NCBI RefSeq assembly: GCF_000400955.1
Contig: NC_021284.1
Location: 744,001-808,000 of the forward strand
Reading direction: 5' to 3'
Source: Spiroplasma syrphidicola EA-1
GTDB lineage: Bacteria; Bacillota_I; Bacilli_A; Mycoplasmatales; Mycoplasmataceae
Length of the DNA stretch: 64,000 nucleotides
The notes beneath the pieces are model-generated. The model was not told the origin of the DNA, ran no database searches, and saw only the letters and a program-made list of their open reading frames with translations. Below are positions 1 to 64,000 of this stretch, in pieces. Positions within the stretch are counted from its first letter, which is position 1. Every line of letters begins with the position of its first letter. The position numbers and the translations under genes were made by a program.

Positions 1-104
1 CTTGCTAAATCGGGTCCTAAAAACGAATAAGAGCAACCGACTAAACTTGTCACTGGTGGGATAATTAGGCTAACTGTTCCGAGGAAACTTAGTAACTTTT
101 TCAT
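1..104 (-). CDS. Lipoprotein, N-terminal fragment (runs off the left edge)
   Basis: Only the first 34 codons are inside the window. They encode a lipoprotein signal peptide: KK at residues 2-3, a hydrophobic core, and a lipobox SLVGC ending at about residue 24, so the mature protein should be acylated on that Cys and anchored on the outer face of the membrane. The start ATG at 104 lies four bases after the stop of the ABC permease (109), so the gene is the third member of an ATPase-permease-lipoprotein operon. The same order occurs at the right end, where the lipoprotein is a GH85 glycosidase. Too little is visible to say whether this one is related. Confidence 0.8.
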   Translation of the reverse strand, partial: MKKLLSFLGTVSLIIPPVTSLVGCSYSFLGPDLA

Positions 105-108
105 CGCT

Positions 109-1014
109 CTATCCCCGGTTATTCCAGTTAAAAGTGAAAAAGGAAATTGTTAGTAAACCTAATCCATAGCCTAACCCACCAAAAATTGGTCCATATAAAT
201 TTGTAAAACTAATCATCGTGGTCTTCATACCCGGATTGGCCAAAATATAATCAATATTGCCACCCGCGACCGATAAAAATGTTGCTCATGCCCCATATTT
301 TTGCGGAATCAAATACGATAAAATAATAAAAACTTTTGGTGCTTCCCCCATAATTGTTGGACCTAGAAATAGATCAGATAACGGGATACAAACAATTAAA
401 ATTAAAATCGTTAAACTTTGGCACAATGGTACACTACGCAGAGCTCCTGCAATAATACTTGCAATCCCAATACTAGTAATAACAACAATTGAACAACCTA
501 AGAAAAAGCCAAACCAAGCCATGAAGACTTGTGTTGATGAACCATAATTAAAAAAACTAAAAGTTTCTAGAAAAATATTACTATTTTTTGTCCCAATAAA
601 TTCGCCAAGAATTAACATGATAAAAATACCAAGTAAAATTGCTGACATTCCTAAAATATAACCGACAATTCAAATTGATAATAAAAATTGTCACTTATTG
701 GTTCCTAAAATATTAATCCGTTTTAAAAAGATTGAAGCTTTTCATTCAGAAATTAAAGTATTAATTAAGATTCCAATCCCAAAACCAGGAATTAACAAAT
801 ACCCAGCAACAATTGGGGGTAATGGTTTATTAATTCCCCCATATGATTGAAAGACATAAATTACGACCAAGAAAATAATTGGAATGACATAAACATAGAT
901 ATAAGTTCGAAAACTTTTAAAAATTGATAAAAATAATAGACTTAAGTTTTTTCTTAAAAATAAGTTAAACTCAAAATAATTCGTTTTCACTTTTTGTCAA
1001 TAATTATCTAACAT
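109..1014 (-). CDS. ABC-2 type transporter permease
   Basis: A membrane protein of 301 residues with about six hydrophobic segments, read with TGA as Trp (codons at 1-based minus positions such as 286-288). It starts at ATG 1014, overlapping the TAA of the ATPase gene by one base (TAATG), which points to translational coupling and one transporter complex. It resembles the permease at 59014-59907: both carry an IPQKYG or VPQKYS segment followed by Trp near the last third. The substrate cannot be read from the sequence. The family usually exports peptides, lipids or antimicrobials. The coupled lipoprotein downstream suggests a surface-protein-related role, which is inference. Confidence 0.8.
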
Positions 1015-1727
1015 TACACAACCACTCCCATTTCTTGATAATATTGCTCCATAAAATTGCGGACACTACCATATTTTTGTTTAATTTCTGTTAATGGGGC
1101 ATCAACAATTAATGTTCCTTTTTCTAATAAAATAATACGTTCACAGACTTCCTCAACTTCTTCAGGATGATGTGAAACTAAAATTAAAGTTTTATCAGGG
1201 TGTTCTTTTAGATAGGTTTTAAAAAAAGCAATTAATTTCATTTGCATTTTTAAATCCAGCCCAGTAATTAACTCATCTAAAATAATAATTTCTGGTTGAT
1301 TAATAACTGCTAACATTGCATTAAAGCGTTGTTTTTCCCCTCCTGATAAATTATTTAAATCTTTTTTTAAATATGGCTCAACTTCAAAAATCTCAATTAA
1401 TTTTTTTAATCAAGCACTGTTACGATCTTTTTTATTTGTATAATAATTAATAATAATTTTAGGTGTAACTCCTTTTGGCCAGTACCCTTCTTGAAATTGC
1501 AGTCCTAACCGTTTCATTTTTGATCCTTGAGTATGGACCTTGGCTGTTCCTGAAGATGGTTTTGTAATTCCGGCAATAATTTCAATTAAAGTTGTCTTTC
1601 CACTTCCGTTTGCCCCTAAAATTGCGATTTTTTCTCCTTTCATTATATCGAGACTTAAATCCTTAATAATGACTAAGTCCTTAACCTTTTTGTGCAAATT
1701 TTTTATTTCTATCCTTTTCCCATTCAT
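1014..1727 (-). CDS. ABC transporter ATP-binding protein
   Basis: 237 residues with all ABC ATPase motifs: Walker A GANGSGKTT near residue 37, signature LSGGEKQR near 130, Walker B IIILDE and a switch His in LVSHHPEE. It energises the permease encoded at 109-1014, whose start codon overlaps this stop. A TGA-encoded Trp lies at 1410-1412. It is a close paralogue of the partial ATPase at 63472-64000: both carry ILDELITGLDLKMQ and end with a KYGSVR segment. The gene follows the terminator of 1837-2727 in the direction of transcription, so it needs its own promoter in the 1735-1800 stretch. I could not assign one with confidence. Confidence 0.9.
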
Positions 1728-1804
1728 AGGGTAATTATATCGTAATTTTTTAATTATCGGTAAGTTAATATTTTTTTTATTTTGTTTTTTAAAGAAAAAA
1801 AGAA

Positions 1805-1834
1805 AAAAAGAGGAAATTTTCCTCTCTTTTTTTG
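1805..1834 (-). terminator. Rho-independent terminator
   Basis: An inverted repeat AAAGAGGAAA / TTTTCCTCT with flanking A and T runs lies directly after the stop of the gene at 1837-2727. It gives a stem followed by a T-run on the minus strand. Confidence 0.8.
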
Positions 1835-1836
1835 TT

Positions 1837-2727
1837 CTATGCTTGGATTAACATGTGATAAATTCCAGTTGCATCTGCTGATGAAAATGAAACATACACA
1901 AGTTCTTCATTAATAACTTCGAATTCACCATATTCAGCACCAACAACCCCCGGATTAGTTCCATCTACTTTTGAAACTTTTTCTACGTTAATTGTTTTAA
2001 TGTTTGTTTTTAACTGACTATTAATTGTGCTGATTACTAATTTAATAAATTCCTCATTATTTCTGAAAAGATCTCTAACTTGGAAACCAACATAATCAAA
2101 TCCTAAGTCTGGTAAAGCAATATTTGAAATAAAGTTATCATCAGTATGTTCAATTGATTGCCCCACTGAGAATTCAATGTTATAAAGATTATAAAATCCT
2201 CCGGCAATTTGGAATCATGCTAATTCTTGACTTTTTAGAAATGAATCCATTTCCATTGTTTTTTCAACACCATCAAGAACTATTTGCGCTGATAAACCAA
2301 ACTGATAATTATCATACTCTGATGGTCCAGTTACTGTTGCTGTTAAGCTAAGAACTTCATATGTTTTAGCATGTAAAATTTCATCTAGAATTGGTCCAAG
2401 ATTAATTGCATGACCTGGTATTGCAGTATTATTAAAATGAGATTCCCCAGCGGTTACTTCAAAACTTGTCGCATTTAATTCAGCTAATTGGTTTTTAGTT
2501 GTTTCAATAAAATCAACTAAACTTTCTGTAAAATCAAGCTCTCCTTCAACAAGGGTTCCTGGATTATTTGGATCCACAAATCCTTTTAAATCAAGACTAT
2601 GCTTAACTTCAATCATTTCTTTTGCATCATCATTAATGTGTAAAACATTTTCTGTTGATGTTACCACTGGAGCTACTCCGGCTGCCGGTGTATTCATTAA
2701 ACTTAAAATTACTAATAAACTTTTCAT
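1837..2727 (-). CDS. Putative secreted protein, spiralin-like fold possible
   Basis: 296 residues starting with a signal peptide (MKSLLVILSLMNT then a small-residue stretch) but without a lipobox Cys, so secretion or an N-terminal anchor is expected rather than acylation. The body has two comparable halves. Each has a stretch of the type found in spiralin-like domains: a helix such as FIETTKNQLAELN or VISTINSQLKTN, then a beta-rich segment ending in a small-residue tail. A TGA Trp is at 2215-2217. The gene stands alone between an IS element and a terminator. I do not recognise a known function. Its upstream region carries spaced TTTGATA motifs also seen before the secreted proteins at 8037 and 14620. 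Confidence 0.65.
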
Positions 2728-2781
2728 AGTTTTTACCTTCTACTAAACCCACCCATATCCCAACCATAATATTTTGTGATA

Positions 2782-2827
2782 TTTGATACAATTTGATATT
2801 GATAAACTATTTTGATTTATTTTGATA
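2782..2827 (-). promoter_or_regulatory. Spaced TTTGATA motifs upstream of a secreted protein gene
   Basis: TTTGATA (TATCAAA in the sense of the gene) occurs at 2782-2788, 2792-2798 and 2821-2827, with a TTTGATT at 2811-2817. The spacing is 10, 19 and 10 bases, close to whole helical turns. This could be a binding array or just AT-rich sequence. Confidence 0.3.
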
Positions 2828-2875
2828 TTTAATGATAAATTATAATAATTATAACAAAAAAAATAAATTATTAAC

Positions 2876-4183
2876 AAAAAAGTTATTCAATTTGAATATG
2901 TCAAGAAAAATAGACACTTAAAAAGTTACTTGAGGGAATGACTTTCTGTATTGAACAGGGCTCATTCCTTTTAATTTGACTTGTGGTCTAAAATTGTTGT
3001 AAAAGTAGATATATTTAGGAAGATTTTCATTAATTCATTTAGCTGTTCGTTTTTTTCTTTTTATATGATATAAAAATTCAGTTTTCATAGTGCCAAACCA
3101 TGATTCTGTGTGGGCATTATCATAAGAGTTCCCACGTCTGGACATTGAAATTCTAATTCCAAGATAATTGCATAATTTTTCATAATCAGAATTTGTATAA
3201 TGAAAACCTTGATCTGATTGCAGTACTCAAGTTGATGGTTTTCCAGCTTTTACTCAAGAATTAATTATATTTTTAAAAACAAATTCTGTTCCTAAATTAT
3301 TACTTATTTGGTAGTCCAAAATTTCATTAGTATGAAAATCTTTAACAATTGATAAAAAGTAGGTTTTATCATTTGTTAGTAAATATGTTATATCTGTTCC
3401 CAATTTTTGATTAATATCTGTGGTTGAAAAATCTTGATTCATGATATTTTCATGTCTTTTACTACCAGAAGATAATCGATAATTAAATTTTTTGACTCTA
3501 ACAATTGACTTCAAGTTCATATTCTTCATATATCTATAAACAATATGTGGTTTTAAATTTCAGTTATATAGTTTATTGATAATTAACGTTAGCATATTAT
3601 ATCCATAAATTTTCTTAAAACTTAGAAATAATGTTTTAATTATTTTTGCAATTGTATTATTTCATTTATTAAATGCTTTCATACCACTATTAAATCAATT
3701 ATAATAACCAGCTCTAGAAACATTTAAAATTTTATATAAATATTTAATCTTGTATTTTTTCTTTAAGGACCAAATCGTTTGGAATTTCTTCTTTTTCGAT
3801 TTGGTCAAGGACTTTTTTACATCTTGAATCATTTCAATATATTCAATTAATTCTTTTTTTGTCATTTGTTCAAAGTTAAGATCTTTTGGTCGCCCTGTTC
3901 GGCGAATCCCTTTTGATTGTGGACCTTTCCCTGGTTCTAATGCTTTTTCGCCACTAATTTTAATTGCTTTTTTTCAACGAGATAAAGTTGTTGTTGTAAT
4001 TTCAAATTTTTTAATTGTTTTTGCTCAACCATGTTCCTTATAATATTTTAAAATATTAAGTTTTTCGTTTTTTGTAAATCATTTTGTTCCCATAATAAAA
4101 GAATACCTTTCAATAAAATTATGACACATAACTAACTTTTTATGTGTCTATTTTATTGTAGGTATTCAATTGAATAACTTTTT
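2876..4183 (-). mobile_element. IS3-family insertion sequence, apparently intact
   Basis: The element is about 1.3 kb. Its ends are long imperfect inverted repeats: both begin AAAAAGTTATTCAATT and both contain AAATAGACAC and TAAAAAGTTA about 30 bases in. It encloses one complete transposase gene (2918-4093) that stops just inside the left repeat. The exact outer boundary is uncertain because the first 16 bases of the repeat could be partly target sequence. I saw no clear target-site duplication flanking 2876 and 4183. No second copy lies in the window. Confidence 0.8.
2918..4093 (-). CDS. IS3-family transposase, single-frame DDE enzyme
   Basis: 391 residues in one uninterrupted frame when TGA is Trp. 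The N-terminus is a helix-turn-helix (WFTKNEKLNILKYY, then TTLSRWKKA), followed by a basic linker and a HTH_21-like segment (VSRAGYYNWF). The rve-type catalytic domain has the DDE triad: D234 in GTDITYL, D294 in LQSDQG and E330 in NAHTESW, giving the D(35)E spacing typical of IS3. Most IS3 members need a -1 frameshift between orfA and orfB. Here both parts are already fused, with no slippery break seen. The enzyme moves the surrounding element. All catalytic residues are present, so it may be active. Confidence 0.92.
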
Positions 4184-4483
4184 ATTTTTATATTATGTTT
4201 TGAAAAGGTTCTGTTTTTAAATATATTTTACTAAATAATAAGAATTAATAAATTGACTATGTAATATTGGGACTATATTGATAAAATGATTTAACTTCTT
4301 TGGGTTTTAAAAAGAAGCTGGAAAAAGTCAGTAAATTAAAATATAATAGAGATTTTTTAAAATTTGGAATAACTTTTACTCACCTCCTTTATAACTTTAT
4401 TATATAAAGGATGGAAAAAAAGAATATTAAATTACCTTTTTTAGCAATTAAATTTTAAAAAAATTTATTCCTTGAAATTTATT
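4184..4483. other. Intergenic stretch between the IS element and the restriction gene
   Basis: 300 bases without a gene I can support. On the minus strand it holds a textbook ribosome-binding sequence AAAGGAGGTGA (about 4379-4389) that is not followed by a usable open frame, which stops after eight codons. A small hairpin CCTTTATA / TATAAAGG (4386-4410) overlaps it. This looks like the remains of a lost gene. Confidence 0.5.
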
Positions 4484-5212
4484 TTATTGCGTATAGTAGC
4501 GAAAAGCCGTTTCCGCAATTTCTTTCATATATTCATACATTTCTTTAATTGTCCAACGTTCTTCACGAAAAAACATTGATACAGGGGCAAAATAATTATA
4601 ATCTGACCCACCATCTTTTTTAAAGACATAGATAGTATTGATCTGATAAAATTCATTCATCATAAAAAGTTTGGAATCAATATAAGTATCTTCATGGTTA
4701 AAATCACATCCTCAGCCAAAACAGATAAAAGGCGTAATTTTTTCATGCATCATCATGGCCCGAATCCCAATTAAATTCTTGCCTAATCGTTCAATCGCAT
4801 TTCCTTTCGCTTGCTTTTTCTTTCCTTCTTGGAGGCGTTGGTCATTTGTCCCTTGCCGTTTTAATTCCGAAATCAATAGAATTCGACAGAAATCAGGGTC
4901 GTGATTTGACCTTAATAAGATAAAACCCCCTTCTGGTTTAATTGTTCGTTCATTATAATGATGGTAATATTCAGTGCGTTTACTTTTACTTTTAATCATC
5001 TTTAGCATGAAATCAATTGATAAAGTTTTGGTAAAAGAAATATAGTATTTCTTCTCATCCCCTTTTTCCCCGACTTCCGAAGCAAAACGATTCTTTAAAT
5101 ACATAATTACTTCAATAATACTAAGATAAATGTCTTTGTCATCTGCTTTACTTTTGCTATATTTTGAGATATGCTGGTTGGCATTTAACTGTAATTGCTT
5201 TGAAGAAGCCAT
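4484..5212 (-). CDS. EcoRI-like type II restriction endonuclease
   Basis: 242 residues, slightly shorter than EcoRI (277). The core matches the EcoRI family: KPEGG (residues 92-96), then ISELKRQG with the ExK pair E116 and K118, then GNAIERLGKN (137-146), matching GNAIERSHKN of EcoRI. In EcoRI the first acidic metal ligand is the Asp of KPDGG. Here it is Glu94, a conservative but unusual change. The gene starts one base after the stop of the methylase (5214), so methylase is made first. The C-terminal 75 residues are reached only by reading TGA at 4712-4714 as Trp. The target is probably an EcoRI- or MunI-like AATT-centred site, which is inference. Confidence 0.8.
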
Positions 5213-5213
5213 T

Positions 5214-5840
5214 TTACTCTTGCCCTAAAAAATAGTGTGGTTTTAAACCTTTAATATTAAAAACTAAAATTTCAGAGTGAAATAAGACATTTTTAAAAAT
5301 ATTTTTTGGTAAGGAAATAATCGAGCTAATTTCTGGGTAAGTATGGTGTAAAAATTTTTGTCAGCGTTTACTAACGACTGTTTGATTTAAACGAAAGCCA
5401 TATGGAGTAAACATCACAATTGGAGTATCTTTGCCAAATAATTCAATTGCTTTTTGCAATCAAATTTCTGGTAATAGTGGGCGTCCTTCATAATGTTCTT
5501 TAATATATTTACTAGTTTTTTGGTCAATATTAAAAGGGGGATTCATTATTACTAAGGCCGGGGCAATATCATTTAAATCCTTTTTTGTTAATTCCAAATA
5601 ATTAATTAAATAATCAATTTCTCAATCCCCATTTGATTCAATATCAACCCCAATTGTTTGTCACCCTTGTTCTTTTCAGGGTTTTAATAATGATCCTGCT
5701 CCCACACAGGGATCAAAAATAACACCTGATTTAATTGTTGGTTTTAAGATTTTATATAAAAAATCAGAAACATGCTCGGGGGTATAAATACTGGCTTTTT
5801 TTTCATTTGTGTAAAAATTGTTCCGGTCAACACGGTACAT
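5214..5840 (-). CDS. N6-adenine DNA methyltransferase of the EcoRI-like system
   Basis: 208 residues. Motif I (SAM binding) is DPCVGAG at residues 43-49, and motif IV is NPPF at 100-103, the catalytic motif of N6-adenine methylases. An acidic loop GVDIESNGD follows motif I. It would protect host DNA from the nuclease encoded immediately downstream at 4484-5212. The start ATG at 5840 has a strong GGAGGG ribosome-binding site. Several Trp residues are encoded by TGA. About 40 bases upstream lies a 17-nt T tract (5879-5895), so expression could vary by slippage. The protein is short for the family, with no obvious separate target-recognition domain. Confidence 0.82.
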
Positions 5841-5878
5841 TTTTTCCCTCCTTCTTTTTTAAAATATATCCTTATTTT

Positions 5879-5895
5879 AAAAAAAAAAAAAAAAA
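5879..5895 (-). repeat. 17-nt homopolymer (T on the coding strand) upstream of the R-M operon
   Basis: An unbroken run of 17 A on the plus strand sits between the end of an ABC permease gene and the methylase start. A short AAGC-CTT-GCTT hairpin precedes it on the minus strand, so it may also end transcription of the permease gene. Tracts this long are prone to length change. Confidence 0.7.
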
Positions 5896-5927
5896 GCAAG
5901 GCTTTCACCAAACTTTTTAAGGTAATT

Positions 5928-6809
5928 TTATAAGAAAAAGTTACGTTTGCAAATAAATCAATCTCCTAAGGCATAAAAGCCAATTGCTGTTCCTAACATT
6001 AGTGGCATTTGCCAGGCAAATTCACTAGCTTTTGCTCCCCCCAGATATTCCGTAGTTACTACCCCAACAAAGCCAGGAGGAAATGGCGAAATTCCAGGTT
6101 CGCCATACAATGATGACAACGGAGCATAATGCAATGGTGAATTTAACAATGATCGAATTGAACCAAATCTAAAATATTTTAGTTTATCAAAATTAGCTTC
6201 TCTTGCAAAAATAAAAATCATATAAAAACCAATAAAAACAATTGTTACAGCAGTTGCAACTGAAATACCAACTGTTGCTTTATCAAAATAAGTAATAATT
6301 AGTCAATTAATTGATACTCATAATAAAATTAAAAGCATATAACTAATATTAAAGAGCAATAAATTTCCAGCAATTTCAGCGCTAAAATCTTTTGTTAAAA
6401 TTGGCAATAAAGTAAACTGAACAATTAACAAAGCAATCTGAATACTAAAAATCGTAATTAAGATTGTGAAAAGCTTTGAATTTAAAATAGTACGTCGTGA
6501 CATTGGTGTTGCTAATCAAACAGCAAAATAACCTTTATCAACTTCACGATTTAATAGCCGATAGATCATTATTATACTAAAGACAAAATATAATGCGCAG
6601 CCAACAAGACCAAAGTATGTGTAGTCCATCATATTTGCTGCTCCTTGGCTTTGCCTATTTCCATTTGGAATATCTGAAACTGACAAATATGGAGCCATAT
6701 ACTTATAAGTAAATGCCGGGATTAGTGATGCAAATAAAAAAATTGAAAAAAGAATTATCGGTATTTTAATGCTTTTAAATTGTGATTTGGCATATTTAAA
6801 ATTAATCAT
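5928..6809 (-). CDS. ABC-2 type transporter permease
   Basis: 293 residues, about six membrane segments. It starts at ATG 6809, inside the last codons of the ATPase gene (stop 6802), so the two are translationally coupled. N-terminal to the second segment is an extracellular loop of about 35 residues. The motif VWLATPMSRRTILNSK after the second hydrophobic pair resembles the cytoplasmic loop of ABC-2 permeases of the YhgE/NatB sort. TGA Trp codons occur at 6516-6518 and 5958-5960. Substrate unknown. It lies downstream of the secreted protein gene 8037-9149, which could be its cargo or partner. That is inference from position only. Confidence 0.82.
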
Positions 6810-7707
6810 TGAACTTCACCTCATCTTGATAATATTTCATAACAAATTCTTCTAAATTAAATGGAATTTCTTTAAAATATTCAAGTCTATACTCAGTTAT
6901 AAATTTTAAAAAATTATTGACTTTTTCATTATGAACACTAATTATCGTAACTCTAGTGACATTATTTTGCTCTAAAATATTTCATTCTGTTTTAATAAAA
7001 TTATTATAATCCTCTTCAGTAAAAAATTTAATTTCATATTTTTTTTCAGAGTTATTTTTGGCTTCTTCCATTGAAATTTCTGAAACCATTTTGCCTTTTT
7101 TAATAACCCCTACTTTATCACAAAGATTATCAATTTCACCAAAAATGTGCGAACTCATAAAAACGGAAGTGCCGTGGCTTTTTAATTCTTGAATTAAATT
7201 ATTAAATTTTTGTTGCATTAATGGGTCAAGACCACTTGTTGGTTCATCTAATACTAAAACTTTTGGTTTGTGCATAAATGCGGCAATAATCGCCACTTTC
7301 TGTTTCATTCCCTTTGACATTTTTTTTATTTTTGTATTAGCATCAAGCTCAAAATAATTTACTAATTTTAATACATAATGTCAATCAACATTACCTCGTA
7401 TCTCACTTAATAATTTTAAATAAGCAAAACCAATCATAAAATCTGGTAAAAAAATCTCTCCCGATAAATAACCTAAATCTTTCATAATAGTATTACTATT
7501 TTTTCAAATATCATGTCCTAAAATTTGACCTGTACCACTATCTGACTTAATAAAACCGATCATTTGTCTAATTACTGTTGTCTTACCTGCACCATTAGGA
7601 CCAATAAAGCCGTATACTTCTCCCTGCTTTACATCTATGCTAATATCAAATGCTCCAGTGTTAAAGTCAAAAATTTTTGTTAAATTCTTTAGTTCGATAA
7701 CATTCAT
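6802..7707 (-). CDS. ABC transporter ATP-binding protein
   Basis: 301 residues, with a C-terminal extension of about 90 beyond the nucleotide-binding domain, as in BcrA/NatA-type exporters. Walker A is GPNGAGKTT (residues 37-45), signature LSKGMKQK or equivalent near 129-136, Walker B VLVLDEPTSGLD. The start ATG 7707 has a GGAGGATATC ribosome-binding region. It overlaps the permease gene 5928-6809 by eight bases. Together they should form a drug or peptide exporter. The upstream 330 bases contain the terminator of the secreted protein gene, so the pair probably has its own promoter. Confidence 0.9.
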
Positions 7708-8036
7708 TCTTATTGATATCCTCCTTTTATAATATTTAATTTATTGTTTTTATTTTAAAATTTAATTATTAATTAATTTATAAAAATATTTTATTTAATT
7801 AATTTTAAGCCTAGGAATTTTCTATTTTGATACTATTAAATTATAAACTAATAATAACTTATTTATTTAAAAATATTTTTAATAAAAATTAAAAAATTTT
7901 ATTAAGCAAAATAAGAAATAAAGTTAAAACCCAAACAATGACTTTAATTATAATAAAAGTATTATATTTATAGCTAATACTTTTATTACTTAAATGATAA
8001 TTGTTATTTTTTTGACTATAGTTTTTAAATTGAAAA
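7708..8036. other. AT-rich intergenic stretch
   Basis: About 330 bases with no supported gene. It contains the strong hairpin at 7951-7988 and otherwise only A/T-rich sequence, presumably with the promoter of the ABC pair downstream. Confidence 0.6.
7951..7988. terminator. Perfect 14-bp hairpin, probable terminator
   Basis: TAATAAAAGTATTA (7951-7964) pairs perfectly with TAATACTTTTATTA (7975-7988) around a 10-base loop. It follows the stop of the gene at 8037-9149. No long T-run follows, so termination efficiency is uncertain. Confidence 0.6.
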
Positions 8037-9149
8037 TTAGAAAAAATGGATATCTGAAATTTTTACTTGGGCTTCTACTCTTGCTCAGTAACCGTTTATA
8101 GCTGATGCTGATGCTCAAGTATTTACAAATAATTTAATTTCTAACTGATAATTATCAGCTCATTTTGTTTGTAACTCTGCTCAAGTTTTTGTTTGATTAA
8201 CATTATGATATTGGCGATTAAATAATTGGTTATTATCATTTGAAATTAATGATAAATCTTTATAAACAACATTTTGACCTTTGCTACTATCTAAATACCA
8301 AGTCTCACCAGCACTATCCCAATTATGACCTGTAACTAAATAAGACATTTTCGAATATTTTTTTAAAAATACTTCGCGGCCAAGATTAACATCAACAGTC
8401 ACAGTTTTCTCATCTTTATCCTTTTGAGGAGTAGCATATGAATCTGATCGTACAACTTTACTTTCCATTTCCCCTAACCCTGTAAAAATATTATCGTAAG
8501 TAATAATTACATTACCTTTATAATTTGATTCTTCTGTTGCTGTTACAAGGGTATATGAATAAGACATTTCTAAAATTTTAAAATCGGCCTTTGTTACACC
8601 ATACTCAGTGTTTTGCTTAATAATTTCATCAATAATAATTGCTTCTGATATTGTTTTTAAATTATCAAAACTTGTTTTTTGAATAACAGTTTTTAAATCT
8701 TGTTTTTCTGTTAAAGAATGATTACTCAATAATAAATTATCAATCGTTAGGTAATTTTCAAATTCATAATCTGACCCAACATATAATAATGTCATTGATG
8801 CATCTGTTACCACTTGTTCAATTACTGGTAATTCTGGTAAATCAACAATTCAATTATCAAAATTACGGTTGACACTAGCTATAATACTTTTTAACTCAGT
8901 GTCATTCCCTTTATTGTAAGGTAATAATCCCATTAAAATAGTTCTTGTTACTAATTTTTCATCATCAAATTTATCTTTAATCTTAAATAAATTAATATCC
9001 CCAGTTTGTAATTCAATGGTTGATAAATCCACTGTTGAAGCTCGGGAAGATAATTGTTGTTCTCCATCTCTAAAATCTTTTGATAACGTTGCGCTAACGC
9101 TAGTTGTTGCTAAAGTAAGCACACTAAAAATGTTTAATAAGTGTTTCAT
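8037..9149 (-). CDS. Putative secreted protein, paralogue of 14620-15747
   Basis: 370 residues. The N-terminus is a signal peptide (MKHLLNIFSVLTLATTS, then VSAT) with no lipobox Cys, so the protein is probably cleaved and released or held by other means. It matches the protein at 14620-15747 along its whole length: shared blocks include KIKDKFDD, TILMGLLP, MTLLYVGSDYEFENYLTI and, at the C-terminus, YWARVEAQ and a final FF. The C-terminal 45 residues are rich in Trp and Ala, six of the Trp encoded by TGA. No enzymatic motif is visible. Each paralogue sits next to an ABC exporter, which suggests a secreted product or a surface partner of these transporters. I do not recognise the family. Confidence 0.75.
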
Positions 9150-9457
9150 TTTTTTAAATCTCGCTTTCTTTAATTATTATTGGAATTCATTTGGAAATAC
9201 ATCTAGTTATATTTGATACTATCTTTATTATAGAATGATAAAAATAAAATGCAATAGTCTAGAAAAAAGGATTATTCTGCTGTTGTATGATTATTTTTTA
9301 AAATCAAACTATCTTAAATTGCTAGGCGATAGAAATTCTAATATCTTTTCAAAAATGTTATAATAAAGTTAATAACAAAACTATCACTTTAATATAAATC
9401 AATTTATCAAAACTTTGGTAGAGGGTGGATGGGTATTAAAGAAAGCAGGGTTAATTT
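9150..9457. other. Divergent intergenic region with promoters
   Basis: 308 bases between two divergent surface-protein genes. It carries a plausible minus-strand promoter (9227-9254) for the gene at 8037-9149 and a TATAAT at 9359-9364 for the plus-strand lipoprotein at 9458, whose -35 is weak. TATCAAA motifs lie in the sense orientation of both genes (9212-9218 and 9405-9411). Confidence 0.5.
9227..9254 (-). promoter_or_regulatory. Sigma-70 type promoter for the secreted protein gene at 8037-9149
   Basis: On the minus strand, TTGCAT (-35, 9249-9254) is followed after 16 bases by TATAAT (-10, 9227-9232), about 78 bases before the start codon. Confidence 0.6.
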
Positions 9458-11056
9458 GTGAAAAAATTATTAAGTTTTCTAGCAACTTTTGGAATCGTGG
9501 CTACCACTACAACATCAGTTGTTGCATGTGGAACTTCAAATCCGACTACGGATAAAACAGCCATAAACTTAGATTCAAATAGTTGTGATTTAAAAATTTA
9601 TGAATCAATTAACATTAAAATTACAAATAAAACTGATCTAAAAAATATTCAAGTCAACAGTAAAAATGATGAGATTGCTATTGTTGGTTATGCTAATGGA
9701 GTAATTACCGTAACAGGGCGAGCTGCTGGGGTTGTTTTGGTTGAAGTTACAGCTGACAACATGAAAGAAAAAAGTCAAATCACGGTAACTGTTTTAAAAG
9801 AAGATGAATTTGCCATTAAATTATCGAATAAAAATCTAAATTTAACAAAAGCAGATTCTGATACAGTAGAAATCATGAATTTCGAGGATTTAAAAAATGT
9901 TACTGTTTCATCAGAGAATGAAGATATTGCGACTGTTGAATACGAGGCTAGTACTGGAATTTTAACAATTTCATCAAAAAATTTAGTTGGGGAAACTAAT
10001 ATTTCAATTGCTGCTGATAATAGTCCAAATAATGCAACAATAAAAGTAACAGTTAACAAAGAAGATTTATATCCAATTGAATTAGATAACAGCGAAATTA
10101 CTTTTAATGTTGAGCAAAACAGAATTATTAACGTCAAACAATATAGTAAATTTGTTAATTTAAAGGTTTCAGTTGTTGATGAAAATATTGCCACAGCAAG
10201 TTATGATGCTTCTTCTGGCCAAATTAGTATTACAGCAAACAAAACTGGAAATACAAAAATCTGAGTATCAGCTGATAATGCCACAACAGATAAAGCAATT
10301 ACAGTTTCAGTTATTACTTTTGATATTAAATTAGATTTAAATTATGTTAGACTACAATCAAATGATTACGAAAATATTAACATCATTAATTTCCGTGATT
10401 TAAAAAATGTTTCCGTAAGAATTAGTGATGATAGTTTACTAAAAGTAGGATATAATCCTGACAATGGTCAAATTAATGTTAACTCAATGGAAAAAACCGG
10501 TAAAGTCGAAATTTATGTTTCAGCTGATAATGCCAATAGTGTAACAATTAATGTTAAAATTGAAAATGACATTGTTCAAATTAGAACCGATATTAATCAA
10601 TTAGGATTAACTCCTGGTTATGATGGTGTTATTAGAATTTTAAATTATAGTGAACTAAGAGATGTTAATGTTGCAGCTAGTGATCCTAGTCTAATTAAAT
10701 ATGAATATTCTGAAGGATATATTAAAGTAGTCGGAGTTAGAATTGGTTGAACATACATTAATATTTCAACATCTAATGCGGGAATGTTATCAATTTATGT
10801 TCAAATTTCACCAACTTATATCCAACTTAGTTTAACTCAATTAACTAATCTTCCATCGGGTGAATCTGCTACTGTTCAGATAATAAATTACAGCGACCTA
10901 CGTGGTATTTATATTTCTTCAAGTGATGAAAGAGTAGCACAAGCTAAGTTAGATGGAGATATAATTACCGTTTATGCAAAAGAAAAAGGGACAACTTTTA
11001 TCAATGTTACTGCTCTAAGTGGTGGTTTAGCCCAAATTTCTGTAACCGTAAGTTAA
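9458..11056 (+). CDS. Surface lipoprotein with about six Ig-like (Big-type) repeats
   Basis: 532 residues. The start is a GTG at 9458, chosen because it begins the lipoprotein leader MKKLLSFLATFG ending in the lipobox SVVAC. No in-frame ATG precedes it. The mature part is a chain of about six domains of roughly 83 residues, each with the pattern INYSDLR or FRDLKNV, then a strand such as SSDERVA, then ADN and ITVTV. This pattern is that of bacterial Ig-like group 2 domains, which are stalks or adhesive modules on cell surfaces. TGA Trp codons occur at 10265 and 10748. The gene stands alone with its own terminator (11098-11136). A role in attachment is inferred. Confidence 0.8.
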
Positions 11057-11097
11057 TCTTTAAATCTTTTTAATGATAATATGCTTAATGATATTTA

Positions 11098-11136
11098 AAA
11101 ACATATACTAGAGTTTTATAAATAGTATATGTTTTT
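11098..11136 (+). terminator. Rho-independent terminator
   Basis: AAACATATACTA pairs with TAGTATATGTTT and is followed by a T-run, 40 bases after the stop of the Ig-like lipoprotein gene. Confidence 0.85.
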
Positions 11137-11310
11137 TGTTTGGAATAATTTCTTAAAATCCCCTATTAAAAATCCCCTATTATTTGCTATTTTCCATTAA
11201 ATAAAAGCTAGTGCTGCCTTATTTATTCTTGGTAAAAGAGAATAGTTTTGTTGCTTTTAATAAAAAAATAATGATACTATTAAACGGAAAGAAAAAAAGG
11301 AGAACATTGA

Positions 11311-12102
11311 ATGGAAACAGCAGCATATATTTTCGCTATTTTTGGATTATTTTTGTTACCTCTGACATTATATCTTTTCCCTAATTTTTACTTAAAAATC
11401 AGGGAAAATAAGAAATATGATCTTAGCTTTCGCTATTTGCTATTTTTCTTAGTTTTGATTACTGAAATTTGATTTTACTTAAATCATTTATATCTTGATG
11501 ATAAACAAAATGCCTGACAAAATTGACAAAACTATTTTTGATTGGAGTTTTGTAATTTCTCAGCATTTACAATCATGATATTATTAATTAAACCAAATAA
11601 GTTATTTATGGACTGTACTTTGCCATTAGGATTAATTGGGCCTTGTGCAACAGTATTTTTCCCAGCAAACTTAAGTAATATGAGTTTTACAAATTATTGA
11701 TACTGACAAGATATGTTTGGTCATATTACAATTTTCTTTTCTTATTTATTCTTATATACTTACGGTTATACTAAAACCCGCTTTGATAAAACCTTTATTC
11801 AAAGAAGTATTGTTTATACAACAATTATTGGTCTTGGCATTGAAGTATACAACTTAGGGTTCGGCACTTCGTTTGGTTATAAAGCGGTGGCCGAAATATT
11901 TATTGGCCAACAAAAAGAGATTTATTATTTCTTATTTGTTATTTCATGAATATGACCACTATTGTTTACAATATTTTATTTAATAATTTGGTATTTTAAA
12001 CCAATCTATTCATTAGAATTAAAACAAAAAATTAATGATAGTTGATGAGAAAAAATCAGCAAAAAAATTGTTAAACACCCAAGAAAACAAAAAAGTAAAT
12101 AG
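11311..12102 (+). CDS. YwaF / TIGR02206-like integral membrane protein
   Basis: 263 residues with about seven hydrophobic segments. The central part (MDCTLPLGLIGPCA, then YWYWQDMFGH and a C-terminal run of aromatic residues) resembles the YwaF/TIGR02206 family, whose function is not established. The start ATG 11311 follows AAAAAGGAGAAC, a clear ribosome-binding site. Many Trp residues are TGA. It converges on the ABC ATPase gene at 12161 and shares a bidirectional terminator with it. A short direct repeat (AATCCCCTATTA twice) lies upstream at about 11155-11185. Transporter or lipid-modifying roles are possible but unsupported. Confidence 0.65.
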
Positions 12103-12144
12103 GTATTTAAAAACAGGCTAATTGCCTGTTTTTAAATACCTATT
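12098..12144. terminator. Bidirectional terminator between convergent genes
   Basis: A 21-bp perfect stem, AATAGGTATTTAAAAACAGG and its complement, surrounds a 5-base loop (12119-12123). It overlaps the stop of the gene at 11311-12102 and lies after the stop of the ATPase at 12161. Confidence 0.9.
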
Positions 12145-12160
12145 ATATAAAACTTAATAA

Positions 12161-12892
12161 TTAATTATCTGTAAATACTGACAAATTAATTTTTTCGCTA
12201 CTACTTTTTGTTACATCTTGATAGATTTTTCGAATATCAATAGTTTTATTAATTGCATCCTCAAAAACTTTTTCCCCTTTTTCAATAATAACAAGACGAT
12301 TAATAATTTGGGCTAATTCATCAATTAAATGAGTAGTAATAATAATAGCCACCCCTTGTTCAGCCAAGCTTTTAAGCAAGTCTAAAAATTGCACTCTTGT
12401 TTTAACATCAAGATTGGCTGTTGGTTCATCAAGAAATAGAACTTTTGGCTTAGTAATTAAAGCATTAGCTAATAAAGCTCTTTTCTGCATCCCCGCTGAA
12501 AGATTTTTAAATGTTTTATTCTTGTATTCTAAAAGATTAACTGCCTGTAAGGCTTTTAAAACAATTTCCTTAATTGCATTATTTTTTATTCCCGATAAAC
12601 TAGCTGTATAATACATAAAATCATAAATTGAAATTCCATTCGGATAAATACTCTGATCTGGAAATAAAGAAAATTGTCGCAAATCTTTTATTTGCATGTT
12701 TTCACCATCCAAATAAATTTCTCCTGTATCTTTTTCATATTCCCGGAAAATACATTTAATAAAAGTTGATTTTCCAGCACCATTATCTCCAATTAGACCA
12801 ACAATATCACCACTATTGAATTCCATTGAAAGTCCGTTAATTCCAGCTCCATTTTTGAAAAGTTTACTATAATTTTTTATTTCAAATTTCAT
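12161..12892 (-). CDS. ABC transporter ATP-binding protein
   Basis: 243 residues with Walker A GDNGAGKST (residues 35-43), signature LSAGMQKR, Walker B VLFLDEPTANLD and a switch His in ITTHLIDE. It starts 15 bases after the stop of the large permease at 12908-14620 and is the last gene of a three-gene operon with that permease and the secreted protein at 14620-15747. Unlike the other transporters here, the ATPase comes last. It ends at the bidirectional terminator. Related in motif wording (THLIDE, DEPTANLD) to the ATPase at 17933-18691, so these two transporters are probably paralogous. Confidence 0.9.
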   Translation of the reverse strand: MKFEIKNYSKLFKNGAGINGLSMEFNSGDIVGLIGDNGAGKSTFIKCIFREYEKDTGEIYLDGENMQIKDLRQFSLFPDQSIYPNGISIYDFMYYTASLSGIKNNAIKEIVLKALQAVNLLEYKNKTFKNLSAGMQKRALLANALITKPKVLFLDEPTANLDVKTRVQFLDLLKSLAEQGVAIIITTHLIDELAQIINRLVIIEKGEKVFEDAINKTIDIRKIYQDVTKSSSEKINLSVFTDN

Positions 12893-12907
12893 AAAATTAA
12901 CCCCTTT

Positions 12908-14620
12908 CTATATTTTTGCTTTTCGTAAAAATATCCCATAGCCAATTCCCATTAAGGCAATGCCCGTAATTGATCAAATAAGATAAATAATTGCAATGTT
13001 AAATGGTCGTTCTGTGTCTTGATATCCAGCTATTTTGTAAATAATATTTTCTCCTTGAGAATCAACAGGTACAAAATTAAATTTAACTGTTCGAAAATCA
13101 GGAAGCATAAAATCATATTTATGAATTTTATTATCAGCTAAATAATTATTATTACCACTATATAATGATGTTAAAATTAAAGTTGTAAAGGGATTTAACA
13201 TAAATTTAAGTTTAAAATTATATTTTTTTAAATCCTCAATTGTTTGTAAATTAATATCAACAGTTGACTGTCAAATTGGCTTTTGTTTTACATTAAATAA
13301 CTGACTTAACATATAAATCATCATTTTTGTTCCCAAATTATGTTTTGTACTAAAACTTATTTTTTCTTGTGAGAGAGTTAACCAATACAATCCTTTATCA
13401 TTCGGATTAGTTTTTACCCTTGTATCTTTAATTGTAAAATAATTTGAATAATAACTGTTTAATAAATTTGTTATTTCTAATAATTCATGTTTATTAACAC
13501 CATCTAATTGGACGTCTGATAAAATTGCAAGGGTGTCTCCCAATTGACCCGGACTATTATAATTACTAATATTTTTACCATTAAATCAACTTTTACTAAA
13601 ATCACCTTGATTTTTAACCCTATTATTTACTGCGGTAAAAAATTGATAGGAAAAAGTATTTTTAAAATCTTCTGTTAACTCTGTCACATACTTATATGTT
13701 TTATCTTCCGTTTCACTAAAAACATTATTATTAACAATATTTTCAAGATCTAAAAAGACTCCTTGATCATATGCCTTTTGAAAATCTATTTTTTCAAAAT
13801 ATGCTATGCAATCCTGATTAGTTTCTTGATTAGCATCACAGTTACTACTGATTAATTTAAGTGGTTTAATACTATTATTTTTAAAATCTTTATATAAATT
13901 ATCTAAAACTCCATTTGGATATTTTTCTTGGATTTGTTCTAAATCATACATATGAGTGTAATCAACATATTGAAGGTTAAAAGAACGATATTTTGATGGA
14001 TTAGCATCAAAAAGTGTAAACTGAATCATTCCTATAAAAGGAAAAATCATGAAAATAGCTGTTAAAGCCCCTGCTAAACTAGAAGATAATTTAATATTTT
14101 TTGTGGCAACTAATATTAAAACAATTCCAGAAAATACTAGGTCAAAAATAACTTGAGTAAATAATCCTGGTAAAACTTTACTAAAAAAGAATCCAGATTC
14201 ACTCTTTGTAAATATTCCGACAAAAAATAGAAACAATAAAACACTAAGTAAAAATCAAAATCAAATAATAATTTTATTAGCAAATAGTCTCGTAAAAAAG
14301 TAATTATTTTTTGAAACTCCCATTCGTTTTTCTAAACTATAAATCCCATTTTCTTGGTCTTTAATATAAATCTGAATTAACGAATAAATGTTAAAAATCG
14401 CGATAAAACAAATTCCAGCGGCATTTGTAAAAATAATTAATAATACTAAACTATTATCAGAAAAAGTTACTAATTTAGCTGATAATGATCACAAAATAAT
14501 AATATTAATAGCACACATAAGTGAAAAAATAATTCAGAATGATTTTGACTTAATTCATCTTGTTAATAGAAAACGTAAAATTTTAAAAGTTAAAATTTCT
14601 TGGAATACTTGTTTTTTCAT
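12908..14620 (-). CDS. ABC transporter permease with a large extracellular domain
   Basis: 570 residues. About five membrane segments lie in the first 190 residues, then roughly 340 polar residues are expected outside the cell, and a last membrane segment lies near the C-terminus. That layout suits a permease that also binds or guides a large substrate. The ATG at 14620 overlaps the TAA of the secreted protein gene by one base (TAATG), so the two are coupled. Three TGA codons split what is clearly one frame. It resembles the permease at 16414-17940 in organisation. Export of the upstream secreted protein, or response to it, is a hypothesis from the operon only. Confidence 0.8.
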
Positions 14621-15747
14621 TAAAAGAATTTAATTTCTGAAATCATTGCTTGTGCTTCTACTCGTGATCAGTATGCATTTCATGCTGTGGCTCATGCTTC
14701 TGTGTGTACTACTAATTGAATCTCGATTTTCTTATCAGAAATTCAACGAACTGAAATTTCTCCACGAGCTTTGTTTCAGTTCGTTGAACTATAGTCTCTA
14801 GTAAATATAACATTATTATCCGAATTAGATTTTAAATTTAAGTCTTTATATGTAACATTTTCACCTGTAATACTATTAAGTTCTCTTCTTCCACCTTCTT
14901 CACCACGGCCATTATTATCAGTATATCCTGTTACTACATATGACATACTTGAATATTTTTTTAGGAAAGCTTCTTTGCCCAAAGCAACATCAACGTCTAA
15001 TGTTTTAACTTCTGCATCCTCATGATGTGAATTATATACATTAGTTTTTACAACTCCACTTTCGATATGACCAACTTTTTCATACACATCATTATAAATA
15101 ATCGTTACATTACCTTTATAATTTGACGTTTCTGTGGCCGAAATAATTGCATAATCATATCAAATTTCTGAAATTTCAAAGTCCTCTCTTTTAACGCCAT
15201 ATTTGCTGTTTGCCTTAATAATTTCATCAGTTAAACTTGTTTCTGATAAAACTTTAAGATCATTAAATATATTTTCTTTAACTACATTATTTAAATCTTG
15301 TTTTTCATTTAAAGAATAATTCGTTAAAATTAAGTCATTAATTGTTAAATAATTCTCAAATTCATAGTCACTTCCAACATATAATAATGTCATTGATACA
15401 TTATTTATCACATGCTCTAATTCTGGTAATTCTGGTAAATCAACAATCCAATTATCAAAATTTTTTGTTGAATTTGCAATCACTTTTTTTAATTCAGCAT
15501 CGTTGCCTTTATTAAGAGGTAATAAACCCATTAAAATGGTTTTTGTTACTATTGCATCATCATCAAATTTATCCTTGATTTTATACAAATTAATTTCTCC
15601 TCCATTTAAATTAACATTTTCTAAATCAATTGTTGAAGATCGATTTAGTAGTGTATTTTCGCTAAAATTATAGTCCTTTATTAGTGTTGCACTAGCAGTT
15701 GAAGTTGCTAAAGCAACAACACTAAAAATATTTAATAAATGTTTCAT
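14620..15747 (-). CDS. Putative secreted protein, paralogue of 8037-9149
   Basis: 375 residues with a cleavable-type signal peptide (MKHLLNIFSVVALATST, then ASAT) and no lipobox. It shares KIKDKFDD, TILMGLLP and SMTLLYVGSDYEFENYLTI, together with a Trp/Ala-rich C-terminus containing YWSRVEAQ and a final FF, with the protein at 8037-9149. It is first in an operon with the permease 12908-14620 and the ATPase 12161-12892. The Trp residues of the C-terminal 60 are nearly all TGA. No catalytic motif is recognised. The conserved pairing of this protein type with ABC exporters suggests that the two act together. Confidence 0.75.
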
Positions 15748-16219
15748 ATTTTTTTATCCTACTTTCTTAAGTTATAATTAATATTTTGATATATTTTTAA
15801 TACAAGAGTTTGGTTAATACATGAAATAATTATAAATAAAAAGAAAAATAAAGTAAAGAACCCTGTTGCTATTTGCCAAAGACCGGGGTAATTAAAAAAT
15901 TATAGCCAGACAATATAATTCTTAAGAATTATATTAATTATTTAGATATTTTTTATTATAATGAGGTTGTAAGACTATTATAAAAATAAATATAATATCT
16001 CTTACAAAATTAATTGACCTAATATTTTATTAGCTTATTAGATTACTTAACTAAATTTATTAGTTAATTAAATTAAAGCAATCTACTAGCAATAAAAATT
16101 TAATTAAATTTTGTAACAAAGATATTTTATTATAATTTTATTATCTTTTAAAAAATAATTAAGATTCTTTTCCCAAGAAGATCCCTGATCATAATGTAAT
16201 TAAAAGAAAGGAAATAAAA
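15748..16219. other. Long AT-rich intergenic region
   Basis: About 470 bases without a supported gene. It holds a TTTGATA motif near the start of the secreted protein gene (15785-15791), a perfect 24-base palindrome (15912-15935), several TTATTAG repeats (16025-16070) and a TATAAT at 16131-16136 with TTGTAA at 16111-16116 (spacing short, 14) that may serve the small gene at 16220. Confidence 0.5.
15912..15935. repeat. Perfect 24-base palindrome
   Basis: AATATAATTCTT pairs with AAGAATTATATT with no loop. It could be an operator, or a hairpin in a transcript. No gene is directly adjacent. Confidence 0.5.
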
Positions 16220-16342
16220 ATGATGAATAATAACAAAGCAAATCAAAAAAATAGCAATAACACAAATCAAAGCCATAATAATGATCAATATAATAGCACA
16301 AATAATAATCGTGCTAATCAGAAAAATCCAAATCATAAATAA
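16220..16342 (+). CDS. Asn-rich small protein, 40 residues
   Basis: The frame encodes 40 residues, of which close to half are Asn, with Gln, Lys, Ser and His making up most of the rest and no hydrophobic stretch. The start is the first of two consecutive ATG codons, with AAAGGA seven bases upstream. The stop is TAA, and a bidirectional hairpin terminator follows within 30 bases. Those signals favour a real gene over chance. An open frame on the opposite strand is hydrophobic only because Asn codons read backwards give Ile and Val. No family is recognised. It lies next to an ABC transporter operon (16414-18691) and could be a small secreted or intrinsically disordered peptide. Confidence 0.5.
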   Translation: MMNNNKANQKNSNNTNQSHNNDQYNSTNNNRANQKNPNHK

Positions 16343-16367
16343 TTAAAATTATATATTAGGTTCATTT

Positions 16368-16393
16368 AAAAAATAGTCAAATGACTATTTTTT
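16368..16393. terminator. Bidirectional terminator
   Basis: AAAAAATAGTCA and TGACTATTTTTT form a 12-bp stem between the Asn-rich gene (plus strand) and the end of the permease gene at 16414 (minus strand). Confidence 0.85.
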
Positions 16394-16413
16394 AAATTAT
16401 TAACAACTATTTT

Positions 16414-17940
16414 CTAACTAATATATACTTTCTTTTTGAATTGTAAATATAATATCCAAATTAAAGCACTATTTAGTAAAAAATAAATAACATAAAGGAC
16501 TTCAACATGGAAATTTCTTTTATAATTAACAATATTAGTTTCAAAATTTGTATTATTATTTAGAGGATATTCCAAAATATTGTAATTAATTGTATTAGAA
16601 AATATTATTCCACTTGCAGCAATTGCATTATCTAAATAAAAATCCCGATAATTAATTGATTGAAACATTGCAGCAATTTGTAAAATTGGATTTAACATTA
16701 GATTCTTTTTTTGGAGATCAGGAATATCTTTGTAGTCAAGTTTTCCTATAATGCCATCTCTAAAAATTGAAGACTTTATCCGTTTAAGAGAATAATTAAA
16801 TGTTTTAAAAAATAAAATTTTATCAGCAGAAATATTGTATTGCTGTGCAACAGATTTAATATTTTGAGGAACATCGAAACTTCATTGATAATCTAAACTT
16901 AATTCAGTTAAAACTGCAATATTAGCATTTTGCTGATACATCATTTTAATTAATTTTTGATACTTTGTATCAACATTCAATAAAATATTTTTAAACAGTT
17001 GTTCTAAAGGTTCTAATGTATACATCTTTGTATTAAAATCTACAATATCATCATATGAAAAATGATTATTTTTAGGATTATTAAAGTAATTATCAAAATA
17101 ATCATAAAATTGAACAAGTGTTGGATACTCTTTACCTAGTTCAATTTTATTAGTTCAAATACTAGGCCCTAATGTTAGCTTATTAATATCATTCGATATA
17201 TTATTAATATCGGAATTATATTCAACTTTATTTTTAAAAGCTATTCAATCTAAAAACTCTTGATCTAAACTTTTTAAAGTATTCAAAAAATCTGAATCAC
17301 GAATATTTTTATAAATTATTTTTGGATAATTTAATTTACTATCTTTTACACCAAGATCTTTAAAAAACATTGGTCCCATTGCACTGGATAAAATTAATAA
17401 AACAAAGAAGATAATTGATAAAATACCTGATAAAATTTCATTTAAAAATAAAGTTATTAATAAAGTAATAGCAAAAATAATAAAAGAAGATATGGCATAT
17501 CACCCTAACGCGGAAATATATAAGCGATAAGCAAAAATATTAATAAATCCACTAGTGGAAGCAATAAAAATTATGTTTATAATCACGCTGACTGTAAAAA
17601 AAATCAAAATTAATAACAGCGAAGAAATTAATCGTGATAAAAATAATTCTCTTGTTTTACAACCATATCTTAATTCAATACTACTAATCCCATCTCTAAT
17701 TTCACTGTTAAAAGTTTTGACGGATAAAAAAACAATAAAGGTTGCAAAAATTAGTGAATTAAGAGCAATTAAAATATTTATATAAATTAGCCCAAAATCA
17801 ATTGTCCCTTTAATTAAAACGCTTCCTAGACCATTTAAGATAATAAAAAGAATCAATAACATGCTAATTAAAACAAGATTACTTATTTTTTTAAAAAACA
17901 ATTTAATTTTTAGTTTACTTAAAGTTAAAATATTATTCAT
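16414..17940 (-). CDS. ABC transporter permease with a large extracellular domain
   Basis: 508 residues: about six membrane segments in the first 200, a polar region of about 270, and a final membrane segment (VLYVIYFLLNSALIWILYL). The extracellular domain is rich in Asn, Tyr and Leu with no recognised motif. Its ATG lies eight bases inside the end of the ATPase gene (17933), indicating coupling. Read with TGA as Trp throughout. Same general architecture as the permease at 12908-14620, although the order of ATPase and permease is reversed. Substrate unknown. Confidence 0.78.
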
Positions 17941-18691
17941 TTAAGTAATCCTCCACTTTGTTCAAATTTTTTATATCTTCTTGATTAGTAGTATTAGAAA
18001 CCTTTATTTCAAAAAGCTTTTTTAAATTTTCCTTTTGGGCATTAAAAGGTTCATCATAAACAATTTCTCCATTATTTAAAATAATAACATTTGTTAAAAT
18101 ATTTTGAACTTCCTCAATTAAATGTGTTGTTATTACAATAATTCGTTCATTACTTTTTAGTACCTGAATTAAATTTACAATTATTTTTTTATTTTCCAGG
18201 TCTAGATTTGCTGTTGGTTCATCAAAAAAGACAACCTTTGGTTTTAAAATAAGCACACTAAGCGCAGTTAATAATTTTTGCTGACCTGCTGATAAATTTT
18301 TTATTTTCTTATTTTTTTCAAATTTTATATCTAAAATTTGTTCAGACTTAGTTAATCGTTCCAAAAAATCTTGTTTTTTTAATCCGGATAAATCCTTAAT
18401 AATTTCTAAATATTCATATACTAAAAGATTTTTTGGTAATTCATTATTTTCAGTAAAATAAAATCATTCTTTATAATTAATATTTGATTGGTTTTTATCA
18501 TTATAAATTATTTCACCATTATTTTTATTTATTTCATTAAAAATAATTTTTATGATCGTTGTTTTTCCAACCCCATTATTGCCCAGTAAACCATAAATAT
18601 TATCAGGTTCTAAAGTAAGATTTACATTTTCTAAAATTGCTTTATTACCAAATTTTTTTGATAAATTTGCTATTTTTAACAATTTAATCAC
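17933..18691 (-). CDS. ABC transporter ATP-binding protein
   Basis: 252 residues with Walker A GNNGVGKTT, signature LSAGQQK, Walker B VVFFDEPTANLD and the switch-His segment ITTHLIEE. The frame opens with GTG at 18691, but a ribosome-binding sequence AGGTGAT overlaps that codon, so the TTG three codons later is the better placed start. Which one is used is uncertain. It overlaps the permease gene 16414-17940 by eight bases and forms an exporter with it. A terminator upstream (18831-18871) separates it from the Dam-containing operon. Confidence 0.88.
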
Positions 18692-18830
18692 CTAATTTCT
18701 ATACATATAAATAAAACCATCAGCTCCTAGATATTTTATTAATAATGACAAGGTAATTTCTATATTAATAATAACAAAAGTTGATTATAATTGCTTTAAA
18801 TTTATTTAAAAATTATTTTATTAATAATTA

Positions 18831-18871
18831 AAAAACTATATTAAAATTTTAAAATTCTAATATAGTTTTTT
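18831..18871. terminator. Terminator hairpin
   Basis: AAAAACTATATTA pairs with TAATATAGTTTTT around an A/T-rich loop, after the stop of the winged-helix gene at 18928. Confidence 0.85.
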
Positions 18872-18927
18872 AGGATAGTATTTATTTAGTTTTTATATAA
18901 ATATTAAATTTTTAATAATAAATAAAA

Positions 18928-19383
18928 TTAAATTTCATTTATTATTTTTATCCAAGCTTTTATAGTCTGAATTCTTCGAGAAATAGTTTCTCCACTAAGT
19001 TTATACTTATTTTCCAATTTATCAGCTAAATAATTTTCATCTAAGTTGAATAAATCATATTCAACTAATTTCTTTTTAGCTAAATTAATAAAACTTCTTT
19101 TACTATCTGATGATTTTAATATATCTGAGCCTAATTCATTTATAAAAATAAATTTATGTTTATTATAAATTCATTTATTTGCAACTCCTAAAAAATATAA
19201 ACTACTTGCATAATAATCCCATTGTCTCTTATCTTTCAAATCTTCAATATCATCTGCAATATCATGATAAAAAAGTGGTCTAATCTCAATTGCTACTAAT
19301 ATATTATATAAACTTTCCAATTTATCTGCTTGAGGTATAATTGTTTTATTATTTTCTACTTTATAAACTATTTCTTTTTTCAT
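18928..19383 (-). CDS. Winged-helix protein of the methylase operon, possible restriction-associated component
   Basis: 151 residues, unrecognised by name. Two winged-helix-like halves are visible: residues 16-80 (ADKLESLYNILVAI, then YFLGVANKW) and the C-terminal LSGETISRRIQTIKAW, a helix-turn-helix pattern also found in small proteins and domains of restriction systems. It starts nine bases after the stop of the Dam-type methylase, with AGGACAG as ribosome-binding site, and is the last gene of the operon. It could regulate the system, recognise DNA, or be the remnant of a restriction enzyme that has lost its nuclease domain. No nuclease motif is visible. Confidence 0.6.
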
Positions 19384-19392
19384 TAAACTGTC

Positions 19393-20286
19393 CTACTTTT
19401 CTTGCTTTACATTATAAATTAAAACTTCTTCTATTTTATTACGTCTTTTAGGATTACTATTAATATTTCGATTTGCTTGAACTAAATCAATTATATAATA
19501 ATTTACATCTGAAAATGCTTGCTCATTATTATTTGAATATAGTTCTTTTATAAACCTTGTTGAACTATTACTAATTATAACATTTGCCCCTTTTTCTTTC
19601 ACTAAATAATCAGCAAATTTTTTTAACCTAATTTGGTCTTCTTTTGTAAATCCCTGATTTGTATACTCAGTAAATTTTGAAGTTAAATCAATCGGATCAT
19701 ATGGAGGGTCAAAATAGATAAGATCACCTTTTTTTACTAAGGAACTAATAACTTCAAAATCATTATTTAAAAAAAGAATATTACTAGTATTAAAAAAAGT
19801 TGAAACCTCTTTTAAATTATCTATATCTAAAATATTTGTTATATTATTTTTTCCAATTGGTACATTAAACTGACCTTTTTGATTTACTCTATATAAACCA
19901 TTGAAACAGCTTTTATTTAAAAAAATGGTTCTAGCCGCTTTTGCTTCTGGACTTATATCATCTCATGAATCTTCACGATCTCAATTTCTTATTTCATAAT
20001 AAAAATTAGTGTTTTCTTTTAAAAAATTTGTGTATTCAGTTAATTTTTCAATAAGAACATTAACATTATTTTTTATTACATTATATAAGTTTATTAATTC
20101 TGAATTATAATCATTAATAACAGAATTAACAGGTTTTATTTTAAAAAAAATAGCTCCTGCCCCAAAAAATGGCTCAAAATATGTATTAGAATTCTTATTA
20201 AAAATAATTTTTTTTTCTTTAAACAATTCTTCAATTTTTGGCATTAGCCAGCGTTTACCACCAACCCATTTTAATATTGGCTTCAT
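19393..20286 (-). CDS. Dam-type (D12 class) N6-adenine DNA methyltransferase
   Basis: 297 residues. The N-terminus KPILKWVGGKRWL and FEPFFGAGA (residues 37-45) form the SAM site, and DPPY at 193-196 is the catalytic motif, as in Dam, DpnII and EcoRV methylases. Between them lies a target-recognition region with LNKSCFNGLYRVN, the usual Dam-family wording. The likely product is N6-methyladenine, perhaps at GATC, though the sequence does not prove the target. It lies 10 bases after the DUF262/DUF1524 gene and nine before the winged-helix gene, so the methylase is sandwiched in a three-gene operon that looks like a restriction-modification system with an unusual nuclease. Confidence 0.88.
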
Positions 20287-20295
20287 AAATACCCC

Positions 20296-22152
20296 TTACT
20301 TTGTAACAAATTCATTTTTATCAGTATCAAAACTAATTTCCTTTTCATTTTCTAATATAGCAAAAACTTTATTATTAATCAAATATTCAACTATATTAAT
20401 ACTACGCTGTTGAATATCCTTTGGTTTAAGAATAATTGGTAGACTTTTTAATGTTTCATCACTCTCAAAACAGAATCATGTTTTGTCTTGATTATATGCC
20501 TGTCTTTTCTTTTCTCATATACTATTACCTGCTTTTTTATTTTTAGTTGGATTAATCAATGTGCTATTACCTATACACTTTAAAATATCCTCATTTAATT
20601 CTTCATTTTCAATTACTTCTTTTCAATCAGAATCATTTTTCCATTCAGATGAAGGATTTTGAGGAAAAATATGTTCTAATTCTAAATTGCTATCTAAATT
20701 AACACCATGAGGAATAATATTATCACAATATTTTGTTTGAATATATTTTAATCTGTAACTTTCAAATGCATTTTTTCAGAGTAAATTCGCAAAGTCAGCT
20801 ATTTCTAATGATTCTTTGACTATAAATGGTTTTGATTCCAAATTAATACTTTTTCCTTCAATATTTTTTTCAACAAGCTCATAAATTTCTCGTTCAACAT
20901 GAGATGGTGATTTTCCTTTTATTATAATTGTTCTAAATAAATAATTTAATAAGATAGTTAAATCTTTATTAGTATTTTCAAATTCTGTGTTTTTTGTAAA
21001 TTTATAAGGTTTTAAAGACAAAATAAATGGATAAATTTGTTGTATTCTTAAAGTTTTAAAGTCATTTAGCAAGTTAAATGTTTTTTTTGCCGCGCTAAAA
21101 TTATTTATAATTTCGTCTGAATAAATATTATTTTTATTGATAATAGCCGAATAAAATTTTGCGGCATCATAAAAATCTTGTAATCAATCAGTTAAATTAT
21201 TATCAATATCATTTATTGCACTTTTATAAAATTTAAATAAATTTTTTATGCTCACAGATTCTTCAGGAAAAATTTCTTTTTGAGGATTTTTACCATATTT
21301 TGAAATAAAATAATGTAAAAGAAATTTATCTATATTAGTTCCTAATGGTTCCTCAATTTTTATTGATCAATCACTCGCAAAATTATCTAGTTTTTGCTGA
21401 TCGACTTCATATTTTTGATAACTCCTAATTAATAAATTTTTCAATAAATCTGCCACTGTTAATTTTAAACCTGTATCATTGATTGATTCAAACAAAACAA
21501 ATACATCTTCTATTTCATTAATTGTAATTAAAATAATATTTAATTTTTCAAGCAAAATTTGTGTTAAAACTTCTAATTCTTCTTTATTTTTTTCATTTAA
21601 TCAATTATTAAAAAAAACTTTTGCTTTAGATAATTTAAAATTAGAATATTTATTTTCATTGCTAATTACTGATTTATATATATTCATATCCTTTTCATGT
21701 AATTTAATTCTATGTGTTTTTACTCTATTCTTATTTTTTTCATAAATTTTCTGCGGAGGTAAAAATAGAATATTTTCAAACGCTTGTTTAACAAGATGAT
21801 TTTTATCTTCTTCATCTGCAGTTAAATATATTTTATTATAATAAAAGTCATAAAAAGCAGAAGTTAATATTAAGTATGTAACTATTCTTTGTTGACCATC
21901 AACAATATTAATCTCTCCTTTATTATTATCATTATGAAAAATTAATGTTCCCATATAATAAATATCATTTATATCTTTATCAACATTATCTATTAATTCT
22001 TGTAATAATTCATCTATATTATCTGTTAATTTGGATCATTGATCCATTCCTCAACTATATTTTCTTTGATATGGTGGAATATTAATAATCTTATAATTAA
22101 AATTTTTAAATAACTCACTAAGTGAATATTTTTTTGGGTCATTTAGTTTCAT
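20296..22152 (-). CDS. DUF262/DUF1524 protein, GmrSD-like nuclease
   Basis: 618 residues. The N-terminal DUF262 part has IPPYQRKYSWG (residues 25-35) and IVDGQQR (83-89), the ParB/Srx-like nucleotide-binding motifs that drive GmrS-type subunits. The C-terminal DUF1524 part has an HNH-type nuclease signature: LELEHIFPQN with H494, then IGNSTLINPTKNKKAG and WEKKRQAYNQ. Both halves are in one chain, as in fused GmrSD. Family members cut modified phage DNA, or in SspE and BrxU roles act in phosphorothioate or BREX systems. Here the partner is a Dam-type methylase 10 bases downstream, not the usual companion. It starts 21 bases after lepA, so transcription may come from lepA. Confidence is high for the domains, lower for the role. 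Confidence 0.82.
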
Positions 22153-22173
22153 TTCTCTTATCCTCTAATTTCT

Positions 22174-23976
22174 TTAATCATCCAATTTTAAGACGGCCAT
22201 AAATGCTTCTTGTGGTACTTCTACTGAACCAATGGCTTTCATTCTTTTTTTACCTTCTTTTTGTTTTTCTAATAATTTTTTCTTACGGGTAATATCTCCC
22301 CCATAACATTTAGCTAAAACATTTTTTCGCATCGCTTTAATATCTTCACGAGCAATAATCTTTTGATTAATTGCCGCTTGAATCGGTACTTCAAAGTTCT
22401 GACGGGGAATAATTTCTTTTAACTTGCTACATAACGCTTTGCCACGGTGAAACGCAAAGTCACGGTGGACAATTGTTGATAACGCATCGATGATATCCCC
22501 ATTTAGTAAAATATCCATTTTAACTAATTTATTTGGGCGATATCCTAAAAACTCATAATCAAATGAAGCATAACCTTTACTAATTGATTTTAAGCGATCA
22601 AAGAAATCAAAAACAATTTCATTTAATGGCATTTCATAAGTTAAAATCCGACGTGTATCATCAATATATTCTAGGTTAACATAAGTTCCCCGTTTATTTT
22701 GACATAATTCCATTAAGGCTCCAATAAAATTATCGGGCGTCATAATTGTTGTTTTAACATATGGTTCTTCAATTCGGGCAATCCGTTGTACTTCTGGTAA
22801 TTCACTAGGATTATCAATTTTGATCATTTCTTGATTTGTTAAATAAACATGGTAAATTACCGATGGCGCTGTTGCAATTAATTCTAAATTATACTCACGT
22901 TCTAATCGTTCTTGAATCACATCCATATGTAATAATCCTAAAAAACCACAGCGAAAACCAAACCCTAATGCTTGTGATGTTTCTGGTTCATAAACTAATG
23001 ATGCATCTGATAATTGGATTTTTTCTAACGCTTCTTTTAAGTCTTTATAGCGGGCTGAATCAATCGGATAAATTCCACAATAGACCATTGGATTTAATTT
23101 TTTATATCCCGCTAATGGCTTAGCAGCCGGATTATCAACTAACGTAATTGTATCTCCAACGTTAACATCCTTAATTGTTTTAATACTTGCCGCTAATCAT
23201 CCTACTTCCCCAGCGGTTAATTCCTCTTTTTTAACTTCTTTTGGGGTTTTAACTCCTAATTCTGTGACATGATAAACAGCTTCACTATTCATTAATTTGA
23301 TTTGATCACCAACTTTAACTTTTCCCTGCATAATCCGAATTGAAACGGTTACCCCCCGGTACTTGTCATAATAAGAATCAAAAATTAACGCTTGTAAGGG
23401 GTTATTATCATCAGCAGTTAATGGCGCTGGGACTTTATTAACGATTGCTTCTAAAACTTGGTCAATATTAAGGCCAGTTTTGGCACTAATTAAAGGAGCA
23501 TCATCACAAGGAATCCCAATTAAATTTTCAATTTGTTCTTTTACCCGTTCAGGATCAGCTGATGGTAAATCAACTTTATTAATAACAGGAATAATTTCTA
23601 AATTATTATCAATTGCTAAATAAACATTCGCTAAAGTTTGGGCTTCAATTCCTTGTGAAGCATCAACAACTAAAATGGCTCCTTCACAGGCCGCTAAACT
23701 ACGGGAAACTTCATAAGTAAAATCAACATGGCCAGGAGTATCAATCAAATGAAAAATATAGTCTTGGCCATCTTTAGCATGGTATTTTAACTGGACAGAA
23801 TTTAATTTAATTGTAATTCCCCGTTCACGCTCTAAAGCCATTGAATCTAGTAATTGTTCTTGCATTTCGCGTTTTTCAACCGTCCCGGTTGTTTCTAAAA
23901 TCCGGTCTGCTAACGTTGATTTACCATGATCAATATGGGCAATAATACAAAAATTCCTAATTTTTGATTTTTCCAT
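22174..23976 (-). CDS. lepA: Elongation factor 4 (LepA)
   Basis: 600 residues, full length for the family. The GTPase has G1 AHIDHGKST, switch [10 protein letters not shown] and G4 NKVD. The C-terminal half has the LepA-specific segment [12 protein letters not shown] and a basic tail. LepA is a ribosome-associated GTPase that helps translation under stress and back-translocates stalled ribosomes. The start ATG 23976 has GGAGAAT upstream. TGA Trp falls at 23197-23199. The gene opens a transcription unit whose next members, after only 21 bases, are the DUF262/DUF1524 nuclease and the Dam-type methylase, an unusual linkage. Confidence 0.97.
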
Positions 23977-24082
23977 TATCCGCTTAATTCTCCTTTTTTT
24001 ACTTCTTCAATTATTAATTATAAAGGAATAATTGTGATTTTGCTATGAAATCAAAGATGATTGCTATTTTTCTTCCCATAAT

Positions 24083-24110
24083 AAAAACTCACCAATCCTT
24101 AGTGAGTTTT
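24083..24110 (-). terminator. Rho-independent terminator
   Basis: AAAACTCAC and GTGAGTTTT flank a 9-base loop, followed by T residues on the minus strand, after the rhodanese gene. Confidence 0.88.
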
Positions 24111-24120
24111 TATTGTTATT

Positions 24121-24426
24121 TTAACCCTGATAGCTACTCATTCCCCCAGCGACATCAACAACATTATGATAGCCATTGCGAGTTAAGACATTACAAACTT
24201 GCTGGGAACGCCCCCCACTATGACAAGTAATCATTAGTTTAGTTGCTTTATCGGGGAAAAAATCTGTTGGATTAAAAACTAACCCAGCCATTGGAATATT
24301 TTGGGCCAAGGGATGTTTTGCTAACATTGTTAATTCCCCTGGTTCGCGAACATCAATTAATTGATAGCCCGCTTGGGCATAACTAGGGACTTCGGCTCAA
24401 GTAATTTGTTTAAATGTTGAATCCAT
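24121..24426 (-). CDS. Rhodanese-like single-domain protein
   Basis: 101 residues: LIDVREPGEL near residue 23 and the active-site loop CHSGGRS with Cys68, then a GGM segment, which together define a single rhodanese domain. Such proteins move sulfur or reduce persulfides. The start ATG 24426 gives the full domain, since the first 33 codons include a TGA Trp and would be missed in the standard code. It is the last gene of the run DUF2779, fmt, ECF S component, punA, rhodanese, and is followed by a terminator. Confidence 0.9.
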
Positions 24427-24477
24427 CTTAATTTCCTTTCTGAAATAACTATTCTTATTATACTAAAATGATAGCTC

Positions 24478-25287
24478 TTAAAATACTGTTTTAATTATTT
24501 CTTTTAAAAAGGTAATTGTCCGAGTTTCGGCTTGTTGGGCAATCATTAACACTTCATCATGACTTAAATTACCCCCAAGCCCAGCCGCTTTATTGGTAAT
24601 TAAACTAAGGCCCAAAATATTCATCCCGGCATGCTTTGCAACAATGGCTTCGGGAACTGTACTCATTCCAACCGCATCACATCCTAAAAGTTCGTAAGCT
24701 CGAATTTCAGCTGGTGTTTCATACATTGGACCAGGAAAGTAACCATAAACCCCCGTTTGTACAGCAATTGTTAACTTCGTCGCCACTTCTTGGGCTTTCG
24801 CCAATAACTCTGGATGATAAATATTTGTCATATCGGGAAAGCGTGGCCCAAATTCATCGTAATTCGCTCCCCGTAATGGACTTGGACAAAACAGACTAAT
24901 TTGGTCGCGAATCAACATTAATGTTCCTGGTAATAAATGATCACTAATTCCCCCACAAGCATTTGTTAAAATTAGATTTTTAACTTTTAATTTTGCTAAA
25001 ACCCTGATTGGTAAAACAACTTGATCAATGTCATGACCTTCATAGTAATGAAAGCGCCCTTTTAACGCTAGGACTCTTTTACCTAACAATGTTCCATAAA
25101 CCAGTTTTGATTCATGGCCAACAACAGTTGAGGCGGTAAAATGGGGAATATTGGTAAACGGAATTTCTTTAATAACTGTCATATCATTAACAAGATTTGC
25201 TAACCCCGAACCAAGAATGATCGCAATATCAATTGGTTCGCTAATTTCTTTTGCTAAATATTTACTAGCTTGATTAACTTTTTCCAT
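24478..25287 (-). CDS. punA: Purine-nucleoside phosphorylase
   Basis: 269 residues. ILGSGLA near residue 25, phosphate-binding GHESKLVYG, ALKGRFHYYEGH, and SLITNKAAG near the C-terminus are those of the trimeric PunA/PNP I type. It splits inosine and guanosine nucleosides with phosphate to free base and ribose 1-phosphate. Purine salvage is essential in mollicutes, which cannot make purines de novo. It starts 17 bases after the stop of an ECF S component gene, so the vitamin or nucleobase transporter upstream and this enzyme may be co-expressed. Confidence 0.95.
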   Translation of the reverse strand: MEKVNQASKYLAKEISEPIDIAIILGSGLANLVNDMTVIKEIPFTNIPHFTASTVVGHESKLVYGTLLGKRVLALKGRFHYYEGHDIDQVVLPIRVLAKLKVKNLILTNACGGISDHLLPGTLMLIRDQISLFCPSPLRGANYDEFGPRFPDMTNIYHPELLAKAQEVATKLTIAVQTGVYGYFPGPMYETPAEIRAYELLGCDAVGMSTVPEAIVAKHAGMNILGLSLITNKAAGLGGNLSHDEVLMIAQQAETRTITFLKEIIKTVF

Positions 25288-25304
25288 AATGTTTAATCCC
25301 TTCT

Positions 25305-25880
25305 TTAATTCTTATTTTCTAGTGTTACAGCTTTGTTAGCTCTTACCTTTACTTTTTTATAAATCAGAAACTCTTCGTCATTTCATAATCGTTGTTGATA
25401 GCGGCGATTAACTTTTTCGAGACTTAACGAAATGATTATTGCCATAACAATGGCAAAAACAATTTGAATACTATCGTTAACTACTTCCGCCAAAGCAACT
25501 GTTGGGTCAAAAATGAAGTATGCCGGAATAACATATAAATATGTCATTAAACTACTTAAGATAAAAACGACATACCGAGTTAAAAATTTATAACCAAAAG
25601 CGGTAATAAAAAACATTAGCGTCCTAATCGCCATTGAAATTGGGATATAAACAGGTAAACCAGTAATTAAATCAATTATCCCAACATAAATTATGCCACT
25701 AATTAACATCATTGGTCCTGGAATTAAAATAATTAGACCCAGAAATAAACCATCCGCTAATTGGAGAATACTTTGGTTTGGTCCAATCCGGATAAACTGA
25801 CTAACATACGCCAAGGTAATTAAAAGGCCTGTAATTACGCCAGTTGTAACTAGATATTTGAGTGATTTTAAACGGTACAT
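25305..25880 (-). CDS. Putative ECF transporter S component
   Basis: 191 residues with five or six hydrophobic segments and a short basic tail. The pattern of small substrate-binding membrane protein with MAIRTLMFFITAFGY in the middle and a conserved IGPNQSILQLAD loop after the second segment fits an energy-coupling-factor S component, which binds a vitamin and docks on a shared EcfA-EcfT module. The substrate is not readable. The last 25 residues come only when TGA at 25383-25385 is read as Trp. It lies 15 bases after fmt and 17 before punA, so a substrate connected with folate, purine or nucleoside metabolism is possible. No riboswitch was seen upstream. Confidence 0.6.
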
Positions 25881-25895
25881 TATGATGCACTCCTT

Positions 25896-26858
25896 TTATT
25901 GAAATTGATAACCTATTTGTAATTCTTTATTTTCATTAATATTATAGTAATATTTTTCTGCCAATTGGGGTTTTTTACCAGCCCGTTGTAATTCGGTAAT
26001 TATTAAATACCCATCAGCAGTTTTAACTTTAATTCCCGTTTTTTCTATTGCCACAATTGTTCCAGGAGCAACGTTACTATCCGATGGATGTAATGGTTCA
26101 GAACTCATCATACTATGATAAATTTTATAGTTAATACCTTGCAAAGTCGTATAAGCAATTGGTCAACTATATAATCCCCGAATTTGATTATAAATTGTTT
26201 GGCTTGGTTTATTTCAGTTAATTTCTTCTTCACTACGAGAAATATTATAACCAAAAGTAACTTTACTTTCATCTTGGGGAACGCCAATTAATTCGCCATT
26301 GATAACTTTTAATAATTGTTCAGCAATAATTTTTTCCCCTAATAGCATTAATTTGTCATGAAGACTACTTGCTGTATCAGTTGAACTAATTGTTATTTTT
26401 TCTTGATAATAAACTACTCCGGCATCCATTTTTTTAATCATTTGCATTAAACTAACTCCCGTTTCCGTTTCCCCATCAATAATCGCTTTATGAATTGGGG
26501 CCCCACCTCGTAATTTTGGTAACAGAGAAGCATGAACATTTAAGGCATTAATTGTTGGAATAGCTAAAATTTTTTCTGGAATAAATTGACCATAAGCACA
26601 AGTCAGCAAAATATCTGGGGCAAGGTTAGTAATTGTTGCGGTTAAATCACCAATCTTTTCTGGTTGATAGACTGGAATATCATGTTCTAAAGCAAATTTC
26701 TTAACCGGAGAAAATTGAATTTCTTGTTTACGCCCAACCTTACGATCAGGTTGAGTTATAATAGCGATTAAACTAAGCTCTGACTGTAAAGTTTGTAATC
26801 CTTGTAAAACCCCTAAAGCAAAGGTTGGTGTTCCCATAAAAATAATTTTTTTCTTCAT
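25896..26858 (-). CDS. fmt: Methionyl-tRNA formyltransferase
   Basis: 320 residues. IIFMGTP at the start, the formyl-THF site with NVHASLLPKLRGGAPIH and DAGVV, and a C-terminal OB-like domain. The enzyme formylates Met-tRNAi for initiation. The true start is ATG 26858 with AGAGGAAT upstream rather than an earlier in-frame codon. It begins one base after the stop of the DUF2779 gene, so it is translationally coupled. The second half is reached through a TGA Trp at 26214-26216. Formylation needs a folate source, which fits the neighbouring ECF gene only loosely. Confidence 0.96.
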
Positions 26859-26859
26859 T

Positions 26860-28881
26860 CTATTCCTCTTTTCTAAGTTGTTGTAATAGTTTAGCAACAT
26901 GTTGGAAAATAACAACCATTGCTAATGTATCACGGTTACAATATTCTAACATTGGCGTACGGAAATATTTTAATCATAGCGGTAAAGAAATGTTATTCTC
27001 CGCGCGACGACGAAAGGTTTCACTAGCCATATCCCCTTTTCGAATTTTTAAAGCTTGATAACTAAAATTATTATCAAAAGCTGGTTGGGTTTTTTTAATT
27101 GACTTTGAGCCATAAAACTCTTTCTGATAAATCATAAAATCTTTAAAGAAATCCATTAAATCAATTGTATGACTACGAATTCTTAATAATTCTTCTTGTA
27201 ATGTTAATAATGTTTGTTTTTCTGTGGGACTCTCGCTACGTGATGCTAGTAAACTAGCATATTGAGCTAGTTCCCATAGGACTTTACATTCAAAACTTTT
27301 GTAGTAAGCGACATATACCCCTGGGCCAGCTGATGACAAATCATTGACTAATTGTTTTGCTAGCCCTAAACGGGGGTCTTCTTGCCCATCAGCTAAATAG
27401 GCAAAGTGTTGCATTGTTGTTTCATCATTATAATCATAATTGTCATCTATAATAATATGAACAGAATACTGAAACGGGATTTGTTGGTATGAATAACTAT
27501 GATCAAAACGGGGTACAGCTGATTTCATTGTTTCAAAATCATACATATAAATTGGATATTGATATTCACTAAAGACATTTGTTATTGCTGTGATTTTATT
27601 TGGGTCAATAATTGGGGCCAAATTTTGCACAGCTTTAATTTGGCGAACTTGGGCTTCACTAAAAGTAATTGGTTTTTTCTTTTCTTGCTCCATTTTAAAA
27701 GTAAATGGTAAATGAATATCTTTTAATAAATTAATCCCTTCATCATATTTTAGGAGCGTTTTTTTTGTTCGGCCTTGCACCAATTCAAAAACACTATGAT
27801 GTTCAGGCAAAAAGGATGTCATATGGGCACAAAAACCATATGAATCTCCTTTAAAATTAAAACATTGCTCAGCAGCTAACATTTTTTTGATATTCTTTTC
27901 ATCTTCGTTAAAATATTTTTTAATTGTTGCTAAATCTAGCTCAATTGACCGATTATTTTTTTGAACGCGAGAATTAAATTCTCCCGTTAGCATTTGCTGG
28001 CAAAATTCTAACAGAGTTAGAGCAGGTAATTTTTTTGTTGCATGTTTATAAACATCTTGGAATAAAAACAACTGATCATAATCAAGATCTCCCTCACGAT
28101 AATAAGCAGAATTTAAGAGCATCATTGAGACACGACTAACTTTTAATCCTAGACCAGTTAAAATATAATACTGGTAAGCAACGTCATATGCATATTCATC
28201 TTTGACATCTTTCATAATGTAGGCTTGTTCATTTTTATCAAATTTACAACCAGTTGATGCTTTAACCTCAATTAAATGATATGTTCCATCGGGTAATTTT
28301 TTTAAAATATCACATTTTGTAATACAGTCATTAAATTGAAATGATGGTTCAAAGTAAATTTGATAGCGTTCATCAGCTAAAACCTCTTGGGTTTTAGCAA
28401 AGGCAATTTTCTTACTATATAGATCAAGATTAAAATAGTGCCCATCGCGCATAAAAAACTCGCGAGCTTTTTGACCTATTTCTTCCCCATCGGCTAAAGT
28501 TTCTCCGGGATAAAATGGAATTGGATTATCGGTAATTTTTGTTTCTTGAATTTTATCAATGGCAAGAAGCTTTTTAGTTTCATTATCATCACTTTCTCCA
28601 TCAGCTGGTCAAAAAGTTTCTAAGGTTAAATCATAAAGATTAGGGTCAAACAGCAGCGAATCATCTTCTTCGTTATCATCATCATCGGCTAAAAAATCAT
28701 CATCATTAATTTTTGCCCCATTAATATTATCTTTTAAGTCAAAAAAAACTGATAATTCTTTATTAAGAACTCAATTCCGAACAGCAGCTAAATTTTCCCG
28801 CTTAGCTAACGTTCAGGCAATTTTAAAGCATTTTTTAAACCGTTTGTAATCTTCTTTTTTTAGTGTTAACTTGCTTGCCAT
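26860..28881 (-). CDS. DUF2779 protein, predicted nuclease with Cas4/RecB-like and RNase-H-like parts
   Basis: 673 residues. The N-terminal third is variable and acidic (a run of Asp and Glu at about residues 60-75). Then a PD-(D/E)XK-like nuclease region follows: CD at 190-191 and EVK at 205-207 with the strand HLIEVKAST, as in Cas4/RecB-type nucleases. The C-terminal half carries the DUF2779 signature DFET (448-451), with a PRFDHSYSYQQIPFQYS segment, which resembles a DEDD-type 3'-exonuclease. Domain assignments beyond DUF2779 are inferred. Start ATG 28881 has AAGGGGAT upstream. It is first in the operon with fmt, ECF S component, punA and rhodanese. A role in DNA or RNA processing or defence is likely but not shown. 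Confidence 0.75.
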
Positions 28882-28932
28882 TGGTGCTAATCCCCTTGCT
28901 CTTGTTTTATCTTATCATATTTTTTAAGAAAA

Positions 28933-28957
28933 AAATGAACTCCTTGTGAGTTCATTT
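28933..28957 (-). terminator. Rho-independent terminator
   Basis: AAATGAACTC and GAGTTCATTT pair around a short loop, with a T-run on the minus strand, after the lipoprotein gene at 29031. Confidence 0.85.
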
Positions 28958-29030
28958 ATAAAAAATTTTTTTAATTTAGCGGATTTATCCTAAAAATAAA
29001 ACCTTTATTAATTAATGTTTCTTATTGATT

Positions 29031-30224
29031 TTACCCAAAAGTAACATTAATTTTATAAGCATAAAATGGTACATCGACATCATTTACAACAGCTAATAAT
29101 TCTTCATCATGATTATAGAATAACATTGAGCCTGGTTTCACTTCTAAAACAGCAGTTTTTTTAACATAGTCAACATTTGTAATTCAAAATTCTTCATTTA
29201 AAATACTACTATATTTATTAGCAAAATCTTCACCAAAATATTTTTCAACTAAATCTTTGGCCATCTCGTCTATATTATTAGCATCATAACTTTTATCAAG
29301 AGTTTCCTCAATATAAGTATAATGCCCCTTTTCAAAACTATCTAATGGTTTGTGCGTTGAAGTTACATAATCACGAGAATCATCAATAGCATTAAAACTA
29401 AAAGTCATTTTTCCACTATTAAAAATTTTATTAGTTGGGGGTGTTAAAATAAAACTTCCTTGATAATTACTATCAAATGTTGCTTTAGCTACATTTGGTG
29501 TGCTCATTCAGCTTTTTCCTCAATCAACCATTTGTTTTTGAAAAAATTCCATTAATAAATTTTTTCCACCAACAAATTCTAAAACAAACGGCATTATAAA
29601 CATTACTGTCGCTCCAGATTGCTCATCTTCTTCTAAAATACTTACATTTTCATTAAAATAATCTATCACAGAATGGGAAAAATAAATATCCCCTAAATTT
29701 TGGAAAGGTATTAAATCACTTCATTCCATTGGTTCATCATAAATTGTTACTGTTCCATTAAAATCCCCAATTCCAGTTAATGTAACTTGTCCTAATTCTT
29801 TATCATAATTAATTTTAACTTCATTTGTTGTTAAATTTGTTTGATTCAATAAATTAATTGCTCTTAAAATTTCTGATTCGGTTTGTTTTTTTTCTTCAAA
29901 AGCACTAATTGCTAATGATGTTTTAGTAATAATTTTACTAATATCATTTGTTACTGGATTAATTTTTATTGTTTTAGTGACAAATGGTGCTTCTGAAGGT
30001 TGGCCCATATAACGAATTGTTGCTTCCTTTAAACCAGGTAAAAATTTAACTTGTAATTTTTCAATACTATATCCTTCTTTTGCTAATTGTTGATTTAATG
30101 CAAAGGCATTTGGAATAACGGCATAACTATCATTGATTTTAGCATTAGTACTACATGCAACTACAGCAGTTGCTCCTGATGCAGTAATTGCTACTGCTCC
30201 TAATATACTTAATAATTTTTTCAT
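29031..30224 (-). CDS. Surface lipoprotein of unknown function
   Basis: 397 residues with a lipoprotein leader MKKLLSILGAVAIT ending in the lipobox AVVAC. The mature part is mixed alpha/beta. It contains repeated-looking halves with a basic-acidic beta pattern near the start (VKFLPGLKEATIRYM and VKINYDKELGQVTLTGIGDFNGTV) that recalls spiralin-type modules. No enzymatic motif. TGA Trp falls in the middle (29508-29720). A membrane protein of 242 residues at 30269-30997 is encoded 44 bases upstream and may be its partner. Probably anchored on the outer face of the cell. Confidence 0.75.
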
Positions 30225-30268
30225 TATTATTTCTCCTTTAATTTTTGTTTTTATTTACTTATTGATTA

Positions 30269-30997
30269 TTAAGCTGAAAAAATTACATTATTAGGTGGGC
30301 ATTTTCCCTTTTTAAATTCTTTTAAAAAGTTTGATCATTGTAAATAATAAATGGAATTATTATTTTCCAAATTACCAATAACTAATAAAAATTCAGAGGT
30401 AGAAATTTTAATTTGGTTTAAATTATCAATGAAAAATAAGTAATTAAAATATTCAATAAAAAACTCATCAAAATTACTATAGAACGAAAAATTTCGAATT
30501 AAATTTAAATAAAACTTAACAACATAAATAATTGTAACTGTCACAAAGAAGAAAAAAATAAATAAAACATATAAAGTTATTAAAAAATAATAAACTTGAT
30601 TATAAATTTCTAAGGGAAAATCGACAAAAATCTCATTCAGAATATTAAAATCAAAATTATTAAATAATTTGAAAAAAATGTTAAAAATATTAATAAATCA
30701 TAAAATAATTAACACTCTATTATTAATAATAAAATTTTTTCAAATTAGTAAATAACTATTTTTAATTAGTTTATAACTATTCTTAAGATTACGGTAAAAA
30801 TCTATAATTAATATCATATAAAAATTAAAAATAAAAAACATTAGGATTATATAAATAATATTAAAAATAAAATAAGAGAGAAAATGCATTTCAATTATAT
30901 AGCTTGGCAATAAGAAAAAGACATTATTTAAGAAAATAAAAATTAAAACTATCGTAATAAAAGAAATTAATCAATTTTTAATTTTATATATGTTCAT
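30269..30997 (-). CDS. Hypothetical membrane protein
   Basis: 242 residues, strongly hydrophobic with about four to five membrane segments and many Phe, Tyr, Ile and Asn residues. No family recognised. The start ATG 30997 has AAAGAGGGATT as ribosome-binding region. The C-terminal 75 residues form a soluble part (FLLVIGNLENN, then WSNFLKEFKKGK). It precedes the lipoprotein at 29031-30224 by 44 bases and probably shares its transcript. Likely membrane-located. Confidence 0.6.
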
Positions 30998-31099
30998 AAA
31001 TCCCTCTTTAAATAGTTTTTAAGTAATATTGTTTGATTATATTCTAATTTAATATTTTTTGCAAATTTTAATAGCCCGATTAATCTAATCTAAAAAAAT

Positions 31100-31125
31100 A
31101 AATGAACTCCTAAGGAGTTCATTTA
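31100..31125 (-). terminator. Rho-independent terminator
   Basis: AAATGAACTCC and GGAGTTCATTT form an 11-bp stem between the gene ending at 31141 and the membrane protein gene start at 30997. Confidence 0.85.
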
Positions 31126-31140
31126 TTAAAATTAGTTATT

Positions 31141-31758
31141 TTATTTACGGGGTGAAAACTTTTCCGCTTTTGGCCGAGGAGCAATTGGTTCCAGTGGCAA
31201 TGTTCCTTCTTTACGCATTTTTCGTTCTTCTGCTTTTTTTCGCACCATTTCTTCACGTTGACGTTGATATTCTTTTTTAGAATTAATTTTTTGTTCTTTT
31301 TTTTGTTCTTTTGTTAATTTAACTTTTTTCTCAATAATGTCAATGCGTTTTTTTGCTTCAACTAAATCAATTTCTTGATTAACAATTCAAGTTGTTTCAT
31401 ATTGCTTTTTCCCAACTTTTTTTGAAATTCCTTCAATTTCAAAAGCTTTTTGTTCTAAAAAAGAATTAGTTTTTGCTTCATAAATATCAACAATTACATC
31501 AAAAAGATCACGATATTTATATTCTTTCCCTTTTCGGGCAATAACTTTTTCATATTCTAAACGTAAATTTTTACGATTATCAGTTTCTTTAATATATTCT
31601 TTAATTTTATCTTTTACCTGTTTTTTTCGTTTTTCACGTTCTAATTTTTGGGCTTTACGACCCATAATTGAGGAAACAATTGCAAAAATAATTACCGCCA
31701 AGACAATGATAATTAAAATAATATTCATTGTTGCTCCGCCACCTAAAAAATCTGACAT
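31141..31758 (-). CDS. Single-pass membrane protein with long basic coiled-coil tail
   Basis: 205 residues. A membrane segment lies at about residues 11-30 (IILIIIVLAVIIFAIV). The rest is highly charged, rich in Lys, Glu and Arg, with heptad-like patterns (residues 34-75 and 130-190) that predict coiled coils facing the cytoplasm. The C-terminal quarter follows a TGA Trp at 31387-31389. A short MSDFLGGGA start precedes the membrane segment. No domain recognised. Such proteins in spiroplasmas might scaffold the cytoskeleton, but the sequence does not show it. It is transcribed alone, with a terminator after it. Confidence 0.6.
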
Positions 31759-31880
31759 TATTAAAACTCCTTTTTATATTTCCTATATCTTTCTTACATT
31801 ATGCACTAATATTAACAGCATTTCAACTAAAAAATTGGCAAGAATTAAAAAATATGGTAGCTATCTTAAATATAAAAAAA

Positions 31881-31908
31881 CAGATACTATAATTTATTTT
31901 AGTATCTG
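31881..31908 (-). terminator. Rho-independent terminator
   Basis: CAGATACTA and TAGTATCTG pair around a loop of about ten bases, followed by T residues on the minus strand, downstream of the repeat lipoprotein gene at 32023. Confidence 0.85.
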
Positions 31909-32022
31909 CTAACGGGCCTATTTATACATTATATTATTATTAAGTAAGACTAATTTATATAATATGTATTAAGTTGATGTAAATATTTTATAAAATGTAA
32001 TAATATGTTAGATAATAACAGC

Positions 32023-33612
32023 CTATTTCAAAGTATTAGTAAAACTAAAAGTTCCTGTAATCAATTTTGAATCAGATGTTGCGGTCACTGTAAATTTAAC
32101 AACTACCCCTGATTTTTGATTTGTATCTTTATCTTGATCATTTGTTAAATTAAAATCTTTCTCTGAAACTGATAATTTAGTCTGTTCGTTAATCGCAGTC
32201 ACAACTGCTTTAATAATTTCAGCATCCTGATTTAATTCACCATATGTCTGTTCAGACTTTGCAACTGTTCCTAAATCAGTCATAGTAACCTTCTCAATAC
32301 TATTTTTTTCCAAAGGTGGTTCAGTCAAAGTATTAGTAAAATTAAACGAATCTTTAATTAATTTTGAATCAGATGTTGCAGTCACTGTAAATTTAACAGC
32401 TACCCCTGATTTTTGATTTGCATCTTTATCTTGATCATTTGTTAAATCAAAATCTTTCTCTGTAACTGATAATTTAGTCTGTTCGTTAATCGCAGTCACA
32501 ACTGCTTTAATAATTTCAGCATCCTGATTTAACTCACCATATGTCTGTTCAGACTTTGCAACTGTTCCTAAATCAGTCATAATAACCTTCTCAATACTAT
32601 TTTTTTCCAAAGGTGGTTGAGTCAAAGTATTAGTAAAATTAAACGAATCTTTAATTAATTTTGAATCAGATGTTGCAGTCACTGTAAATTTAACAGCTAC
32701 CCCTGATTTTTGATTTGTATCTTTATCTTGATCATTTGTTAAATTAAAATCTTTCTCTGAAACTGATAATTTAGTCTGTTCGTTAATCGCAGTCACAACT
32801 GCTTTAATAATATCAGCATCCTGATTTAACTGACCATATGTCTGTTCAGGCTTTGCAACTGTTCCTAAATCAGTCATAGTAACCTCACTAATACTATTTT
32901 TTTCCAAAGGTGGTTCAGTTAAAGTATTAGTAAAATTAAACGAATCTTTAATTAATTTTGAATCAGATCTTGCAGTGACTGTAAATTCAACAACTGCCCC
33001 TGATTTTTGATTTGCATCTTTTTCTTGATCATTTGTTAAATCAAAATCTTTCTCTGTAACTGATAATTTAGTCTGTTCATTAATCGCAGTCACAACTGCT
33101 TTAATAATATCAGCATCCTGATTTAACTGACCATATGTCTGTTCAGGCTTTGCAACTGTTCCTAAATCAGTCATAGTAACCTCACTAATACTATTTTTTT
33201 CCAAAGGTGGTTCAGTTAAAGTATTAGTAAAACTAAAAGTTCCTGTAATTAATTTTGAATCAGCTTTTGCCGTAACTGTAAATAATACTTTTCCAGCTAC
33301 TTGTTTAGCTTTTTCATCTTTATCATTTTTTAAATTAAAATCAGCTGCCGTAACAGTTGATTTTAATTTTTTTGATAAAGCACCATTAATTGCATCAACT
33401 ACACTTTTAAGAATTGTTTCATCTTTATTTAAATCTCCATATGTCTTGTCATGATTTAAAATTGTTTTTGGATCATTTACAACAGTTTTTGAAATATCTT
33501 TTTTTTCAACTGTTGGATTATTGTCATTGTTGGTTGTTTTACAAGCGATAACACTTGTTGCACCAGTCGCGGTAAGACCAAAGGCTCCTAATATTGCTAG
33601 TAATTTTTTCAC
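32023..33612 (-). CDS. Spiralin-repeat lipoprotein, five tandem domains
   Basis: 529 residues. Start GTG 33612, with the leader MKKLLAILGAFGLTATGATS and lipobox VIAC, preceded by AAAGGAT at a suitable distance. The mature protein is five copies of one domain: a divergent first copy (about residues 38-141) and four near-identical copies of 99 residues (142-240, 241-339, 340-438, 439-529). Each has the shape seen in spiralin: a helix (IIKAVVTAINEQT), a loop ending DFNLTND, and a beta strand FTVTATSDSKLI. Copies 2 and 4 share DFDLTND, copies 3 and 5 share DFNLTND. It is expected to be a major surface protein that varies in length. A 17-nt A/T tract lies upstream. Confidence 0.85.
   Translation of the reverse strand: MKKLLAILGAFGLTATGATSVIACKTTNNDNNPTVEKKDISKTVVNDPKTILNHDKTYGDLNKDETILKSVVDAINGALSKKLKSTVTAADFNLKNDKDEKAKQVAGKVLFTVTAKADSKLITGTFSFTNTLTEPPLEKNSISEVTMTDLGTVAKPEQTYGQLNQDADIIKAVVTAINEQTKLSVTEKDFDLTNDQEKDANQKSGAVVEFTVTARSDSKLIKDSFNFTNTLTEPPLEKNSISEVTMTDLGTVAKPEQTYGQLNQDADIIKAVVTAINEQTKLSVSEKDFNLTNDQDKDTNQKSGVAVKFTVTATSDSKLIKDSFNFTNTLTQPPLEKNSIEKVIMTDLGTVAKSEQTYGELNQDAEIIKAVVTAINEQTKLSVTEKDFDLTNDQDKDANQKSGVAVKFTVTATSDSKLIKDSFNFTNTLTEPPLEKNSIEKVTMTDLGTVAKSEQTYGELNQDAEIIKAVVTAINEQTKLSVSEKDFNLTNDQDKDTNQKSGVVVKFTVTATSDSKLITGTFSFTNTLK
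32026..33189 (-). repeat. Four 297-bp tandem repeats inside the spiralin-repeat gene
   Basis: Repeat units of exactly 297 bp (99 codons), nearly identical in DNA over most of their length, starting near 33189, 32892, 32595 and 32298. For example GGTGGTT recurs at 32315 and 32612. The last unit ends in the sequence found at the end of the first, divergent domain. Confidence 0.85.
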
Positions 33613-33699
33613 TATTTATTATCCTTTCTTTGCTTAAAATAAGCTACTTCAAGTATATAATTTGAAAAAATCCATATCTAGCGAATTTTTTAGTTTTTG

Positions 33700-33716
33700 A
33701 AAAAAAAAAAAAAAAA
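33700..33716 (-). repeat. 17-nt A tract upstream of the spiralin-repeat gene
   Basis: An uninterrupted 17-nt A run on the plus strand (T on the coding strand), about 90 bases before the GTG start. A TATACT -10-like box is nearer the start. Possible phase-variation tract. Confidence 0.65.
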
Positions 33717-33783
33717 TGATAATTATTGGCAATTTAACGGTGTTTGCCATTTATTAAGAATAACTAACTAATATTACAAACAA

Positions 33784-33824
33784 AAAAAGTTACTCTTTAA
33801 AATTAAATTATAATGAGCAACTTT
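33784..33824 (-). terminator. Rho-independent terminator
   Basis: AAAGTTGCTC and GAGTAACTTT pair on the minus strand with one G-U, followed by a T-run, after the gene ending at 33886. Confidence 0.75.
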
Positions 33825-33885
33825 GTGTAATATTTTTATATATTGGTATCGCTATTGCTTGAATAGCAAGAGATATATTATCATT

Positions 33886-34944
33886 TTAAATTAAATATTC
33901 TTTAACAACATATTCACTATTCATTAGGGCAAGATTTGCTAGGTAGGTTAAATTAAATTTAATAACATCCCCAACTTGATAATCTTTTTCACTATTAGTT
34001 ACATCTAGAATAGTGTAGTCTGGCCCTTGGCGTAAAATTTTAATATTATCATCAGTGGTAATTAAATCATTACTATAACAATCTTGATGACCTAAAGCAA
34101 TAACTGCCTGCTTATGATTTGGATTACTATCTGTTGCAAGAAGTTCATCATCTCCCCCACTAACGGTAATTTTTGTGGACAAGGATGAAGGATAAACTTC
34201 AATAATTTGAGCTTCTAACCAACTTGTTTCTTGTTCTAAAAATGGAATTGGTTCATGGTTTAACCCAACACCCATTAAAATTCCAGTTCCACTACGAATT
34301 TGATTATTAGCCTTATCAAGATTTTCACTATCTCAAATACTAATATGATTTGATCCTCCACAACTAATTAGCGAAATACTAATCCCTAGTTTTTCTTCAA
34401 GGATTCTTTTAAAATGAGCTAAATTATTTAGTTTATTAATAACAACATCAGGTTCATCATATTGACTAAGATTTGTTCCTAGCCCCGTTAAAACTAAATT
34501 GGAAAAAGTAGCAATTTCAGTTAATTCCGCGATAAAATGATAATTACTGTCAAAAGCTGTATGTAATTCTTTTTCATTAATCATTAAAATAATTTCAACA
34601 TGCTTATTTTGGCGAATTGCCTCTTGATTTAAGTTTCGCATGGTTTGTAAATCAGAAATAAAAGTACAATCAGCATATTCAACTAAGTATTTCAATTCTT
34701 TTAACATTGGCGCACGCAAGAGCATTTTTTTAATTGGAATATCTTGATATTTTTTTAAGTTTAAAACGCGTGAATCACCAATTGTTTTGATTCCTTGGAT
34801 TGCCAAAGCTCAAACAATTTCTTCATGGCCAGCCGCAAGATTAACAACACTAACTAAATCCAAATTCCGGTTAGCTGCTTCTTTTAACATTTCGCGGCAA
34901 TTACGACGTATTTTTGATAGATCTCATGTAATTTTTGGATACAT
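33886..34944 (-). CDS. Alanine/ornithine racemase family protein lacking the PLP lysine
   Basis: 352 residues, matching fold-type III PLP enzymes of the Orr (ornithine racemase) group: MYPKITWDLSKIR at the start, KMLLRAPM, DCTFISDLQTM, SCGGSNHISI, SGTGILMGVG and a C-terminal beta domain with ALGHQD. In active members the segment corresponding to residues 30-37 carries the PLP lysine (VVKS in Orr). Here it reads VVNL, with Asn35 at that place (codon AAT). If the alignment holds, the enzyme cannot form the usual internal aldimine. The rest of the fold is intact, so a binding or regulatory role, or pseudo-enzyme status, is possible. Spiroplasmas have no peptidoglycan, so D-Ala is not expected to be needed. 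Confidence 0.75.
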
Positions 34945-35035
34945 TATTTCCCTCCCATGTTAATAGTTATTAATATTGGTTAATAATTAATATGGTTGCC
35001 TTGTAACTGCCTGGTAATAATTTAAAATTTAACTG

Positions 35036-35638
35036 TTAAAATGTTTTAACTGCTTTTTGAATTTGCTCATCATACTGATCAATTAATTGTTCAGGAGTTA
35101 ATTCTTTCATCGGACTAACTTTTGTTCCAGCGATTAGAATTGGTTCATTAACTTGTGCCCCAACAAATTCTCATGTTCCTTTTAAGTATTCCGTATGATT
35201 TCCTCATAAATATCATCCATAAGGTGCTCCCTGGGTTGTTAAAATTTGTACTTTTAAATGTGGTAATAACCCAATTGCATCACCTTTTTTTGAATATTTA
35301 TATGAAAATGTTTTATCAGCCACTAAAATATGGTCAAAATAATTTTTAACTAATCCACTAACATTAAAATTATTCATTGGACAGCTGATGATTACTTTAT
35401 CAACATTTTTTAATTGGTCAACATAAAAATCAGTATCTTCAGCATTAAAAAAGGTTCCAAAGTTATCAACTGTTAAAGTTTTTAACGCCATTGCTGTTTT
35501 ATTTAAATCTAAATAAATAAACTCATCTTGGGGATTTAAAGCTTGATAATGTTTAATAAAACGTTTAGTTAACGCGATTGAATATGAAGTTTTTTCTGGA
35601 CTAACTGTCCCATTTATAACAAGAATTTTTTTGCTCAT
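35036..35638 (-). CDS. azoR: FMN-dependent NADH-azoreductase
   Basis: 200 residues in the flavodoxin-like fold: ILVINGTVSPEKTSYS near the start, CPMNNFNVSGLVKNYFDH and TTQGAPYG in the middle, a flavin-binding pattern of the AzoR/NAD(P)H oxidoreductase family. It reduces quinones and azo compounds with NADH and may protect against oxidative stress. The best start is ATG 35638, after GGAAG; an upstream in-frame codon would lengthen it without reason. The C-terminal 50 residues follow a TGA Trp at 35213-35215. It stands alone before yebC. Confidence 0.85.
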
Positions 35639-35728
35639 TGCTATTTCTTCCTTTCTCATAGTAATAATATTATTTTACCACCTTGCTAAATATTCGCTTA
35701 GATAAAATTTATTTTTTATAAAAATTAA

Positions 35729-35756
35729 AAACTAGATTAAAAACTTAATCTAGTTT
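35729..35756. terminator. Terminator overlapping the yebC stop codon
   Basis: AAACTAGATTAA and TTAATCTAGTTT form a 12-bp stem around AAAC, using the last two sense codons and stop of yebC as one arm. T residues follow on the minus strand. Confidence 0.8.
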
Positions 35757-36461
35757 AACATTATGATAGACTTCTTGGACATCATCACATTCATCAAGCA
35801 TATTTAATAATTTTTCAAAACGTTCTTTTTCTTCCCCAGCTAAAGTAATTTCTTCTTGCGCTAGCATTGTAATTTCCGCCATCGCAAAATCACTAATTCC
35901 CATGCTATCTAAGACTGTTTTAACTGCATTAAAAGCAGTCGCAGGAGCATAGACAACAACTTGGTCTTCTTCATCAACAACATCATTAACATCACAATCT
36001 GCTAATAATAACTGTTCAAAAACTTCATCAACACTATGCTTTGTAAAAGCAAACAAAGCTAAATGATCAAATAGATGAGTTACAGCGCCAGATACACCAA
36101 GTTTACCCCCAGTTTTTGTAAAACAATTACGAACTTCAGCGACAGCACGATTAACATTGTTTGTTAATGTTTCAACAATAATTGCACTACCCCCAGGACC
36201 ATAGCCTTCATAACGAATTGCTTGGTAATTATCATTATCATTACCACTGGCTTTTTTAATTGCCCGTTCAATAACATCTTTTGGTACTTGTTTTGATTTA
36301 GCTTTATCAATTGCGTTACGTAAAGCTAAATTAGCCGTTGGATCAGGGCTCCCTTCACGGGCCGCTAAATAGATTTCTCGGGCCATGCGATTATATAAGA
36401 CAGCTTTTTTCGCCGATGTTGCGGCCATTGATTGTTTACGAACTTCAAATGCTCTTCCCAT
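35745..36461 (-). CDS. yebC: YebC/PmpR family protein
   Basis: 238 residues, full length: MGRAFEVRKQSM at the start, KSKQVPKDVIERAIKKASG near residue 55, EGYGPGG (78-84), and GAVTHLF. Recent work assigns some family members to helping ribosomes at proline stretches, others to transcription control; the sequence does not separate the two. Start ATG 36461 with AAAAGGAG upstream. It is downstream of rimI in the direction of transcription, but an intergenic gap of 44 bases separates them. Confidence 0.95.
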   Translation of the reverse strand: MGRAFEVRKQSMAATSAKKAVLYNRMAREIYLAAREGSPDPTANLALRNAIDKAKSKQVPKDVIERAIKKASGNDNDNYQAIRYEGYGPGGSAIIVETLTNNVNRAVAEVRNCFTKTGGKLGVSGAVTHLFDHLALFAFTKHSVDEVFEQLLLADCDVNDVVDEEDQVVVYAPATAFNAVKTVLDSMGISDFAMAEITMLAQEEITLAGEEKERFEKLLNMLDECDDVQEVYHNVKLD

Positions 36462-36505
36462 TGTTTTTTTCTCCTTTTTCTTCCTTATTTATTATACCTT
36501 AAAGT

Positions 36506-36934
36506 TTATTTTTTATATTCCATAACAATAGCATTATTTTGACCATAATATTTATCAATTGTCCGAATTATCGCAAAACCATTCGCTTGATATAACTTTT
36601 GGGCAATAATATTTGTTGTATTTACTTCTAAAAACAGCTTTTCAAATTGAAGGGTAGTTAATAAGTATTGTAAAAATCACTGCCCATAGCCTTGATGCTG
36701 TTCTGATTTTTTAATTGTTAACCTAATTAATTCCAAATCCGGGCCACTCTTTAATAGCAGCGCATAACCAAGAACTTTATCTTCAGAAAGTAATTTTAGA
36801 CAATAATAGTTTTGATCATTTATCATTAAAATTAGATTACGATATTTATAATAATGGTCGGGATAATTCTCTTTTTCTAGCAAAAAAATGAAAACACCGT
36901 CACTATTACTAATTGGTTTAACGGTTAGTTTCAT
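36506..36934 (-). CDS. rimI: GNAT acetyltransferase, RimI-like
   Basis: 142 residues with the acetyl-CoA motif of GNAT enzymes: IRLTIKKSEQHQGYGQ, then LEVNTTNIIAQKLYQANGF, as in ribosomal protein S18 N-acetyltransferase. The start ATG 36934 is placed nine bases after AGGCGG; the earlier in-frame TTG at 36943 would sit directly on that ribosome-binding sequence. It overlaps the end of tsaB by 17 bases and is the third gene in the tsaE-tsaB-rimI cluster, a classical bacterial arrangement connected with tRNA t6A synthesis. Confidence 0.85.
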
Positions 36935-37508
36935 TAGTTTCAACCGCCTTTTTCAAATATAAAGGTGCTAAATCATCTACTGTTTCGCTAAGAGTAAAAT
37001 AAGGTTTTAAATTTAAATAATTATTTAAATAATCAAATTCAAGTAAATCTTCGCGGATTTCATAACCAGCAAACTGTTGACTAATTTCTCGACAATTTTC
37101 TAATGTAAGCAACTGAATTGGAATAATTTCTTGGCCATTTTGATAGATGGCAAAATAAAACTGGCTTCCTTTCGCATCAATCATTGAAATACAATTATCT
37201 AACCCAGCTTGGTATAATAGACTATTAATTGTATAAACATTCAGATTAGGATTAATTGTTTTCAAAATCATTGCGATTGTGATTGGAACCCGAATGCCAG
37301 TGTAACTTCCTGGTCCAATTGTTAAATATAACGCCGTTAAATCTTTTAACTTTAAATTATGTTCACCAAGTAATTTTGTGATTGTTGGAACCGTTAATTC
37401 TGTGTGTTTTCGTTCCCCATCAAGATGATAATCGCCAAGAACAATATTATTTGATTCTAAAATTAAGGTTAAATATTTCCCTGTTGTATCAATAAATAAA
37501 CTATGCAT
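36918..37508 (-). CDS. tsaB: tRNA threonylcarbamoyladenosine biosynthesis protein TsaB
   Basis: 196 residues, ASKHA-fold: LFIDTTGKYLTL at the start, the conserved IGPGSYTGIRV near residue 65 and LYLKKA near the end. TsaB is the partner of TsaD and TsaE in making t6A37 on tRNAs that read ANN codons. It overlaps the end of tsaE by eight bases, so the two are coupled. The catalytic partner tsaD is not in this window. Confidence 0.93.
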   Translation of the reverse strand: MHSLFIDTTGKYLTLILESNNIVLGDYHLDGERKHTELTVPTITKLLGEHNLKLKDLTALYLTIGPGSYTGIRVPITIAMILKTINPNLNVYTINSLLYQAGLDNCISMIDAKGSQFYFAIYQNGQEIIPIQLLTLENCREISQQFAGYEIREDLLEFDYLNNYLNLKPYFTLSETVDDLAPLYLKKAVETNETNR

Positions 37509-37968
37509 GATAAAATTCCTCTTCTAAATTTGCTAGTAATCCAGGATTTGTTGTTCTAATATCAATTAACCGCCCAGTTGATAATACTTCAATTGTAATT
37601 TCTGTAATGACTCATTTTAATGGTAAATATTGCTTAATTGGGGCTGGTCATTCAATAATATTATAGCAATCATTAGCAGCATCTAAATACATTTCAGCTT
37701 CTTCAGGAGAAATGTTATCTAATAAACGGTAAAAGTCAAAATGATTAACAGTTAATTCATTTGGACACTGGTATTGGTTCATAATGACAAAAGTTGGTGA
37801 AGTTACTAATTCATTATAACCAAGGGCAGCTAAAAGTAATTTTGTGATTGTTGTTTTACCAGCCGCTAATGGCCCATTCAGTAATAGTACTTGATTTGGA
37901 CCAGCAAATTGAGCTAAAATTTGGGCTAATTTTTCACTGTCTTTTAAACTATTTATGTTAATTTGCAT
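37501..37968 (-). CDS. tsaE: tRNA threonylcarbamoyladenosine biosynthesis protein TsaE
   Basis: 155 residues. Walker A NGPLAAGKTT (residues 31-40), the switch-like TSPTFVIMNQY and the Walker-B-like HFDFYRL define the small P-loop ATPase TsaE, which drives turnover of the t6A complex. First gene of the tsaE-tsaB-rimI cluster. Its C-terminal end is reached through a TGA Trp (37648-37650) and stops inside the tsaB start region. Confidence 0.93.
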
Positions 37969-38077
37969 TTACTTCCTACTTTCTTTTCTAATTATACCGA
38001 GAAAATAAAATAACCCTTACTTTTTTTTAAAAATATGTAATAATAATATAAAAATACAATGAAAGGTTTATTTATAA

Positions 38078-39064
38078 ATGAAAGATTTACTAATTATCGG
38101 CGCTGGGCCGGTTGGATTATATGCATGAAGTTGTGCCGGATTAATGGGCTTATCTGGTTATATTATTGAAGGTAATTCTGCCCCCGGTGGACAGCCAGCC
38201 GAACTATTTCCCGATAAGGCAATTTATGATCTTCCTGGGATTGATAAAATTACCGGGCAAGATTTTGTTAATAATTTATTAGCAAACACCAAAAAATATT
38301 GTGGTAATATGACTCTCTTATTAGAAACAAAGGTTAGTGAGCTAACTGAAATTAATGATGGTTTTGCGGTTAAATTATCAAATAATACTGTTATTGAAGT
38401 TAAAACAATTTTAATTACAACTGGAAATGGTGTTTTTACGCCGATTAAATTAGAACAACTTGATAGTAATGTTACCTATCAGAATCTGACTTATCAAATT
38501 AATAATCCCCAGCAATATCATAATAAAAAAATTGCAATTTTAGGTGGTGGTGATTCAGCACTTGATTGAGCTAATCATTTTATTGAAGAAAAAATTACAA
38601 GCAATGTCACTATTGTACATCGCCGTGAACACTATCGGGCAAAAGAAAGTAGCGTTGCCAAATTACAACAAAATCAAGTCACAGAATACAAAAACTATCA
38701 TATTGAAACAATCACAACTAATGGGGAATTGATCACTGAAATGACTCTTATTCATAATGATGATAATAGTTTAGTTTCTTTACAAGCTGACTATTATTTA
38801 ATCCAATATGGTGCCAAAATTGCGCCTTCAGTTATTAGTCAATGACCATTAACATTTACAAGAGCCAATAAAATTATTATTAGTCCTAGTGGTCAAACTT
38901 CCCATCCCCGCATTTTTGCCGCTGGTAATATTGCTGCCTATGAGGGAAAATACTATAATATGGCAACTGGTTTTGGAGAAAGTATCAATGCCTTATATAA
39001 TATTACAAAAATAATTCATGGCGAAAAATACCATCCAGGCTATTTAGGGGCTGATTTACAATAA
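38078..39064 (+). CDS. Ferredoxin/flavodoxin-NADP reductase, thioredoxin reductase-like (YumC type)
   Basis: 328 residues. FAD site GAGPVGLYAW near residue 8, EGNSAPGGQPAELFP, NADPH site ILGGGDSALDW near 155, and FAAGNIAAYEGK near the end. It lacks the CxxC redox pair of thioredoxin reductases at the expected place, which fits the type 2 ferredoxin-NADP reductase group. It is the only enzyme gene on the plus strand here, diverging from tsaE, with GAAAGG 11 bases upstream of ATG 38078. Several Trp are TGA. Confidence 0.85.
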
Positions 39065-39065
39065 T

Positions 39066-39097
39066 AAAAAAAGGAATTATAATAATTCCTTTTTTTA
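39066..39097. terminator. Bidirectional terminator between convergent genes
   Basis: AAAAAAAGGAATTAT and ATAATTCCTTTTTTT form a long stem between the reductase gene (plus) and the flippase gene (minus, stop 39095). Confidence 0.9.
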
Positions 39098-40954
39098 ACC
39101 TTTTAAGACATAAATCTCATCTTCCCCACTCGGTCCGACATCAATTTCAAGATTAGTAATATGGCTTTTAACTAAAGCTTCTTCTCGTTCTCACATTTCC
39201 TGGTACGGATCAGTTGGTTCAGTTAAGTTAATAAAATCATCTTCAAATTTTGATTTGCGAATTTTACGGGCTTTTTCTTGTTTTTTCAACCAAATGCGGT
39301 GAATAATTGGTAGTCGTAAAATAATTCCTTTAACTGAACGTGGGGCTCATAAAATTGAATTTATTAAAATCAGCATAATTGAGGTAACAATTAATCCAAA
39401 GAAAATTGATAATAAGATGTTTCAGCCCCACTGATACTGAAAATTCTCATCATAAATATTATTGGGGTTATAGGAAACATTAATAAATAAATAGTTGACT
39501 AAAATAGCAATGATAATTGGAACTAATAGAATCATTCAATTACGAAAGACACCTTTGAAACTACTATTATAAGTTAGATACATCCAATTATAAACTCATA
39601 AGTAAACAAAGCGAATGAAAGTAACGATACAAGTAATAATTAAAATTCCATATAAAGCACTTTTATAATCATTAAAGGCGAATCGTGAAATAATCGCAAC
39701 AATAACAGAAATAACAACATTAGCAATCCCTAAGTAAAAAATCGGCATTGCTACCTTTTGGTAGTTTCCTTTCGCATAAATTAAGACATTTGCAGGCTCT
39801 CCTAAAATAATAAACACCGAAGAAATCGCAATTAATAATGAAAAAGTTGGATAATAGAAAATATCATTAAAAATAGCTAGTTCTTGGGCTGTTCACCCAG
39901 AAAAGTCAACACCAATTTGGGGAGCATATAACGCTGTCACAAAATATGGGGATAAGATAAACTGGTTAATAAATAAGAAGGCGCCAATCATAAAAGCGTA
40001 TGTTTCAAACTTAATATAAGTATCTCAATTAATACGGCCATTCTTTGCTGTTCAAGCGGCAAAAAATTCACGGAACGAATTAATTAAAATTAACATAATA
40101 CTACGAACCCCAACCGCAATTGTCATATACAGCGACAAAGTTGAAGAAATATTCAAGCCTAATAAAATGGCAACAACAATTGCATCTAAGTTAATAATTA
40201 AAGTCTCACCAATGTTTTTAAAAACAATAATATTACTCTTTTTAACTAATTGCATATTATCTTTTTGTTTCATAATTCTAATTCATGGATAATTTAGTCT
40301 TACAAACAAATAAACTAAGACGCCTTTCATTAAGGAATACATTAGGAAAATTAAGAAAATAAAAAGTGGATCAATTGTGACAGAAATTGCATAGAAAATA
40401 ATTGAATATGCAACTAAATCACAAATCATCATGACTAAACGACGAATATGGTTATTTTGATCAGCTTGCATTAAATTTTCATAGCAAGCTGTTCAAAATA
40501 ATCCAATTAAATTTTTTGAACCAATTAAAGCAACAATTATCATCATTTTTCATAAAGCATATTTTTCGGCCACGCCATTAACGGTTACTAAAAAATCTTT
40601 TTCAAAAATATATGTGTAACTACTATATGCTAATGAAATCCCTAATAATAAGAATATTCCAATAATTCCAGCAATGCGATACTGATGTTTTGTTGTATTC
40701 AAAATTTCATTAGCGCGAATATAATCTTTTTGTAATAAAGGTTTTAATAAGAAAATAACAGTTAAAGAACCTAATGCTCCCTCAACACTTCCTAAAAACG
40801 CAACAATTGCAATGGTATTCTTTACAAAACCGTTAAACTTTGGACCATAACTTGAAATTAGTAAATACATTAAAATAAATTGGAAAATCGTCCCAATTAA
40901 AGAAGTTAATGCTCCAATTAAAATTGCAAAAATCCCTTTTTGTGTTGACAACAT
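39095..40954 (-). CDS. Oligosaccharide flippase / MATE-like membrane protein
   Basis: 619 residues with about 14 hydrophobic segments, starting MLSTQKGIFAILIGALTSLIG and with a GPKFNGFVKN loop, which is the MVF/MATE polysaccharide-export fold. The C-terminal 100 residues are a charged cytoplasmic tail with no recognised domain. Five TGA codons interrupt it under the standard code. Flippases of this type carry lipid-linked sugars across the membrane. In a wall-less organism the cargo may be a glycolipid or capsule precursor. It stands alone. Confidence 0.75.
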
Positions 40955-40980
40955 AATGTTCTCCTTTTTTCTATTCTTTT

Positions 40981-41916
40981 TTATTTTATAATATTTTCCT
41001 CAATTTTAATAATCTTTTCATTTAAATATTCTAAATTACCAGAAAAATGATGAAATTCAATTTGATAAGCATACAGCGCAATCATAAAATTAGGATTAAT
41101 TCTTTTTGCCCCATATTTTTGATCATTTACAACAGGGTGTTTTAAATAGCTTAATGTTGCTCTAATTTGATGTTTCCGTCCCGTTGTTAAAGTAACTTCT
41201 AATCATGTTGAATCCACTGATGGTTTTATTACCTTAAAACTTGTTTCACATTCTTGGCTCTCTTCGACTTTTTTGGGACTGAAAACCATTCGTTTTCTTT
41301 GTTCATCTTTATAAAGATATCCTCTCACTGTTGTTAGGTCCGCTGGGAAATTACCTTGACATTGAGCTAAATATTTTTTAACAATATATTTTTTATCATT
41401 AATTTTTGTCAATAAACTATCTAATGTTGCTTTGTTTTTGGCATAAATTACTAGACCCCTAGTAAATTTATCTAAACGATGAACATGCGAAATTAAAAAT
41501 GACTGCTCATAGTTTGGATCATATTGGTTAGTATTAATTAAATAATTACGAACGCTTTGGTCTAAACTATCATGCAGTGTGGAATGCATTTCCACCCCAT
41601 GGGGTTTATCAACAATTAACAAATTCTCATCTTCATAAACAATTTTTAAAGTATTATTCTTATTATTTACCTGGGTTTGGACGGTTGGGCGATAAACAAT
41701 TTCAATATTTTTATCAAAAATTAAAATTTTATCATTAACAGCTAACAAATATTTGCGATCTTTGACACTTTTATTATTTACTTTGATTTTTTTATTACGA
41801 AATAATTTATAAATAACTGACAAACTTGTTGTTGGCAACATTTTTTTTAAAAAATTAAATAGTGTTTGACCAGCATCATTGCTTTTTACAGTTACTTCCA
41901 GAATTTGACTACTCAT
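40981..41916 (-). CDS. RluA-family pseudouridine synthase
   Basis: 311 residues. An S4-like N-terminal domain (TSLSVIYKLFRNKKIKVNN) then the catalytic domain with VHRLDKFTRG (Asp149 in HRLD) and a C-terminal KHQIRATLSYLKHPVVND segment. It isomerises uridine in rRNA; the exact site (RluC or RluD type) cannot be told from sequence alone. The start ATG 41916 has GTAGGAGCG upstream. The last 70 residues follow a TGA Trp at 41200-41202. Stands alone. Confidence 0.92.
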
Positions 41917-41970
41917 ATCGCTCCTACTAAATTTACTTTAATTTTACTAAGTTATTAAACAAAAAGAAAG

Positions 41971-42005
41971 AAAAATTTAAGAAATAACTATTAACTTAAA
42001 TTTTT
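41971..42005 (-). terminator. Terminator overlapping the stop of the membrane protein gene
   Basis: AAAAATTTAAG and CTTAAATTTTT flank a 13-base loop containing the stop codon at 41991-41993. Confidence 0.75.
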
Positions 42006-43160
42006 CTGATGTTGTTTTATTTTTTTTGGTTGTTTTGCTTTCTCAGCAGGTGGATTATCACCAACAAAAATTTCTTTACCGTTAAAAATCATAATCGCAC
42101 TTGCTAAACATAAAATTGGTCCAACTAATCAAATTCAGGTGAAAAACATTAAACTCATCATTAATAATCCCGCGGCAATTCGAGCCAGTTGGCGACCTCG
42201 CAAGATGTAAACATAACAAACAATCATTGCCACAAACATAATTACAGAAATGGTAAAGAATCCAACTAACGTTAATTTATTACTAAAGCTTAAATGTAAA
42301 TACTCAAATTCTTCTAAATTGCCAAAAATCATTAACGCACAGATAACCATGTTTGCCACAGTAATGGCAATAGCAATAGCCCCGCCAATTATGGCTGAAC
42401 GAGCTGGTTGATAACAGCGTTTATTACATTTTTGTTTTGGTAGCGGATTTTCTGGTTTATGATAACGATTATAAAGTAAGTTGTTAATTCAAATATAAAA
42501 ATATTGTAATAGGATTGCTATCGTAAAAATAACAACAAGTGAAATCACTAGTAATTCTTCTCCAAATTCTTTCGTATAATCTAAAAAGCCATAAGGAAAT
42601 CATGAAATAGGATCTTTACCATCTCATTGTCGTAGTGTTCCCCGAATAATTGTGAAAGTAAAATACAATAACATATAAAGCATGATTAGTCATAAATATA
42701 AATAATGATGTTTTAAACCATCATAGTTTTCATCCCCTGCCGTTAAAACATAACTAGTAATCATTGCAACTGGCATTACTAAATGTAAAATAACTGTTGC
42801 AATTCATCGTCATAAATCATACTGATTTGGTTCTGACGCTTGACTAAAAATACCAGTTCAAAAAACGAGCATTGTAATTGTAATATAGGTTGTAACTGCC
42901 AAACGAATAATATAATGTGGTTTAGTATTTTTAAATTTATTTTCAAATAAATAAATTAAGAAATAAAAAGCAACTAAATAATTTGTTTGGGTTGTAAAAT
43001 AAGCAAAATAAACCGAAGCACGATCGCCATAACCTAAATTAGCAAATTTTGGCATTGGATGAAAAATTGCTCAATAACAGTCAAAGATTAAAAACAACAC
43101 TAAGCAAATTAACGAAACTAATCGTAGATAAAAGTGGGTCTTGGGATTTCAAGTAAACAC
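41991..43160 (-). CDS. Pr6Pr-type (FAR-17a/AIG1-like) membrane protein
   Basis: 389 residues with about nine hydrophobic segments. The segment AYFTTQTNYLVAFYFLIYLF, near residues 45-64, recalls the Pr6Pr family hallmark of an Asn in a TQ/TN stretch. The family is annotated in mycoplasmas without a settled function. I chose the GTG at 43160 because a strong TAGGAGGAAT sequence lies ten bases upstream; the first ATG comes about 35 codons later and would lose the first membrane segment. The polar C-terminal tail is lysine- and glutamine-rich. Several Trp are TGA. Confidence 0.6.
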
Positions 43161-43190
43161 TCGCTAATTCCTCCTAAAATATTTTCTAAA

Positions 43191-43838
43191 TTAATGATCA
43201 GGGCTAATTTTACCTGCTTCAAGCGCTGCTTGAATAGTAAAATTTTTATTATGCCCTGGTAAAACATGTCATTGTGGTTCTAAATTTGTCATTTTAACTA
43301 GTTCTTTAACAAAATATTGATCATTACATAATTTTCCCGTATAACCTGGAGCATTATAATCTGGTAATAAACTAAATCCTGATGTTACTAAATTTAATTT
43401 TTTAATTCGGAATAACTGTGTTCCTTTTGTGTGACCAGGAACACTAAATACTTCAACTTCATAACCAATATCATTTGTTATTGTATTACCATCTAATAAT
43501 TCTAAATTAACAAGCGGAGAATTAATTACTGGCCCAATAATATCACCGGTAATATCATCAACACGTTTCTGAGCTAATAATTTTTCGTCCTTACGTTGTA
43601 AATAAATTTTAATATCAGGATATTTTGCTAAAACAAAATCTAAGCCATCAAAATGATCAATATGACCATGGCTAATAAATAATGCTTTTAAACTAATATT
43701 ACGTTCTGTTAAATAGTCAACAGCTTCTTTTGCTGCATTAGAAGCATCAATCATAATTGCTTCATTACTATCATTAATAATTAAATAAACATTTTGGTTA
43801 TCATATGTTTGATCAATAAAATTTTTCATTTTTGCCAT
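43191..43838 (-). CDS. MBL-fold metallo-hydrolase (glyoxalase II-like)
   Basis: 215 residues with SHGHIDHFDG (His57, His59, Asp61, His62), VPGHTKGTQ and PGHN near the C-terminus, the metal-binding set of metallo-beta-lactamase-fold enzymes. The likely activity is hydrolysis of thioesters such as S-lactoylglutathione, or another small ester. The C-terminal 25 residues follow a TGA Trp. ATG 43838 has a GAAGGG region upstream. It lies 20 bases before the gene at 43859, which ends upstream of it, so the two may share a transcript. Confidence 0.85.
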
Positions 43839-43858
43839 TTTTTTGTTTTTCCCTTCTA

Positions 43859-44542
43859 TTATTCGCTAAACTCATCTACTAAATATGAGCTATCTTCTAA
43901 ATACATTACAAAATCATCCATAATTTCCATATAAGTGCTAATACTTTCAAAACTATTTTCATTTGTTAACTCTTGATAATATAAATAAAGGCGTTCTACA
44001 AAGGTAATTCCCAATTCTTTGTTTAAAAAGATATATCCAAATCAACGACCAACTCCAGCACAAGCTCCAGCTAAAATTCAAGAGATAAAACTTAAGACAT
44101 GAGGATTATCTAAATTTTCATGATAAAACTGTGGGCGAATAAAACCCGCCTTAATAATTTCTGTTAATAAATTTAATAATAAATTAATATAATCTGTTGC
44201 TTCCCCTTGCGAATCACTATCTTCTTCAACAGCATTACTTACTTTTGTAAAACTATTCATAACAGCTTTATATAGTGCTTTAAAAGATACAACATCTTCT
44301 AACTTTACCCCTGGAAAAAAACTGTCTTCATGTTTAAAACCTACTTTTGTTCCTCAAACAGCCGAAGTATAAATACTATCAAAAACCTCAATACTTGGAC
44401 GATATCATTTAAAACGCAATGATACTTTCGGTTCAGTTATCCCTTGTTCTTGTAATTGCTCACTTGTTAATTTTAAAATTTTTTGATAATTAATTTTAAC
44501 ATCTTTTTTTGCTAAAACTTTTACGATATATGTTTTTTCCAT
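43859..44542 (-). CDS. Conserved-looking hypothetical cytoplasmic protein
   Basis: 227 residues, no signal peptide or membrane segment, no recognised domain. The N-terminus (TYIVKVLAKKDVKI) is beta-rich and the C-terminus is acidic (ISTYMEIMDDFVMYLEDS, then VDEF). TGA Trp codons fall at several places, including 44078-44080. It starts at ATG 44542 and is followed, 20 bases later, by the MBL hydrolase gene. I can give no function. Confidence 0.6.
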
Positions 44543-44655
44543 CAATAAAAACCCCTTTTTATGTTGCCTATAGTTTTAATATATTTAGATATAAATATCT
44601 ATTCTATATGATTATAGCACTATTTTTGCGTGATTAATAAAATCTAAGTCTAATT

Positions 44656-45501
44656 TTAAAATTCAAAATACTTTTCTAGTGCTTCGGCAACCCCATCCTC
44701 ATCATTTGATAAACAAGTCGTATTAGCATGCTGTTTAATATGGTTCCCAGCATTAGCCATTGCGACACCAACCCCGGCTCATTTTAACATTTCAACATCA
44801 TTTTGTTCGTTGCCAAAAGCCATTACTTCACTTGGTTTAATGTTACTTAACTGACATAACTGTTTTAATCCTCACGCCTTATTTGTTCCTTTTTTTGTAA
44901 TCTCAACAATTGCATGGTCTATTTTTACTTCATGAGAAATTTCTAACCGGTCTTGTCAATTGCTAACAATTGTGGCAATTGTTGCAATTGACCCAGCCAT
45001 AAATAATTTACCAATTTTTAAATTAGTTTCTCCCTTATATTTATTTAAGACAACTTCCTGAGAAGATTTTGACTTAAAATTTGCAAAATAATGGGCTGTT
45101 ACGCCATCATTAAAATTCTGACAATAAATTTGTAAAAAATTAAAAGTTGATTGTTGATTTTCAAACATAATAATTGTTGAAATTCCTAATTCTTGTGCCT
45201 CTGTGCATAATTGTCCGATAAAATTACTTGGTAAATGATCTTCATATAGTACTTCACCATTAAAGTTATTCCCAACTACAGCCCCATTTAAGCCAATTGA
45301 ATAATCATTTTCATCTTTTAGGCCCACTTTTTCGACTAAATGATTAATTTGATAAAGTGGTCGCCCCGAGGCAATCACTAATTTAATTCCTAATTGATTT
45401 AACTTTTGAAAAGTATTAACAGTTCGCGAAGATAATAATCCTTGCGAATTCAATGATGTTCCATCTAAATCAACAGCAACAAGTTTAATTTTTTTATTCA
45501 T
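44656..45501 (-). CDS. HAD-IIB (Cof-type) phosphatase
   Basis: 281 residues. VDLDGTSL at residues 10-17, IASGRP near 44, LNGAVV near 73 and a C-terminal FGNEQNDVEMLKWAG, the four motifs of haloacid dehalogenase phosphatases of the Cof class. Substrates are usually sugar phosphates, FMN-like compounds or pyrophosphates. A TGA Trp at 44956-44958 precedes the last third. It stands alone upstream of the cobalamin riboswitch, in the opposite orientation. Confidence 0.9.
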
Positions 45502-45643
45502 ATTTTATACTCCTTTGTAAAAACTATTTATTATTGCTTTTATTATAACCAAAATTGGACAAGAAAAATATTGAAAATTAATTTTCTAGAAATTTTAAAA
45601 GTCAGTTATAATTAATTATAAGAAAGCATTCGCTTTCAAATTG

Positions 45644-45808
45644 TTTTATTAGTTAATAGTCCTCGACTATTTTAAAGGGAATTGAGTTAAAAGCTCAAGC
45701 TGCCCCAGCATCTGTAAGGATGATGAACATTGCATAAACTCACTGAGATTATTCTTGGGAAGAGGCAATAAGTAAAGTGATTCTAAGCCAGAAGACCTAC
45801 TAATAAAA
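45644..45808 (+). promoter_or_regulatory. Cobalamin (vitamin B12) riboswitch aptamer
   Basis: The conserved core is present in order: AAAGGGAATT, then CTGCCCCAGCATCTGTAAGG, then CACTGAG, TTGGGAAG, and the B12 box AAGCCAGAAGACCT (45785-45798). The closing stem P1 pairs TTTTATTAGT (45644-45653) with ACTAATAAAA (45799-45808). A TATAAT at 45607-45612 could be its promoter. Cobalamin binding should control the plus-strand genes at 45970 and 46466. Riboswitches of this class are rare in mollicutes as far as I know. Confidence 0.9.
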
Positions 45809-45840
45809 GAAATAAAAAGTAAATATCCCTGGGGGTGTGA

Positions 45841-45898
45841 TATTTATGAGCAACGTTAAGATTTTATTGTAATAATGTCTTTTTTTAACTCATAAATA
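45841..45898 (+). promoter_or_regulatory. Hairpin of the riboswitch expression platform
   Basis: TATTTATGAG (45841-45850) pairs perfectly with CTCATAAATA (45889-45898), immediately before the terminator hairpin. It could be part of the switch between the aptamer and the terminator, or an anti-terminator. Confidence 0.5.
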
Positions 45899-45903
45899 AA
45901 AAC

Positions 45904-45932
45904 AAAGAACCCTTATTTTATTGGTTCTTTTT
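45904..45932 (+). terminator. Riboswitch-controlled terminator
   Basis: AAAGAACC and GGTTCTTT form a stem followed by a T-run, 38 bases before the start of the DUF4430 gene. With the riboswitch upstream it gives transcription attenuation. Confidence 0.85.
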
Positions 45933-45969
45933 TATTTTTTTAGCCTAAGAATTAGGAAAGGAGAACTTT

Positions 45970-46461
45970 ATGAAAAATTTTTCATGAAAAAAATATTTGA
46001 TGTTTCTAAGTCTAGCAATTGTAATTCTTGGAGCCATTATTTTAAATATCATTTATATTCCAAAATATTATGATCAACTCCATAAAAATAACAGTGTAAC
46101 TTATAAAAATGTTGAAATTCGGGCAACTGATAAAAATGGTGTTGAGTATTTAAATAAAACCCTAATTTTCAATAATGTTACAACATTAGCTGATGTCATT
46201 GAAAAAGACACCAAAGATTTTGATTATTCAGTAACACCTGGAATTGGGATTTTTGTTATCCGCATTGGTAACATTAAAACTGATATTAATAAAGAATATT
46301 TTGATCTTCGTAGTGGAGATAGCGATGATAAAGACGCGCAAAACATTAATCCAATTTGTAAAGGGGAAAATAATAGTTGCGAAAAAGGAGCAACAGATGT
46401 TATTTTAGAAGATATTAATGTCTTTCGTTTTGTTTTAACAGCTGTTAAAACAAATGGTTAA
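45970..46461 (+). CDS. DUF4430 (transcobalamin-like) membrane-anchored protein
   Basis: 163 residues: a single N-terminal hydrophobic segment (about residues 11-30) anchors the protein, and the outside part has TLADVIEKD, then GIGIFVIRIGNIKT, close to the DUF4430 pattern of the transcobalamin/intrinsic-factor C-terminal domain. Its role is probably to capture cobalamin for the ECF transporter component encoded next. Start ATG 45970 follows AGGAAAGGAG. The riboswitch upstream is the strongest evidence for the substrate. The next gene starts four bases after the stop, or overlaps it. Confidence 0.7.
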
Positions 46462-46465
46462 GCAA

Positions 46466-47089
46466 ATGAAAAAAGATATTTTTTGAACAAATTCAATTAA
46501 ATTAACAATGAAAATTACCATAATTGCCGTTTTTAGTGCTCTTGGCTTAGCCTTAAAAGCAGCGTTTGCTTTTTTACCAAATATTGAATTTGTGACCTTT
46601 ATTTTAATGTTTAGTATTTTTTTCTTTAGCATTGAAATTGGTTTTGGAATTGTGAATGTCTATTGTACTTTAAATATGGTAACCTTTGGAATTGCCGATT
46701 GAAGTTTAATGTATTTTGTTATTTTTAATTTATATGCCGTAATTATTCTTTGATTAAAACCGTTAATTAGTAAGTGATGATGAACAATGATTATTATGAA
46801 CGGCTTATTTGGTTATTTATTTGGTAGCCTTTATGCCATCCAAACGGCTCTGTTATTTAATAGTACCAGTGTTGGTTTAGCCTATTGAATTAATGGTTTA
46901 GTCTTTGACGCTATTCATGGGACCGGAAATATTATTGTTACCGCGCTGCTATTTGCTCCAGTGTATAAATTAATGGAACAACTAGTACAAAAATGACCCT
47001 TTATTTTTAATAACCGTTTTATTATTAATAGTGAAATAAATCTTTGCCAAAAAAATAAATTATCAAAAAAAGAATTAACCTTAAGTTAA
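46466..47089 (+). CDS. ECF transporter S component, predicted cobalamin-specific
   Basis: 207 residues with about six membrane segments (KITIIAVFSALGLALKAAF first) and a basic C-terminal tail, like S components of energy-coupling factor transporters. It sits directly after the DUF4430 gene and under the cobalamin riboswitch, so vitamin B12 uptake with the shared EcfA/EcfT module is the likely role. An earlier in-frame ATG at 46454 overlaps the end of the DUF4430 frame; I prefer 46466. Start and stop both fall in tight spacing, with the terminator stem enclosing the last codons. Several Trp are TGA. Confidence 0.75.
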
Positions 47090-47099
47090 TTCTTTTTTT
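47068..47099. terminator. Terminator overlapping the stop of the ECF gene
   Basis: AAAGAATTAAC and GTTAATTCTTT form a stem around CTTAA, followed by T residues on the plus strand. It also lies after the ribA stop on the minus strand. Confidence 0.85.
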
Positions 47100-47102
47100 G
47101 TT

Positions 47103-47702
47103 TTATAATAAATGACCCATTTTATCTTTTTTGGCTTGAAAATATTTTTCGTTAGTTTCATTTTTACCAACAATTAAAGGGGTTCTTGCTGTAACATTAA
47201 TGCCATTCGCAATTAGCTGTTCAATTTTATCAGGGTTATTGGTTAATAAATTAACTTCCTTTATTCCTAGTAATGCTAAAGCTACACTAGCACTATCATA
47301 ATGTCTTAAATCAGGAGCAAAACCTAATTGTTCATTTGCTTGCACAGTATCATAACCTTCATCTTGGAGATTATAAGCTTTCAGTTTATTAACCAAACCA
47401 ATTCCCCGCCCTTCTTGGGGCAAATATAAGACAACCCCCGTACTAGCATTAATTGCTTCTAAAGCGTTTGCTAATTGTTCACCACAATCACACCGTAATG
47501 ATCCTAATACATCCCCAGTAAAACACTCTGAATGTAATCGAACCAAAACTGGTTGATTTAAATTAAGTGGTTCTTTAATAATTGCTTTAATTATTTCGCG
47601 GCCATTTTGATCGCTAAATAATCTTAAGGCAAAATTTCCATATTTTGTTGGCAACTTTGCGCTGACAACATTTGTTAAGCTGTTTTCGCCCATAAATATC
47701 AT
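47103..47702 (-). CDS. ribA: GTP cyclohydrolase II (RibA), apparently without other rib genes nearby
   Basis: 199 residues. Zn-binding cysteines C60, C71 and C73 occur in SECFTGDVLGSLRCDCG, followed by YLPQEGRGIGL, the GTP-binding and catalytic region of RibA. It opens GTP to the first riboflavin precursor. The DHBP synthase half of bifunctional RibBA is absent. The start could be ATG 47702, or the second ATG three codons later, which has AAGGAA at better spacing. It begins 47 bases after the stop of nrdJ and may be co-transcribed with it. No ribD, ribH or ribE is in this window. Confidence 0.92.
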   Translation of the reverse strand: MIFMGENSLTNVVSAKLPTKYGNFALRLFSDQNGREIIKAIIKEPLNLNQPVLVRLHSECFTGDVLGSLRCDCGEQLANALEAINASTGVVLYLPQEGRGIGLVNKLKAYNLQDEGYDTVQANEQLGFAPDLRHYDSASVALALLGIKEVNLLTNNPDKIEQLIANGINVTARTPLIVGKNETNEKYFQAKKDKMGHLL

Positions 47703-47748
47703 TCCTTACAATTAGTTCATTGTTATATTTAATAATTTTTCGGTTATT

Positions 47749-50283
47749 TTATAAACCACATTTTAACTGGACATTACAGTTATTACATGTAACACATCCT
47801 CCAGCATCAATCATTGTTCCTTCTTTACAAATTGGACAAACATCACCAACCTCAGCCCCAATTTTACGGTCTTGGTTAATTCCACGCATTTTTCCAACAG
47901 TATGTAATTTTTCATCATCTTGTTGACCACTACGGTTATCAACTTCAACTCCTAATTGATCAAAGTTTAATTGTTCTAATGCTGGATGTTGTTCATCAGT
48001 TGTTAATGATAAGACTTGGGCATCACGAGAACCATCAACATAAACAGTTCCTCCTTTTGCCCCTCCTTTGTATAAACGAGTATAAATTTTTTCAACATCT
48101 TTAACTGAGTAACCACGAGGGGCATTAACAGTTTTTGAAATTGATGAATCAACTCAACGTTGAATAATACATTGTGTATCAGCATGGTCTTCTGGTGCTA
48201 AATCCATCGCAGCAACAAAAATATCTGGTAAATTTGTTGCACTATACCCTGGATTATATTTTAATCATTCATCAACAATTTTTGCATTTACTTCAATGTT
48301 TTTTCCTAATCGTCCTGAACGATAGAATTTAAAGCCAAAGTATGGTTCTAATCCTGTTGATACTCCAACCATTGTTCCTGTTGAACCAGTTGGGGCAATT
48401 GTTAATAAGTGTGAATTACGAATTCCATATTTTAAAATATCTTGACGAATATCTTCTGGCATTTTTTTCATATATCCAGTATTAATGAAACGTTCGGGAC
48501 TAATTAAGAATGGGAATGATCCTTTTTCTTTTGCTAATTCGATTGAAGCACGGTAAGCTTCTGTTGCCATTAATTCAAAGATTTTATCAACAATTTGATT
48601 ACCTGCCACACTACCATAACGAACCCCATGATAAATTAGTAAGTCATGTAATCCCATTACTCCTAATCCAACTCGACGTTCTCCTAAAGCTTGTTTTTTA
48701 TTTGCTTCTAGGAAATATGGTGTTGCATCAATAACATTATCTTGCATTCTAACACAAGTACGAACTGTTTGGCGTAGTTTATCATATAAAATTTCTTTCG
48801 TTGTTTTATCAACAAAGTTAGCTAAATTAATTGCCGCTAAGTTACATACTGAGTATGGTGCTAATGGTTGTTCCCCACAAGGATTTGTCGCCACAACTTT
48901 CATATCATATGCTTTCGCATTTGTCATATCATTTGCCGTGTCAATAAAGAAGATTCCTGGCTCTGCTGAATAATTGGCACAAAAATTAATTAAATCTCAT
49001 AAATCTCTGGCTTTCATTTTATAGTAAGTTTTAACTTTATATCCTAAAGCTTTTCATTCATTGATATCACCAATTTTTGATCAGTTTTCATCATAAAAGG
49101 CTTTTTCTTCTTTTGTATAATTATCCAAGTCAGGGAATTGTAATTCTCAATCTTCATTGTTTTCAACTGCTTGCATAAATTTATGGGTAATTGTTACAGA
49201 GATATTAGCCCCTGATAAAAAGGCTGGGTTATTTACCTCTCATGTTCCCCCTTCATCTAATTTAATGCGCGCTTCGCGAACAACAGCACTGTCATTAATA
49301 TCTGCTTCTTTGTTAACAGCATATTCATATAGTGTGCGATCAAGACTTGTTAATGGTGAAAACTTAATTTTACGACTTGCTTCATCCCGAATTAATTTAT
49401 CATTCCCATTTTCTTTTAATCAACGTAGAATTTTTGGGTTTTGCATTTTTGAAATAATAAATTCAATAATATCAGGGTGTCAGTCCGCCATCATAATCAT
49501 TTGGGCTCCTCTTCGTGACCCTCCTTGTTCAACTAAATGTGTTAAAGTTGACAAGTCATTTAATCATGATACCGCTCCTGATGAACGACCCCCAACTGTT
49601 TTAGCAACAGTTCCACGTGGTCGTAAAGTTGAGCCATTTGTTCCAACTCCTCCCCCATGTGACATAATTTCCATTACTTCTTTTCGGTGAATTGAAATTC
49701 CTTCCCGTGAGTCTTTAATAAAGGGCATTACAAAACAGTTAAAGAATGTAACATCACTATTACTTCCAGCTCCATATAAAACACGACCTGCTGGAACAAT
49801 ATTTAAGTCTTTTAACTCATTGTAAAAACTTTCTAAATGTGGTGGTTGGTTTTCCTCTTGGTTGCTTAAAGCTTTAGCAACTCTTCAAGCAATTTGTTCA
49901 TAAAAGATTTCTAATGGTTTTTCCACCATATGTAAATTTTTACGAATTATATTATTACTATTATTAATTAATAAGTCTTTATCGATACTATGAACATATT
50001 CTTCCTCAATTTTAATATCACAAGTTCCATTAATTCGATCAACTTCAACAATGTTCCCAATTCCACGAGTTGGGAATCAGCCATCATCTTTAATAACTGT
50101 TAACACTAAATCATTCTTTTTTAATGTTTTTAAAGTATTATCTTTTTGAGCATAGCGGTCTAAAACAACCATTCTTGAAACTCCATCAAAAACCATTTGA
50201 TAACTATCTTCAATTTCTTTTAGATATGGGAAATGTTCACGAATATCTTGATTTAAACTTGCTATTAATTCTTTTGCGTACAT
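47749..50283 (-). CDS. nrdJ: Adenosylcobalamin-dependent (class II) ribonucleotide reductase
   Basis: 844 residues, typical of the larger class II enzymes. The ten-stranded barrel carries NPCGEQ with Asn467, Cys469 and Glu471 (radical site) and the redox Cys pair C183 (NCFVMPF) and C480 (YSVCNL). The C-terminus ends in a zinc ribbon (CPICKEGT, CVTCNNC, LKCGL). The enzyme reduces ribonucleotides to deoxyribonucleotides using vitamin B12 as radical source, so it works in anaerobic and aerobic conditions. It lies two genes from the B12 riboswitch and uptake genes. The start MYAKELIASLN at 50283 follows AAAGGAGAG. Many Trp are TGA. Confidence 0.95.
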
Positions 50284-50384
50284 TTTAAACTCTCCTTTTT
50301 GTCAAATTAGTGGACATAATTAAGTATACCAAACTTTTTTATAGTTTTTAATTTGAAACACTTTTTCTTTTTTTGGTAAAAAAA

Positions 50385-50408
50385 TGCTTTTGTTATTATA
50401 CAAAAGCA
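50385..50408 (-). terminator. Rho-independent terminator of mupG
   Basis: TGCTTTTGT and ACAAAAGCA pair around TATTAT, followed by seven T on the minus strand. The stem overlaps the mupG stop codon. Confidence 0.88.
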
Positions 50409-51436
50409 ATTGGTTGGCCAGGTTTTAATAATTCAATTAAAATCCCTTCTTTTTCCAGGTTTGCAAGGTAATTAGTTTTTTCATCAATTTTAATTGGTAA
50501 TTTTGTGAGATAAATCTCGCCATTATAACGATGATAATTTTCATTATCAATTAATAATGTATACGGTTTAACTTCGCCGCTAATTTCATTCTGAAATGGT
50601 ACGACTAGACTATTATTTTGTCCTAATCCCCGACTTTCTAAAAACCTTAAAACATAAGAATTGCTATCTTCGCGCAAATGATAACGCTGATTTTGTAATT
50701 TTGCGATAATCGCTTTTGGCAGATTAGCATAATCTAATTTTATCGTAATATTGTCCGATTTGTTAATTTTTGTTAAAAATTTTAATTCTTCTTCACTAAC
50801 ATTTAAATCCCCAATAATACAAGTATCAATATCGTGCTTTTTATATCATTGTAACTGGACATATGGCTCTAAAAAGCGCATTTTTTCGACTGTTGGTAAT
50901 CCTTGAAAAACAGGTTTACGAGGATGGGCTTGAGAAGCAATAAAGGCATTTGTTTTAACACCATATTCTTTAATAATTCGATTACGATAAATTAAAGTCC
51001 CCTCATCCATCCCAGTATATGGTTTTGGATAAAAGTTATAAGAAACCGATAAACGACTACTTCCTCGTAATTTAATAATTTCAATAATATCATCTAAGCT
51101 ATTATCACTACCATTGATTTGAATATCAAACGGTAAAGTATCAATTATGCTAATTACTTCGGTAAGACTAAAACCAAAGTCTAACCGAATCGCATCTGGT
51201 TTTCAAGTCATAATTTTTGCTTGATCAAAATATTTTTTACTAATGTCAAGACAAACATACATCCCTAATTGTTGGGCATAATTAATTAAAGTCGCTAATT
51301 CAGTCTCATTTTGGCTTTCGACCAAATGGCCACTACAAAAAACATAATTAAAGCCGGCGCTTTGCGCTGTTTTTAAATAAGCTTGGTTTTCGGTCAAACT
51401 CATTTCTCCCGTTGTATAAATTGAAACTCCTAACAT
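50396..51436 (-). CDS. mupG: MupG-like 6-phospho-N-acetylmuramidase (DUF871)
   Basis: 346 residues. The N-terminus MLGVSIYTTGEMSLTEN, then IQINGSD, GLPTVEK and a C-terminal beta domain with PYTLLIDN are the DUF871/MupG pattern. MupG in Bacillus hydrolyses MurNAc-6-phosphate-GlcNAc disaccharides inside the cell. It follows murQ on the same strand (23 bases after a hairpin), which supports a muropeptide role. The strong AGGAGGT ribosome-binding site argues for expression. Several Trp are TGA. Confidence 0.85.
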
Positions 51437-51458
51437 CTTGACCTCCTGTTATGGGAAT

Positions 51459-51486
51459 AAAAGACATCTCAAAGGAGATGTCTTTT
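51459..51486 (-). terminator. Hairpin between murQ and mupG
   Basis: AAAAGACATCTC and GAGATGTCTTTT form a 12-bp stem around AAAG, between the murQ stop and the mupG ribosome-binding site. There is no room for a separate promoter between it and mupG, so mupG probably depends on readthrough or a leaky stem. Confidence 0.8.
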
Positions 51487-51495
51487 ACCTATAAA

Positions 51496-52401
51496 TTATT
51501 GATTTTTTAATACTGCGGCAATACTGTTATTAGCTGTAGCTAGTAGGGTAATACTTTCCTCATAATTAACATTACAGAAAATCATCACTATGGCATGCTT
51601 ACATGAATAATTTGCTTCCACTAATGCGGCATTGATTTTTTCATCATCCGCCCCAGTGATTTCTTTAATAATCCGTGCTGTTCGTACTTTTAACTTCTCA
51701 TTTGAAGCTTTTAAATCAACCATTAAATTTTGGTAAACTTTTCCTCATTTAATCATTAAGGTTGTTGAAATCATATTACATACTAACTTTGTGGCTGTTC
51801 CGGCTTTCATTCTTGTACTTCCAGTTACAACTTCTGGGCCAGTTACAACCGCAATTGTTTGGTCGGCAACGGCACTCATTTCTGAGTTTTTTGTCATACA
51901 CATTCCAACCGCTAAAGCGCCAACTGTTTTAGCATATTCTAACCCAGCTAAAACATATGGTGTTCTTCCTGAAGCAGCAATTCCAATGACTGTATCTAAT
52001 GGTCCTAAGTTAATTGCTTTTAAATCAGCAACTGCTTGGGTTTCATCATCTTCAGCTCCTTCAACGGCATTACGAATGGCGTAATCTCCCCCAGCCATAA
52101 TACCAATAATAAGTTGATCACTAACACCATAAGTTGGGGGCATTTCAGAAGCATCTAAAACACCAATTCGCCCTGATGTTCCAGCTCCAATATAAATAAC
52201 GCGACCATTTTGTTGAAAACGGGGAAAAATTAAATCAACAACTGTTGTAATTGTTGGCAATTCACTTTTAATCGCCTCAGCAATTTTCCCATCTTCATTA
52301 TTAATAATTGTTAAAATTTCTGATGTACTTTTTTGGTCAATATCCATACTATTTATATTTCTTTGCTCAGTATCAATTTTTGACAAATCAATTTTTTTCA
52401 T
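51496..52401 (-). CDS. murQ: N-acetylmuramic acid 6-phosphate etherase
   Basis: 301 residues. Start ATG 52401 has AAGGAG seven bases upstream; an earlier codon would sit on that site. SIS-domain motifs are clear: GAGTSGRIGVLDASEMPPTYG, then GIAASGRTPYVLAGLEYA and GSTRMKAGTATK. MurQ cleaves the lactyl ether of MurNAc-6-P to GlcNAc-6-P and D-lactate. It follows the PTS gene by 22 bases, so both are in one transcript with rpiR. Confidence 0.95.
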
Positions 52402-52423
52402 AAATAACTCCTTCATTTAACTT

Positions 52424-54145
52424 CTATTCTACTTTTGTTTTAGCAATTTTTAAGCGTTCAGCTTTTGGTAATTGATAATATGATACTGTTCAGTACACAA
52501 AAATCCCAACTACTGTACAAAAGGCTGTTGTTCATAAAATTTGTTGTCAAAGTTTATATTTACCATTTTTTTTGTACAATTCTTTCATATCTTTACCACC
52601 AATTTTAACAATTCGTGAATATCCAAATAAGGTTACTAATAGTCCCCCAGCAATTGATATTCCACAAGCGATTAAGTATAAAATTACTGCTAAAACAATA
52701 TTTCCTGAATCAGTTGTCATCATAAAGGCTGCTAAAATTCCTGATGGCCCAAACATTGCGTTAAGACCAAAAGTAATGTTTCCTCACATTGACATTGCGC
52801 CAATAAAGAATCCGGCAAAACCAGCTCCAATTGATGAAGTAATAAATGGACGAACACGAGGTAAAGTTACCCCATAAATCATTGGTTCTCCAATTCCAAA
52901 AAAGGCTGGAATCAATGATCCTTGAATTTGACGACGTAATAAACTACCTTTATCAGCTAATAATCATAAAGCGATTCCAGTTCCAAACTGAGCCATTCCA
53001 GCCATTGCTAAAATTGGGAATAATCCATTAACACCAGTTTGTTGAATCATCATTGCATAAATTGGGACAAATCCTTGGTGAATTCCAAACGCGACCGCAG
53101 TTAAGAAAATTGCGGCTAGGACGAAGGCTCCAAATGGATTTGTATGGAGATGAAGAAAGAATCATGCTACTCCCATGTATAAATATCCTGAAACAGGAAT
53201 TAATACAAAAATATTTAAGATTAATAATGCGAATAAAACTAGGGTTGGTGTTCCAATTGTGTCAAGAACTCCAGGCATAAACTTACGAACCCCACGTTCT
53301 AATCAAATTGAGGCTGTTGCTGTTAATAATGCTCCTAAAATATTTCCTGAAGCATAACCAAAAACTCATTGCCCACTTTCATTCATTTCAGGACGGAATC
53401 CAACTGTTAATCAGTTACTTGCTGGATTATGAATTGGAATTCCTAAAAAAGTAATATTATTTGGATCAGTATTGATAATTAATTTAATTAATTCTGAACC
53501 AAAAACTGGTGAATACATTGAAGCAACCATTGCTCCTAATACTCCACTACCTCCAAATACTTCGGCTGTTCTTCAACCAACAATAATAATGAAGGCATTT
53601 TTTCAAATATTTAATAACAAGTTTAAAGCGTTAAATCATGACTGAACAACTGCTGAAGCGGTTGTAATATCGCCACCAAAAGCTGATTGCATAATTCCAG
53701 CAATCCCAGCTAGAATCCCTGCTCCAATGAAACCAATAATCATTGGTGAGAAAATTCGTGAAAACTTCGTAAAGAAGTTTTGTAATCAATTTGATTTTCC
53801 TTTTATTGCTCCTTTTACTTGTTTTGCGACGTCAGCAGCACTGACAAAGTCGGCGCTTTGTTCAGCACCATCAACTGGACTAGTTTGTTGTGCATTAACT
53901 AATTTCCCAAATTCTTGGGTAACTGTTCCAACAAAACCAGGTCCTAAAACGATTTGTAATTCAGTTGCTGAGGGTGTTAAAATTCCCATTACATTTGTTA
54001 CTGTTTTTAATTTTTCTAAATCTACGTTAACGCCAGGTTTGATGTTTAAGCGTAGTCTTGTTAAACAATTTGTAAATGAAACAACATTCTCAGGCCCAAT
54101 TACACCGACAAGATCTTGTGCGGTTTGTTTTGGATTTTTTGCCAT
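52424..54145 (-). CDS. murP: PTS EIIBC component, probably for N-acetylmuramic acid
   Basis: 573 residues. The EIIB domain is first, with the phosphorylated Cys27 in TNCLTRLR. A linker rich in Gln, Ser and Ala follows, then the EIIC glucose-superfamily domain with about ten membrane segments and the substrate loop GIGEPMIYGVTLP. EIIA is not fused, so a separate EIIA, usually of the glucose type, must supply the phosphate. Order with murQ just after and rpiR just before gives MurNAc as the probable sugar, although sequence alone cannot tell from trehalose or beta-glucoside permeases. Confidence 0.8.
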
Positions 54146-54181
54146 TTTCTATTCCTCCTGATATATCCTTTATTATCTTAA

Positions 54182-54218
54182 AACAACTGTTCTTAATTCA
54201 CAATTAAAAACAGTTGTT
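54182..54218. promoter_or_regulatory. Inverted repeat between rpiR and the PTS gene
   Basis: AACAACTGTT and AACAGTTGTT, ten bases each, flank 17 bases that contain a smaller AATT repeat. It may be an operator for the RpiR-type regulator, or the terminator of its gene. Confidence 0.55.
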
Positions 54219-54254
54219 CTGTAATTTCACATCAAAAATTGTAAAATTTTCTAT

Positions 54255-55091
54255 TTAAAATTTATTAATAATGGTATTTTCTAAAATATGATGATATTGC
54301 TCCATATCAGTTGTTAATAAACTTGAATACAGCATATCTAATGCAAATAATAAGGCAAAACGACTTGTTGTCGAAATTAATCGTTCAATTGATTCATTAC
54401 TTGAAATAGTAATTGCGTTATTAGCAATTGCCGCTAAACTATTATTGGCATTTTTACAAATAACAGCAACTGGGGTTCTATTATCTTGGCAAATTTTTGC
54501 TAATTTAATTAAGTCTAACGTTTCCCCTGAATAACTAATAAAAATTGCTAAATCATCAGGCGATAATTGTTTTGCCAGAAAATAACCGCTATGAAAATCA
54601 TTAACAGCAAAAATATTAAAACCTAACCGCAACAGTTTTTCTTGAAAATCCTTAGCAACGTTATATGTTCCCCCAACGGCAAAAACAACAATTTTACGAC
54701 TTTTTTTAATTAAGGTAATTATCTCATCAAAACTTTCTTTTTGTTTAATCACTAAACGAAATGTATCGTGTAAAGTTTTAACAGTATTGTGGTATCCCTT
54801 AATCATAAAACTATTATTATTTTGTTCATTTAAGAGGAACTCTTCTCCCGTTAAATTATAATTAAAATATTTAATAACATGAATTAATTCTTTGTAGCCG
54901 TCCAAATCAAGGTATTTAGTAAAACGATTTATTGTTGCAACAGAAGTATAAGTATATTCTGCCATTTCGGTAATTGTAATATCAGGGATAATAGCTAGAT
55001 TTTGAATAATATACTTTGCAATAAATGAAAAGCGATGATCACTGTTTAAACTAATTTCCTTGATTTTCCGAATAATATCATTTTCTGTCAT
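54255..55091 (-). CDS. RpiR-family transcriptional regulator (MurR-like)
   Basis: 278 residues. N-terminal helix-turn-helix with TITEMAEYTYTSVATINRFTKYL and a C-terminal SIS sugar-isomerase domain with VFAVGGTYNVAKDFQEKL and IFISYSGETLDLIKLA. In MurR-type regulators the SIS domain senses MurNAc-6-P and relieves repression. The gene is followed by the inverted repeat at 54182-54218 and the PTS gene, so it probably controls them. It starts nine bases after a small membrane protein gene. Rather than fused, it is separate from the etherase as in MurR/MurQ operons. Confidence 0.88.
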   Translation of the reverse strand: MTENDIIRKIKEISLNSDHRFSFIAKYIIQNLAIIPDITITEMAEYTYTSVATINRFTKYLDLDGYKELIHVIKYFNYNLTGEEFLLNEQNNNSFMIKGYHNTVKTLHDTFRLVIKQKESFDEIITLIKKSRKIVVFAVGGTYNVAKDFQEKLLRLGFNIFAVNDFHSGYFLAKQLSPDDLAIFISYSGETLDLIKLAKICQDNRTPVAVICKNANNSLAAIANNAITISSNESIERLISTTSRFALLFALDMLYSSLLTTDMEQYHHILENTIINKF

Positions 55092-55100
55092 AATTGCCCC

Positions 55101-55301
55101 CTAATGTTTTTTATTATATCGTTCAAAAATAAACCATAAAATCATTAAACAAAAAAAACCTAAACCAGCCAAAGATAAAAGCACAATGGCAACAATAATA
55201 AAATCAAATAAATAAAAAATAGTTCCAATTCCAGCTAATACTGCTAAGCCAAATAATGATCAGCTAATAATTTTCTTTTGTTTTGTTGTAAAACTAAACA
55301 T
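55101..55301 (-). CDS. Small two-segment membrane protein
   Basis: 66 residues, with two hydrophobic segments (SLFGLAVLAGIGTIFYLFDF and IVAIVLLSLAGLGFFCLMI) and a basic C-terminus. It contains a TGA Trp at residue 14, so it is easily missed in standard-code searches. The start ATG 55301 has GGAAGGTG upstream. It lies nine bases before the start of the RpiR-family regulator and probably shares its transcript. No function can be assigned. Confidence 0.6.
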
Positions 55302-55456
55302 CTTTTTCACCTTCCAATAATATAACTATATTATAACGAATTAATTACTATTTTGATACTTAGTTTAATATTATAATCTTTAATAATAAAAAACTTCTTA
55401 GATTACAAGTCAAATCTATATTACTTTAATAAAGTATCATTTGAAAATAATAAATA

Positions 55457-55483
55457 AAAAGACTAAATATCTTAGTCTTTTAA
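55457..55483 (-). terminator. Terminator after the propeller protein gene
   Basis: AAAGACTAA and TTAGTCTTT pair around ATATC, with T residues following on the minus strand. Confidence 0.75.
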
Positions 55484-55522
55484 AATATTTCTATAACTTA
55501 AATTTTTTTAAAAAGTAAAATA

Positions 55523-57646
55523 CTACTCATTTTTTAGGATATACACGCCATTGTCACCATTATAACTTTTTCTAAAACCTAAAAATGTCCCGCTTTTTAA
55601 TTTAATGGCTAATTGCATTTCTTCTTCATTAGGGAACCCAGTTTGTTCTTTAAGACTCAAATCTGAATAAAGATGATAAATACACTTAGTTTGCGCTGCT
55701 CCCCCTAATAAGATAATGCCCGAATTTTCGGATTGAAGAAGGCTATAACCTCAAGCATTACAAACTCCAGGAGGATTAAGGAAAATTTTCTTTTGAATGC
55801 TATAATCTTTATTTAATTGAATAATTTCTTCACCATTCAAGTTAGACGTCAAGAAAATTGATCCATTTTCTAACTGATATAAATAAGTGTAGGAAATATC
55901 ATCATATTTTTTAATTTGTTTTAGAAGAGTCCCATCCGCATTAAGTTGATATAGAGTAGGGTTTTTTTCTGAACTTATTCCTAAAATAGTTCCATTGTGT
56001 AAAAAAATTATGTCACCCAATTTGTCATTTAAAGGATTATTAGGATTATCTTCAACTTTTTTTATTATTTTTCCACTTCTACTATCTAATAAAAATAAAC
56101 CTTTAGAATATCCTAGCCCCATTAATATATTGTTATCAGGTGTTTTTATAATTTTATTAAAAATTTGGTCTTCTACTTTAGTAACATATTTACCATCAAG
56201 ACTAAATAAGTGTGTCCCTTGTCCTTTATTTTCTACTCATCCTGAAACTAATATTAAATTATTTTCTAATTCAAATGCTGTGTCTAAATCGCTAATTTTA
56301 ATATCATTTTCTACCTTTTCTTTAATTTGACCTAATTCTTTATTAAAACTCCGAAATTCTACTGTAATTAAATAACTATCATTAATATAATAATCTTTAC
56401 TATTACTTTTAACCTTAATTTTTGCTTCCTTATCAACAACATTACCAGGTATTACTTCAACTTGATCAATAAGAACATTTTTATTTTTTAATTTAACTGC
56501 TTCTAAAATTGTCTTAGATTTATAATTTTTAATATCCCCTAAATTAATTTCAGTTAAATCGTTTGATAGCATTTTTCTATCTGTATTACTAAAATATAAT
56601 TCTAATGATTCATCTGAAACATAAATTGATTTTTCCCCTTGCGAAACTAAATTTCCTTTTAAAATAATTTGATTATTTTCAACTGTAATAATATTTTCAA
56701 TATTGACATAGTCTAAAACTAATTTTGGGTTTTCTAATTTAATAATTTTCAATAATTCTGGTGGGTTTGGTGAATTAGTGTTGATAAAAAAATTTCTCTT
56801 TATAACATGGGTTAATAAAGAAATCTTTGTAGGTAAAAAAGAAACTATGACAGTTGAATCAGTATTATAAATATTACTTGAAGATTTTACATAAATAACT
56901 GCATTTGTATCAGTAATATTTTTTACTAATAAATCCTGTATGTCTAATTTTTTATTTTTCTTTTTTGCGGCTTGTAAAATTGAGTTTTCCCGATTATCAT
57001 TAATTAAATCAAGTTGAGAATCAGCAAGATGTTCATTTAAATCAATTCGTTGCTTACTTGGATTAATTATTGATCCGGAATTATTTTGCCCAGATAAAAA
57101 ATATCAACTTAAAAAACCACCCATTGCTGCAAACATTAAAATAAAAACTAAACTAAGTAACATAATTGTTTTTCGCATTTTTGACATATGTAAAAAATGT
57201 TGGCGATGAATCAACGTCATTTGACGACTAAAACTTTGTTTTAGAGCGTGATTATTTTTTTCAATTATTTTTGGAACTAACATTTGTTGTTTTTTTGTAG
57301 TTGTTAAACTATTTGAAACTAAATTATAGTCCTTGATTTTGTGAATTGTTTGTTGTGATAATAAGATAGTATTATTAATAACTGGTATTTTGGTAGTGCC
57401 ATCTCCATTATAAATTGAATCTTTTCAAATAAAAACATATGAGTCTTGACGACAAAAAATTAATGCCAAAGGCAAAATATTTTTATCATCTAATACATCT
57501 CGTGTTTTATCAACTTTACACTTAAATAAATCTAGGTCATTTAAATTTTTTTCTCGGTTATTTTTAACATATGAGATAATGTTTCTAAATTTAAATTGAC
57601 AGTCATAACACATTTTATTGTAAATTAACTGAATTTTATTGTTCAT
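55523..57646 (-). CDS. Membrane protein with a Cys-rich head, spiralin-like domain and beta-propeller-like end
   Basis: 707 residues. The N-terminal 150 or so are cytoplasmic, with Cys residues at MCYDCQFKF and FKCKVDK (possible metal or redox site). One membrane segment lies near residue 165 (TIMLLSLVFILMFAAMGGF). After it comes a domain of the spiralin type (residues 185-270), then a C-terminal half of four-stranded repeats, with GYSKGLFLLDSRSGK, GTILGISSEKNP and GSIFLTSN, that read like a beta-propeller. No enzyme motif. It might sense or bind something outside. Trp codons are TGA in places, so the gene looks split in the standard code. No partner gene is evident. Confidence 0.65.
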
Positions 57647-57771
57647 ATTTACTTTTCTCCCAAAACGATTTACAAACTTTTTAATTATTTGTAATAATAA
57701 TTATAGCAAAAGAATGTTTTTTTTGCAATAATCCACTTTGAAACCCTTGTTTTACAAAATAAGTAAAATAA

Positions 57772-57813
57772 AATAAGAATAGGTTTAACCTTAAACTAAC
57801 CCTATTCTTATTA
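57772..57813. terminator. Terminator hairpin
   Basis: AATAAGAATAGG pairs with CCTATTCTTATT around an 18-base loop, after the hydrolase gene stop at 57828. Confidence 0.85.
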
Positions 57814-57827
57814 TTAAAATTTATTAC

Positions 57828-58769
57828 TTATTTTTTAACTGGTAAATGTTTATCATAGAATTTAAGAATATCAGCCATTACTTCAGATTTAATTTTTTCA
57901 TTTAAAATTTCGTGACGAGCCCCTGGATATAATTTCATTTCATCATTATGATGGTGTTTTTTATATAATTTAAAGGTTTTTTTAACACCTTTCCCAAAGT
58001 TACCAACCGGATCATCGCCTCCAGCAATAAATAATAGCGGTAATTTTTTAGGTGTTTTAGCAATATTTTTTGTATCGGTAATAAAAATTAAACCGTTAAA
58101 CATATCTTTAAAAGCACTTGTTGAAAAAATTTGTCCAGCCAAAGGATCACGCTGAAACTTATCTTGCACTTTTAAATCAGAAGATAATCATTCTGTCCCA
58201 GTTTTACCCTCTTTTTGGAATTTTTTATTTAATGGGGCATAAGATAAATTATAGATAAAGTGGTCTTTTGCTTTTGGCCCATATTTGGCTTGGTGCTTTT
58301 CCGCTAAATGAGCTGAAAATTTTAGTAACCCTTTTTTATGATGGGCTGTTCCGCAAACTACTAAAGCTGCTAAATTATCCCCATACAACATTGCATAATG
58401 ACGAACCATAAATGATCCCATTGAGTGTCCAAACATTACAATTGGTAGTTCAGGATAATGTTTTTTAATATAAGTTGTTACTTCATTTAAATCTTCAATT
58501 AATTTATCTCAACCATCTTCTTCTGCAAAAAATCCTAAATCTTCTTTTGCTAAAGCGGTTTTACCATGCCCACGGTGATCACTTGCGATAACAATATAAT
58601 GATGTTCTACTAAGTATTCAGCAAATTCTTGGTATCGTAAGGCATGTTCACAACTACCATGGACTAACTGAACAACCCCTTTAACACTAGTTAAATTTTT
58701 TGGTTTTCATTCATACATATGTAATTCTGTTTTATCACGTAAAATTTGTTTTCATTCTTTAAATTCCAT
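57828..58769 (-). CDS. Alpha/beta hydrolase, monoacylglycerol lipase-like
   Basis: 313 residues. LVHGSCEHALRY gives the oxyanion loop, SDHRGHGKT the typical lysophospholipase/monoglyceride-lipase segment, GHSMG (114-118) the nucleophile Ser116, FIAGGDDPV the acid and GARHEI the base. The enzyme probably cleaves lysophospholipids or monoglycerides, which would feed fatty acids to an organism that cannot make them. Start ATG 58769 has AAAGGAG upstream. The second half follows TGA Trp. It stands alone, with terminators on both sides. Confidence 0.9.
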
Positions 58770-58987
58770 TTTAACTTATCTCCTTTTAATAGTTTTATTA
58801 TACCTTAGTTTTGCTTAACATACAATTTATAGTAATTGTAATGGTTTAATAAGCATTTCATTGTTAGTAAACATTTTCAAATATTTATATTATTTATATA
58901 AGTATTTGAAAGATGATTAATATTATCTATTTATATTTTATTAAGTAATCTTTCTGAAAAGTAATTATTTTAAAAATTTAATTAAAA

Positions 58988-59016
58988 TAAAAACTAATAG
59001 TAAAGATTAGTTTTTA
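58988..59016 (-). terminator. Terminator overlapping the stop of the last permease gene
   Basis: AAAACTAAT and ATTAGTTTT form a stem that overlaps the stop codon at 59014-59016 and is followed by T residues on the minus strand. Confidence 0.75.
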
Positions 59017-59907
59017 TTTTTTTATATTTAAAGAAAAGGCATAACAAGAATAGCTGAAAGTTAAAATAATAAATCCTAAATTCCCTAATAAAGGTTGTCA
59101 ATAATAAGAAAAAGGAATATAGGAATCAATACTATTAATAAAGAAATAAACATTATAAAAATTTTTATACATTTCCGCATTTGCATATAATAGCAATCAT
59201 GTTGAATATTTTTGGGGAACAAAATAACCAATTATGCTGATTGCTAAAACTGAAGAACTATCATTTGGCGATAAAAAAATATCACCAAAAATTGCCATAA
59301 AAAATATAATTAAAATATTTATCGTCTGAATTACATAAATATTTTTTAAAGTTCCAGTAATAGATACACCGATAAAAGTACCTAAAATTGAGCTCAATAA
59401 TAAGGCAAAAATTACGCCTAAAATTTGTCTAAAATCTATAATCGATAAAATTCAATTAATAAAGTCATTAGTGGGTGTTATAAACCCAAAAATAAACAAA
59501 TAAAGAAAACTACAGGCAATCGTAAATAAACTTGCAACAATATTTGCGTTAATAAAACCAAGTAAAAAATTAATTTTAGTTATTTTAAAGTTATTCATCT
59601 GTTTGATAAAGATACTTTTTCTTCAATCAAATAAAATAAAAGAAGTAAATAAAATCATTGATAAAATTGGGACAAAAAATAAGGTTGGGTATAAATAATG
59701 ATTTATTGGATTATGAAAAAATGAACTTTTAATTGCTAAATCAATAAAACTTAATAAGGCAGGAATTATAATTAAATATATATAAGATTTAAAACTTGTA
59801 AAAATTGTTTTAGAAGTGTATAAAAAAACTTTATGTTCTTTAATGAAACTATTCTTTACATCGATAAAAGAATTTTGGACTTTATATTTCAATTTTAAAT
59901 TCAACAC
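59014..59907 (-). CDS. ABC-2 type transporter permease
   Basis: 297 residues with about six membrane segments and a VPQKYST segment near the last third, as in the permease at 109-1014. Start codon is uncertain: a GTG at 59907 and TTG codons just after lie within the end of the GH85 gene (stop 59882), and no clean ribosome-binding site decides between them. It is last in the operon ATPase, permease, GH85 lipoprotein, permease. The second permease may pair with the first as a heterodimer. TGA Trp at 59623-59625 and 59197-59199. Confidence 0.75.
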
Positions 59908-62614
59908 CTTTCATTATATTTCCTTGCTTATCAATTGGAATAATTGCTAAATTAATATGTTCTAAACCTTCAACGTTTATATCTCTAATAAAATAATTAT
60001 TCATAGTTGTTTCCCCAGCACGATTTCAAATCCCTGATTTCGGTGATTTTATATAAAATTCATAATAATCAACATTATTACCAATGCTTTCAAATAAAAA
60101 TCTTATATTAACACTATTTTCTCTTTTAATTAAATACTCAATTTTTAAATTCGAAATTAAAACTGGATCTTGGGATGCAAAACTACTACTATTTTTAAAT
60201 ATTTTTAATTGCCCAACATTTAGTTTTGCATTTATATCAGCATTTGCCGAAAAAGATAACCCAATACGCGATATTTTATGATTATTGTCAATTGTCCCTT
60301 TAATTTGCGATAAATCAAAGGTAACTATTGTTCAATTATCATTATATTTTTGCGAATTTATTTGTTCTAATTCTTCATAGCGATTACTTTTACCATCAAT
60401 ATCAGTTATAGTAACTAATCCTTTAGTATTTAAATTACTATCATTTTTAATTGCCATTTGAACTAAATTATTTTTATTTTTAATATCAGTTCCCATAATA
60501 TTTCATAGATATTTTTTATTCGCTTCCAGTTTTGCTGGAATAACTTTTCCATATTCATCAAAACCTGAACCAATAGATAAGGAATTAGTTTTTTTAAAGA
60601 CATCATAATAATCATAAAAACCATTAATTTTATTGTATGCTGGTTTTTTAGGGTTTAATATATCATAACTTGATAAATCACTATTATCAGCTTGATCAAT
60701 ATTTCACTGATATGTTGGTAAAACATCAGCTAAACGTTTATTAGTAAACGGATAATTTTTTACAACATAACTATTTCCTTCAGAATCTCTATCAACAAAT
60801 TGAATACCACTCCCCATTGAAAAATTAGTTGCAAAATTAATATCTTGGTCTTTATCACTAATTACTGTTTTTTCTTTAATTAAATTACCAATTCCATAAG
60901 AATTAGAATTGATACCATTGTTAGAATTTGCATTGTAAATGAAATTTTTAATAAACTTTTCATTATCTGTATCTTCTAATTTTTTGTCTTTATTTTGAAC
61001 TTTTATTCGATCATCATTTAATAAAAATAAGTTTTTATAATGTGTTCTATCTTTAAATCCTCTGTAATCATTTGATAATCTGTTTAAATTTAAACCTTTG
61101 TCATTAGGGTTAATATTAGTGTTTAAACCATTAAAAATAATATCATTATATAAATTATTGACTTGTGTTGCAAAAACAAAATCAGAGATAGAATTATAGT
61201 TTGTTAATTTTTTTGCGGCATATGAAGCAATCGCTCCAGATCCGTCATCCATATAACCTGAGAAAGAGGATCAAACATTTTTATCATAATCAACTATACT
61301 TTTTCCACTATTATTGTAGCCATTCACTAACTTATAAGACAATTGTTTTCAATCATAAGTTCCAATTGATCACGTATAACCCCCACCTGGTTCACTAATG
61401 TTTAACATTGTATATAAATTATTATTTTTATAAAATGGATTTTCTTTTAAAAACATTTCAGATTTTTCAACAGGCTCGGAAAAATCTAGTTGAATGTCTA
61501 TTGGTGTTTTAGTTTTAATTGCTTCTTGGGTAATTCCATAAGTTTCTTTATCAACATAATCATTTCCACGTTTTGATAAAGTTGATCATGCTCGATAAAA
61601 TGTTAAGCGCAGTTTTTTAACATTTTCGTCTTCTGACCTGTTAATTTTTTGGTTAAATTGATTAACAATATCTAGAATAACATGGTAATCTAATACCGTT
61701 CCATTTGGATCAAACCCATTAGATTCATCATTTAAAAATCAACCATCAAAGCCATTATATTGGGCAATTTCAATCAACTTGTCAACTATTAAATAATTTC
61801 CACTTGCATCTTTTTTAATAAAGTTAGTTAACATATCTTTTGTTAAACCATGTGATCCATCAAGAAAAACATTTCCATAAATTGGGACCCCATTTTTATG
61901 AGCAATATCAATAGTATCAGCTGGGGGCGGAACTATTGGCCCTTCAAACCATGATCCTGATCAATTAATAAAATTATTAATATACTGCCAATTAGTATTT
62001 GTATTTTCAAATGGATTTTTACTTCCTACAATTGAACTATCAAAAGTTCTATGTTTTCTAGTTGAAAATCCTAAATAATTAAAATTCATTCCTTCATGTT
62101 GTTCTGGGTTATAAAATGGTACATCTACACGAGTTTGTAATTTTACATTAGATCTATTATATTTTGCATCATTATCATTATTCGGTGACCAATCTAAAAT
62201 TGAATTAACTGTTTTATAACTTTGAGCTTTACTTGTTATTCCAAAATCTGACGCAAAATTACCATTAGGCATAAATCCTTTATTCATTGGAGCCCCAGTC
62301 ACAGCTTGTTTTTTAATTCCTTCTTTATATTGAAAGCCAGTACTAAATTTAGAATAATCTAAAAATCTACCAGAATTTAAAGCTTTAATTGACTGTCCAT
62401 TTTGGCTAATATTTCCATCAACATTTATTCCAGCCGGGTTATTGTTTAGATCATATTTTAATCCGTCCCCATAATCTAAATCACTTCAATCAAAATCAGG
62501 TAACGAATTTAAAAACCTATTTCCATTTTTATCACCAATATCACAAGCTACAACAGCCAAAGTCATTGCTCCTACTACTATAACAGAAGCTAATAAATTT
62601 AATCTTTTTTTCAT
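59882..62614 (-). CDS. Surface lipoprotein, GH85 endo-beta-N-acetylglucosaminidase-like
   Basis: 910 residues. Leader MKKRLNLLASVIVVGAMTL with lipobox AVVAC. The GH85 core is visible around residues 220-300: HKNGVPIYGNVFLDGSHG, then a LIEIAQYNGFDGWFLN with the catalytic pair Asn295 and Glu297 (FLNDES), spaced as in ENGase where the substrate's own acetamido group takes part. Beyond it are an extended beta-rich region and a C-terminal domain that may bind carbohydrate. It would cut the chitobiose core of N-glycans at the cell surface. Start ATG 62614 has AAGGGAT upstream. It sits between the permease genes of an ABC operon, suggesting sugar or peptide uptake or export linked to deglycosylation. 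Confidence 0.82.
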
Positions 62615-62633
62615 ATTATTATCCCTTCTAAAC

Positions 62634-63485
62634 TTAACTTTTTAATGAAAAAGTAAAATATTTAATATTTAAAAAAATAAATAAACCAATAAACGCAAAA
62701 CTTGGAATAATAGTCTGTGCAATATTATTAAATGGCGGTCAATTAGAATTTGTAGGAAGAAAAATTTGTCCCATCCCTTCTGGATCAAAAACCTGATAAG
62801 AAGTAAATAATAACATTGTTCAATTAGAATATTTTCAAGGATTAAAATAACCAACAACATTAAAAAATATTGAATTGGATTGAATTGGGGGAATTGCTAC
62901 ATCGGAAAATATTAATAAAAATAAAAAAACTAGAAACATCACCCCAAAACAAGCATATTTATTTTTAAAAACTCCGGCTAACAAAACAAATATAAATGTA
63001 AGTAAAACCATTGATACAAAAGTTGTTAAAACAAAATATATTCACATAAAAGGTAAAATATTGTTAAATAATTCAGAATTTAAACCAATAATAGAAATCT
63101 TAGACATTCCATAATAAAGTAATAGGCCTAATATCGTATTTACCACATAAATTTCTGATGAAACAATTAGTAAGGCAATAAAAATATTAGCTTTACTATT
63201 ATTTTTTAAGTAGATCCTTCTTAAAAAAGAAGTTTCTTTTGCTTCATATGTAAAAATGCCAATATAAAAAGTTGAAAACAAAATCGTAATTGTAGAAAAA
63301 GCAAGCATTTCTGGTGGAGTTATTTTGTATATACTATATCTATTTCATAATCAATATACAAAAAAAGACACAATCAAAGGTAAAACAATAGCAATAATAT
63401 GAGTTCGTGGATTTTTAAAAATTGTTTTATTTAGCAATTTAAGTGAAGAATATTCTTCTTTAAATCATTGCTTATTTATTTTCAT
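62634..63485 (-). CDS. ABC-2 type transporter permease
   Basis: 283 residues with about six hydrophobic segments and a NPWKYSNW motif near the last third, matching the other permease of this operon in position. Start ATG 63485 lies 14 bases inside the end of the ATPase gene, so they are coupled. It precedes the GH85 lipoprotein by 19 bases. TGA Trp codons at 63039-63041 and others. Confidence 0.78.
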
Positions 63486-64000
63486 TTTCAAAAAAATTCA
63501 CCAGCCTTTTTCGTACTGAACCATATTTTGTTAACATATCTTGCATTTTTACATCTTCAAATATAAAACCATCTTTTAAAATAATTATACGGTCACTTAA
63601 TATTTCAACTTCTTCAGGAATATGAGAAACAATAATTAATGATATTTTTTTCTCAGTTCTAAATTTATTGAAAAAATTAGTTAATTTTACTTGCATTTTT
63701 AAATCCAAACCAGTAATTAATTCATCTAAAATTAAAATTTTAGGTTCATTTACAACTGATAAAAAAGAATTAAATCTTTGTTTTTGTCCAGCTGATAAAG
63801 AATTAAGATCTTTTTTTAAGAGTAAATTTAATTCAAAAATATCTAGTAATTCTAAAACATAATTATCTTTTTCATAATTGTTACCTTTGTAAAAAATAAT
63901 TAGATCTTTTGGTGTTGTTCCAAGCGGTCATGAGCCATCTTGAAATTGAATACCAATATTAATATTTTTATCTGAATGAATTATTTTACCTGATGATGGT
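63472..64000 (-). CDS. ABC transporter ATP-binding protein, C-terminal part (runs off the right edge)
   Basis: The visible 175 residues start inside the nucleotide-binding domain, after Walker A. The Q-loop segment (IGIQFQDGSWPLGTTPK), signature SLSAGQKQRF, Walker B ILILDELITGLDLKMQ and switch His SHIPEE are present. It is the paralogue of the ATPase at 1014-1727, down to the KYGSVRK tail. It probably energises the two permeases of this operon. The N-terminus and the promoter lie beyond the window. Confidence 0.88.

Follow-up and report, generated by a model that had tools for sequence, protein, structure and literature searches.

A cobalamin riboswitch upstream of a predicted B12 capture and uptake operon in Spiroplasma syrphidicola, and a possible exchange of switches on reductase operons among its relatives

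The window, the whole 64,000-nucleotide stretch of the Spiroplasma syrphidicola EA-1 genome that was analyzed, carries a cobalamin riboswitch in front of two genes whose products resemble a B12-binding protein and a B12 transporter component. With a probability of roughly 85%, we read this RNA as switching off a B12 capture and uptake operon when adenosylcobalamin (AdoCbl) is plentiful, within a circuit that would also take in two sister switches of the same genome and the AdoCbl-dependent ribonucleotide reductase NrdJ. The parts and the logic are already known elsewhere. As a mollicute regulon the circuit is new as far as the searched literature goes, in which no description of a B12 riboswitch regulon in Spiroplasma or other mollicutes was found (many subscription papers lie outside it). 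TGA is required as a tryptophan codon throughout, and the genome is a single contig of 1,107,344 bp, in agreement with the mollicute host proposed for this DNA in the original prediction. With this circuit, a wall-less bacterium whose genome measures 1.1 Mb would run a B12 economy made up of capture, uptake, adenosylation, one AdoCbl enzyme and regulation by RNA. Among 17 mollicutes surveyed in 2009, most (88%) were reported no longer to use nickel and cobalt (PMC2667541).

The aptamer was matched by cmscan (Rfam 15) over the entire RF00174 model (positions 1-189 of 189, not truncated). It exceeds the family's gathering score of 31.5 bits more than threefold in the covariance search that the original prediction had set as its own refutation test, and the riboswitch it described is genuine. 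It is the sole gathering-level Rfam match in the whole window, and a permissive scan of positions 40000-56000 gave no other Rfam match up to E 1. Judged by its sequence, it is an unremarkable representative of a familiar class, sharing the core, P6 region, B12 box and L5/L13 kissing loop of the family. The core motifs named beforehand are all present (CTGCCCCAGCATCTGTAAG from 45700, GGGAAG and the B12 box AAGCCAG-AGACC); the coordinates were right overall, but the proposed start at 45644 cuts about 11 nt off the 5' end of the match. It departs from the usual RF00174 member in that its stems are rich in A+T (33% GC) and its host is a mollicute that reads TGA as tryptophan. A nearly identical copy is found in the relative G132 (108.2 bits). 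Upstream, TATAAT is kept at the same place in the orthologous leaders of G132, G082, G174, G061 and G201, and the TTATAAT of the window is probably the -10 region of the leader promoter; a promoter scanner found no leader promoter above chance.

Table 1. Positions of the features discussed, in window coordinates unless a contig or locus is given (G000 is the window genome).
Feature	Position	Strand	Basis
Probable -10 region (TTATAAT) of leader promoter	45606..45622	+	TATAAT kept in orthologous leaders
Cobalamin riboswitch aptamer (RF00174)	45633..45818	+	cmscan, 107.9 bits, E 4.5e-26, full length
Aptamer L5 segment CUGCCCCAGCAUCUG; CCCAG is the kissing-loop half	45700..45714	+	sequence, L5/L13 comparison over leaders
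P13 hairpin AAATATC-CCTGGGGGTGT-GATATTT; loop L13 CTGGG pairs with L5 CCCAG	45821..45845	+	
Predicted antiterminator 5' half UGGGGGU; can pair with ACCCUUA (45909-45915)	45830..45836	+	RNAfold
Intrinsic terminator hairpin (45904-45930) and U-tract	45904..45941	+	compensatory change in G132
Gene 1, membrane-anchored, predicted transcobalamin-beta/DUF4430-like domain, 163 aa (code 4)	45970..46461	+	AF2, Foldseek, VIA
Gene 2, CbrT-like ECF S-component, probably for cobalamin, 211 aa (code 4)	46454..47089	+	profile against PDB, AF2, fold
ribA, GTP cyclohydrolase II, convergent neighbour of the gene 1-gene 2 operon	47103..47702	-	TIGR00505, 241 bits
nrdJ, AdoCbl-dependent class II ribonucleotide reductase, 844 aa	47749..50283	-	NF005991, TIGR02504
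Second cobalamin riboswitch, before nrdF-nrdI-nrdE	G000:C1:482221-482385		
Third cobalamin riboswitch, before ABC-2 permease operon	G000:C1:1026564-1026724	-	
2'-dG aptamer of G118 (nrdJ from L196 874 onward)	L196 728-792		

Three elements follow the aptamer in order: the hairpin with the CTGGG loop, a long A/U hairpin (45841-45898) and the terminator, which reads AAAGAACC, 11 nt and GGTTCTTT before its U-tract. The hairpin and intrinsic terminator expected here are thus present. The G132 terminator, AAAGGGCC/GGTCCTTT, differs by one pair changed on both sides (A-U to G-C) and by one A-U pair that has become G-U. A simple consensus terminator scanner reported only a hairpin at the start of the aptamer (45622-45637) and missed the terminator because its loop is longer than the scanner's limit. 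Nearly all leaders share the kissing-loop complementarity of the window (CCCAG with CTGGG), with loop changes that co-vary: L5 CCC faces L13 CUGGG in 44 leaders, ACC faces CUGG with C, U or A as the next base in 17, and a two-sided change gives CCU with CUAGG in 3.

For transcripts ending at about 45917-45925, the minimum-energy structure from RNAfold pairs the two antiterminator halves listed in Table 1, and from a transcript end of 45929 onward the terminator fold wins, the predicted antiterminator being 2.1 kcal/mol weaker (-25.9 against -28.0). This order of folding suggests that ligand-free RNA could make an antiterminator ahead of the completed terminator. The statistical case is weak, as antiterminator complementarity in the window leader does not go beyond composition (z -0.8; mean z -0.92 over 60 related leaders). 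With cobalamin bound, L5 would kiss L13, P13 would be held and the terminator would form, turning the operon off; in ligand-free RNA, L13 together with its 3' flank would pair with the 5' side of the terminator and polymerase would read through. A coupling of kissing loop to terminator through P13 and an antiterminator was demonstrated by mutation for the repressing corrinoid riboswitch of Priestia megaterium metE (PMC10653944). The window leader shares with it the kissing loop, P13, the terminator and, by prediction, an antiterminator made of P13-side bases and the 5' side of the terminator. Unlike in metE, it is L13 itself that contributes the larger part of the predicted antiterminator half in the window leader, and the predicted structure encloses the separate hairpin at 45841-45898.

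Pfam and NCBIfam gave nothing useful for the gene 1 and gene 2 proteins of the window, and alignment profiles and structures were therefore needed for both. The AF2 model of the gene 1 protein (mean pLDDT 85) has an N-terminal helix followed by a beta domain, and its top matches in the PDB were human intrinsic factor (E 1.5e-5), the DUF4430 structure 3u7z (1.7e-5) and transcobalamin. Foldseek matches ran from E 1.5e-5 to 2.6e-4 at probability 1.00, and the first 18 were all of one fold. VIA-align gave a Z of 14.1 against 3u7z and 11.2-12.4 against transcobalamin, haptocorrin and intrinsic factor, whereas the next-ranked fold reached 6.7. The earlier description of a DUF4430 gene holds in kind, since the fold agrees and 4 of the 14 members of the gene 1 alignment reach this family in Pfam (best 2.8e-7), but the window copy itself has no match to PF14478 up to E 10. 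The predicted fold is that of the cobalamin-binding beta domain of transcobalamin and intrinsic factor and of bacterial DUF4430 proteins, and the gene 1 protein may likewise bind cobalamin. This suggests that a transcobalamin-like fold is used for B12 capture at the bacterial surface.

For gene 2, a profile of 16 relatives run against the PDB matched ECF-CbrT (6fnp) at E 1.9e-15, with other S-components absent from the listing, and the AF2 model (pLDDT 88.6) aligned with S-component folds at Z 10-12.6. These matches support homology of gene 2 to CbrT, the B12 S-component, and cobalamin is its likely substrate; ECF-CbrT is a demonstrated cobalamin importer (PMC5997447). The genome also encodes EcfT, a component of the ECF module (C1:232696, 151.9 bits). 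A B12 transport function of the genes behind the switch, as originally proposed, is supported. The proposal had missed the CbrT-like identity of gene 2, the neighbouring nrdJ and the other two B12 switches of the genome, one of them in front of a B12-independent reductase. In L. delbrueckii the gene order is nrdJ-cbrS-cbrT-pduO (PMC5997447), and a CbrT-type S-component stands beside nrdJ there as it does in the window; L. delbrueckii uses a PduO-type adenosyltransferase, whereas that of the window genome is CobA-type and encoded elsewhere (C1:943482). A DUF4430 protein also adjoins the class II reductase gene of L. rhamnosus (PMC9963975).

The nrdJ gene scores well above model cut-offs (NF005991, 1322 bits against 854; TIGR02504, 572 bits against 400), looks intact and is convergent to the gene 1-gene 2 operon. 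Its leader is short, and neither reading it nor the Rfam scan of 40000-56000 revealed a riboswitch before the gene. Because no PF02310 (B12-binding-domain) protein and no PduO-type adenosyltransferase were detected in the genome, NrdJ is the only AdoCbl enzyme detected. The second of the three RF00174 switches lies 170 nt upstream of nrdF-nrdI-nrdE, which encode the class Ib, B12-independent reductase, and this leader has a terminator (AGCATCCC...GGTTGCT) 3' of the aptamer. The third precedes an operon of an ABC-2 permease, a 329-aa lipoprotein without a known family and two small genes; no convincing solved homologue of the lipoprotein was found. In the relative G031, homologues of this lipoprotein and permease are encoded with a gene 1-like protein and an ABC ATPase in one switch-led operon, and by this association the third operon is probably tied to B12 acquisition. 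The corresponding lipoprotein gene appears split in the nrdJ-less genomes G094, G189 and G115, in which the aptamers are still well kept.

In the circuit we propose, the gene 1 protein would capture cobalamin on the outside of the cell for transfer to the CbrT-like S-component, which would work with the shared ECF module, and the CobA-type enzyme would supply AdoCbl to NrdJ. When AdoCbl is present, nrdFIE would be repressed by its own switch while NrdJ makes deoxynucleotides, and the third switch would bring the ABC-2 permease/lipoprotein operon under the same signal. The same regulatory logic was proposed for Propionibacterium acnes, in which B12 riboswitches lie on nrdAB and nrdDG and not on nrdJ (PMC3848588). 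As in the window genome, the B12-independent reductases carry the switch and the B12-dependent one does not, but the P. acnes target is nrdAB instead of the class Ib nrdFIE. P. acnes also expresses cobalamin biosynthesis genes, whereas the B12 genes found in the window genome are those for uptake and adenosylation. The circuit predicts that B12 provided by the host or the host's microbes influences DNA-precursor supply in Spiroplasma.

The aptamer might instead bind cobalamin and act on translation, with hairpins that hide or free the ribosome-binding site (RBS, 45955-45966) and an incidental terminator. Some cobalamin riboswitches do act in this way (PMC10653944), and because no good terminator was found in the same-operon leaders of G082, G174 and G061, control there may differ or be translational. 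In the window, however, the RBS lies 14-25 nt past the U-tract and outside the predicted alternative structures; the terminators of the window genome and G132 have a long U-tract and are kept by compensatory change, and clear terminators occur in the nrdF leaders of several relatives. We regard translational control of the window operon as unlikely on this evidence.

Less probable still is that genes 1 and 2 serve another substrate and merely co-opted the switch. The window copies do lack significant Pfam matches, and the plain Foldseek ranking for gene 2 points, weakly, to ThiT instead of CbrT. Against this stand the ECF-CbrT profile match, the transcobalamin-type fold of gene 1, the operon shared with CobA in G141 and the L. 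delbrueckii gene order cited above, all of which favor cobalamin. It is very improbable that the aptamer is a relic, or has changed ligand, with its sequence kept and cobalamin switching gone. Such a course could be imagined from the shortened aptamers lacking P6 and J6-3 that precede nrdF in the nrdJ-less genomes G037, G057, G103 and G126 (22.6-27.2 bits), but the window copy has a complete core and scores 107.9 bits, its G132 counterpart is nearly identical, and nrdJ, the adenosyltransferase gene and the CbrT-like gene are all in the genome. Transcriptional repression of a B12 operon by AdoCbl is the reading we retain.

A survey of 298 genomes of the order for RF00174 and nrdJ, and of a family set of 60 for the 2dG-I class, placed the window in context. 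RF00174 was over threshold in 35 of the 298 genomes and nrdJ over its cut-off in 31, with the switch found in 22 of the 31 nrdJ genomes compared with 13 of the 267 others (Fisher p 2e-17, phylogeny ignored). The exceptions are 9 nrdJ genomes without an over-threshold switch and 13 switch genomes without an over-threshold nrdJ. That riboswitches are few in mollicutes is only partly right, given these 35 genomes with RF00174 and the presence of 2dG-I in 23 of the 60 family genomes. Downstream of the relatives' switches lie orthologues of genes 1 and 2, a gene 2-like gene alone or, in many genomes, nrdF-nrdI-nrdE. In G141 the switch is followed by gene 1-like, CbrT-like and CobA/BtuR (PF02572, 2.4e-51) genes in one operon. 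The switch of G112 (C1:166178) precedes the class III genes nrdD (PF13597, 1e-182) and nrdG, and in G198 (C1:136045) the same aptamer type precedes an apparently broken nrdD frame. Several genomes of the window's genus also have a switch before an operon for a nucleoside phosphorylase, a deoxynucleoside kinase and a transketolase, which might offer the cell another source of deoxynucleotides. This switch lies about 400 nt upstream (L060, L063, L065, L078, L057, L059, L107) and occurs in species without a reductase found by TIGR02504 as well.

Class Ib nrdE is present in 40 of the family genomes. An over-threshold cobalamin switch precedes nrdF in 8 of the 10 that also have nrdJ, and in a single one of the 30 without nrdJ, G079, which has an nrdJ-like fragment containing a stop (Fisher p 5e-6, on counts that ignore phylogeny). 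A 2dG-I riboswitch lies about 2 kb upstream of nrdE in 11 of the 30, and in nrdJ-less genera, for example G005 (L197) and G097 (L199), the 2'-deoxyguanosine (2'-dG) riboswitch before nrdF-nrdI-nrdE occupies the place that the cobalamin switch has in the window's genus. In related genera the Mesoplasma florum 2'-dG riboswitch (RF01510) precedes this same nrdFIE operon; it differs from the cobalamin switch in ligand and aptamer and was not found in the window's genus. The shortened cobalamin-type aptamers mentioned above precede nrdF in 4 of the 30 (G057, G103, G126 and G037; L087, L091, L092 and L093), where the P6 region and J6/3 (distal core) are lost and the L5/L13 kissing bases, P13 and the terminator are kept. 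They represent decay or a new minimal variant. No genome has both switch classes before nrdF. G118, which has nrdJ and no cobalamin switch, carries a 2dG-I aptamer of 52.1 bits (threshold 51) 82 nt before the nrdJ start. On balance we lean towards the view that Spiroplasmas and their relatives exchange riboswitch classes on reductase operons according to the reductases they own, with a cobalamin switch on nrdFIE (and on nrdD in two species) where nrdJ is present, a product-sensing 2'-dG switch or a shortened aptamer in many genomes without nrdJ, and the 2'-dG switch before nrdJ itself in G118. The nrdFIE operon stands under a B12 switch in some genomes, under a 2'-dG switch in others and behind a shortened aptamer in a few, and the choice mostly follows the presence of nrdJ; this natural series opens riboswitch replacement to study.

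Elsewhere in the window, positions 25305-25880 (-) encode another ECF S-component (TIGR04522, EcfS_MSC_0063, 194.5 bits) that adjoins a purine-nucleoside phosphorylase-like gene, and positions 32023-33612 (-) encode a lipoprotein containing several repeats in tandem, each roughly 80-90 residues long.

Follow-up and report, generated by a model that had tools for sequence, protein, structure and literature searches.

Vitamin B12 uptake, a class II ribonucleotide reductase and a proposed cobalamin switch to a metal-free class Ie reductase in Spiroplasma syrphidicola

The locus described here lies in a window of 64,000 nt from the genome of Spiroplasma syrphidicola EA-1, a wall-less, fly-associated bacterium with a 1.1-Mb genome. 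Its genes are readable only when TGA is translated as tryptophan (genetic code 4); nrdJ is fragmented under the standard code and carries 12 TGA codons read as tryptophan under code 4. The parts named in an earlier sequence-only reading, namely a B12 riboswitch ahead of the uptake genes, a DUF4430-like protein, an S component and nrdJ, are all present under this code (Table 1), with the riboswitch scoring far above the RF00174 gathering score of 31.5. The nrdJ gene lies approximately 0.7 kb beyond the S component gene and, unlike the uptake operon, has no riboswitch in front of it. Neither the genetic code nor ribA featured in the earlier account of the locus.

Table 1. Features of the B12 locus, with positions given in the window
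Feature	Position	Strand	Details
Cobalamin riboswitch aptamer (RF00174), full length	45633..45818	+	cmscan 107.9 bits, E 4.5e-26, model 1-189/189
Terminator-like hairpin, AAAGAACC-loop-GGTTCTTT then T run	45904..45938	+	Between aptamer and DUF4430-like gene
DUF4430-like membrane-anchored protein	45970..46461	+	163 aa, code 4
ECF-type S component, CbrT-like (vitamin B12)	46454..47089	+	211 aa, code 4
ribA (GTP cyclohydrolase II)	47103-47702	-	Between uptake genes and nrdJ
nrdJ, adenosylcobalamin-dependent class II ribonucleotide reductase	47749..50283	-	844 aa, code 4

The first protein of the uptake operon had been described as a DUF4430 binder. Its own sequence has no direct match to Pfam PF14478 at E-values up to 0.1, but five of 18 homologues match this family, including some that adjoin NrdJ in other Bacilli, so that the description holds through the homologues only. 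Homologues are also found upstream of an S component and NrdJ in the Erysipelothrix MAGs L060, L061 and L063. The predicted structure was too poor for use (pLDDT 47). The protein is probably a corrinoid-capture partner of the S component.

For the S component, the sole sequence match in the PDB was CbrT (6FNP chain A), with an E-value of 1.5e-8 for the single sequence and 1.3e-28 with a six-row profile. The predicted structure (pLDDT 82) had ECF S components as all nine of its best fold matches, none of which reached an E-value of 0.001. Its sequence places it as a CbrT homologue of the cobalamin type and its fold as an S component, and cobalamin binding and transport are predicted from the riboswitch, the gene neighbourhoods and the co-occurrence described below. 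This agrees with its earlier designation as a B12 carrier, as does its co-occurrence with NrdJ and CobA. The search for ecfA and ecfT that had been suggested for the rest of the genome recovered EcfA1, EcfA2 and EcfT (L266 2373-5126), and the adenosyltransferase CobA is encoded at C1:943482. Together with the S component, these would provide NrdJ with adenosylcobalamin. PduO-type adenosyltransferases were found in none of the 60 genomes of the family comparison; this absence suggested a need for preformed adenosylcobalamin, an idea dropped once CobA was found.

The assignment of NrdJ as a class II ribonucleotide reductase is given by two curated NCBIfam models, NF005991 'vitamin B12-dependent ribonucleotide reductase' (1322 bits, cut-off 854) and TIGR02504 (572 bits, cut-off 400), alongside PF02867 (E 1e-110). 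Among the 60 genomes, CobA was present in all 19 with NrdJ and in two others (Fisher 1e-13), and the S component in 18 of the 19 (Fisher 4e-13), both tests being uncorrected for shared ancestry. In one NrdJ genome, G022, the uptake operon looks broken. In several relatives the S component shares an operon with NrdJ, which, combined with its co-occurrence with NrdJ and CobA, indicates that NrdJ is the likely consumer of the imported vitamin, as had been proposed. Cobalamin riboswitches were absent from seven of the NrdJ neighbourhoods in Erysipelothrix and Enterococcus, among them five that contain the uptake genes.

The sequence-only reading had further suggested that, if class I reductase genes were lacking elsewhere, DNA synthesis in this organism would depend on imported cobalamin. 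A search of the genome for nrdE, nrdF and nrdI found all three in a complete and apparently intact nrdF-nrdI-nrdE operon (C1:482555-486174), and S. syrphidicola would therefore have no strict dependence on B12. From end to end the NrdF protein matches the solved class Ie protein of Mesoplasma florum (E 7e-196), and it carries V118, P178 and K212 together with Y125. In each of the 33 NrdF proteins examined across the family, V, P and K replace three metal-binding glutamates and the tyrosine is kept, and the closest solved protein is 6GP2. These substitutions, the retained tyrosine and the F-I-E gene order identify the S. syrphidicola operon as of the class Ie (VPK) type, for which a DOPA radical and metal-free activity are predicted. 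Substitutions, gene order and full-length homology are all shared with the M. florum enzyme (6GP2/6GP3, PMC11846895), whereas riboswitches and NrdJ are absent from that account.

Three RF00174 matches were found in the S. syrphidicola genome, at C1:789633 (107.9 bits), 482221 (81.7 bits) and 1026564 (78.7 bits), each spanning model positions 1-189. The second lies 169 nt upstream of nrdF, which suggests that NrdFIE is a regulated backup. In a custom hairpin search with a shuffled control, a score of at least 9 was reached in 36 of 52 riboswitch leaders and in 3.7% of shuffles; three minus-strand riboswitch loci were classed by the positions of their S components. The hairpin downstream of the uptake aptamer is probably a transcriptional OFF platform; the consensus terminator scanner reported nothing at this position because the loop is 11 nt long. 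The terminator of the nrd leader is weak (U-U mismatch, 11-nt loop, score 7) and was likewise not reported by the scanner. No terminator hairpin was found before nrdF or nrdDG in S. eriocheiris (G016), where control could therefore be translational.

Across the family, a riboswitch above the gathering score precedes nrdF in seven of nine genomes with intact NrdJ, in both of those with broken nrdJ and in none of 29 without NrdJ (Fisher 3e-6, uncorrected for shared ancestry). The two genomes that encode both reductases and have no riboswitch before nrdF are G029 and G059. Cobalamin riboswitches also precede nrdDG in S. eriocheiris and a deoxynucleoside-salvage operon in nine genomes, both of which are other B12-free sources of dNTPs.

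These genes, riboswitches and patterns of co-occurrence are likely to reflect a B12 switch, with NrdJ active and class Ie off when B12 is present, and with uptake and the nrdFIE backup released when it is absent. That the aptamers bind their ligand, that B12 closes the operons and that one enzyme hands over to the other is inferred from the family to which the riboswitches belong, from the terminator-like hairpins and from precedents in other organisms. The DUF4430-like protein together with the CbrT-like S component would capture corrinoids, which would enter the cell through EcfA1/A2/T, the shared module, and be adenosylated by CobA before NrdJ uses them for making deoxyribonucleotides. The cobalamin riboswitches would sense the B12 pool and, when it is full, stop transcription of the uptake operon at the B12 locus, of the metal-free class Ie nrdF-nrdI-nrdE operon and of a lipoprotein/membrane-protein operon that is possibly a second uptake route. 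On exhaustion of B12, NrdJ would fail and all three operons would open, so that more B12 could be scavenged and the B12-free reductase could take over.

NrdJ is oxygen-independent, and the two reductases could instead be divided by oxygen rather than B12, with the nrdFIE riboswitch providing only fine-tuning. The formation of the class Ie DOPA radical needed oxic coexpression with NrdI (PMC11846895), which is in keeping with such a division. Nevertheless, the regulator before nrdFIE is a cobalamin sensor, one missing from nrdF in every genome without NrdJ (29/29), and the salvage and class III genes of relatives share this sensor despite their different oxygen needs. A division by oxygen is therefore considered unlikely.

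An essential NrdJ, with S. syrphidicola DNA synthesis dependent on imported cobalamin after all, is a little less probable still. The presence of NrdJ, CbrT-like uptake and CobA would fit this, as would the seven relatives in which NrdJ was the sole reductase found by search (G004, G014, G018, G022, G023, G024 and G056), among them the nearest relative, S. chrysopicola (G014). Against it stand the apparently intact nrdFIE operon with its own B12 riboswitch in the same genome and the report of the class Ie VPK variant as the sole reductase in 65 species (PMC11846895). The proposed dependency accordingly fails for S. syrphidicola but appears to apply, as an obligate one, to S. chrysopicola and the six other relatives.

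The riboswitches could also be inherited fossils with no regulatory role today. Riboswitches do remain in the citri-clade genomes G015, G017, G020 and G021, which no longer have NrdJ, an S component or an intact CobA, and near-threshold aptamer remnants of 22-27 bits lie before nrdF in G033 and G038-G040. However, all three S. syrphidicola aptamers are complete from end to end, far over threshold and followed by hairpins. The aptamer before nrdF is weakest where nrdJ is broken (38 bits in G045) or gone (the remnants above), which suggests selection where NrdJ works and makes a fossil origin very improbable. Least probable is that the S component carries another substrate and lies near nrdJ by chance: riboflavin was raised as a candidate by the intervening ribA, and the riboflavin S component TmRibU was the top Foldseek match by fold alone, but it was rejected given the CbrT homology, the upstream cobalamin riboswitch and the co-occurrence with NrdJ, and in G047-G049 the S component gene is a same-strand neighbour of nrdJ and cobA, with homologues also lying beside nrdJ in Erysipelothrix and Enterococcus.

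The proposed B12 switch has partial precedents. In Streptomyces coelicolor, a B12 riboswitch represses the class I reductase of the nrdABS/nrdJ pair (Borovok et al. 2006, as cited in PMC4991794). That reductase is a class Ia enzyme of a large-genome actinomycete, unlike the class Ie nrdFIE of a wall-less organism of 1.1 Mb with ECF uptake. In Desulfovibrio vulgaris and Desulfuromonas, nrdDG is under a B12 element and predicted to be repressed by B12, with NrdJ also present (PMC545781); there the B12-independent reductase is anaerobic class III only, whereas the same logic would extend, in the family studied here, to the class Ie enzyme, to a class III enzyme (G016) and to the salvage of deoxynucleosides. 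The common arrangement, in which a genome with NrdJ also has a B12-free reductase preceded by a B12 riboswitch, is found in S. syrphidicola. Its S component is homologous to that of ECF-CbrT from Lactobacillus delbrueckii (6FNP, PMC5997447), and in both cases a shared ECF module is encoded elsewhere in the genome. In S. syrphidicola, however, a gene for a membrane-anchored DUF4430-like protein lies ahead of the S component, which is linked to NrdJ and for which transport is predicted. That B12 can control a B12-free reductase is thus known elsewhere, whereas such control of class Ie and of deoxynucleoside salvage appears undescribed in the literature found.

For the Mollicute family as a whole, we favour with more reserve a broader role, in which the cobalamin riboswitch would be a general switch of dNTP supply placed before unrelated B12-free routes to deoxynucleotides, namely the metal-free class Ie reductase, the class III reductase and deoxynucleoside phosphorylase/kinase/deoxyribosyltransferase salvage genes, with gain and loss of NrdJ driving riboswitch gain and decay. 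Species such as S. chrysopicola would then make DNA only with imported B12, and the citri clade, having lost all its reductases, would retain orphan riboswitches on its salvage genes. If true, the family would provide the first examples found of B12 control over a metal-free (class Ie) reductase and over a deoxynucleoside salvage operon, and this among bacteria whose genomes are very small. The proposed vitamin dependency would become a testable control circuit in two close fly-associated spiroplasmas, one with and one without a B12-free backup. It would also predict which spiroplasmas need B12 from the insect host or gut bacteria to replicate, and which need deoxynucleosides instead.

In a sequence-only reading, DNA synthesis in Spiroplasma syrphidicola EA-1 was proposed to depend on imported cobalamin, provided that no class I reductase exists elsewhere, owing to B12 uptake genes near nrdJ, which encodes the class II, B12-dependent ribonucleotide reductase. 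The riboswitch, DUF4430-like protein, membrane protein and nrdJ on which this proposal was built were all present in the window. However, a genome-wide search for nrdE, nrdF and nrdI found a complete class I operon, nrdF-nrdI-nrdE, with all three proteins above curated cut-offs, and therefore DNA synthesis in this species should not depend on imported B12. In NrdF, V118, P178 and K212 replace three metal-binding glutamates and the tyrosine is retained, a pattern shared by all 33 inspected NrdF proteins of the family. NrdF is predicted from these residues to be of the metal-free class Ie (VPK) type, and the closest solved protein was 6GP2. VPK enzymes with the nrdFIE order have already been published as common in Mycoplasmatales (PMC11846895).

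The genome is a single contig of 1,107,344 bases, with the window at 744001-808000; those of S. chrysopicola, the nearest relative, and S. eriocheiris are 1,123,322 and 1,365,714 bases. TGA was read as tryptophan because nrdJ forms one 844-aa frame under code 4 only, and NrdJ scored above the curated cut-offs for a B12-dependent enzyme. The DUF4430-like and then the membrane-protein gene lie 3' of the window riboswitch on the same strand, and nrdJ, without a riboswitch of its own, is convergent to them, with ribA in between. Immediately 5' of nrdJ, and transcribed in the same direction, this wall-less bacterium has a set of genes named by eye (MupG-like DUF871 protein, murQ, PTS EIIBC and MurR-type regulator) that suggests scavenging of the wall sugar MurNAc from other bacteria. 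The window also encodes a lipoprotein whose style recalls spiralin, with a number of nearly identical repeats in tandem (KNSI...TMTDLGTVAKPEQTYGQLNQDADIIKAVVTAINEQTKLSV...), and a large lipoprotein, by eye GH85-like, which may act on host glycoproteins.

Features located in S. syrphidicola and in surveyed genomes G018 and G019 (C1, whole-contig coordinates of the genome named; L008 and L185, extracted loci)
Feature	Location	Strand	Remark
Tandem-repeat lipoprotein	window 32023-33612	-	
Cobalamin riboswitch, full-length	window 45633-45818		sole Rfam match within the window
ribA	window 47103-47702	-	stand-alone GTP cyclohydrolase II
MurNAc-utilisation set	window 50396-55091	-	
Endo-beta-N-acetylglucosaminidase-like lipoprotein	window 59882-62614	-	
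nrdF-nrdI-nrdE	C1:482555-486174		
cobA	C1:943482		adenosyltransferase
Third B12-riboswitch operon	L008 8573-11725 = C1:1023572-1026724	-	
Broken nrdJ, G019	C1:347893-350425		one in-frame TAA
Broken nrdDG, G019	C1:136562-138460		
Riboswitch-preceded operon, G018	L185 2432-7030		

Direct comparison with Pfam and NCBIfam gave no noteworthy match for either the DUF4430-like or the membrane protein, so their proposed names required testing. Against solved structures the membrane protein matched 6FNP chain A only, both alone (E 1.5e-8) and as a 6-row profile (1.3e-28); 6FNP is ECF-CbrT, an importer of cobalamin and cobinamide (PMC5997447). The first Foldseek matches of its predicted model (pLDDT 82) were ECF S components, with E-values that were not significant. 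The DUF4430 assignment comes from homologues, 5/18 of which match PF14478, and any function for this protein is a guess from context. The gene order DUF4430-like, S component, nrdJ occurs in Erysipelothrix MAGs, and in Enterococcus nrdJ is flanked by DUF4430-like and S-component genes. The shared ECF module, EcfA1/A2/T, was found outside the window, as was CobA. In three relatives (loci L170, L175 and L178 of G022, G023 and G024), a second riboswitch-controlled DUF4430-like gene is followed by lipoprotein and ABC ATPase-like genes, and this set may be a further route for corrinoid uptake.

A second cobalamin riboswitch (81.7 bits) lies 169 nt upstream of nrdF. A third precedes an operon encoding an ABC-2-type permease, a lipoprotein without a family match and a small membrane protein; ogt is the next gene after it. 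This lipoprotein may serve B12 capture, since its gene is split in G015, G017 and G020, which lack NrdJ and keep the small membrane gene. Terminator-like hairpins separate aptamer and gene in the uptake and third leaders, with a weaker one before nrdF; hairpins scoring at least 9 were found in 36/52 riboswitch leaders of the family versus 3.7% of shuffled leaders. B12 would repress its own uptake and a B12-independent isozyme, a logic already known elsewhere; the preferred ligand, the direction in which control works and the part played by the third operon are inferred.

Of 60 genomes of the family, 19 encode an intact NrdJ, and nrdJ is broken in G019 and G045. CobA was present in 19/19 genomes with intact NrdJ (Fisher 1e-13) and the S component in 18/19 (Fisher 4e-13), both uncorrected for shared ancestry; G004 was scored positive on a weak match (E 1.3e-4) directly 3' of a riboswitch, and the G050 copy has a TAA inside the matched stretch. 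In G047-G049, nrdJ, S component and cobA adjoin on one strand. An above-threshold riboswitch lay directly upstream of nrdF in 7/9 genomes with both reductases, 2/2 with broken nrdJ and 0/29 with nrdF but without nrdJ (Fisher 3e-6, shared ancestry uncorrected), and these states were found again in several genera. The nrdF riboswitch of G045 scored 38 bits, and sub-threshold remnants of 22-27 bits precede nrdF in 4/29 genomes without nrdJ; such graded decay would be the expected trace of selection tied to NrdJ. G019 is apparently at an early stage of NrdJ loss, with nrdFIE, CobA and B12 uptake still intact despite its broken nrdJ and nrdDG.

Other B12-free sources of dNTPs also lie behind riboswitches. 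One precedes the class III operon nrdD-nrdG in S. eriocheiris; in G019 this operon is broken. In nine genomes of group g1, a riboswitch precedes an operon read as deoxynucleoside salvage (purine nucleoside phosphorylase, deoxynucleoside kinase, transketolase, KDPG-type aldolase and nucleoside deoxyribosyltransferase), parts of which are broken in G021 and G026. No reductase was found by any search in ten genomes, six of them Spiroplasma. In five of these six (G015, G017, G020, G021 and G026), B12 riboswitches still stand ahead of salvage genes; all five have lost NrdJ and lack an intact S component, and CobA is intact in G026 only.

B12 riboswitch control is known for nrdDG in delta-proteobacteria (PMC545781) and for a reductase beside NrdJ in Streptomyces (PMC4991794), where the target is class Ia rather than the class Ie nrdFIE of S. 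syrphidicola. In the open-access literature, no paper was found joining Spiroplasma with riboswitch and B12, nor one that brings deoxynucleoside kinase and salvage together with a cobalamin riboswitch.

In a tree of 44 aptamers, the nrdF riboswitches of S. syrphidicola, S. eriocheiris, G019 and G032 cluster together, and those of G050, G057 and G058 are closest to the same genome's uptake riboswitch, a likeness that implies either separate copying or gene conversion. NrdF of S. syrphidicola groups with those of S. eriocheiris, G019 and G027 (support 0.86), a placement that points to descent within the genus, with loss in S. chrysopicola. In the latter, the nrd operon flank is conserved until ~40 bp short of the riboswitch; past that point the sequences differ and there is no nrdFIE. 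Its NrdJ is 97% identical to the window NrdJ and, as in six other genomes (G004, G018, G022, G023, G024 and G056), is the sole reductase found. The proposed B12 dependency, which fails for S. syrphidicola, therefore appears to sit in its sister species.
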